From Candidatus Aminicenantota bacterium (GTDB taxonomy: Bacteria; Acidobacteriota; Aminicenantia; UBA2199), in contig CP070627.1 in NCBI GenBank assembly GCA_020355945.1, positions 8,694,056 through 8,732,344 of the forward strand: DNA of 38,289 nt. Reading direction: 5' to 3'. The position numbers and the translations under genes were made by a program. Under the pieces are notes generated by a model. It was not told the DNA's origin. It saw only the letters and a program-made list of their open reading frames with translations, and did not search any database. Of the stretch, positions 1 to 38,289 are shown piece after piece (the first letter of the stretch is position 1; every line of letters begins with the position of its first letter).

Positions 1-3000
1 GGGGCCGCATAGGCAGTGGATAAATGTTCCCTGCCCTGGGCCGGGGCGGGTTCATTTTCCCGGGTTTCAATTTCTTCAGCTTCTGCGGCAAAGGTTACCC
101 ACTGGTTAATCCTGGTTTGCAGGTCTCCGGTGGAAACAACAATTTGAGATACATGATTCCTTGAGAATATGTATTCAAAGGTTTTGATTCCCTCCTGGGG
201 AACCATAGAGAATTCAATGGTGTTTTTTTCTCCAGCGGCTGAGATCTCTTCTTGTGTTCTAAAGTCCCAGCCGTCCCAATTAATACTGGTCCAGCAGGAA
301 GGGCCGGACTGGTTATGACGTCGGACAAAGTAATCCATAAAGATGTTTGCCGCTGAATAGGCAGTAAACCCCAATCCCCCCAAAACAGAGGCCAATGATG
401 AGAACAGCAGGCAGAAATCAAGGGATTTATTTTCCAGGATTTTTTCCAGAACCAGGACCCCATCCACTTTGGGATAGAATTGCTCCATGCTTTGGCTTCG
501 ATCTGTATGATTCACCGCTTGAAGTGCTTTTTCTCCGACAATACCGGCTGCGTGAATCACACCGTTTAGGGGGGCGAAGGTTTTTTCTGCCTGGAGGATC
601 ACCTGCTGCATTTGTTTTTGGTCAGCCACATCGGCCTGCATCACCAGTACCTCTGCACCCATTTTTTCAAGTTCCTGTATTGCTTTGATTTTTTGGCTGA
701 TGCTGTGGTTTTTATGGGTGCTTAACCATTGCTGCCATTCCTTCCTGCCCGGGAAAGGGGAACGTCCGGTTAGCACCAGCCTGGCCTTTACAGCGGATGC
801 CAGGTATCTGGCCAATACCATGCCTATCCTTCCAAGTCCACCTGTAACCAGGTAGACTCCTTTATTTCTCAAATAATGACTGGTTTCGCGGTCTTTTTGA
901 GTTTTTTCCCCGGGATCGGGTTCATAAATTTGAATCCAACGGTGACTGCCTCGATAGGCAACAACGGTGTGGGTAGATGGAGTTTGGAACTCCCTGAGAA
1001 GCCGATTTATAAATATTGTATCCTGCCAATTCCCGGTTTTGGGGCTGGTAATATCCAGGCAGCGGCAGCTTATATTACGGTATTCCTGGGGGATCACTTT
1101 AGCCGCACCCAGTACTGCTGCTTTCGCGGGGCATAAATCTTCTTCACCGGTGACTTCCTGCATATTATCCGTAACCACCATGATTTGAATTTCCTGGTTA
1201 ACATTCAATTTTCCTATGGCCTGAGCCTGGTACAGCAAGCTGAAATAACCATGGTCCAGGTCTTTTTTCACCGTTTCTATGGAATGGTCACGGTTACCGG
1301 TACCGGTAACATTCCATAAATGAAGAATGATGTCGGGGATATCCCCTTCACTAAGGAGCCGGGTGAATAAAGAAATGTAATGATCGGCTTGGCCGGGATG
1401 GATAATATACTCAAGATCATTGATCCTGGTGAATTGCGCACCGGCTTTTACCGTGATAACTCTTTGTTTTTTTTGCTGCAATTTTACCTTCAGGCCTGTT
1501 GCGATTCCCTGGTTATCCATAAATACCAACCATTTGCCCTGTGCCGGTGGTTCACTGGCACTGCCATTAAAGAATTGCGGGGGAGACTGTTTCCATAAGG
1601 GGATGTAAAACCAATCCCGGATATTTTGCTTTTTTTTCAACAAGGCTCTCCTGGCTAACAGCCCCGGGATAAGTTGCAGAGAAGCTTCCTCAATCCAGTA
1701 GCGTTGACCCTCAAAAGGGTAGGTGGGCAGTGGCACCCGCTGCCTCTGCCTCTGTTGCTGCCGATAAAATTCACACCAATCAATGCTTTTGCCGTAAAAC
1801 CATAACTCACCTATTTTATTTAACAAGAAATGCCTGTCTGATACCTTTTCCCGGGGATGCCTGATAAAATGGATGGCCTTTTGAGCCGGCTGCTGTTGGT
1901 TATGCTGTTTCACCAGTGAACTCAATACATTTCCAGGGCCTATTTCCAGGAAAAGGCTGTTCTTCTTGTTAAAGAGTATTTCCAGCCCCTGGCTAAATCT
2001 TACGGTTTCTCTCACCTGTCTTGCCCAGTAACCCGGATTGGTGACCTCTTCTGCTGTTATCCAGTTACCTCTTAAGCCTGATATATAAGGAATTTTCGGT
2101 TTATTTAGTGTTACTGTGCCCACTTCTTTTTTAAATTCCGCTAAGATGGGTTCCATCATTGTTGAGTGAAAGGCATGAGAGGTATGAAGTTTGCGGCAGT
2201 CATATCCCTGTTTTTCCATTTGTTTTTCAAAAGATGCCATGGCCTGGTGAGGGCCGGAGACCACACAAAGGCAAGGTCCATTCACAGCAGCCAGTGAGAG
2301 GTTTTGGTTTAATAACGGGATTAATTGTTGTTCCGGGATGGGGACGCTTACCATTGAACCGGGGGGCATTTGCTGCATCAATCGTCCTCTTAGGGCTGCC
2401 AATTTTAGGCCCTCTTGCAGCGAAAAAACCCCGGATAAATGAGCCGCCACAAGTTCTCCGATACTGTGGCCGATCATGGCATAAGGCTCGATTCCCCATT
2501 TCATCAATAATTTTGCCAGCGCATATTCAAAAGCAAAAAGAAGGGGTTGGGCGACTTCGGTCTGGTTGATTCGATTTTTAGCCACAGAGGACACAGAGGA
2601 CACAGAGGACACAGAGGACACGGAGGACACAGAGGACACAGAGAGGGAAGGGTAAAGGATTTCTTTGATGTCAAAATCAAGATGGCTATTTAATATTTCA
2701 AAACAACGGTCCATTTCTTCCTGGAAAACCGGTTCGGTGTTGTACAGGTCCAAACCCATATCCACATATTGAGAACCCTGACCGGGGAACATAAAAATAG
2801 CATCTCTTTCCTTATCACCTGGTTTCCAGTGATATGTACGAAACATGCCCGAAGCAGGGGAGGTTAAGGCAGCGATTGTTTGTTCAATTGTGGAGCATAC
2901 CAGGATCCTGCGGTGGGGGAAGGTTTCTCTTCCTACTTGTAAGGTATAGGCGGTATCGGCCAGGTTAACCCCTTCCTGTTTGAAATATCGGGCTAAATTT

Positions 3001-4415
3001 TCCGTCATTTTTTCCAGGGCGGTCTCGGTTTTGGCAGATAGTAGGATTAATTGGTATTGGCTTGAGGTTTCCGCATTAACCTCTTTATCCGGGGTCTGCG
3101 CCGGAGCCTCTTCCAGGATGACATGGGCGTTGGTTCCCCCGATACCCAATGAGCTGATCCCGGCCCGCAGAGGCTCTCCGTTACCCTGCCATTTTTTAAG
3201 GGTGGTATTTACATAAAAGGGGCTATTTTTAAAATCGATTGCAGGGTTGGGGGTTTCAAAATGCAAACTGGGGGGGATGAGTTTATGCTTAAGGGCCAGG
3301 ACGGTTTTTATAAAAGCAGCCACGCCAGCGGCTGTATCCAGGTGCCCGAAATTGCTTTTCACAGACCCGATGCCGCAGTAATTTCGTTTATCGGTATTAA
3401 ATGCCAGTTTTAAGGCTCCAATTTCCACCGGGTCTCCCAGGTTTGTGCCGGTGCCGTGTGTTTCGATATAGGTAATACTTTCAGGATTCACCCGTGCCAT
3501 ACGCAGTGCCATGCGGATGACTTCGGCTTGCGCCTCCACACTGGGGGCTGAAAACCCGATTTTCCTGTTTCCATCATTATTAATAGCGGTTCCCCGGATA
3601 ATGGCATAAATATGATCCCTGTCCTGGAGAGCGGGTTTGAGCCGTTTGAGTAGTACCACCCCTGCGCCCTCCCCCCCAATGGTGCCGCTGGCATTACCGG
3701 AAAACACCCGGCAGTGACCATCCTGCGAGAATATCATACCTTCCTGGTATAAATAACCTTGCCTGGGGGCAGTAAATATCGAGATTCCTCCGGCTAAAAC
3801 CATTTCACTTTCACCGGTTAATAATGCCCGGCAAGCCTGGTGTATCGCTACCAGGGATGTGGAACAAGCCGTCTGCACAAAGGAAGTACCCCCTTTAAGA
3901 TTAAGGTTATAAGACACCCGGGAACATAAGAAATCTATATGAATGAATTGAGCTGCTGCAAATTCTCCATATTCATTACTTTTCCCGCTTAAATGCGCTC
4001 GGGCTTCCCAATGAAACCCGGATGAAGCACCGGCATAGAGACCAATCCTGTCTTTATAAGTCCCGGGATTATAGCCAGCATCTTCCAATGCTTCCCAGGC
4101 ACATTCATGAAAGATGCGAATTTGCGGATTCATTAATTCCGCTTCCTGGGGAGAATAGCCGAAAAATGAGGCATCAAAGAGTTCCTTATCCGGTAGATAA
4201 CCGTAGGCACTTATATAATCAGGGTCTTTAAGGGTCTGCTCATCTATTCTTGCTTTCGCCAATTCTTCATCCGAAAAAAAAGAAATGGATTCGACGCTGT
4301 TTTTTAGATTCTCCCAGTATTCATGGATGTTTTTAGCCCCGGGGAATCTTCCACTCATACCAATAACAGCGATTTCCAATCCCGTTCTTATATTAGCATT
4401 TTCCTTTGGGATCAT
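1..4415 (-). CDS. Polyketide synthase, 3'-truncated by window edge: KS-AT(malonyl)-KR-(ACP)
   Basis: The first 1471 residues of a type I PKS whose frame stays open to the left edge. KS (10-430) has TACSTS with Cys184, HGTGT with His320 and NFGH with His358. AT (540-860) has GHSIGE with Ser651 and HAFH at 747-750, indicating malonyl-CoA. KR (about 960-1440) has TGGLGRIG near 1191, Ser1340, Tyr1353 and Asn1357. The last visible residues, LSTAYA, are the usual lead-in to an ACP, which must continue outside. No DH or ER is seen. It is closely similar to the KS-AT-KR part of the 34840-28607 protein, suggesting duplication. ATG at 4415 is preceded by AAGAAGAGG about 13 bases upstream, a rather long spacing. 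The 102-base gap upstream shows no clear promoter or terminator. A run of SSV repeats lies at 592-611 in the AT. It could accept the peptide from the last NRPS, which lacks a thioesterase. Confidence 0.93.
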   Translation of the reverse strand, partial: MIPKENANIRTGLEIAVIGMSGRFPGAKNIHEYWENLKNSVESISFFSDEELAKARIDEQTLKDPDYISAYGYLPDKELFDASFFGYSPQEAELMNPQIRIFHECAWEALEDAGYNPGTYKDRIGLYAGASSGFHWEARAHLSGKSNEYGEFAAAQFIHIDFLCSRVSYNLNLKGGTSFVQTACSTSLVAIHQACRALLTGESEMVLAGGISIFTAPRQGYLYQEGMIFSQDGHCRVFSGNASGTIGGEGAGVVLLKRLKPALQDRDHIYAIIRGTAINNDGNRKIGFSAPSVEAQAEVIRMALRMARVNPESITYIETHGTGTNLGDPVEIGALKLAFNTDKRNYCGIGSVKSNFGHLDTAAGVAAFIKTVLALKHKLIPPSLHFETPNPAIDFKNSPFYVNTTLKKWQGNGEPLRAGISSLGIGGTNAHVILEEAPAQTPDKEVNAETSSQYQLILLSAKTETALEKMTENLARYFKQEGVNLADTAYTLQVGRETFPHRRILVCSTIEQTIAALTSPASGMFRTYHWKPGDKERDAIFMFPGQGSQYVDMGLDLYNTEPVFQEEMDRCFEILNSHLDFDIKEILYPSLSVSSVSSVSSVSSVSSVSSVAKNRINQTEVAQPLLFAFEYALAKLLMKWGIEPYAMIGHSIGELVAAHLSGVFSLQEGLKLAALRGRLMQQMPPGSMVSVPIPEQQLIPLLNQNLSLAAVNGPCLCVVSGPHQAMASFEKQMEKQGYDCRKLHTSHAFHSTMMEPILAEFKKEVGTVTLNKPKIPYISGLRGNWITAEEVTNPGYWARQVRETVRFSQGLEILFNKKNSLFLEIGPGNVLSSLVKQHNQQQPAQKAIHFIRHPREKVSDRHFLLNKIGELWFYGKSIDWCEFYRQQQRQRQRVPLPTYPFEGQRYWIEEASLQLIPGLLARRALLKKKQNIRDWFYIPLWKQSPPQFFNGSASEPPAQGKWLVFMDNQGIATGLKVKLQQKKQRVITVKAGAQFTRINDLEYIIHPGQADHYISLFTRLLSEGDIPDIILHLWNVTGTGNRDHSIETVKKDLDHGYFSLLYQAQAIGKLNVNQEIQIMVVTDNMQEVTGEEDLCPAKAAVLGAAKVIPQEYRNISCRCLDITSPKTGNWQDTIFINRLLREFQTPSTHTVVAYRGSHRWIQIYEPDPGEKTQKDRETSHYLRNKGVYLVTGGLGRIGMVLARYLASAVKARLVLTGRSPFPGRKEWQQWLSTHKNHSISQKIKAIQELEKMGAEVLVMQADVADQKQMQQVILQAEKTFAPLNGVIHAAGIVGEKALQAVNHTDRSQSMEQFYPKVDGVLVLEKILENKSLDFCLLFSSLASVLGGLGFTAYSAANIFMDYFVRRHNQSGPSCWTSINWDGWDFRTQEEISAAGEKNTIEFSMVPQEGIKTFEYIFSRNHVSQIVVSTGDLQTRINQWVTFAAEAEEIETRENEPAPAQGREHLSTAYAA
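2583..2645. repeat. In-frame 9-bp tandem repeat inside PKS AT domain
   Basis: About seven copies of a 9-base unit (GACACAGAG on the plus strand, one copy with CGGAG) lie inside the AT coding region of the left-edge PKS. They are read as Ser-Ser-Val repeats at residues 592-611. The unit length is a multiple of three, so copy number can change without breaking the frame. The repeat sits in the surface loop just before the INQTEVAQP motif, where the second complete AT also carries a repeat. Confidence 0.9.
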
Positions 4416-4517
4416 TTTTAAATGAATTCCTCTTCTTTTTTGCTCAAATAAATTGTACTGCTGGTGAAATATTTATAGATTTTTTATACAGGTTTTCTTA
4501 TTCCGGTTTGTTGACTA

Positions 4518-5642
4518 TTAGTTTTCCATGCAAAGACGGAAACCCGCAATATAGCCGCGATAGGTTGGTCTGATGCCATAGCGATTGGCGGCCCTCACGA
4601 ACTTAGGCTCCTCGAACCAACAACCACCGCGTAACACGCGGAAATTAAACTTTCTAATATCCTCCGGGTTTTCTCGCTGTTTAGGGCTGTCAACCTTATA
4701 CCAATCATACCAATCATAACACCACTCCCATACATTGCCAGTCATATCCAGTAAACCATAAGGAGATGCACCCCGGGGATATGAACCCACAGGGACTGGT
4801 CCACCCAGTTCCCCTGTTTTTTTTATATTGGCTAAATCTTCATTGGCGTTTTGATCTCCCCAGGGAAATTTTTGTCCCTTTGTCCCACGTGCTGCTTTTT
4901 CCCACTGCGCTTCCGTAGGTAATTTAAAATGAAATCCTGTTTTAGCAGACAGCCATTTACAATATTCTAGCGCATCATGCCAGGATACTGAGATGACCGG
5001 GAATTTTCCTCTTCCCCAATTGCCATCGTCGGGTTTTTCCTTTTGGGTTTCATCACAATATTTATCGTATTGTTCAAAGGTAATTTCATATTTTCCCATC
5101 CAGTATCCCTCCAGGTAAATTTCATGGACTGGCTGTTCATCGCTTTGAGCTTCATCCTCATCCGATCCCATGATAAATTTACCGGGAGGGATATATACCA
5201 TGATGATACCATCGCCAAAATCCGCTTCCCATGATCCTTTTTCATTTTTCTCCACTTTAATAACTTTTGATACTTTTCCGGCTGCCTTTCTTACCTGTTC
5301 CGGCATTTCCTGTAATTCTTTTATTCGGGTTTCCACTTCCCTCACATGGCTTCCTGATGGATACTTTTTTATATATTCTTGATAGGCAGAAATGGTATTT
5401 TGATTGGCAGCGGTTTTATAATCCAGTTGCTCAGGGTCCTGGGTTTCTTTTTTATCTGGTACAACAGGTTCTCCAGCTTTACTTACCGGGAGGGGTTTTT
5501 CGCTTTTTGAACCCGGTGCCGATATGACAGCCGGTTTCTCCCTGAAGAGAAAAAGCAGGACAAGCGAAATAACGATTAGCGATCCTGCGACTAAGAACCA
5601 TTCTTTTTTCAAGGTTTTTTTTGTTTTTTCCTGTGACCCCAT
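4518..5642 (-). CDS. Membrane-anchored SUMF1/FGE-family protein
   Basis: A 374-residue protein. Positive residues and a TM segment (about 15-33) point to a signal anchor with the rest outside the cytoplasm. Residues 76-112 look like one TPR-like helical pair (SAYQEYIKKYPSGS). The SUMF1 domain spans about 145-373, with IPPGKFIMGS, LPTEAQWEKAARG, MTGNVWEWCYDWY, RGGCW and a C-terminal GFRLC. Family members include formylglycine-generating enzyme, EgtB sulfoxide synthases and PvdO. The paired copper cysteines of true FGE, a few residues after GGS, are absent; instead a Cys (341) replaces the Ser of GGS. Canonical sulfatase maturation is therefore doubtful. It could have other oxidative chemistry or only a binding role. 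ATG at 5642 has GAGGAG eight bases upstream. It lies between the permease and the last PKS. Confidence 0.88.
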   Translation of the reverse strand: MGSQEKTKKTLKKEWFLVAGSLIVISLVLLFLFREKPAVISAPGSKSEKPLPVSKAGEPVVPDKKETQDPEQLDYKTAANQNTISAYQEYIKKYPSGSHVREVETRIKELQEMPEQVRKAAGKVSKVIKVEKNEKGSWEADFGDGIIMVYIPPGKFIMGSDEDEAQSDEQPVHEIYLEGYWMGKYEITFEQYDKYCDETQKEKPDDGNWGRGKFPVISVSWHDALEYCKWLSAKTGFHFKLPTEAQWEKAARGTKGQKFPWGDQNANEDLANIKKTGELGGPVPVGSYPRGASPYGLLDMTGNVWEWCYDWYDWYKVDSPKQRENPEDIRKFNFRVLRGGCWFEEPKFVRAANRYGIRPTYRGYIAGFRLCMEN

Positions 5643-5663
5643 TTTTAAATCTCCTCGCTGTGC

Positions 5664-8060
5664 TTATTCATAGCGGATAGCATCCACAGGATTGGCAGTT
5701 GCCGCCTTTACCGACTGGTAAATAACAGTACAAATCGCAATCACCAATGTTAATAGGGCAGAAAAAATAAATATCCCCACCGACATAGTGGTGCGATAGG
5801 AAAAGTTTTGCAGCCATTTGGCCAGTAAAAAATAAGCGATTGGCCAGGCTAAAATATTGGCACCTACTACCAGGAGTAAGAATTCTTTAGAGAGTTTCAC
5901 GACTATATTCGAAATCGTAGCTCCCAGTACTTTTCTAATCCCAATCTCTTTGAAGCGCCGCTGCGCCATAAAGGAAGCCAGACCAAATAAACCGAGACAT
6001 GAGATAAATATGGCAATAAAGGTGAAGTACTGGATTGTTTTGAATGTCCGTCTGTCGCTGTCATATAGGCGGTTTAACTGATCATCGAGGAAATAATATT
6101 CCAGGGGATACTTGGGGTTAAATTGTTTATAGACTTCTTTAACGTAATTTAGCGTGTCGGTTATATTTTCCGGCCTTAATTTTACAAAAACATACTGGTC
6201 CCAGTTGGGATCGATTCTTAACACCAGCGGTTCAATTTCAGTGTGCAGGGATTTAAAATGAAAATCCTTGACAACACCGATAATAGAGCCTTCTTTCTGC
6301 CAAAAGATAAACTTTTTCCCGACAGGGTCTTTCAAATCCATTGCTTTTAGGGCAGCTTCATTTATAATATATGCCTTACCTAATACTGCATCTGTGGTAA
6401 ACTCTTTGGAAAAGTCTCTTCCATCTAAAATTTTCATTTTAAATGTTTTTATATAGTCATAATCGACAGAAAAATGATAAAGCATGAACTGGGTGTCCGG
6501 ATTTTGACCTTCCCATTGAAATCCACCTGTGGAATGTACTGAATATGTCAGTCTATCTGACGACGTGGTGACAGAATATACACTGGGATTTTTCAGGAGT
6601 TCTTTTTTAAAGGTGTGGTATTTTGAATGCATTTCGCCTATTTTTGGGAAGTATATCATATGATCCTTTTCATACCCCAGGGCTCTATCTTGCGTGTAGA
6701 TTAACTGTTTATTTACCACCAGGGTGCCGATAATAAGGGTAATTGAACAGGTAAACTGGAGAACCACCAGCGCTTTCCTTAACAGGGAACTTCCCGGTTT
6801 ACCTGTGCCAAAGATAAAGTTTCCCTTGATTACATTGGTGGGCTGAAAAGATGATTGGATAACCGCCGGATAAATACCCGCAATTATTCCTGTTATTATT
6901 GCAATAAGAAGCAAAGCGGGGCCGACTACATTATTGCTAAAAAGGTTTAAGGTTAGCTCTTTTCCCGCCAGGTTATTAAATAAAGGCAGGAGCAGGTAGA
7001 CTAATATAAGGGCAAAAATAAATGAAATAATTGTAAGAAAAATAGATTCTCCAAAGAATTGTACGATTAAATTCTTTCTCCTGGCCCCCACAACTTTTTT
7101 TATCCCTACCTCTAGAGCCCGGGTTGAAGCTCTTGCCACTGCCAGGTTTACGAAGTTAAAACAGGCGATGAGCAAAATAAAAACAGCAATAAGAGAAAAC
7201 ATATAGATATATACGGAAGTGTCCTTACTGGCCCCATAGAGATCGATGGCATAATTGGAATGAAGATGTATATCGGTTAAAGCCTGGAGTTTAAGCTTTG
7301 TTGTATTTTCAGGGAATAGCCTTTGAAGATAAGAATAAACCTTTTTTTTAAGGTTTTCCACCGAGACATTTTTTTCAAGGAGGATATAGGTATAAAAATT
7401 ATTGATAAACCAGTTCCCCTTCGAGGTGGTGTTTTTCAATGTCGGTTCCAGGGGAATAAGAAAATCAAATTTGAGGTGTGAATTTTGGGGAACATTTTTG
7501 ACAACGCCGGTTACCAGCAAATCATACCTTTGGTTACTGGTTATTGTTTTTCCCAGTGGATTTTCATTGCCGAAATATTTTTCCGCTATTTCTTCTGTGA
7601 TAACAACGGAATGGCCTTCCGAAAGAGCAGTGGCCGGGTCACCTTTTACAAACGGAAAAGAAAACATTTCCAGGAATGAAGGGTCTGCTAAACATACGCC
7701 ATTTTCATAAAAACTTTTATCACCTGATTCGGATTTATATGTAATCAGTCTCCTGCCAATAGTACAAAATTTCGTGAAATTTATTATTTCAGGATAATTT
7801 TGTTCAAGTGCTGCGCCTAAAGGCCAGGGTGTGACTGCCACCGGGAAAATCTCTCCACTTGACTGTACTTGTTCCTTAACCACCCTATAAATTCGGTCAC
7901 TATTTTTGTGAAATCGATCGAAACTCAATTCATCCTGGACCCAGAGAAAAATGAGAATGCAAACTACCATCCCCATAGCCAACCCCAGGATATTTATAAA
8001 TGAATATCCTTTGTGTTTTAAAATATTCCTCAAGGTAACTTTTAAATAACCTTTAAACAT
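5664..8060 (-). CDS. ABC transporter permease, FtsX/MacB type, duplicated
   Basis: A 798-residue inner-membrane permease with two MacB_PCD/FtsX halves. TM1 is about 20-40, followed by a large periplasmic domain. Three TM segments follow at about 283-310, 340-365 and 375-398, then a second unit with TM near 430, another periplasmic domain and TM segments near 690, 735 and 770. The cytoplasmic coupling motifs are ALEVGIKKVVGARRKN and FKEIGIRKVLGA. Such permeases pair with a separate LolD/MacB-like ATPase, which is not in this window. Members act in peptide or lipoprotein export or as mechanotransmission ABC systems; next to an NRPS operon, product export or self-protection is plausible but unproven. 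ATG at 8060 has an excellent GGAGGTGA site five bases upstream, and a promoter-like sequence lies just before it. The SUMF1-family gene follows after 21 bases, so the two are probably cotranscribed. Confidence 0.92.
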   Translation of the reverse strand: MFKGYLKVTLRNILKHKGYSFINILGLAMGMVVCILIFLWVQDELSFDRFHKNSDRIYRVVKEQVQSSGEIFPVAVTPWPLGAALEQNYPEIINFTKFCTIGRRLITYKSESGDKSFYENGVCLADPSFLEMFSFPFVKGDPATALSEGHSVVITEEIAEKYFGNENPLGKTITSNQRYDLLVTGVVKNVPQNSHLKFDFLIPLEPTLKNTTSKGNWFINNFYTYILLEKNVSVENLKKKVYSYLQRLFPENTTKLKLQALTDIHLHSNYAIDLYGASKDTSVYIYMFSLIAVFILLIACFNFVNLAVARASTRALEVGIKKVVGARRKNLIVQFFGESIFLTIISFIFALILVYLLLPLFNNLAGKELTLNLFSNNVVGPALLLIAIITGIIAGIYPAVIQSSFQPTNVIKGNFIFGTGKPGSSLLRKALVVLQFTCSITLIIGTLVVNKQLIYTQDRALGYEKDHMIYFPKIGEMHSKYHTFKKELLKNPSVYSVTTSSDRLTYSVHSTGGFQWEGQNPDTQFMLYHFSVDYDYIKTFKMKILDGRDFSKEFTTDAVLGKAYIINEAALKAMDLKDPVGKKFIFWQKEGSIIGVVKDFHFKSLHTEIEPLVLRIDPNWDQYVFVKLRPENITDTLNYVKEVYKQFNPKYPLEYYFLDDQLNRLYDSDRRTFKTIQYFTFIAIFISCLGLFGLASFMAQRRFKEIGIRKVLGATISNIVVKLSKEFLLLVVGANILAWPIAYFLLAKWLQNFSYRTTMSVGIFIFSALLTLVIAICTVIYQSVKAATANPVDAIRYE

Positions 8061-8089
8061 GATATCACCTCCAATTGTAAGTAAAAGTT

Positions 8090-8118
8090 AAGATACACTT
8101 TTTTTTTTCATTTGTCAA
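8090..8118 (-). promoter_or_regulatory. Sigma70-like promoter for permease and SUMF1-family genes
   Basis: On the minus strand a perfect -35 box TTGACA (8118-8113) is followed after exactly 17 bases by TATCTT (8095-8090), a four-of-six match to TATAAT. The spacer holds a run of ten A. Transcription would begin near 8082, about 20 bases before the permease ATG, leaving room for its GGAGGTGA site. It lies in the 70-base gap after the last NRPS stop. It would let export genes be expressed separately from the NRPS operon. No terminator hairpin is visible in the gap, so read-through is also possible. Confidence 0.6.
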
Positions 8119-8130
8119 GCCTGTAAATTT

Positions 8131-11100
8131 TCACATCATTTCATCGGAATCTCCGAAGAAAAAATTAGTGGTTTCTTCCATTATATTTAAGGAACGATCA
8201 ATTTTTTCGTCTGAAATAAATTCAGGGGTTTTTTTATCGTCTATATGCTGGGCCAGGGAACGAATGGTGGGATATCTAAACATCTCCACTATAGGGATAT
8301 CTTTTTGAAAAACCTGGTTTAATTTACCGTTTAACTGGATCAGGTTCAGGGAATGTCCCCCTATATCGAAGAAATTATCATAGACACCGAGGTTATCGTT
8401 ATGAAGGACTTCCTTCCAGGCAGCAGCGATTAATTCTTCGGTTTCGTTTTCAGGTGCTGCATATTCGCTGCCTGTTTTCAAATTCATATCAAGGGAGTGC
8501 AAAACCTTTTGATCTACTTTTCCATTTGGGGTTAAGGGGACATGTTTGATGCGGATAAAATAGGATGGTATCATATAAGCAGGTAGTTCCCTGGCCAGGT
8601 ATTCTTTTAATTCCGGTGCCGAGAATTCTAGTTGGGTATCGACATAGGCACAGAGATATGCCTCCCCGTCTTCCTTTTTTCTTGGTGACACCACTGCATC
8701 GTTTATGTCCTCATGCCGCAGCAGTTGGTTTGCTATTTCTCCGGGTTCTATGCGAAAGCCCCTTATTTTGACCTGGTAGTCGATGCGGCTCAGGTATTCC
8801 ATATCGCCATTTTCCAGGAGTCTTCCCAAATCGCCGGACCTGTAGAGGCGCTGCGCGGTTATATAGGGATGGTTGACAAATTTTTCGCTGGTTAATTCGG
8901 GTCTATTTAAATACCCCCTGCCCACACCTTCACCGCCGACGCAGATTTCTCCTGTAACTCCAGGGGGTAACAGTTGCTGCCCCCTGCCCATGATATAAGT
9001 GGATAAGGTGGGAATAGGCTGACCGATGTTACTTATATTTAAGCGGATATCCCTGTGTTCTATCTCTTTATAAGTAACATGGACGGTGGTTTCGGTGATA
9101 CCGAACATATTGATGAGCCGGGTTTCGGGGTACTTGTTTTTCCACTGTTGTAATTTCAGTGGTGTTAAGGCTTCTCCTCCAAAGATGACATATTTCAGAT
9201 AGAGGTGTTTATTGGGATTTTGTACTTCCAGGTTCGCCAGGTTATAAAATGCCGAAGGGGTTTGATTTAATACGGTAATGTTTTCCTTTGCCAATATTTC
9301 CAGGAATTCCCGTGTATCCACGGCGGTTATACGAGGTATCAGCCTTAACTTCCCACCGTATAACAGGGCGCCATACATTTCCCACACAGAGAAATCAAAA
9401 CAATAGGAATGAAACAGCGTCCAGGTATCACGGCTGTTAAAATCAAATTGAAACCTGTCGTTGAATAGCAAACGTACGACATTGCGATGGGTGATGAGGG
9501 TGCCTTTGGGTTTATCGGTGGTACCGGAGGTGTAGATGCCGTAAGCCAGGTTGGCAGGGCCAACCTGGCTTACGGTTGAGGGAGTACTTTTGGAGAAGTA
9601 AAAAATATCTTTCTCAATATTAATAGTCTGTAAAGGCAATCCTTGCGGTTGCCCGCTTCCCTCCTCGACCTCAGCCTTAGCCTTAACCTGGAGTTTTGGT
9701 GAGGTTACCAAAATTCCTACCTGGCTGTCTTTTAACATGTAATTAATTCGTTCTGCCGGGTACTCCGGGTCAATGGGCATATAGGCGCCACCGGATTTTA
9801 ATATTGCCAATATAGCGATTATCATTTCCACGGAACGATCCGCCATGATACCCACAATGGTATCGGGTTGAACACCTCTTTGCTGCAATAAATGTGCCAA
9901 TTGAGCAGATATTTTATTCAATGCCCTGTAGGTAATCGCATGGCGCATGGCGCATGGCGCATAGCGTTCTTCTGCACTCTGCGCTGTGCGCTTTGAGCTT
10001 TGCCCAACCACAGCAATGCTGCCTGGCGTTCTCTCTACCTGCTCTTCAAATAGCTCATGTATTGTTTTATTTTGCGGATATCCTGCTTCGGTTCTATTAA
10101 AACCAAATAATAATTGTTTCTTTTCCAATGGAGAGATGATCTCTATTTCTTCCACAGGGATTCCAGGATTAATGCTGAATTGCTCGATTATACTTATCAG
10201 GTGCGTTTCTATTCTTTTGATTACATCGGCATTATATGCGATTGAATTGTAAAGTATACCCATTTCCAATTCTCGCATTAAGACACCCATAACATTTAAA
10301 TCATAGTTAGTCTGCTCAAATACCTCAACATGCTCTACCCAAAAATCCGAGCGGTTATCCTGGCTTAATTTTTTTATTTCATTATCCACCGGGTAATTCT
10401 CAAATACAACAAGATGATTCACAAGTGCTCTTTTTAACAGGCTGTTGGCCTGTATCTCAGCCAGGGGTATAAATTCATACAATTTGGATTGAGTCATTTG
10501 CACCTGTACTTTTTTCAGGAGGTTGACAAATTTTTCTCCAGGTTCATTTTTTATCCTTGTCGGAATTGTATTTATAAATAATCCCACCATGTTTTCAATG
10601 CCTTCAAAATCTTCGGGTCTTCCTGAAACCACAGTACCAAATACCACATCATTGGTGTCATTGTATTTTTGAAGCAAAATCCCCCACAAGCATTGGAATA
10701 TGGTATTGATGGTTAAGTTATTTTCATTTGCGATTCTCTTTAGTTCCTCGGTTAACACCTGGTTTATTTTAAAGTGATGCTCTGCCAGTTCATATTCATC
10801 TTCTCTTTCTCTTCCTTCAATATACCTGGGAATATTCGTCTGGTTTTCGTAATGCTGGAGATAACTTTTCCAATATTTAATTCCTGCTTCCTTATCCTGT
10901 TTCTCTAACCATTTAATATAATTCTTATACTCCTTAACCGGTTCCAACTTCAAGGGTTCACCCTTTCGAAATGATTGATATATTTGCAATAAATCTTTAT
11001 AGATGATTCTCACACTCCATCCATCCAATATGATATGATGAAAACTGAATAACATGAGATGGGTGTCCTTTGCAGTTTTTATTATTGAAATACGCAAGGG

Positions 11101-11469
11101 GAGGTCTTTTGATAAATTAAATCCCATCTTTCTATCTTTTCTTTTAAAGTCCTCCTGGAAACTGCTGCTTTCTTGTTTATTTAAGTGAGAAATATCCAGG
11201 TAGCAAATAGAGGCTTTTCTTTTTTTTAAGACCACCTGCAAAGGCTTTTGCAATTTTTCATAGACAAAGACAGTTCTTAACACATCGTACCTTTCTATGA
11301 TTTGAATGAAGGCTTGCTCCAGTAATCGATGATCAAATTCTCCATGGATCCAATAAACCATTTGTTCAAAATAAGCCTCGGAATACCTGTCTGCTAAATA
11401 ATGAAAAAGCATCCCTTCCTGCATTGGTGAAAGGAAATATATATCCTTTACATCGCTTTTGGCAATCAT
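8131..11469 (-). CDS. NRPS, C-A(Thr)-PCP
   Basis: A 1112-residue single-module synthetase. Its N-terminus (KSDVKDIYFLSPMQEGMLFH) is a typical acceptor COM segment running into a C domain of the type that follows E domains; HHIILDG is at 144-150. The A domain (455-960) has pocket residues Asp692, Phe693, Trp696, Asn735, Ile762, Gly764, Met788, Val796 and His797, the threonine code. Its A3 loop reads TSGTTDKPKG, with Asp652 where Gly is near invariant (codon 9514-9516). PCP Ser is 1040 (GGHSL). Only about 35 residues follow the PCP and no thioesterase is present, so release or transfer must use another protein. Start ATG at 11469 has AAGGAG nine bases upstream and follows the previous stop by 13 bases; ATG at 11517 lies inside the upstream gene. 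Repeat-derived insertions lie at 488-511 and 631-644. Confidence 0.94.
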   Translation of the reverse strand: MIAKSDVKDIYFLSPMQEGMLFHYLADRYSEAYFEQMVYWIHGEFDHRLLEQAFIQIIERYDVLRTVFVYEKLQKPLQVVLKKRKASICYLDISHLNKQESSSFQEDFKRKDRKMGFNLSKDLPLRISIIKTAKDTHLMLFSFHHIILDGWSVRIIYKDLLQIYQSFRKGEPLKLEPVKEYKNYIKWLEKQDKEAGIKYWKSYLQHYENQTNIPRYIEGREREDEYELAEHHFKINQVLTEELKRIANENNLTINTIFQCLWGILLQKYNDTNDVVFGTVVSGRPEDFEGIENMVGLFINTIPTRIKNEPGEKFVNLLKKVQVQMTQSKLYEFIPLAEIQANSLLKRALVNHLVVFENYPVDNEIKKLSQDNRSDFWVEHVEVFEQTNYDLNVMGVLMRELEMGILYNSIAYNADVIKRIETHLISIIEQFSINPGIPVEEIEIISPLEKKQLLFGFNRTEAGYPQNKTIHELFEEQVERTPGSIAVVGQSSKRTAQSAEERYAPCAMRHAITYRALNKISAQLAHLLQQRGVQPDTIVGIMADRSVEMIIAILAILKSGGAYMPIDPEYPAERINYMLKDSQVGILVTSPKLQVKAKAEVEEGSGQPQGLPLQTINIEKDIFYFSKSTPSTVSQVGPANLAYGIYTSGTTDKPKGTLITHRNVVRLLFNDRFQFDFNSRDTWTLFHSYCFDFSVWEMYGALLYGGKLRLIPRITAVDTREFLEILAKENITVLNQTPSAFYNLANLEVQNPNKHLYLKYVIFGGEALTPLKLQQWKNKYPETRLINMFGITETTVHVTYKEIEHRDIRLNISNIGQPIPTLSTYIMGRGQQLLPPGVTGEICVGGEGVGRGYLNRPELTSEKFVNHPYITAQRLYRSGDLGRLLENGDMEYLSRIDYQVKIRGFRIEPGEIANQLLRHEDINDAVVSPRKKEDGEAYLCAYVDTQLEFSAPELKEYLARELPAYMIPSYFIRIKHVPLTPNGKVDQKVLHSLDMNLKTGSEYAAPENETEELIAAAWKEVLHNDNLGVYDNFFDIGGHSLNLIQLNGKLNQVFQKDIPIVEMFRYPTIRSLAQHIDDKKTPEFISDEKIDRSLNIMEETTNFFFGDSDEMM
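9539..9575. repeat. 17-bp perfect inverted repeat inside A domain
   Basis: Two perfect 17-base arms (CCGTAAGCCAGGTTGGC and its complement) are separated by three bases. They lie immediately upstream of the A3 motif in the last Thr-activating NRPS and encode the stretch around SQVGPANLAYG. The mRNA could form a very stable hairpin inside the coding region. Confidence 0.9.
9937..10002. repeat. Heptamer repeat element inside NRPS A domain
   Basis: Four 7-base units (CGCATGG three times, then CGCATAG; 9937-9964) are followed by a 10-base spacer and four more heptamers (CACTCTG, CGCTGTG, CGCTTTG, AGCTTTG; 9975-10002). The element lies near the start of the A domain of the last NRPS and encodes about residues 490-511. 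Its right half resembles the element at 25066-25132. Confidence 0.85.
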
Positions 11470-11482
11470 ATCTTTTTTCTCC

Positions 11483-14400
11483 TTAATCCTTTGTTGTGTT
11501 CCCGCCGAGAATATCAAAGACCAATTCTAATTCCTGTTCTTCGATTGAAGAAGTAAAATCACTTCGGGTAAATTCGGTATCTTCCCGGGATGCACAATGA
11601 TCGATAATTTGCCGGAGGTATTTTTCATAGCCGGTAACAAAAGACTGTATGTCATTGTCTTCAAAATCTCCCGGACAATACTTCACTATGGTTCTCAATC
11701 TCTTATTACGTACCATCCCCGTGATGTAAAGCGAATAAAACCATTGGGTATTTAATGGGCTGATAGAGTTCCCACTGGAAATATCAGCCACCTGGAATAA
11801 TGGATTACTCAAATCTTCATCTGTTTGCCCGAGGTAATTGAAACTCACTTCCGGGTTCAAACGAAATTCAATTGACTGTTTATTTTCTTCGTTGGTTAAG
11901 TACTTCAATATGCCGTATCCAATACCTTTGTTGGGAATATCCCTCAGCATATCCTTGGTATTTTTGATGACAGAGGAGATGTCTTCTTTATTTCTCATGC
12001 CACCAAGAATCACAGGGGATACCGAAGTGAACCAACCCACGGTACGAGTTATATTGACATCTGGTATGATGTCTTCCCTACCATGTCCTTCTAAAACAAC
12101 CGGTATCCGTTCTAACCCGGTCCAATCGCTTAAAGCCAGGCTTAACCCTGCCAGTAAAATGTCATTTATCTCTGTATTATAAGCCTTATTTACTCGCTTT
12201 AACAATTTTTCAGTGTATTGCTCGGATAACTCGAAGGTTTTTATGCCGTTGTTTTTGGATTTACCCGCCTGGTTATCCTTATTTTTAGATAAGGGGGATA
12301 ATTCCATTTTTTCCAGGTTCTGCCAATATTTCAATTCTTTGAGCATGGTTTCACTATTGGCATATTCATATAATTTTTCTGCCCATTCTTTATAAGAGCT
12401 TGTTTTTAAAGGTAGTTGGCAATCTTCTGCTTTCACTCCATTTTCCATTTGTTGATAAAGTGAGGTAAAATCCTCAAATAAGATACTTAAAGACACCGTA
12501 TCAACTAGCAGGTGGTGGATAGCAATGAGCAAATAATCACCTTTAATGGTTTTGAATAGACCCAATTTCAGCAGTGGTCCACGGCTCAAATCCATACTGG
12601 CCTGGATTTGATTGCATTTTTCTTCAATTATTTTTTCATAGGATTCCCCGGTTATTTCCATGTCGATGAGTTCGTAGAGGGGAGATTGAATGCCGCGGTT
12701 GACCTGTTTTATTTCTTCGTCTTCAATTAAATACACCATGCGCAGTGCATCGTGATGTTCCGCCAATTTTTGAAACACCTTTTCCAGGATATCTTTGTTG
12801 AAGCCCCCTGGCCGGTAAACCATGACAGGCAGGTTAAAATGATGCATTTCCGATATTTTTTTTTGGAAAAACCATTTTTGTATGGGGGTTAATTTGACTT
12901 CACCTTCAACGACTTCCTGGTTAATCTCCTGTTTAAGGGGTTTCATATGAGGGGTTAATTCCTTGATGGTGGGATACTGGAATAAATCGCTGATATCTAG
13001 CTTGAGTTCATAATTCAACAGCCGGGATGATATTTGGATTGCCTTTATAGAATCCCCTCCCATGTTAAAATAGTTGTCAGCGGTTCCTATCCTCTCAATA
13101 CCCATCACTTCTTGCCATACATCAACCATTATTTTCTCCGATTTACAGGTGGGAGGGCAATAATTCTCTCCCATATCCATTGAGCTTTGATCAATGGCTG
13201 CTAAAGATTTCCTGTCTACCTTTCCGTTGGGGGTTATGGGCAATTTATCCAATTGCACAAAATAGGAAGGTATCATAAATTCCGGGAGGTATAATGACAA
13301 ATGATGTCTTAATTCCCCCACTTCAATATTTGGGCCGGAGGGGACTATATAGGCTGCCAGGCTATTATAGCCCTTTTCATCCTCCTTGACCAATACGAGG
13401 GACTGACGGATACCCTCAAACTTCGATAGATAATATTCCACTTCACTGGTTTCAATGCGATATCCCCTTATTTTTACCTGTTGATCCACCCGGCCCAGGA
13501 ACTCAATATTTCCATCTGCCAGTCTTCGAGCCCGGTCTCCTGTTTTAAACATCCGTTTCCCGGGTTTAAAGGGATTGGGTATAAATTGTTCAACTGTTAA
13601 TCCCGGTTTGTTCAAGTACCCCCTTGCCAACCCATGTCCGGAAATGTATAGTTCTCCCATACATCCCGGGGGTACATTTCTCATGTCCATATCCAATAAA
13701 TAGATTTCCATATTATCGGCCGGGATTCCAATGGGTACTGAGGGTGTGTCATCTGCCCGGGGTTTGAATCTATAAATCATACACCCCACCGTTGCTTCTG
13801 TGGGTCCGTATTCATTGTAAATTTCAATATTTCCATTAAAGTTTGCAGTGATTTTTTGTGCCAATGGGGTTTCTAACCGTTCACCCCCCACGATAAAACG
13901 CCGGATAGTCGGTTCCTGCTCTTTTCGATTACTCATCAACATTAAATGGACCGGCGTTAATTTAACCACTGCCGCGTTATTCCCGTTAAATATCTTTTCC
14001 ACCAGAAATTCCCTGTCTTCCCCCTGGTAAACCACGATAGAGTTGCCGGTTATTAATGGAGTAAATATTGAAGTTACTGTCAGGTCAAAGGCAATAGAGG
14101 TATATAATGGGAAGTTTGCCTTTTCATTTTGAACGTAGGTTCGGGCTGCCCAGCGGATGTAATTTACCAGGCTTCCATGTTGGATGAGTACCCCTTTGGG
14201 ATTTCCTGTGGTGCCGGATGTGTAGATTAGATAGGCCGCGCTTGCTAAATCACAACGCATTTCCGGGTTGGCTCCATCCTCCCCGGGTATATTTTCGTCG
14301 TCCAATAATATCAAGGGGTGAGGGGAAATGACTTTCTCTGCATAGGCTTTGACTGCTAATATCGCCATTGCCTTACTGTCTTCCAGCATATAACGGATTC

Positions 14401-15481
14401 TTTGCAAAGGATAGCCCGGGTCTATGGGTAAATACGCCCCTCCCGCTTTCAATATGCCTAATATCCCGATAACAGCTTCCGGGGAGGGTTGAAGAATAAA
14501 TCCCACAATGGTTTCTTTCTTAACTCCCCTGGTTTTCAACAGTTTTGCCAACCGGTTTGCTTTGGTGTTCAATTCCCGGTAACTCACTTCCCCACCGCTG
14601 TCATCCAGGATAAGAGCTGCTGCCCCGGGATTTTTGCCAGCCTGGTCTGCAAATAGTTCATGAACTGCCTTTTGGTCCGAGTAATCATGGGCTGTATTGT
14701 TGAATTCAATGATTAATTCTTGCTTTTCTTCGGGGGAAAGTATGTCAATGGAAGATAGCTGTATATCGATATCAAAAATAACCATCTCCAATAACCGTTT
14801 AAAATGCTCTAAAATTCTTCCTATTGTGTCTTTTTTATATAAAGATGCTTTGTATTCCAGTTCCATACAAATCGATCCTGCGGTCCTATTAAAAGAAAAT
14901 AGGATGGCAGGTTGAATATGCCGGAGATATTTCCTGTCCTGGAGATTCTCCAGTAAGACCGCTACTTCAAATAAACCGCACCTATTTTCACCGTCATTTA
15001 CCATCAATTGGTCAAACAGTTCTTCCACGGGGTAATTTTGATTTTCCACAGCTCCGGCAACCGTGTCTCTTACCTGTAATAAGAATTGTTTAAAGGTCAT
15101 ATGATCCCGGGTTTGATTTCTTAAGGGCAGTATGGTATTAACATATTCTGCTTCCGCCTCCTGTTTATCGATGGTTGTTCCTACGATGATATCATTGGCC
15201 CCGGTATAGAGGTGGATCAAAATATCGGTTACCGCCACTATTATCATATGCAACCTGGGGTCGGATTCATTTCGCAACTGCATCAATCGTGAAAATATTT
15301 TCTTGTCGAAGGTATGGTCTAGCTTGCCGGTATGAAGGTTGTCGGTGCCATCCCCTTCATAATCATAGGGAAAACCGCTTATAACAAATTCCCCGGATAA
15401 TTTATCCAACCAATATTCTTTTTCTTTAAAGAATTGTTCGCCAACATGCAAATTTTCCTTAGAAGCATTTATTTCTTTCAT
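11483..15481 (-). CDS. NRPS, half C-A(Asn)-PCP-E
   Basis: A 1332-residue synthetase. Like the other Asn NRPS it opens with an orphan C-domain C-lobe (1-255, starting near KEYWLDKLSGEF) and has no HHxxxDG N-lobe. The A domain (265-760) has YTSGTTGNPKG and pocket residues Asp466, Leu467, Thr470, Lys507, Ile530, Gly532, Glu557, Val565, Gly566 and Lys754, again the Asn code. PCP Ser is 811 (GGDSIK). E (860-1310) retains EGHGRE and NYLGQ motifs, but its catalytic motif is HHLLVDT at 989-995 rather than HHxxxDG. The tail (SDFTSS...ELELVFDIL) resembles a donor COM docking segment rather than the DFGF tail. Start chosen at ATG 15481 because an AGGAAAG ribosome site precedes it and it follows the upstream stop by 10 bases; an in-frame ATG at 15544 would overlap the radical SAM gene. 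Confidence 0.94.
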   Translation of the reverse strand: MKEINASKENLHVGEQFFKEKEYWLDKLSGEFVISGFPYDYEGDGTDNLHTGKLDHTFDKKIFSRLMQLRNESDPRLHMIIVAVTDILIHLYTGANDIIVGTTIDKQEAEAEYVNTILPLRNQTRDHMTFKQFLLQVRDTVAGAVENQNYPVEELFDQLMVNDGENRCGLFEVAVLLENLQDRKYLRHIQPAILFSFNRTAGSICMELEYKASLYKKDTIGRILEHFKRLLEMVIFDIDIQLSSIDILSPEEKQELIIEFNNTAHDYSDQKAVHELFADQAGKNPGAAALILDDSGGEVSYRELNTKANRLAKLLKTRGVKKETIVGFILQPSPEAVIGILGILKAGGAYLPIDPGYPLQRIRYMLEDSKAMAILAVKAYAEKVISPHPLILLDDENIPGEDGANPEMRCDLASAAYLIYTSGTTGNPKGVLIQHGSLVNYIRWAARTYVQNEKANFPLYTSIAFDLTVTSIFTPLITGNSIVVYQGEDREFLVEKIFNGNNAAVVKLTPVHLMLMSNRKEQEPTIRRFIVGGERLETPLAQKITANFNGNIEIYNEYGPTEATVGCMIYRFKPRADDTPSVPIGIPADNMEIYLLDMDMRNVPPGCMGELYISGHGLARGYLNKPGLTVEQFIPNPFKPGKRMFKTGDRARRLADGNIEFLGRVDQQVKIRGYRIETSEVEYYLSKFEGIRQSLVLVKEDEKGYNSLAAYIVPSGPNIEVGELRHHLSLYLPEFMIPSYFVQLDKLPITPNGKVDRKSLAAIDQSSMDMGENYCPPTCKSEKIMVDVWQEVMGIERIGTADNYFNMGGDSIKAIQISSRLLNYELKLDISDLFQYPTIKELTPHMKPLKQEINQEVVEGEVKLTPIQKWFFQKKISEMHHFNLPVMVYRPGGFNKDILEKVFQKLAEHHDALRMVYLIEDEEIKQVNRGIQSPLYELIDMEITGESYEKIIEEKCNQIQASMDLSRGPLLKLGLFKTIKGDYLLIAIHHLLVDTVSLSILFEDFTSLYQQMENGVKAEDCQLPLKTSSYKEWAEKLYEYANSETMLKELKYWQNLEKMELSPLSKNKDNQAGKSKNNGIKTFELSEQYTEKLLKRVNKAYNTEINDILLAGLSLALSDWTGLERIPVVLEGHGREDIIPDVNITRTVGWFTSVSPVILGGMRNKEDISSVIKNTKDMLRDIPNKGIGYGILKYLTNEENKQSIEFRLNPEVSFNYLGQTDEDLSNPLFQVADISSGNSISPLNTQWFYSLYITGMVRNKRLRTIVKYCPGDFEDNDIQSFVTGYEKYLRQIIDHCASREDTEFTRSDFTSSIEEQELELVFDILGGNTTKD

Positions 15482-15491
15482 TTTCTTTCCT

Positions 15492-17189
15492 TTAAAAACC
15501 GAAATCGCCATTGTCTTCTCGCACATTCCTGGCAAAGGTTTCACTTTTTATGTTCTGGTTTTCATCGATATATTTATTCCTGGCCATGAAATCCAACAAT
15601 GGCGGCACTGCATTTTTATGTAATCGGTGCCACCGTTCATCGGCATTCACGTGCTGATCATAGGAATAGGGGTTGGGGATTCCCAATTTTTTGCAGTGGG
15701 CTTCGAACCGGCGCACTCTCCTGAAGGTTTCCTCTCGTGAGGGTTCCATTTGCGGCCCCGGTGTATAGTACCGGAAGACTAACATATCCAATGCCTGTTT
15801 GGGGTACAACAATTCGATACCTTTCCGCCAGTCATCCGCACTGGTCTGCTTCGAATAGTGAACGAGAAAGTAATTGCATTCGGATTGAAAAATATCATCC
15901 TTTAATTCTTCCACCAGGTCCAGGGTCTGTTGAAAATCCTCTTCGGTTTCCCCCGGGTGCCCAATCACCCAGTAGGCAGTGGTTTTGATGCCGGCATAGG
16001 CCAGGGCCGATAGGGTGGTTTTAATTTGTTCAACGGTTATTTGTTTATCCATTTCATCCAGTATGCGCTGCGACCCGCTTTCCGTGCCTAAGCGAACCCG
16101 GTATAATCCACCTCGCCGCCAGAGTAAGGTGTTGCGGATATCCCCGGAAGGATCATCTACTTTGAAATAGGCATCATAATACAATGAAATTCTTGCTTTA
16201 ATGATTTCGTTGGCCAGGTCAGTGACCACAGGATTCAATAAGGAATCGGTCATGAAAAATAACTGGTGGCCGTATTGTTTGTGCATCTTTATCATCTCAT
16301 CCGCGGTTTGTGCCGGATTTTTTACCCGGTATTTGCCGGCAACTTTCCGGGCGACACAAAAACTGCAACCATATTTACAACTGGCCGATGCAGTAGCTGC
16401 CAGGTAAGGATATTTTGCCATGTCCAGGTCGGAAAAATCCGGTAAATCTTGCTCATGAAAGTCTAAAATACGTCCGCCCACATCCTCCTTCGTATACACA
16501 CGCTTTGAATCCGGCAGGTCCCCTCGTAAATATTTTAAAAAGGGCAATTCCCCCTGTCCCAAAATGATTTTATCCAGGTAACCCGCTGAGGTGTCCAACA
16601 GGACCTGGAAATTGGGAGAATCCGGGGCATGGGTCTCATTAAAGGTTCCACCCCCCATCAAGGTTTTAATGTGAGGGTATTTCTCTTTTGTCAGTTTAAG
16701 CACATACATGGAGGCGGCAATGGTACATTTATAAGCTGTCACTCCCACCACATCCGGCTGTTCCTCTTCCAATAACTCCAACCAATAGGCGTGCAGCATG
16801 GTATAAAATTCTTCCATGATCCGGTTCAGCTCCCGGGCATAGCAGTCCTCCACCTCGACATAATATGACTTATAAATCAATGTTTTGACCAATTCTTCAT
16901 ATTCGTCTTTATGGTTGTGATTCCAATGTGCCATTAAATGGCTTTGCAGCACATCGTGGCCGATATTGTTAAAATTTCCGCGTTTTTCTTCAGGAACGCA
17001 TTTCTTCAGGGTTTCAAAATAGTTATTGTAAAAATCCAGGCATTCCTTTTTTACAATTAAATCAACGGTTCTTACTTTATAGCCGTGCTCCTGGAGAAAC
17101 GCTTTAAGCGTGGTGATTCCCATTGGTGGGATCATGGGGTCCCAATAAGGTAAAATCGCCAGCAAAATTTTTTTCATGGTTGTTTCCAT
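15492..17189 (-). CDS. B12-binding-type radical SAM protein with DFGF tail
   Basis: A 565-residue protein. Residues 5-225 look like a cobalamin-binding Rossmann domain of the BchE type (PPMGITTLKAFL near 21-32, PDVVGVTAY at 145-153, MGGG at 178-181). The radical SAM core has CKYGCSFC with Cys271, Cys275 and Cys278, LGTESGS near 367-373 and VIGHPGET near 408-415. Known members of this class methylate unactivated carbons or catalyse rearrangements; the actual reaction cannot be read here. The C-terminus is DFGF, as in its neighbours. It sits between two Asn-activating NRPSs, 26 bases after one and 10 bases before the next, so it probably acts on a carrier-bound peptide. ATG at 17189 is favoured over ATG at 17177 because AAGGAG lies five bases upstream of the former. 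Confidence 0.91.
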   Translation of the reverse strand: METTMKKILLAILPYWDPMIPPMGITTLKAFLQEHGYKVRTVDLIVKKECLDFYNNYFETLKKCVPEEKRGNFNNIGHDVLQSHLMAHWNHNHKDEYEELVKTLIYKSYYVEVEDCYARELNRIMEEFYTMLHAYWLELLEEEQPDVVGVTAYKCTIAASMYVLKLTKEKYPHIKTLMGGGTFNETHAPDSPNFQVLLDTSAGYLDKIILGQGELPFLKYLRGDLPDSKRVYTKEDVGGRILDFHEQDLPDFSDLDMAKYPYLAATASASCKYGCSFCVARKVAGKYRVKNPAQTADEMIKMHKQYGHQLFFMTDSLLNPVVTDLANEIIKARISLYYDAYFKVDDPSGDIRNTLLWRRGGLYRVRLGTESGSQRILDEMDKQITVEQIKTTLSALAYAGIKTTAYWVIGHPGETEEDFQQTLDLVEELKDDIFQSECNYFLVHYSKQTSADDWRKGIELLYPKQALDMLVFRYYTPGPQMEPSREETFRRVRRFEAHCKKLGIPNPYSYDQHVNADERWHRLHKNAVPPLLDFMARNKYIDENQNIKSETFARNVREDNGDFGF

Positions 17190-17215
17190 TCTTGCTCCTT
17201 TTGTTACCTGTGATT

Positions 17216-20200
17216 TTAAAAACCGAAATCTGCCGTATAGTTGTCCTGGTCAGAAAATTTCAGCTTTGCTTTTTCATCGCTAATCCCTATGTCTTCGAGG
17301 CGGATATCTCCATCATTGAGGATTGTATCTACCAACTCTTCAATATGTAAAGCGATTTTTTTTACAAAATTCCTATCATATACCAGGGACTTAAACCTGA
17401 ATTCAATTCCTAAAGAATCCCCCGGGGAGATTACCACATGAAAATTATAATCCGGCTGTGTATATTCAGTAACCTTTAGAACATCAAAGGCCTTATTTGG
17501 GGTTCTCTCTACAATCCCTTCCACCTGTTCTGCCAGTGGGTAATTTTCAAAAACCAGGATATGATCCAATAAATTTCGTTCCAATATACTGCCCGCCTGG
17601 ATTCGCGCCAATGGATAATAATGATAAGGCTCACTCCGGATTGCTTTTTCCTGGACCTGGTGTATTAATTGTTGAAATGTCATTCCCCTTTTAAGGGATA
17701 CTCGTACCGGGATTGTATTGATAAATAGACCCACCATGGACTCCACTCCCGTAATTTCAGAAGGGCGGCCGGATACCACCGCACCAAATACCACATCTTC
17801 TTCCCGGTTGTATTGACTCAAGAGAATTCCCCAAATCGCCTGGATGATTGTATTCACTGTAACCTGGCTCCTTGCAGCCAATAAATGAAGACCTGATGTT
17901 TTATCTTCACTAAAGTGGAAAGACTCTCTTTCAAATTGATAGCCCTTTTGATCTCTTTTAACACCTTTCTGTTTGGGGAGGCTGGTTTCTTTGGCATAAC
18001 CTTCCAGGTATTTTTTCCAGTATGCTTCCGCTTCCTTTTTATCTTGTTGCATTAGCCAGCGGATGTATTCCCGATAAGGTGTACGGGGGGGTAATTTGTA
18101 TGGTTTATTTTGCCCCAGGTGATTATATATCACTAAAAACTCTTCGAATAGTATGCCAACACACCATCCATCCATCAATATATGATGAAAACTCCAGGTC
18201 ACTTCATAGTCCCTGTCACCGGTTTGCAGGACCGCCGTGCGCATGAGCACATCTTTTTTAAAGTCAAATGAGCGCATCCTGTCTCGTTCCGCAAATTCAT
18301 CGATTACCGACTGTTTATTTTCATTGGTAATTTTTTCACGGAGGTCCTGGTATAAAAATTCTACCTGGCGTTCCTTTAAAATGATTTGAATCGGAACCCT
18401 TACCCCTTCATACACAAAGGTCGTTCTCAATATATCATAACGCATAAACAGTTCATTGATACTTCTTTCAAAAAGAGAGAGGTCCAGGTTCCCGGAAATA
18501 GAAATTCTTATTTGCACCGAACCTCCCGGGGATAACTGGTTATAGAATGTGTAGAACAGCTTTCCTTCCTGCATCGGACTTAATATGTAGATGTCTTCGA
18601 TGGGATATTGCTGAGCCAGTTGTTCAACCTTCTGGATGGACATTCCGGGATATGTTAAATCACTGGGAGTTAACTGCCTCTCTTTCCTGGACACGCAGTA
18701 AGAAATCGTATCGCACAGCCCTTTTTTATAATTATCCAGGAATGTTTGCATGGTCTCAGGCTTATAATGTCTTTTATTATAAATTACTGTTACCACCAAT
18801 CGTCCAGCGGTGATTATCCCCGAAATTTCAATTTCAGATATCCTTTCCCCCTCCGGACTCATGGTATTTCCATATGCCTCTTTGGCAATTGTAAAAGAGG
18901 TTTGTCGGATATCCGCATCAAATTGTCCTAAATAATTAAAGTTGATCTGAGGATTCAATTTAAATTCGATATTCTTCCTGTATTCTCTTTTTGTTAAATA
19001 TTTCAGGATTCCGTAACCGATTCCTTCGTTAGGGGCTCTGCGTAAACTTTCTTTTGTTTCTTTAATCTGGCGGGCCAGGTCATCCCCGGAAGCAATATCC
19101 AATACGATGGGGTAAATGGATGTAAACCAACCGATGGTGCGGCTGATGTCTACCTGGTCTAAAATTTCCTCCCTGCCGTGACCCTCCAGGGCCACCAACA
19201 GCCGATTATTCCCGAAAGTTTTATTTACACTTAAGCCCAATGCCGTCAATAAGATATCATTGACCTCCGTGCCAAATGCATGATTTACTTTAGTTAACAG
19301 GAGACGGGATTCCTTTTCGGATAAATTAAAGGATAGGCTTACTTCATCTTTCTTATGGTTACCTTTTGCGGGAAAATCTTTTTCCAGCGGAGGTATTACC
19401 ATTGATTCCAATTCCTTCCAATAGGCCTTTTCCTCTAAGAATTTCGGACTATTGGCATAGTGGTGCAGCTTTTCCGACCAGGACTTGAAGGAATCGGATT
19501 TGAGGGGAAGGGCTAAGGGCTGCTTTTTTTTGAATTGTTGAAATAAAGTTTCCATATCTTCAAAAAGTATACGCCATGATACACCGTCAATCACCAGGTG
19601 ATGAACGACAATTAATAACCGGTCCCCGTCTTCCAGGTGAAATAACCCCAGTTTCATTAAGGGACCGGTTTTTAGATCAATACCGGCCTGGATGCGGTTG
19701 GCCGTGGATTCTAAGGCGGTAATCGCATCTTCGCTGTGCCGGTAATCAAATACCTGGAGGGAAAAAGGGTAATCCAATCCCTGGTTTTCCTGGATCATTT
19801 CCCCGTCCTGCGTGTTGGTGTTGTATGTCATGCGAAGCACATCGTGATGCTCTTGTAGTTTTAAAAATACGGCTTTTACAGCCTCTTCTTCAATTCCTTC
19901 TTGCGAATAAAACATCACGGCCTGGTTAAAATGATGATTGTCCGGGAATTGGCTTTTAAAAAACCAGTGCTGTATCGGGGTTAAGGGAACGAACCCGGAA
20001 ATCACCGATTGATCAGGAATGATCTCTGTTCTTTTTAGTAAAGGCGCTAATCTTGCTATAGTGGGTTCCTGGAAGAGATCTCGCATCTCGATTTTATATC
20101 CTGCTTTTTTTACCCTGGAAACAATTTGAATGGTTTTAATTGAATCGCCTCCAATGGTAAAAAAATTATCATTTATACCTATATTATCTATTCTCAATAC

Positions 20201-22612
20201 ATTTTCCCAGATTCCTGTTAACATTCTTTCTACTTCATCCCTGGGGGAAGCATATTTACTTTCTGTTATTGGTTGGGGAGCCGGCATTGCCTTCCTGTCT
20301 ACTTTACCATTGTGGGTTAAGGGAATATTTTCTATTTGCATAATATAAGTGGGGATCATATAAGCCGGTAAATATTTCGATAAATATTCTTTCAATTTAT
20401 TTACTTCAGGTTTTTCATTTGAAACAATATATACACAAAGGTATTTATCCCCATTGTCATCATCTTTTACCACTGCGATTGCCTCTTTTATTTCATCCTT
20501 CTTTAGTAATAGACGTTCGATCTCTCCCGGCTCGAACCGATAGCCCCTTATCTTCAACTGAGCGTCGATCCGACCTGAAAACTCCATTTTACCCGCTTCA
20601 ACCCATCTACCCATATCACCGGTCCTATACATTCTTTCTCCCGGGACAAAAGGATTTTTTACAAATTTTTCAGCAGTCAATTCCGGTCTATTCAAATATC
20701 CCCTGGCAACACCATGTCCTGATATATATATCTCCCCTGTTACTGTCAGAGGTGCAGGCATTCGATTGCTGTCCAATATATAGACCTGGGTATTATACAC
20801 AGGAGTTCCTATGGGAACAGATTTTCCCTGATCAGTTGCGGGATTGAATTTATAGATCATACTACCCACCACCGTTTCAGTTGGACCATATTCATTATAC
20901 ATCTCTATTTGTCCGTTAAAACTCTCATGAATTGTTTTTGTCAATCCACTATTTAGTTCTTCCCCGCCCACGATAAAGCGCTTGATACTACGTTTGTAAC
21001 TCCCACCTGGACCCGCACCGGGGTGGGCAACTTCCCTCTCCCTTAATAGCTTTAAATGAGAGGGGGTTATTTTGACGACTCCGACGCTGTCATCGTCAAT
21101 TATATTCCCGATTAAGAGCTCTTTGTATTCTCCTGAATATACAACAATGGAACTGCCGGTTAACAGGGGAATAAATATCGAAGTTACGGTCAGATCAAAT
21201 GAAATGGATGTGTACAGGGGAAAATCCAATTTTTCATCCTTCACATATGTTTTTATTGCCCAATTGATATAATTCACAACACCCCTGTGGTGAACCATTA
21301 CCCCTTTGGGCCGGCCGGAAGTCCCGGAGGTGAACATCACATAAGCAATATTCATCGGTTTACCGGTGCTTTTCGGGTTATCAGCGCTTCCCACATAAAT
21401 ATCTTCATCATCGAGGAAAATGATATCCCGGGAAGAGTAGTGCCCCCCACTGGCCCTGTCGCCGGAGATACCAGGGATAAAGTTTTTACTTGTGAGCAGT
21501 ATAGATGCCCCGCTCTCTTCTAACATAAACCTGGTTCGATTCACCGGGGTCTCCGGGTCTATAGGTAAATACCCGGCGCCGGCTTTTAATATACCCATTA
21601 TTCCTATCACCAACTCCACTGAACCCCCGGCCATTATGGCGGCGATCTCCTCCGTGCTTATCCCTCTTGATCGCAGCAGACCAGCCAATTGATTGGATTT
21701 TCTATTTAACTCTCCATAAGTAATGGAGCCGCTGCTGTATGACTCCCGGACAGCAATATTTCCCGGTGTTTTTTCCACCTGCTCTTCAAATAATTCATGA
21801 AGGGTTTTATCCGCCGGATATTTGATTTTTGTGTTGTTTACCTCATACAATAGGTGTCTTTTATCCTCTGGTGTTAATATATTTATCCTGTCGATTGGCA
21901 GGTTCACATTAACCAGCACCTCATTCAATAGATTTTTTAAATGAATAATCACTCGTTCTATTGCTTTTATTTCATAAAGGGAGGCGTTGTACTCCACGAT
22001 TCCTTCCACATATCCTTCTTGGCCGGAAAAGGAAAAAAGCATATTAGGATTGATGTTGCGGAGGTAACGTTTATCATGGATATTTTCAACGATAATCGCA
22101 ACATCGAATAGCGGAAAATGATCATTTTTGGAAAAAGGTATTTCTAATTTTTGCAGCAGCCGTTCCAGGGGATAATTTTGATTTTCAACTACTTCGGTTA
22201 TCCCTGCTCTCACCTGGAGCAGCAATTCTTTAAAGGTCATATTATTATTTAACCGATTTCTCAATATAAGAACCGTGTTGATGAATTCGGCGTCTATTTC
22301 TTGCTTATAAATCGACGTACCTACAATGATATCTTGATTACCAGTGTATTTATTTAGTAATGACACCAACGCTGCTGTCAAAATAAAATGTAACCTGATG
22401 TCAGAGTTATTGCTTAATTTCATTAACTGCAAATATAGTTTTCCTGCTAATTGAAATTTCAATATTTCTCTTTGATGCTGGTTTACATTGCCTGGTGGGT
22501 TGTCATTGGTATAGGGAAAACTGGTTTTTACCAGTTCCCCTGCTAAATTGTTTAACCAGTAATCTTCCTCATTGCTTTTTATCAACTCGTTAAAATAATC
22601 CGAATTTGCCAC
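17216..22612 (-). CDS. NRPS, half C-A(Asn)-PCP-E-C with DFGF tail
   Basis: A 1798-residue synthetase. It begins at the boundary motif EDYWLNNLAGEL, so residues 1-255 correspond only to the C-terminal lobe of a condensation domain; the N-lobe with HHxxxDG is absent. A domain: about 265-765. Pocket residues Asp473, Leu474, Thr477, Lys514, Ile547, Gly549, Glu574, Val582, Gly583 and Lys770 match the known Asn code DLTKIGEVGK. PCP Ser is 824 (GGDSIK, a form typical before E domains). E (about 870-1310) has HHLVIDG at 1004-1010, so D-Asn is predicted. The final C domain (1337-1780) has LSPMQEG and HHILMDG at 1476-1482, as in C domains that accept a D-configured donor. The protein ends in DFGF. The start is GTG (22610-22612) with GGAGG seven bases upstream, 35 bases after the methylthiotransferase-like gene. 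Confidence 0.95.
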   Translation of the reverse strand: MANSDYFNELIKSNEEDYWLNNLAGELVKTSFPYTNDNPPGNVNQHQREILKFQLAGKLYLQLMKLSNNSDIRLHFILTAALVSLLNKYTGNQDIIVGTSIYKQEIDAEFINTVLILRNRLNNNMTFKELLLQVRAGITEVVENQNYPLERLLQKLEIPFSKNDHFPLFDVAIIVENIHDKRYLRNINPNMLFSFSGQEGYVEGIVEYNASLYEIKAIERVIIHLKNLLNEVLVNVNLPIDRINILTPEDKRHLLYEVNNTKIKYPADKTLHELFEEQVEKTPGNIAVRESYSSGSITYGELNRKSNQLAGLLRSRGISTEEIAAIMAGGSVELVIGIMGILKAGAGYLPIDPETPVNRTRFMLEESGASILLTSKNFIPGISGDRASGGHYSSRDIIFLDDEDIYVGSADNPKSTGKPMNIAYVMFTSGTSGRPKGVMVHHRGVVNYINWAIKTYVKDEKLDFPLYTSISFDLTVTSIFIPLLTGSSIVVYSGEYKELLIGNIIDDDSVGVVKITPSHLKLLREREVAHPGAGPGGSYKRSIKRFIVGGEELNSGLTKTIHESFNGQIEMYNEYGPTETVVGSMIYKFNPATDQGKSVPIGTPVYNTQVYILDSNRMPAPLTVTGEIYISGHGVARGYLNRPELTAEKFVKNPFVPGERMYRTGDMGRWVEAGKMEFSGRIDAQLKIRGYRFEPGEIERLLLKKDEIKEAIAVVKDDDNGDKYLCVYIVSNEKPEVNKLKEYLSKYLPAYMIPTYIMQIENIPLTHNGKVDRKAMPAPQPITESKYASPRDEVERMLTGIWENVLRIDNIGINDNFFTIGGDSIKTIQIVSRVKKAGYKIEMRDLFQEPTIARLAPLLKRTEIIPDQSVISGFVPLTPIQHWFFKSQFPDNHHFNQAVMFYSQEGIEEEAVKAVFLKLQEHHDVLRMTYNTNTQDGEMIQENQGLDYPFSLQVFDYRHSEDAITALESTANRIQAGIDLKTGPLMKLGLFHLEDGDRLLIVVHHLVIDGVSWRILFEDMETLFQQFKKKQPLALPLKSDSFKSWSEKLHHYANSPKFLEEKAYWKELESMVIPPLEKDFPAKGNHKKDEVSLSFNLSEKESRLLLTKVNHAFGTEVNDILLTALGLSVNKTFGNNRLLVALEGHGREEILDQVDISRTIGWFTSIYPIVLDIASGDDLARQIKETKESLRRAPNEGIGYGILKYLTKREYRKNIEFKLNPQINFNYLGQFDADIRQTSFTIAKEAYGNTMSPEGERISEIEISGIITAGRLVVTVIYNKRHYKPETMQTFLDNYKKGLCDTISYCVSRKERQLTPSDLTYPGMSIQKVEQLAQQYPIEDIYILSPMQEGKLFYTFYNQLSPGGSVQIRISISGNLDLSLFERSINELFMRYDILRTTFVYEGVRVPIQIILKERQVEFLYQDLREKITNENKQSVIDEFAERDRMRSFDFKKDVLMRTAVLQTGDRDYEVTWSFHHILMDGWCVGILFEEFLVIYNHLGQNKPYKLPPRTPYREYIRWLMQQDKKEAEAYWKKYLEGYAKETSLPKQKGVKRDQKGYQFERESFHFSEDKTSGLHLLAARSQVTVNTIIQAIWGILLSQYNREEDVVFGAVVSGRPSEITGVESMVGLFINTIPVRVSLKRGMTFQQLIHQVQEKAIRSEPYHYYPLARIQAGSILERNLLDHILVFENYPLAEQVEGIVERTPNKAFDVLKVTEYTQPDYNFHVVISPGDSLGIEFRFKSLVYDRNFVKKIALHIEELVDTILNDGDIRLEDIGISDEKAKLKFSDQDNYTADFGF

Positions 22613-22647
22613 CCTTGTGCCTCCGTGTCAATTTTTTTTTAAAATCC

Positions 22648-23946
22648 TTAGAACCCAAAATCTTTTTCATCTTTCGCCAGGATATCTGTTTTGGCCCATG
22701 CCAGGTCCTGGGAATCCTCTATTTCTTTTACTTTTTCTCTGAATGTGTCACTGCAAAATAAATAATCATTTAGGGTTGCCAATCTGAAGGTAGCCTCGTC
22801 AATGGTTTCCGGTTCCTTGTTTTGATAGGAAATGGAGCGAGGGCCCAGGATTTTATCCATTTCCTCCCACCGCAGCGCTGCCTCAGCAGCGGGAACTTTG
22901 TCTGCAAATTGGCAAGAAGGAGCCCCTTTTACATCGCTGTAACTAAAATGGCATATTTTATCAAAACATTTGTCTTGTTTAAAGAAATCTGCCAATTCCC
23001 GGAATATTTCCCGGGTTTCCCCGGGGAACCCCACCATGATATCTGCGGTTAGATAAAAGCCAGGGTTTTCCTTTTTTATGGTTTTTATCAGATCGTATAA
23101 CCGGGAAAAGTCAACGTGGCGTCCCATTCGGGTGAGAATCATTTCATTGACATGCTGAAGCCCGATATGCAGTTCCCGGATAACTCCTCTTTTGCATAGA
23201 GATAATATGCTCCGGGAATATTTAATCAGCCAGCGGTTATGCAGGTAGCCAAAATACAATTCCACCTTTGGTTCAATTGCCAATAGATGCTCCACCAATT
23301 GGATTATTGTGGTGTTAATGTCAAACCCGTAGGCAAACGTATCCTCTCCCATTAAAAATATCTTATTATGCCCTCCTTGAATGGCAGATTTAAACTCACT
23401 TACAATTTTCTCCAGGGGGACGCTTTTCAACTCTCCTTTTGCTTTGTTTATTACGCAGTAGGTACATCCCCGCAGGCAGCCTTCTGCTATTTTTATATAA
23501 AAATAATCGTATTCCTTTTTTATATGCCGGCATTTCTTATGGGTTTTAAATAAGGAAATCGGCTTGATCCTGGTAAAGGGAATTTTTGCATTGATAAGAT
23601 CATCCAGCAGCTCTTCATGATGAAGATAGATGATTTGCCCCTGGAATTCTTTTAATAAATCCTCTTCGTGGGTTTTGGGCAAACACCCCATAACCACGAT
23701 ATTTTTTTCGAGGAAATGCATTTTTTTTAATTTATCGCGGGTTTTTAATAGCTTTTCATACATGGTATCATGAAAACCACAGGCACAAAAAATAACTAAG
23801 TTAACATCGAAATCCTCAGCTATTTCCCAACCATTTGCTTTGAAATAATATTCAAGAGTGGAAAAATACTGCATATTTCGTTCACAATGTAAATTGTTTG
23901 TTACGATGGCCACTCTCTTTTTGGTTATCAGTGAATTTTGTTTCAT
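22648..23946 (-). CDS. Radical SAM methylthiotransferase-like protein (MiaB/RimO family), DFGF tail, no TRAM domain
   Basis: A 432-residue protein. The N-terminal region resembles the methylthiotransferase (UPF0004) domain, with candidate auxiliary cluster cysteines Cys21 (NLHCERN), Cys56 (FCACGF) and Cys88 (VMGCLP). The radical SAM motif CLRGCTYC supplies Cys157, Cys161 and Cys164, and MVGFPGET is conserved further on. Established members attach a methylthio group to tRNA (MiaB, MtaB) or to the beta-carbon of an Asp in ribosomal protein S12 (RimO). I see no C-terminal TRAM domain, which those members use to bind substrate. Instead a charged tail ends in DFGF, as in the neighbouring NRPSs. 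Position between Thr and Asn modules suggests thiomethylation of a carrier-bound residue, perhaps Asn; that is inference. The chosen ATG at 23946 has AGGAGG six bases upstream. An open frame extends to 24096 but lacks family homology and overlaps the upstream NRPS. Confidence 0.9.
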   Translation of the reverse strand: MKQNSLITKKRVAIVTNNLHCERNMQYFSTLEYYFKANGWEIAEDFDVNLVIFCACGFHDTMYEKLLKTRDKLKKMHFLEKNIVVMGCLPKTHEEDLLKEFQGQIIYLHHEELLDDLINAKIPFTRIKPISLFKTHKKCRHIKKEYDYFYIKIAEGCLRGCTYCVINKAKGELKSVPLEKIVSEFKSAIQGGHNKIFLMGEDTFAYGFDINTTIIQLVEHLLAIEPKVELYFGYLHNRWLIKYSRSILSLCKRGVIRELHIGLQHVNEMILTRMGRHVDFSRLYDLIKTIKKENPGFYLTADIMVGFPGETREIFRELADFFKQDKCFDKICHFSYSDVKGAPSCQFADKVPAAEAALRWEEMDKILGPRSISYQNKEPETIDEATFRLATLNDYLFCSDTFREKVKEIEDSQDLAWAKTDILAKDEKDFGF

Positions 23947-23998
23947 TAAGATCCTCCTGTTGTAATTGAAACTATTTATCGTTTGTATTTTTATATTC

Positions 23999-26900
23999 TT
24001 AAAATCCGAAATCGCCCTGGTCCTCTTGAAGAGGGTTGGATGCTGCCGCTGATACCCCTGGAAGGATTTTGATCTGTTCCAGCCTGGTATTCTCATTGTC
24101 CAATACCTGGTTTAAAATGTAGAGGTAATTTTTTGCCATTTTCTCCACTGCTGCCCGGGTAAACAACGAGGTTGCGTATTGGATATTTATACTGATGGCG
24201 TTTTGCATTTCGAACGCTTCAAAATATAAATCAAATTTCGCTAAACTATGGTTGTAGGGATATGGAGAAACCTGCAGTTGAGTCAATTCCACCGGTTGGA
24301 AGGGAATATTTTGTAATTGGAATACCACATCCACTAAAGGATATCGATTGGACTCCCTCTTAATGCCAAGTTTACTGACCAATTCGTCAAAGGGATAATC
24401 TTGATTGTCAAGGGCATCAATGGTATTTTTTTTAACTTCCTCTAAAAATTCGAGGAATAATTTTTCTCCTTTGACACGATTTCTCATGGCGTGCATATTA
24501 ATGAAAAAACCGACAATATTCTCCAGTTCCGTATGACTCCTGCCTGTGGTCACCGAACCGATAATGATGTCCTCCTGGCCGGTATATTTGTACAGTGAAA
24601 GGTTGCACACGGCCAGCAAAATCATGTATAAGGTAGTGCCGGTTTTTTTCATTAATCGTTCCAGTTTTCCCATTAAATTTCCTTCTATCACCACATTTAC
24701 CTCATCCCCTTCATAATTCCTTACTTTTGGCCGGGTGTAGCTTAAAGGAATATTTAAGACCGGGATGTCTCCTGTAAATCGATTCAACCAATATTGCTCC
24801 TGTTTTTTGAATTCCGCCGACTCAATCCATATGTTATGCCAATTCGAATAATCCTTATATTGGATGCGAAGCAGTGGTAATTCCTTTCCTGCAAATAATG
24901 CAGCAAACTCTTTTACAAATATTTGCGCAGAGACCCCGTCTGAAATGATATGATGCATATCTGCCATCAACAGGTATTTTTTGTTTTCCAGGGGCATTAA
25001 GCCAACTCTCAACAGCGGTGCCCGGGAAAGATCAAAGGGACGGACAAAATTCTTTATAGTGCTTGCACAGCGCACAGCGCCTGGCGCCTGGCGTTCCTCT
25101 TTACGCTGTGCGCTGTGCGCTTTGCGCTCTGCGCAATCGTATTCTATTGCAAATTCCACATTGTCATGGATCCTTTGCACTGGTTCTTCTTCCACCATGA
25201 CAAAGGATGTCCTGAAACTCTCATGTTTTTGGAGCAATTTTCGCAATGCCGCTTCCAACCGGGCTGCATCCCATTCCCCTTCCAGGGTGAAGGCTCCAAA
25301 AATGTTGTAAGCGGTACTGACTTCCTCCACCTGGTCCAGGATATATAATCTTTTCTGGGCTGAGGATAGGCTGTAGTAGTCCTTTTTTTCCACAGGTTCA
25401 ATGGCTATATATTGATCTTCTTCGGCTTTTTTTATGTATTGCGATAATCCTTTGATGGTGGGGGTTCTGAAAAGCTCCACCAGGGGAATGTTGACATTTA
25501 AGGTTTTGTGTATACCGGACAACATGGTAACAGCTTTTAAAGAATGGCCTCCTAACTCAAAAAAATTAGCCTCAGTGCTTATTTTCTCTTTTTCCAAGCC
25601 CAGCACATCAGACCATATCTCCACCAGCTTTTTTTCCAATTTAGTTTGGGGAGCGATATACCCTTTCCCTATCGATATTTCAGGGGCTGGCAGCGCTTTC
25701 CTGTCTACTTTCCCGTTAGGGGTTAAGGGGATTGCATCCATTTTTATAGAAAATGAAGGTAACATATAATCCGGCAAACCTTCGGACAAATAGCTTCTCA
25801 ATTGGGATACGGTCAATTCTTCTTGCGAAACAATATAGGCACATATATATTTATCGCTGTTTGGGTTTGTTCTTACCATGACAACAGCTTCTTTTATATC
25901 AATATGATTCAACAGTTGACTCTCTATTTCTCCCAATTCGATGCGGTGGCCTCTTATTTTGACCTGGTGATCGATACGTCCCAGGTATTCCATTTCACCG
26001 GTTTGCTGCAGCTTTACCAGGTCACCTGAACAATAAAGCCGCTCTACTTTTTTATACGGGTTTCTTGTAAACTTTTGGTGGGTTAACCCGGGTCTATTTA
26101 AATATCCCCTGCATACCCCTTCTCCTCCGACACATAATTCCCCGGGTATGCCCAGGGGTAACAGCTTCAGCCCCCTTTCCATTACATACGCGGTTAAGGT
26201 GGGTATGGGCTTTCCTATATTGCTTTGATTCGATTTTATCTCCTGGTCAGTGATCTCTTTGTAGGTCACATGAACGGTGGTTTCTGTGATGCCATACATA
26301 TTAATCAATTGGGTTCCCGGGTATTTTTCTTTCCATTCTTTTAGTTTAGCCGGTTTTAAGGCTTCGCCTCCAAAAATGACGTACCGCAGGTTTAGTTCTC
26401 CTCCCGGTTTTTTTAATTCTTCATCTATTAAAGCATAAAAGGCTGTGGGGGTCTGGTTTAATACAGTTACTTTCTCCTTTGTTAAAACCTGCAAAAACCC
26501 GGTGGGGTCCATTGCCATCATTTTGGGGATAATGATTAATTTACCACCGTAGAGTAGGGAACCATACATCTCCCAAACGGAAAAATCAAATCCATAGGAG
26601 TGAAACATGGTCCATACATCATGGCTGTCAAAATCAAAGGGATTATTATCATTGAACAACAAGCGGACAACATTACGATGCTCGATCACCGCACCTTTGG
26701 GCTCGCCGGTGGTTCCCGAGGTATATATTACATAGGCGGCATCAGCAGGGACATTCAGTGATGATAAATCACCGGCGGCTGAGGGGTAACCCTTTTCATT
26801 TATTAAATCGATGGCTTCTCCTTTGAACCGGATTTCCTTTACTAATTCTTTTTGAGTAAGCAGCAGCGAGGTATGGCTGTCATCCAGCATGTAGGTTACT

Positions 26901-28585
26901 CTTTTCCCGGGATATCCCGGTTCTATGGGCAAATAAGCTCCCCCTGCTTTTAATATCCCTATTATTGCCACTATCATTACTAATGAACGTTCTAACAGGA
27001 TGCCCACAATGGTATCGGGTTTAACACCTTTTGCTTTTAATAATTCCGCCAATTGGTCAGATTTATTATTTAATTGCCGGTAGGATATGGACGCGATAAC
27101 TGGCCTCGCTCCACTGAAACCGGGCCCTTTGCCAGCGATTTCATCCGGTGTCCTGGCTGCCTGTTCTGCAAATAATTCATGGATGGTTTTGTTTTCCGGG
27201 TAATGGACCTGCAATTGATTCCATTTTGTTAATAATTGATTTTTTTCCCGGTCAGTTAATACAGAATAGGATGAAATCGCTTGAGCCGGGTTCTCTAAAA
27301 TGCGCTTGAGTAATACCAAATAATGCTCGATCATCCGAGAGATCGTGGATTCGCTGAAAATATCCGAGTTATACACAAGAATACCTGAGAAACTCTCTCC
27401 TTTATCCTGGACCAGGATATTCAAATCATATTTTCCCCATCCCAGGTTGGTTTCAACAATCGTGATTTTTAGATCTCCCACCGGGGGTAGGGGGTGGGGA
27501 GTGTCTTCATATTGAAATAATACATCAAAAAACACCGTACGGCTCATATCTATAGCCGGGTTAATTTCTAATGCCAACTTATCAAATGGCATGTATTGAT
27601 GTTTGTAAGCATCTTTGACAGTTTTATCCACTTCACAGATAAATTCACGAAATGGGAGCTCTGTTGAGAGATAGTCCCTGATCACCAGTAAATTGGAAAT
27701 GGGGCCAATTATTTTTTCTAAACCGGGTTGACTCCGATTCTCTGCATTTATTCCCACCACAATTTCATCATGAGCGGTGTATCTATATAAAAGCGCTTTA
27801 AAGGCAGCTAATAAAGTAATAAAATTACTGGTCTTCTCCTGTTTACTAAAAGCCTTTATACGGTCGCATAAACCCTTTGGAAATGAAATCGATTGCCCTT
27901 TACCTTGATATGTATGAACCAGCGCCCTGGGCCTATCTAATGGTAATTCCAATGCCTGGAGTTTAGCGGATATTTTTGATTTCCAATAACTCAACAATGA
28001 TTCCATAAATTTTACCGATAAACTACGCTGCCACTGGGAAAAATCTGCATAATGAATCGAGAGATCAGGCAATTTAAGAGGTTGCTTCTTTAAATACCCT
28101 TTATAATATAAGAAAATTTCTTCCAGTAAAATGTTGAGGGAGTATCTATCTGCAATTATATGATGAATGGTGATTACGAAGATAAACTGCCGACTTTCAA
28201 ACCGGATTAACTTACCTCGAATTAACGGTCCTTCATGAAGTACAAATGGTTGATTTATTTCTTCGAAAGCACAAGAGATTGCCCGATCATATCCACCGCT
28301 ATGACCATCCCCGGTCAAATCTAAAATTGATAAACTGAAATTTACGGTTTGATTCACCCACTGATAAGGTTTATCTTCCAGGTTAACGATCCGGGTGCGC
28401 AGGGCTTCATGGCGATTTATCACATCCTGTATACTTTTCTCTAATATTTCAATATCCAGGGGTCCTTCAATATTTAAAATTAATGGTATGTTATGATAAA
28501 TAGGACTCGATTCATAAAGATATCCATTTTCAAACTTATCAATAAACCAGAGCCTTTCCTGGTGATAAGATGTCGGTATTTTCAC
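23999..28585 (-). CDS. NRPS, C-A(Thr)-PCP-C with C-terminal DFGF tail
   Basis: A 1528-residue synthetase. C1 (1-440) carries HHIIADR at 141-147, where the canonical Gly is Arg. The A domain (about 465-960) has YTSGTTGEPKG at 621-631. Aligned by eye to GrsA, its pocket reads Asp667, Phe668, Trp671, Asn710, Ile737, Gly739, Met763, Val771 and His772, plus the A10 Lys. This matches the established threonine code DFWNIGMVHK. PCP Ser is 1015 (GGHSL). A complete second C domain (about 1055-1505) has canonical HHIISDG at 1211-1217. The last four residues are DFGF, shared with the next three proteins. The start is GTG at 28583-28585 behind AAGGAAGGAAG, 21 bases after the upstream stop. The second C domain presumably joins Thr to the Asn loaded on the next NRPS. 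An in-frame heptamer-repeat insertion lies at 1151-1175. Confidence 0.95.
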   Translation of the reverse strand: MKIPTSYHQERLWFIDKFENGYLYESSPIYHNIPLILNIEGPLDIEILEKSIQDVINRHEALRTRIVNLEDKPYQWVNQTVNFSLSILDLTGDGHSGGYDRAISCAFEEINQPFVLHEGPLIRGKLIRFESRQFIFVITIHHIIADRYSLNILLEEIFLYYKGYLKKQPLKLPDLSIHYADFSQWQRSLSVKFMESLLSYWKSKISAKLQALELPLDRPRALVHTYQGKGQSISFPKGLCDRIKAFSKQEKTSNFITLLAAFKALLYRYTAHDEIVVGINAENRSQPGLEKIIGPISNLLVIRDYLSTELPFREFICEVDKTVKDAYKHQYMPFDKLALEINPAIDMSRTVFFDVLFQYEDTPHPLPPVGDLKITIVETNLGWGKYDLNILVQDKGESFSGILVYNSDIFSESTISRMIEHYLVLLKRILENPAQAISSYSVLTDREKNQLLTKWNQLQVHYPENKTIHELFAEQAARTPDEIAGKGPGFSGARPVIASISYRQLNNKSDQLAELLKAKGVKPDTIVGILLERSLVMIVAIIGILKAGGAYLPIEPGYPGKRVTYMLDDSHTSLLLTQKELVKEIRFKGEAIDLINEKGYPSAAGDLSSLNVPADAAYVIYTSGTTGEPKGAVIEHRNVVRLLFNDNNPFDFDSHDVWTMFHSYGFDFSVWEMYGSLLYGGKLIIIPKMMAMDPTGFLQVLTKEKVTVLNQTPTAFYALIDEELKKPGGELNLRYVIFGGEALKPAKLKEWKEKYPGTQLINMYGITETTVHVTYKEITDQEIKSNQSNIGKPIPTLTAYVMERGLKLLPLGIPGELCVGGEGVCRGYLNRPGLTHQKFTRNPYKKVERLYCSGDLVKLQQTGEMEYLGRIDHQVKIRGHRIELGEIESQLLNHIDIKEAVVMVRTNPNSDKYICAYIVSQEELTVSQLRSYLSEGLPDYMLPSFSIKMDAIPLTPNGKVDRKALPAPEISIGKGYIAPQTKLEKKLVEIWSDVLGLEKEKISTEANFFELGGHSLKAVTMLSGIHKTLNVNIPLVELFRTPTIKGLSQYIKKAEEDQYIAIEPVEKKDYYSLSSAQKRLYILDQVEEVSTAYNIFGAFTLEGEWDAARLEAALRKLLQKHESFRTSFVMVEEEPVQRIHDNVEFAIEYDCAERKAHSAQRKEERQAPGAVRCASTIKNFVRPFDLSRAPLLRVGLMPLENKKYLLMADMHHIISDGVSAQIFVKEFAALFAGKELPLLRIQYKDYSNWHNIWIESAEFKKQEQYWLNRFTGDIPVLNIPLSYTRPKVRNYEGDEVNVVIEGNLMGKLERLMKKTGTTLYMILLAVCNLSLYKYTGQEDIIIGSVTTGRSHTELENIVGFFINMHAMRNRVKGEKLFLEFLEEVKKNTIDALDNQDYPFDELVSKLGIKRESNRYPLVDVVFQLQNIPFQPVELTQLQVSPYPYNHSLAKFDLYFEAFEMQNAISINIQYATSLFTRAAVEKMAKNYLYILNQVLDNENTRLEQIKILPGVSAAASNPLQEDQGDFGF
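25066..25132. repeat. Heptamer repeat element with inverted arms inside NRPS C domain
   Basis: Units CACAGCG twice and CCTGGCG twice, a 10-base spacer, then CGCTGTG twice, CGCTTTG and CGCTCTG. CACAGCG is the reverse complement of CGCTGTG, so the outer arms form a perfect 14-base inverted repeat. It encodes about residues 1151-1175 of the Thr-activating NRPS. The peptide (KAHSAQRKEERQAPGA) resembles that from the 9937 element (RTAQSAEERYAPCA), so both look like copies of one dispersed repeat family inserted in the same frame. Confidence 0.85.
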
Positions 28586-28606
28586 TTTAGCTTCCTTCCT
28601 TTTGTT

Positions 28607-31600
28607 TTAATTCCTGGCCACAGGAGTAATCGTTAGAAATTCTTCTTGCTCTTGAGGGCTAATCATTTCAATATCGGACAATTCCTGGTCTATGTTTTGC
28701 GCTAGTGAAGACAAAATGGTCCTGAAATATTCAATAAATCTTTCTATCGTACTCAATTTAAACAGTTTGCTGCAATATTCAAGATTAAATTGAATCCTTT
28801 CCTCAAAATCGATAGCTAATAAATTTATATCAAACTGTGCCGTATCCCTTCTGAAATCATAAATAGCCTCTTTATTTTCATCTGTGTTATCTATGAAGCC
28901 AGCAGCCCTATCTTTAATATTTGACTGGTTCAACAAATTAAAGACAACATCGAAAATGGGATTACGGCTGGGGTCTCGTTTTTTTAGCAGTTTATCCACT
29001 AGATTTTCAAACTGAAATCCCTGGTTACTAAAGGCTTCCAGCGTTCGGGTTTTTACTTCTTGCAAAAATTTTCTGAAGGTTTTATCCCCTGTGGGGAAAT
29101 TTCTAATAGCCAGGATATTTACAAACATGCCAATTATACCTTCAAGGTCAGCATGGGTTCTTCCGGCTGTAGGTGTACCAATAATTATATCTTCCTGACC
29201 GCTTAATTTTGAAATGAGTAGGGTGAACGCAGCGAATATAACCATGTAAAGCGTTACATTTTCTTCTTTTACAATATTATTCAAGATATTGGTTTCCTTT
29301 TCATTCAATTCAAAGCTCACCGTATTACCTGCAAAACTTTTTATTTTAGGCCTTTCATAGTCTGTGGAAAGGTTAAGCACCGGTAGTTGGCCGGATAAAG
29401 TTTTCAACCAATATTGTGCTTGCTTGTTTAGCAATTCTTTCGGTTCCTCACGATTCTGCCAGTGGGAGAAATCTTTGTATTGAAGCGGCAATGGGGATAG
29501 TTCTTTTCCTTTATACAAATCAATAAAATCTTTTTTCAATATTGTATGAGAGGTTATATCTGAAATGATATGATGCATATCCACCATTAAGATATATCTA
29601 TTACCTGAACTTTCCTTTTGATGGGTGGTGGGGGCAGCGGGAGAGGGGTGGCCGCGATGAGCGGCCGGGGTGTGTTGAAGTTCTATCACCCCCACCCGCA
29701 GCAGTGGCGCCTGGGATAAATCAAAATGCCGGATGAAGTTCTTTATGATGGACTCAGGCGTTAATTCCTCCCTATTGTCTACTGCCTCCTGCCTCTTACT
29801 GCCTATGGCCTTTTGCCTGTTGCCTGGATTATAATATTCTATTGCAAATTTCACTATATCATGGACCTTTTGCACAGGTTCATTAGCCAACATATGAAAC
29901 GATGTTCTTATACTTTCATGTCTTTTTATCAATTTAATGAAGCTCTTTTCAAATGCTTCAATGTCTAATTCACCTGGCAGCAGGAACATCTGACATATGT
30001 TATAAGCCGTGCTTTGGGGATCAATTTGCTGAGTAGAATATAACCTCTTTTGCGCCGGTGATAATGGATAAAATTCTTTCTCTTCTACCGGTTGAATGTC
30101 TAAACATAGGCTCTTTTCGCTTTTCATTATATATGGGGCCAGGCCTTTTATGGTGGGATGGTTAAATAATTCTGCCAATGGTATTTTTACATCCAGTTCT
30201 TTATGAACCAGGGCCAGGACACCCGTGGCTATCAATGAATTTCCTCCCAGTTCAAAGAAATCATCATAAACTCCCACCCCATCGATTCCCAAAAAACGTT
30301 GAAAAATTTCAGCCAGCTTTTGCTCTATTTCATTGCCGGGGGCCACATACCGGGTGGTTAACCGGGGTCGTTGGTATAAGCTTTCACCACTGGCTGCCTC
30401 CGCTAATATCCCGGGTAAACTGAATTCTTCTTCTTTTTGACTTTTCAAGTGGAGATTCATTTGCTGGATCATAATCTCTAAATCTTTTGGAGATACGGAA
30501 ACCCGGGGATACGATCGGTCCATGATACGGCTAAAACACTCGATGCCTTGGGCGGGCGATACGGCAAAATCCGCAAAGGAGCGGATATCTGCCTCAATCT
30601 TTTCCTGGTTGCCCTTATGCCTCTTATTAAGCGCTGCCACCACCATACCCACTTCAAGCCAATCGGGCCAATTAATCGCCAGGGTGTAGGGGCCGCGGCA
30701 ATCTTTACCGGCTTTATATGAAGCAAAGGCTTCTAAAAACTCATTGGCTGCTGTATAGCCCACCTGTCCGAATTTGTCTCTATATACGATATTGCCTACG
30801 GTTGAAAACAGGACAAAAAAGTCCGGGCTTTCATCCTTTAATATTTCATCCAACACTAAAGTTCCTTTTACTTTAGCAGCCATGCTGTTTTTCGTATCTT
30901 CCGGCGTTCGCCTCTGGATCACACCGCCGTAATCAATGATTCCGGCAGCATGAAGAACCCCGTTGAGTTTACCGAAACGCTCCCTGGCCCGGGTAATCAC
31001 CTCCTGCATCCGTTCTTTATCGGTAACATCTGCATTTACAATCATGATCTCGGCCCCCTGGTCTTCAAGTTCCCGCACTTTCCGTATGATCAGGGCTGTA
31101 TCATCTTTTTCATCATGGCCGCTGAGCCATTGATCCCATTCATCCCTGCAGGGAAAGGGGGAACGCCTGGTCAAGATCAATTTGGCTTTTACTGTCTTTG
31201 CCAGGAATTGGGCCAGGCTGAACCCGATGCCCCCCAGTCCACCGGTGACCAGGTAAACACCTCCTTTTTCCAGGTGACGGCTGATGCCCGGGGGCTTATC
31301 AAAGCGAACCGGCTTAAAACGCTGAACCCAACGATGTTTACCCCGTAATACCACAACTATTTCCCCGGAGTCTGACATCAATTCTTCCCACAGCAGTTGG
31401 TTAAGGATTTCTTCCTGCCGGGTCCCGGGCCGGGGGATAAGGATATCAATACTGCGGCAGCTTATATTAGAGTATTCCAGGGGAATCACCTTAACAGCGC
31501 CCAGTATTGTTGCCTTTTCCGGGCATACCTCACCTTCTCCGGCTATTTCCTGCATATTGTTGGTGATTACTGCGATTTGAAGCTCATCGGTAATATTTTG

Positions 31601-34600
31601 CTTCCCCAGGGCCTGGACAATGGATAATAAACTGTAAAATCCCACGGCCTGGGAATTGTCAAATCCCTGCACACTCAATCTCAATTCTTTTTCATTATTC
31701 TTGGTTACACTAAAAAGATGCACGATGCGCTGCGGGATACGATCCAGTTCCTGCAACTTTTTGAACAGGGTTTCATAGTCTCTTGCAGAGCCTGGGGCAA
31801 TAACATAGCTGCCATCGCCTTTCTCTGAGAATCCTGGCCCGGTTTCCACACAGGTGACAGTGAATGATCGCTTATCATGCTTCAACTGTTGGGCCAACCT
31901 GGCTCCCACCCCGTACTTATCAACAAATATCAGCCAATTGCCTGGCACTGCCGCACCAGCACCTACAGGAGTCTCAGCACTAAAAGCAGATTGTTCCCAC
32001 AAGGGAATGTAGAACCAATCCCCCATATCAGGCTTCCGGTATAACCTATTTCCTGGCAGCTTGCCTGCATCGGCAGGCAATGCATCACAGTCAATCCAGT
32101 ATTTCTGACCCTCAAACGGGTATGCAGGTAAAGATACCCGGTATCTCTTCTCCCGGGAATATAAGTCGGGCCAATCTATTTTTTTCCCGTAAAGCCATAA
32201 TTGCCCGATTTTGTTTAACAGGTATCGCTCATCCGTTACATTTTCTTTGGGATGCCTGACAAAATTGAGGGCAGCGGGGGCTGGTTTCCGGTCTTTAAAT
32301 TGCTTGATAAATGTACTCAAGGATTTGCCTGGACCGACTTCTATAAAAACAAGATTTTCCTCATTTAATAATTCCTCCACCCCAGCGGAAAATCGCACGG
32401 TTTGTCTCAAATGATTTGACCAATAACCGGGATTTTTAAGATGAGCAAATGTGATTGGTTTGCCGGTTAAATTCGATATGTATGGTATTTCCGGCTGATT
32501 CGCCTGGACCTGGTTTACTTTTTCTTCAAATTTCCTTAAAATCGGGTTCATCATCTTTGAATGAAAGGCGTGGGAGGTATGCAGGCGCCGGGTCTCATAT
32601 CCCCTTTGCTGCAATTGGGTTTCCAACACTGCCACGGCGTCATGAGTCCCGGAAACCACGCAGTTGCAAGGACTATTCACCGCAGCCAATGATATCTCTT
32701 CATTTAACAGGGGGATTAACGCTTCCTCGGATATGCTGACACTCAGCATGGAACCGCCTGGCATTTGCTGCATTAATTGACCCCTTAAAGCCACCAATTT
32801 TAATGCATCTGCCAGGGAAAAGACACCGGCAAGATGAGCGGCCACATATTCGCCGATACTGTGACCTACCATGGCATGAGGCTTTATTCCCCATGCCATT
32901 AACAATGTTGCCAGGGCATATTCAAAAACAAAGAGAAGCGGTTGGGCAATTTCAGTTTGATTGATAAGACTGTCAGACCGGTCTGACCAGTCAGACCTGT
33001 CAGACTGGTCGGACCTGTCAGACTGATCTGACTGGTCGGAAGGATAAAGGACTCCTTTGATATCGTAGCCCAATAATGGTGTTAATATTTCAAAACAGCG
33101 GTTCATGGCTTCACGGAATAGCGGTTCTGTTTTGTATAATTCCAATCCCATATTCACATACTGGGCTCCCTGCCCGGGAAACATAAACACCACCTTGACA
33201 TCTTCATTTTTAACATGGGCTGATGGAATTTTAGCAGGCTCCTCCGCAGACAATATTTCAATGGCCTCTTCAATCTCCCGGGCCACCAACATTCTCCTGT
33301 ATTGAAAGGCTTTTCTTCCTACCTGCAAAGTATAAGCTGCATCTGCCAGGGTTAGACCGGGATTTACAGGATTTTCATGATTACCTTGATTTAAAAGACT
33401 ATTTTTAAAATACGCCACTAAATTTTCGGTCATTTTATCCAGGGCCGCCGGGGTTTTGGCGGATAAGAGGATTAATTGATATGGCCTTGAGGTTTCCGCA
33501 TTAAGCACTTTATCCAGGGTATCTGCGGGAGCCTCTTCCAGGATGACATGGGCGTTGGTTCCACCAATACCAAACGCACTTACCCCGGCGCGCAAAGGAT
33601 ATGTTTCATTTTTCCAGGGCAGGGATTCCCGATTCACATAAAAGGGACTATTTTCAAAATCAATAGCAGGATTGAAGGTTTCAAAATTCAGAGAGGGTGG
33701 AATTAAGCGATGTTTTAAGGCAAGAACCGTCTTTATAAAAGCAGCAACGCCAGCGGCAATATCCAGGTGCCCGATATTGGTTTTAACAGAGCCGATGGCG
33801 CAGTAGTTTTTCTTATCCGTATTAAACGCTTTTGTAAGGGCGGAAATTTCAATGGGGTCCCCCAGTTTGGTACCGGTTCCATGAGTTTCAATATAACTGA
33901 TACTTTCAGGAACCACCCGGGCCAGTTTCTGCGCTTTCCTGATCACGCCCAGCTCTCCTTTTACGCTGGGGGCTGTATACTCTACTTTACTCATCCCGTC
34001 GTTATTGATGGCAGTTCCCTTAATAAGGGCATAAATGTTATCTCTATCGCCAGCGGCTTCTTTGGCCCGTTTTAAAACCACAATCCCGATGCCTTCCCCA
34101 AATACCGTCCCCTGTGATTTTGCATCAAATGCTCGACAATGCCCGTCAGGAGAAAAGATCATCCCCTCCTGGTATAAATAACCACCGGTTTGTTTGGTGG
34201 TAATCGCCACTCCTCCGGCCAATGCCATACTGCACTCACCGGTGATTAATGCCCGGCTGGCCAGGTGAATGGCCACTAAGGATGTGGAACAGGCAGTAAA
34301 CAATGAAAAACTCGGCCCCCGTAAATTTAATTTATGGGATATCCTGTTGCTCAATAAATTGCAGTTGTTGAGCAGAACCCTGGCAAAAGCACCTAAGCTG
34401 TCGCCTTTCCCGGCTATAACTGACATGGCTTGCCACTCAAAACTGGCCGCAGCACCCGCATATACCCCAATTGCCCCGCTGTAAGAAAAAGGATCGTAAC
34501 CGGCATCCTCTAAGGCGTGCCAGCAGCATTCATGAAAAATCCTTAACTGGGGGTCCATCACTTCCGCTTCCCTGGGCGAATAACCAAAAAACGATGAGTC

Positions 34601-34840
34601 AAAATATTCTTTATGTGCAAGCATGCCATTGGCTTTTACATAATGGGGATTTTTAATCAATTGCGGGTCCAGCCCTGCTTTTTCCAACTCCTCATCTGTG
34701 AAAAAACTGATGGATTCAACACCATTTTTTAAGTTTTCCCAGTATTCATGGATGTTGGCGGCACCGGGAAAGCGTCCGGCCATACCGATAACAGCAATTT
34801 CCAACCCGGTTAGCTTGTTTTCTTGCTTTTTTCCGGTCAT
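28607..34840 (-). CDS. Hybrid PKS-NRPS: KS-AT(malonyl)-KR-ACP-C
   Basis: A 2077-residue megasynthase. KS (10-430) has TACSTS with Cys184, HGTGT with His320 and NIGH with His358. AT (550-870) has GHSIGEY with Ser661 and HAFH at 757-760, the signature usually linked to malonyl-CoA. KR (about 965-1440) has TGGLGGIG near 1199, Ser1346, Tyr1362 and Asn1366. ACP (1500-1570) has GGNSL with Ser1535. A full condensation domain (1581-2060) follows, with HHIISDI at 1756-1762, so the usual Gly after Asp is Ile. No DH or ER is present. It should extend with malonyl, reduce to the beta-alcohol and offer the chain for amide formation. The ATG sits in an ATGA overlap with the upstream PKS stop, behind a GGAGGGGG-type ribosome site. 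The next protein begins with another C domain, giving an unusual C-C junction. Low-complexity insertions lie at 601-624, 1680-1704 and 1722-1745. Confidence 0.95.
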   Translation of the reverse strand: MTGKKQENKLTGLEIAVIGMAGRFPGAANIHEYWENLKNGVESISFFTDEELEKAGLDPQLIKNPHYVKANGMLAHKEYFDSSFFGYSPREAEVMDPQLRIFHECCWHALEDAGYDPFSYSGAIGVYAGAAASFEWQAMSVIAGKGDSLGAFARVLLNNCNLLSNRISHKLNLRGPSFSLFTACSTSLVAIHLASRALITGECSMALAGGVAITTKQTGGYLYQEGMIFSPDGHCRAFDAKSQGTVFGEGIGIVVLKRAKEAAGDRDNIYALIKGTAINNDGMSKVEYTAPSVKGELGVIRKAQKLARVVPESISYIETHGTGTKLGDPIEISALTKAFNTDKKNYCAIGSVKTNIGHLDIAAGVAAFIKTVLALKHRLIPPSLNFETFNPAIDFENSPFYVNRESLPWKNETYPLRAGVSAFGIGGTNAHVILEEAPADTLDKVLNAETSRPYQLILLSAKTPAALDKMTENLVAYFKNSLLNQGNHENPVNPGLTLADAAYTLQVGRKAFQYRRMLVAREIEEAIEILSAEEPAKIPSAHVKNEDVKVVFMFPGQGAQYVNMGLELYKTEPLFREAMNRCFEILTPLLGYDIKGVLYPSDQSDQSDRSDQSDRSDWSDRSDSLINQTEIAQPLLFVFEYALATLLMAWGIKPHAMVGHSIGEYVAAHLAGVFSLADALKLVALRGQLMQQMPGGSMLSVSISEEALIPLLNEEISLAAVNSPCNCVVSGTHDAVAVLETQLQQRGYETRRLHTSHAFHSKMMNPILRKFEEKVNQVQANQPEIPYISNLTGKPITFAHLKNPGYWSNHLRQTVRFSAGVEELLNEENLVFIEVGPGKSLSTFIKQFKDRKPAPAALNFVRHPKENVTDERYLLNKIGQLWLYGKKIDWPDLYSREKRYRVSLPAYPFEGQKYWIDCDALPADAGKLPGNRLYRKPDMGDWFYIPLWEQSAFSAETPVGAGAAVPGNWLIFVDKYGVGARLAQQLKHDKRSFTVTCVETGPGFSEKGDGSYVIAPGSARDYETLFKKLQELDRIPQRIVHLFSVTKNNEKELRLSVQGFDNSQAVGFYSLLSIVQALGKQNITDELQIAVITNNMQEIAGEGEVCPEKATILGAVKVIPLEYSNISCRSIDILIPRPGTRQEEILNQLLWEELMSDSGEIVVVLRGKHRWVQRFKPVRFDKPPGISRHLEKGGVYLVTGGLGGIGFSLAQFLAKTVKAKLILTRRSPFPCRDEWDQWLSGHDEKDDTALIIRKVRELEDQGAEIMIVNADVTDKERMQEVITRARERFGKLNGVLHAAGIIDYGGVIQRRTPEDTKNSMAAKVKGTLVLDEILKDESPDFFVLFSTVGNIVYRDKFGQVGYTAANEFLEAFASYKAGKDCRGPYTLAINWPDWLEVGMVVAALNKRHKGNQEKIEADIRSFADFAVSPAQGIECFSRIMDRSYPRVSVSPKDLEIMIQQMNLHLKSQKEEEFSLPGILAEAASGESLYQRPRLTTRYVAPGNEIEQKLAEIFQRFLGIDGVGVYDDFFELGGNSLIATGVLALVHKELDVKIPLAELFNHPTIKGLAPYIMKSEKSLCLDIQPVEEKEFYPLSPAQKRLYSTQQIDPQSTAYNICQMFLLPGELDIEAFEKSFIKLIKRHESIRTSFHMLANEPVQKVHDIVKFAIEYYNPGNRQKAIGSKRQEAVDNREELTPESIIKNFIRHFDLSQAPLLRVGVIELQHTPAAHRGHPSPAAPTTHQKESSGNRYILMVDMHHIISDITSHTILKKDFIDLYKGKELSPLPLQYKDFSHWQNREEPKELLNKQAQYWLKTLSGQLPVLNLSTDYERPKIKSFAGNTVSFELNEKETNILNNIVKEENVTLYMVIFAAFTLLISKLSGQEDIIIGTPTAGRTHADLEGIIGMFVNILAIRNFPTGDKTFRKFLQEVKTRTLEAFSNQGFQFENLVDKLLKKRDPSRNPIFDVVFNLLNQSNIKDRAAGFIDNTDENKEAIYDFRRDTAQFDINLLAIDFEERIQFNLEYCSKLFKLSTIERFIEYFRTILSSLAQNIDQELSDIEMISPQEQEEFLTITPVARN
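29650..29666. repeat. Short hairpin within a C-domain insertion
   Basis: GGCCGC, a five-base loop GATGA, then GCGGCC, flanked by GGGGT direct repeats. It lies within a Pro/His/Ala-rich insertion (residues 1722-1745 of the hybrid PKS-NRPS) just before the HHxxxD motif; other C domains here lack the insertion. Confidence 0.7.
29780..29824. repeat. Heptamer tandem repeat inside C domain of hybrid PKS-NRPS
   Basis: Six heptamers ending in GCC (TACTGCC, TCCTGCC, then TACTGCC, TATGGCC, TTTTGCC, TGTTGCC, with a 3-base break after the second) are read in frame as an Arg/Lys/Gln-rich insertion in the C domain N-lobe, at a position similar to the 25066 element in another C domain. Confidence 0.8.
32061..32080. 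repeat. 8-bp perfect hairpin in the AT-KR linker
   Basis: TTGCCTGC, loop ATCG, GCAGGCAA. It encodes part of the linker LPADAGKL between AT and KR of the hybrid PKS-NRPS. The corresponding linkers in the other two PKSs do not show it. Confidence 0.75.
32970..33041. repeat. In-frame 9-bp degenerate repeat inside PKS AT domain
   Basis: Eight degenerate 9-base units of the form NNGTCNGAC (for example CTGTCAGAC, CGGTCTGAC, TGGTCGGAC) encode a run of Ser-Asp-Gln/Arg at residues 601-624. The array contains the palindrome TCAGACCGGTCTGA. It occupies the same AT loop, before INQTEIAQP, as the unrelated repeat at 2583-2645. Confidence 0.88.
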
Positions 34841-37800
34841 TCCCCCTCCTCTCTTAACAGACCAACCGAATCATACAGTAACTCTTCTTCTTTCTCCAGT
34901 TCTTCTGCCTCTATCTTGCTGTCGATTAACGGTTCTCCTTTTTCTTCTTGCTGCAAATACTGCCCCAGGGAGGCAATTGTCGGATATTCAAACATCATCA
35001 CAATAGGAATTGTCTTTTGCAGTTCATCTCTTAATAAACTATTTAAGCGAATAATTGTTAGCGATGTAACGCCAAACTCGAATAAGTTATCATTTATGCC
35101 CACCTGTTCATAGCCAAAGAATTTTTTTAAAATATTGGCAAAGGTTTTTTCAAATTCGGTTTGGGGAGGGACATATTCCGTGCTCAACTCCGGGCGTGGG
35201 TATAATGTTCCTTGAAAGGTCTCTATTTCAAATTCCTGCCCTGCCCTGGATATTTCCACCCTATTTTGCACTTCCATTCGAAGCATTAGATCTGAAGTGG
35301 ATACAATCACCTGGGGCATAGAATACTCCAGGATGCGGCTAAAGACATCGATGGCCTCGGTATTGGACATGGCATTTTTTAGCAGGACTTGCTGTGCCCC
35401 CTGTATATTTTCGTTTTCAGCCAGTTGCGCCACTGCATCCACTCCCATTCCCACTTCCTTCCACATATCCCAATTGATGGTTGTTGTGAATATGCCGTCG
35501 CAGGAAGTCTTTAGATAGGTAAAGGTATCAAGAAAGGCATTGGCTGCACAATAACCCACCTGGCCAAATAGTGCCAGGATTGAAATGAGGGAGGAACAAA
35601 GAATAAAAAAATCAATGGTGAAGTCTCTTAAAACATAGTCCAGTACGAGGGTTCCGGTCACCTTGCCTGCAAGTATACCCTCGTTCATTTCCCGTGTTCT
35701 CAAGGGAATTACGCAGCCATCCGGGACACCGGCCGCGTGAATAACACCATTTATCCGGCCAAATCGATGCTCTGCCCGGGTAATGACTTCCTGCATCTCT
35801 TCCAGGTTGGTAACATCGGCTTTGCAGATCAAAACCTCTGCTCCTATCTCTATAAGTTCCTGCAATTTACTGATTTTTTTGCTGACGATATCTTCCTCAT
35901 CATGGGTTTCCCTCCATTTTTCCCACTCTTGCCTGGGGGGGAAAGGGGAACGGCTGGTAAGGATAAGCCTGGCATGAACCCTTTCGGCCAGGTATTTGGC
36001 CAGTTCAAGGCCGATACCTCCGAGTCCCCCTGTAATTAAATAAATTCCTTTTTCCCTCAACCGTGTCTGCCGGTTTTCACTATTTTCCAATCGTATCGGT
36101 TCAAAGGTGGGCAGCCAGCGATAATTGGCCCGAAAAGCCACAACCTTTTCAGGATTTTCCAGTTGAAATTCCATCATCAACTGATCCAGCAATTGCTCAT
36201 CGTTCCAGTTACCGGGTTGCCGGGGAACAATATCGATGCTGGAACACTTAATATTTGTATATTCTTGCGGGATAACCTTAACAGCTCCCAATAGTGTTGC
36301 CTTCGCCGGGCACAGTTTCTCTTCCCCGGTCACTTGATGCATATTGTTTGAAATAGCAAAAATGCGAAAGTGGGTTTCAAAGTGGTGTTTCCCAATTGCC
36401 TGCACCAAATAAATTAAGCTGTAAAACCCTAAATCCTGGGCTGCTGCAGCGGATTTCCAGTCCGGTTCATTACCACTGTCCCGGGTGACACTCCAGGTAT
36501 GAACGATATTCCCGGGAACCTTACCCATGGTATGAAGCTCCTTAAACAGGGTCTCGTAATCCGTATTTTTCCCGGGATTAAGGGTATATATATGATCGCT
36601 TACCCGACCAAACCGGGACCCGGATTTTACAATAATTACCTCCTGCCCTTTTCTCTTTAAGTGCTGTACCAGTTGAGAACCCAAACCACAGGGGTCTTCA
36701 AACACAAGCCAACAAGACCCGGGTTTTGGATAATTTTTTTTATGTCCAGGGCAAAGCAAAGGGGAACGTTTCCAGGAGGGAAGGTAAAACCAATCGGCAA
36801 TATCCGGTTTTTTACTACTTTTCGATGTATCGGTCAACCTCCCTGCCTCCACCTGGAAGGAATTTCCCTCGATCCAGTAAGGCTGCCGCTCAAACGGGTA
36901 TGGGGGTAAAGGTATACGATATCTCCTCTCTTCCTTCTCTCCCGGATAAAAATGACACCAATCTATTTCCACACCTGCAAGCCATAATCGTCCGATTTGA
37001 GTTAAGAGATAATAAGCTTCCCCTGTATTTTCCCCGGGTTGTTTTACAAGATTTATAACCGTTTGATTCGTGGTTTTACCTGCCTGTTGTCTTATTGATG
37101 TACTTAAAAGGCCAGGAGGCGCAACTTCTACAAATATAGAATTTTTTTCTTTTAATAATTCGGTCAATCCTTCAGTTGATCGGTCTGTTCCCTGCAAATG
37201 TTTTAGCCAGTACCCGGGATGGGATGCTTCTTCACCTGTTAGCCAATGACCGCTTAGAGCTGATATAAATGGAATTCGAGGCCGGTTAAATGTTATCCGC
37301 TTGAGTTTCTTTTCAAACCTGTTTAGAATCGGTGCCCTTTGCATTCCCTGCATTCCCTGCATCCATGTTTCCCATAAAACCACAAGTTCCAGTGCATCTT
37401 CCAGGGAAAAGACCCCGGATAACAAAGCAGTTGTATATAAACCGATACCATGCCCGATCATGGCATGCGGTTCTATTCCCCACGTCATTAACAATTTTGC
37501 CAGGGCGTATTCAAAAACAAACAGTGACAGGTGCGGGTTACCATTCCCTCCACTCACCTTACTCACCGGGTCATGGGGATAAGGAATCTTTTTGATATCA
37601 TCATCGGCCAGACCTTTAAGAATCTCAACACAGCGGTCCATCTCCTGGCGGAATACCGGTTCCCAACGATACAGCTCCGATCCCATGTTTTCATAATGAG
37701 TCCCGTATCCTGGAAACATGAATACCACATTCCTTTTTTCTTCTGCTGAAAAAGATGTATAAACGTTTTCCGAATCCGGGGCAGATAAATTATCAATCGC

Positions 37801-38289
37801 CTCAGGGATATCCGCACATAAGGTCATTCTCCTGTAGGGGAATGCTCTTCTTCCCACATGTAAGGTATAAGATGCATCAGCCAGATCAATACCGGGATTT
37901 TCTTTAAAATGTCGGGCGAGATTTTCAGTAGCTTTATCAAGAGCAGTTTGTGTCTTTGCTGAAAGCAGGATTAATTGATAGGTATCCTGTCTTCTATGGG
38001 TGTAAGATGTTCTCTGTTCGTTGTTTTCCGGTGCTTCCTCCAGTACAAGATGGCAGTTTGTCCCTCCCAATCCGAAGGAACTGACCCCGGCTCTCAAAGG
38101 GAATCCATGGTCTTTCCATTCAACAGCCCGGGTATTTACATAGAAAGGGCTGTCTATAAAGTCAATCCTGGGATTCGGGGTTTCATAGTTCAAACTGGGA
38201 GGGATGATTGTATGTTTTAAGGCTAATATGGTTTTGATAAAGCCGGCAACCCCGGCGGCTTGATCCAGGTGGCCGATATTGGTTTTAAC
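34837..38289 (-). CDS. Polyketide synthase, 5'-truncated by window edge: KS(end)-AT(degenerate)-KR-ACP
   Basis: This is a modular type I PKS whose reading frame is open to the right edge, so the start lies outside. The first in-frame residues include the KS motif NIGHLD and 1150 residues are visible. Residue 1 here is the codon at 38289. The end of KS (1-75) is followed by AT (about 187-395), KR (about 500-930; TGGLGGIG near 753, catalytic Ser near 899, Tyr 913, Asn 917) and ACP (about 1045-1115, FGVTSL with Ser near 1076). No DH or ER is seen, so a beta-hydroxy product is expected. The AT is abnormal: GHSxG reads GHGIG (codon 37447-37449), and about 70 residues including the catalytic His motif are missing. 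The tail after the ACP is acidic. The stop overlaps the next start as ATGA, implying translational coupling. A TTG at 38193 could be mistaken for a start but lies inside KS. Confidence 0.93.
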   Translation of the reverse strand, partial: VKTNIGHLDQAAGVAGFIKTILALKHTIIPPSLNYETPNPRIDFIDSPFYVNTRAVEWKDHGFPLRAGVSSFGLGGTNCHLVLEEAPENNEQRTSYTHRRQDTYQLILLSAKTQTALDKATENLARHFKENPGIDLADASYTLHVGRRAFPYRRMTLCADIPEAIDNLSAPDSENVYTSFSAEEKRNVVFMFPGYGTHYENMGSELYRWEPVFRQEMDRCVEILKGLADDDIKKIPYPHDPVSKVSGGNGNPHLSLFVFEYALAKLLMTWGIEPHAMIGHGIGLYTTALLSGVFSLEDALELVVLWETWMQGMQGMQRAPILNRFEKKLKRITFNRPRIPFISALSGHWLTGEEASHPGYWLKHLQGTDRSTEGLTELLKEKNSIFVEVAPPGLLSTSIRQQAGKTTNQTVINLVKQPGENTGEAYYLLTQIGRLWLAGVEIDWCHFYPGEKEERRYRIPLPPYPFERQPYWIEGNSFQVEAGRLTDTSKSSKKPDIADWFYLPSWKRSPLLCPGHKKNYPKPGSCWLVFEDPCGLGSQLVQHLKRKGQEVIIVKSGSRFGRVSDHIYTLNPGKNTDYETLFKELHTMGKVPGNIVHTWSVTRDSGNEPDWKSAAAAQDLGFYSLIYLVQAIGKHHFETHFRIFAISNNMHQVTGEEKLCPAKATLLGAVKVIPQEYTNIKCSSIDIVPRQPGNWNDEQLLDQLMMEFQLENPEKVVAFRANYRWLPTFEPIRLENSENRQTRLREKGIYLITGGLGGIGLELAKYLAERVHARLILTSRSPFPPRQEWEKWRETHDEEDIVSKKISKLQELIEIGAEVLICKADVTNLEEMQEVITRAEHRFGRINGVIHAAGVPDGCVIPLRTREMNEGILAGKVTGTLVLDYVLRDFTIDFFILCSSLISILALFGQVGYCAANAFLDTFTYLKTSCDGIFTTTINWDMWKEVGMGVDAVAQLAENENIQGAQQVLLKNAMSNTEAIDVFSRILEYSMPQVIVSTSDLMLRMEVQNRVEISRAGQEFEIETFQGTLYPRPELSTEYVPPQTEFEKTFANILKKFFGYEQVGINDNLFEFGVTSLTIIRLNSLLRDELQKTIPIVMMFEYPTIASLGQYLQQEEKGEPLIDSKIEAEELEKEEELLYDSVGLLREEGE
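37340..37365. repeat. 9-bp direct repeat at the AT deletion site
   Basis: Adjacent copies of a 9-base unit (GCATTCCCT on the plus strand) plus a partial copy are read as Met-Gln-Gly repeats. They sit exactly where the right-edge AT lacks about 70 residues found in the other two AT domains, so they mark the probable deletion or repeat-expansion junction. Confidence 0.75.

Follow-up and report, generated by a model that had tools for sequence, protein, structure and literature searches.

A C-terminal F-x-F tail shared by NRPSs and tailoring enzymes as a putative docking motif for an N-terminal half-C domain

Four consecutive proteins encoded in the window (the whole stretch of DNA analysed; 38,289 nucleotides) end in the residues DFGF, a variant of the more general tail acidic-[DE]-F-x-F-COOH. 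Judging from sequence comparisons, we propose that this tail is a C-terminal docking motif, whose receptor would be the N-terminal hC domain of the following NRPS (probability of about 0.85). The tail was found on NRPSs whose last domain is a complete C, as well as on adjacently encoded tailoring enzymes, upstream of an NRPS that opens with hC-A. Its enrichment in this setting and its covariation with hC support the suggestion of the initial annotation that DFGF is a short linear docking tag common to synthases and tailoring enzymes.

Tailed proteins and hC domains of the window

The following features of the window, all on the minus strand, are relevant:

23999..28585 (-): P0001, NRPS C-A-T-C, ending in EDQGDFGF
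24056..25384 (-): C-terminal complete C domain of P0001 (HHIISD), putative trans partner of P0003 hC-A
24002..24013 (-): DFGF tail of P0001 (GAT TTC GGA TTT, then TAA)
22648..23946 (-): P0002, MiaB/RimO-like radical SAM protein (UPF0004 and Radical_SAM; matches below the NCBIfam cut-offs), ending in KDEKDFGF
22651..22662 (-): DFGF tail of P0002 (GAT TTT GGG TTC)
17216..22612 (-): P0003, NRPS hC-A-T-E-C, ending in NYTADFGF
21827..22612 (-): hC of P0003, C-lobe only, without HHxxxDG (fold from homologous models)
22409..22411 (-): Asn at residue 68 of P0003 hC, the position covarying with tail residue x
17267..18598 (-): C-terminal complete C domain of P0003 (HHILMD), putative trans partner of P0007 hC-A
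17219..17230 (-): DFGF tail of P0003 (GAT TTC GGT TTT)
15492..17189 (-): P0004, B12-binding radical SAM protein, ending in EDNGDFGF
15495..15506 (-): DFGF tail of P0004 (GAT TTC GGT TTT)
11483..15481 (-): P0007, NRPS hC-A-T-E without a DFxF tail (ORF open from 15544)
14675..15481 (-): hC of P0007, 44% identical to hC of P0003
15269..15271 (-): Asn of P0007 aligned with hC position 68

All four tailed frames end in DFGF followed by a stop codon, the preceding residues (EDQG, KDEK, NYTA and EDNG in P0001-P0004, respectively) are as initially annotated, and the tail is absent from the flanking proteins P0005, P0006, P0007 and P0008. The start of P0002 at 23946 agrees with a 432-aa database protein, despite an ATG at 24096. 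The database protein corresponding to P0004 (561 aa) is four residues shorter than the window frame, and that corresponding to P0007 starts with MKEIN at 15481, not at 15544.

The hC (hemi-C) domain is a lone C-lobe located at the start of an NRPS and fused to the A domain. It comprises about 270 aa, aligns only with the second half of C domains, and in both window copies (P0003 and P0007) the HH of HHxxxDG is absent. In 235 of 235 genes with a profile match (overlapping loci counted repeatedly) hC was the first domain, beginning at a median residue of 14 and at residue 46 at most (n = 228 with a start), and it is conserved across 36 aligned copies. Since hC is always the first domain where found and is conserved, its interpretation as a broken C domain was rejected. 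In AlphaFold models hC folds as a C-lobe, and the modelled hC-A superposes on EntF (TM 0.87 by query length, 3.2 Å; best of 50 matches listed); hC is predicted to be seated on A much like in an ordinary C-A platform. Structure matches to the hC model also included PDB 4tx3, from the X-domain system discussed below.

Distribution of the tail

The survey set consisted of the window and 196 fetched loci. The tail greatly exceeds chance expectation: an F.F-COOH end was present on 89 of 117 C-ending megasynthase proteins preceding an hC protein (radical SAM genes skipped; the window contributes two) versus 0/45 proteins ending in T, E, A, AT, KR or KS (Fisher 5e-21), with a background of 4/163 among unannotated ORFs. 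The enrichment test beside half-C NRPSs suggested in the initial annotation was strongly positive, and in Aminicenantes-like genomes the outcome named there as contrary (clustered homologues without enrichment, or orthologues without the tail) did not arise. C-ending proteins located before A, C, KS or AT starts carry F.F-COOH in 3 of 14 cases; where the next protein starts with A without hC, seven of eight do not end in F.F, and five of the ends are DDLENE or MDLEG. The link with half-C NRPSs is supported in this respect, although it needs refinement, the mark of the setting being a putative C/A split within one module.

Among 49 radical SAM genes located directly before hC, 32 encode the strict tail and 12 a relaxed one. 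Because the relaxed pattern is permissive (it fits 26/163 unannotated ORFs), only the strict counts carry weight. No tail was found in the remaining five of these 49 proteins (L019, L172, L184, L190 and L025). Loci L019 and L172 belong to G145 (Ruminiclostridium), and L184 and L190 to G147 (a clostridial MAG); the radical SAM protein of L016, also of G147, has no tail. The DFGF signature proposed initially holds with respect to enrichment, but the pattern is DFxF, and it is absent on several clostridial radical SAM proteins encoded at this same place. The tail was also absent from T-ending proteins, four before hC and a fifth before a radical SAM gene and hC, and from 18 of 23 unannotated ORFs directly before hC, some of which may not be genes. 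Four E-ending proteins include none with the strict tail and one with the relaxed tail.

Within the P0004 family, 68 of 85 proteins with an intact C-terminus end in F.F. Conservation of the first tail Phe across 39 aligned members is 90% or more, a level that none of the columns from residue 534 up to this Phe attains. The tail occurs on unrelated protein families: (i) B12-radical SAM, (ii) MiaB-like radical SAM, (iii) WbuX-like PP-loop (L105, L123) and (iv) U32-like (L026).

Covariation of tail and hC, and alternative explanations

Tails of the non-homologous radical SAM protein and NRPS encoded before the same hC resemble each other more than permuted pairs do (30 pairs; similarity 464 versus 363 ± 19, with 0/20,000 permutations as high). 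Permutation within genomes gave 382 ± 17 (0/20,000 reaching the observed score), and after removal of the window and L019 the score was 422 versus 328 ± 18 (0/20,000). Tail residue x also covaries with a residue of hC: where x is acidic, hC position 68 tends to be Lys/Arg (135 hC; family-wise p 0.001 in a genome-stratified test). Lys/Arg was present at this position opposite 23/42 acidic versus 9/70 other tails of C-ending proteins (p 3e-6), and opposite 7/15 versus 2/34 radical SAM tails (p 0.002); by independent contrasts, r is 0.42 (p 9e-7). Position 68 ranks first of 1214 tests, including 272 columns from part of the A domain, with its neighbours 67 and 71 also among the best twelve. The charge rule holds only in part: residue 68 is non-basic opposite 19 of 42 acidic tails of C-ending proteins, and there are ties in 9 of 21 sister contrasts. 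Four other tail features (W-containing tails, a non-Phe last residue, x = Gly, and E at -4) gave no family-wise value below 0.05 against the hC columns, the lowest being that of x = Gly with hC column 263 (family-wise p 0.058). First-look signals at F127 and L132 were dropped, with p 0.37 and 0.34 when more data were included. By covariation, the half-C domain is the likely receptor of the tail, in agreement with the common receptor and half-C link put forward in the initial annotation.

It is unlikely that the docking motif is genuine but addresses a different domain of the downstream protein, such as A or T, or else a free adaptor, with hC as a mere marker. In two AlphaFold models, one with the L008 tail joined to hC by stop read-through and the other combining an L017 radical SAM tail with hC-A, hC was well folded and the tail was left unplaced (pLDDT <50), which would fit such another receptor; in these models the tail is tied to the hC N-terminus and has no free carboxylate. 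One column of the A domain also correlates with acidic x nearly as well as hC 68 (r 0.38 and 0.41, respectively). Nevertheless, hC 68 outranks all of the A columns included, with positions 67 and 71 close behind, the sense of the charges is right, C-protein and radical SAM tails concur, and C-ending proteins before an hC-less A start mostly carry other tails (7/8 not F.F).

NRPS clusters often recombine, and the likeness of the tails might reflect descent, i.e., gene-end fragments copied through recombination in the course of module shuffling and devoid of a binding function. The common ancestry of C-ending proteins agrees with this, and so does part of the codon usage: the initial annotation had argued from differing codons that the tails are not one recently copied repeat, and the Gly and Phe codons do differ, Asp being GAT throughout, but the P0003 and P0004 copies are identical over 12 bases. 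We nonetheless consider descent very improbable, given that the remaining copies differ in codons, the first tail Phe of the P0004 family is conserved where the columns from residue 534 up to it are not, the tail is present on unrelated families, its occurrence is tied to the gene that follows, and the covariation of x with a residue in another protein persists once phylogeny is corrected for. Equally improbable is a signal for localisation, encapsulation or degradation of the whole assembly line, or an outer-membrane signal with C-terminal Phe, even though C-terminal aromatic residues do serve as sorting signals (e.g., the beta-signal of outer-membrane proteins). Proteins of the same lines ending in other domains such as T, E and A lack the tail (0/45), the tail covaries with hC, and all four tail carriers of the window belong to the NRPS and radical SAM classes, which are taken to be cytoplasmic.

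Proposed mechanism and relation to known systems

In the proposed docking on hC, a module would be cut between C and A, with the C domain acting in trans, and the tail would connect either this C domain or a tailoring enzyme to the hC-A platform of the split module. The two Phe side chains and the acidic residues may seat on hC, with the variable x lying against the hC loop formed by positions 67-71 (residue 68). One hC site would serve the C domain and the tailoring enzyme alternately, so the tailoring enzyme could act on the T-held group ahead of condensation or at about that time. Within the window, the tails of P0001 and P0002 would address the hC of P0003, and those of P0003 and P0004 the hC of P0007.

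A broader reading, for which we see the odds as even, is that hC is a general socket of NRPS modules and DFxF its plug, with a partial charge code, partners taking turns and exchangeable tailoring genes. The code would be that of tail x against hC residue 68, and a trans C domain and at least one tailoring enzyme of unrelated folds would alternate on one socket, the amino acid being modified while carrier-bound, ahead of docking and condensation by the C domain. Transfer of a small gene to the C|hC cut would allow a lineage to swap its tailoring chemistry, such genes standing in for enzymes integrated in the A domain.

If docking on hC is correct, it would constitute a further route, beside betaHD docking and X-domains, by which enzymes are brought to NRPS-bound substrates, acting within a module where C and A meet, with a tag some four residues long and a specificity position that can be read. 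It would also account for the placement of radical SAM enzymes at chosen modules in Aminicenantes-like bacteria and show how one tail lets unrelated enzymes reach the same work station, and it would assign a role to C-lobe-only fragments that annotation would label truncated or broken. The tail could then serve as a genome-mining marker tying stand-alone enzymes to modules, and as a small plug and socket for engineers.

In interface domains of siderophore beta-hydroxylases, a C-family domain positions a stand-alone tailoring enzyme, and hC may be likened to these. The DFxF system shares features with both SLiM/beta-hairpin docking and X-domain recruitment without belonging to either. SLiM/betaHD pairs are described for rhabdopeptide Kj12, tubulysin and enacyloxin; a disordered C-terminal motif of <15 residues binds the N-terminal domain of the next protein through salt bridges and a hydrophobic face, and SLiMs occur on oxidases too, with some promiscuity (PMC9113145). 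The proposed tail would be similar in these respects, and a short C-terminal linear motif is present on the upstream protein (89/117). However, instead of a betaHD, a condensation-type C-lobe is its proposed receptor; the domain matches listed for P0003 and P0007 at E 0.001 include no betaHD (TubC_N, PF18563), and the partner opens with a C-lobe. SLiM-betaHD pairs are usually, though not only, described at PCP/C or PCP/Cy junctions (PMC9113145), whereas the DFxF tail lies between a C domain and the hC-A of the next protein (a C|A cut), and its F-x-F lies at the extreme end, unlike in SLiMs.

The X-domain, as described for glycopeptide synthetases, recruits P450 (Oxy) enzymes to the carrier-bound substrate, several per interface, as is proposed for hC, and both are condensation-family domains without an intact HHxxxDG (PMC6565677). 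In contrast, the X-domain has two subdomains, lies in the last module and binds surface helices of P450s (PMC6565677), whereas hC is one lobe and not a complete two-lobe fold, opens its protein, and is proposed to bind C-terminal tails, including that of the C domain; the neighbouring enzymes tagged here belong to the radical SAM, PP-loop and U32-like families, not to the P450s. COM domains likewise mediate inter-subunit contacts of NRPSs and are partly embedded in the C domain, but are described as co-occurring with E domains (PMC12402864), while the DFxF tail follows C domains and is not placed at an E/C junction. Among the titles and abstract openings listed in literature searches, none mentioned a DFxF tail or a half-C receptor.

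Mutual exclusion of trans radical SAM proteins and radical SAM domains inserted in A is only suggestive. Loci L021 (the same place as L120) and L047 are counterexamples, in which a tagged radical SAM protein precedes hC-A with an inserted radical SAM; both were excluded from the count, since a T domain was not found in the stretch. In the count, a B12-radical SAM domain was present in A in 0/29 versus 4/20 cases (p 0.02), and any insert in A in 3/29 versus 9/20 (p 0.008).

Assembly line and C-terminal tails of the window

The window proteins are encoded on a contig of 9.13 Mb, the named members of which are Candidatus Aminicenantes. The minus strand carries a hybrid PKS/NRPS line (P0001-P0008) and a further PKS ORF; hC denotes a hemi-condensation domain (a lone C-lobe that opens an NRPS and is fused to A):

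P0006, 34837-38193, minus strand: end of KS, AT, KR, T; open at the window edge
P0005, 28607-34840, minus strand: KS-AT-KR-T-C
P0001, 23999-28585, minus strand: C-A-T-C
P0002, minus strand: MiaB/RimO-like radical SAM protein
P0003, minus strand: hC-A-T-E-C
P0004, minus strand: B12-radical SAM protein
P0007, minus strand: hC-A-T-E
P0008, minus strand: C-A-T
3-4415, minus strand: further PKS ORF (KS-AT-KR), running off the left window edge

The reading frames confirm the exact DFGF C-terminus reported for P0001, P0002, P0003 and P0004 in the initial annotation. Its statement that the DFGF codons differ holds across the copies in general, but not for P0003 and P0004, which are the same over 12 bases. 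In both tagged NRPSs (P0001 and P0003) the last domain is a complete C domain, and downstream of each lie one tagged radical SAM gene and then an hC NRPS. The hC domains of P0003 and P0007 (44% identical) align with the second half (C-lobe) of C domains, lack the HHxxxDG motif and have Asn at position 68; x of the tail (acidic-[DE]-F-x-F-COOH) is Gly in all four window proteins.

The last domain of P0005 is a complete C domain with no tail, and P0001 opens with another, which gives two successive C domains. The AT of P0006 matches in pieces only, has GHGIG in place of the expected GHSxG and, judging from its sequence, may be inactive. The PKS ORF at 3-4415 lies beyond genes for an FtsX/MacB-type permease and for an FGE-sulfatase-like protein.

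Distribution of the tail

Further loci were obtained by (i) a P0004-family scan of genome contigs (36 loci), (ii) an hC profile search in four of those genomes (20 loci) and (iii) fetching 140 more stretches; apart from the window, this gave a total of 196 loci, of which some overlap. The hC profile matched 7 of 142 genomes of the same class (E 1e-55), and all of six genomes behind loci of this set (one already among the seven) at a laxer cut-off (E 1e-45) that lets in ordinary C domains too. At E 1e-58, 398 genomes of the phylum of G145 (Ruminiclostridium) and 395 of that of genome G146, each a subset of a larger group, gave a match in the starting genome only; hC is therefore rare in those groups.

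Genes were called as longest ORFs, domains were scored with profiles built from the window domains, and duplicate ends were removed before counting. Tails were scored as strict (F.F end) or relaxed, a permissive form fitting 26/163 unannotated ORFs (strict, 4/163). The counts leave out genes with >120 residues beyond the last domain and 29 C-ending proteins whose next gene is unannotated or at an edge (17 strict, 6 relaxed, 6 none).

The domain hC comes first in 235/235 called hC genes (overlapping loci counted more than once). The initial annotation had proposed a check for enrichment beside half-C NRPSs, and such enrichment is found: C-ending proteins upstream of an hC protein (intervening radical SAM genes allowed) have F.F in 89 of 117 cases (window included) and fit the relaxed form in 112, vs. 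0/45 and 2/45, respectively, for proteins whose last domain is T, E, A, AT, KR or KS. C-ending proteins before A, C, KS or AT starts gave 3/14 strict and 5/14 relaxed. The five relaxed misses among the 117 are in L055, L069, L135, L160 and L175; in the first two, DFGF or KFGF is present, followed by an extension. Radical SAM genes directly upstream of hC have the tail in strict (32) or relaxed (12) form, or lack it (5), and the 23 unannotated ORFs at this position comprise 1 strict, 4 relaxed and 18 without a tail. Counted per genome, strict C tails before hC occur in 3/3 cases in G145 and 4/5 in the clostridial MAG G147 (the fifth being DFNI). By eye, the tail is absent from both G145 radical SAM proteins before hC and from two of the four of G147, one of which was scored as relaxed by the script.

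In the P0004 family (120 proteins listed), 85 were kept as intact-ended, and 35 were excluded as fragments or for lack of an anchor match; 68 of the 85 have an F.F end and 84 the relaxed form. An acidic residue (D or E) stands at -4 in 72% of these 68 tails, and D, N, G and E predominate at x. In an alignment of 39 chosen members, conservation reaches 90% at the first tail Phe (position 563) and at no other column past 534. The P0002 family (120 proteins) includes 58 members with an F.F end and 38 without even a relaxed tail, mostly more distant, shorter ones.

Other tagged proteins include (i) WbuX-like PP-loop proteins at C/hC cuts in L105 (5741-6946, DFSF) and L123 (3871-5001, DFAF), whose family, matched under the NCBIfam cut-off, might point to the making of amides, thioamides or amidines on substrates bound to carriers, (ii) a U32-like protein of L026 (DFKF; match barely over the Pfam cut-off), two genes ahead of its hC, and (iii) three more radical SAM proteins (L066, L088 and L188; F.F, weak B12-binding matches). 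The F.F end of an ABC transporter among unannotated genes in L015 looks like chance.

Two other kinds of NRPS ends were observed. Five C-ending NRPSs whose next NRPS lacks hC and opens with A carry DDLENE or MDLEG at their C-termini, apparently a second type of tail serving a different C/A cut. Five T-ending NRPSs have a common acidic tail (e.g., EEEEIIL or EFEEIVL); the next protein starts with hC in two of them and with C or A in the others.

L006, 2892-6779, 11716-15651 and 15648-18824: DDLENE/MDLEG-ended
L030, 11720-20476: DDLENE/MDLEG-ended
L126, 1-3123: DDLENE/MDLEG-ended
L067, 1960-4143: acidic-tailed, T-ending
L092, 4820-10525: acidic-tailed, T-ending
L139, 3347-8434: acidic-tailed, T-ending
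L165, 1-612: acidic-tailed, T-ending
L168, 3-1022: acidic-tailed, T-ending

Covariation of tails and hC

Tails were compared with each other for 30 hC genes (L001-L136 and the window) having a radical SAM gene and then a C-ending protein upstream. The BLOSUM62 score over the last four motif residues is 464, vs. 363 +/- 19 on random pairing and 382 +/- 17 on shuffling within genomes (0/20,000 as high in each case); without the window and L019 it is 422 vs. 328 +/- 18 (0/20,000). Rare tail forms pair up between the two partners, both W-containing tails (Fisher 0.014) and tails with a non-Phe last residue (Fisher 0.003). Since radical SAM and C-ending proteins are non-homologous, one common receptor for both tails before an hC would be the simple cause of their likeness.

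Five tail features were compared with hC columns in 135 cases where a C-ending or radical SAM protein precedes hC, by permutation stratified by genome, with a maximum statistic. Acidic x was associated with hC column 68 (z 11.5; family-wise p 0.001, the minimum reachable with 1000 permutations), and none of the other four features fell below family-wise p 0.05 with hC columns in this sample. Lys/Arg is found at hC 68 for 23/42 C-protein tails with acidic x vs. 9/70 otherwise, and for 7/15 radical SAM tails vs. 2/34, the two sets having some hC in common. Sister contrasts gave 10 concordant, 2 discordant and 9 ties (p 0.04), and phylogenetic independent contrasts r 0.42 (p 9e-7, sign-flip p 1e-4), exceeding 296 other column tests (best 0.32). 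When 272 columns from the first part of A are included, hC 68 (0.41) still ranks first of 1214 tests, its loop neighbours hC 67 and 71 fall within the top twelve, and the best A-domain column reaches 0.38.

Predicted structure and proposed mechanism

The hC model of L008 (block pLDDT >85 for most of hC, much of it at 93-98) matches PDB C-lobes, and the 50 matches listed include an X-domain/OxyB complex. For the L017 hC-A model, superposition on EntF covers ~800 columns (TM 0.87 by query length, 3.2 A) and is better than on the other C-A structures listed (e.g., SrfA-C, 0.72, 9.1 A); an EntF-like C-A platform is therefore predicted to be retained despite loss of the N-lobe. The tail is disordered in both models.

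Together, these observations are consistent with a module split at the C/A boundary. The C-lobe on which A usually rests would be retained as hC, and the complete catalytic C domain, which closes the upstream protein, would be tethered through its tail. Tailoring enzymes that carry this tail could occupy the same site on hC. Docking of a C-terminal linear motif to an N-terminal domain and recruitment by a catalytically dead C-type domain are already known as general ideas, as described in PMC9113145 and PMC6565677, respectively. The combination of a DFxF tail, common to C domains and tailoring enzymes, and a C-lobe as its receptor at a C/A cut did not come up in searches of an open-access library, so this pairing appears to be new.

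Of 95 proteins retrieved with the P0007 hC, 20 also have a listed radical SAM domain (P0256, P0257, P0262, P0265, P0270 and others), inside A where mapped, which suggests that the same module carries the substrate. Tailoring enzymes would act before condensation, and C domain and tailoring enzyme would alternate. Four of the 95 (P0314, P0318, P0322 and P0329) have a listed ThiF-like domain.
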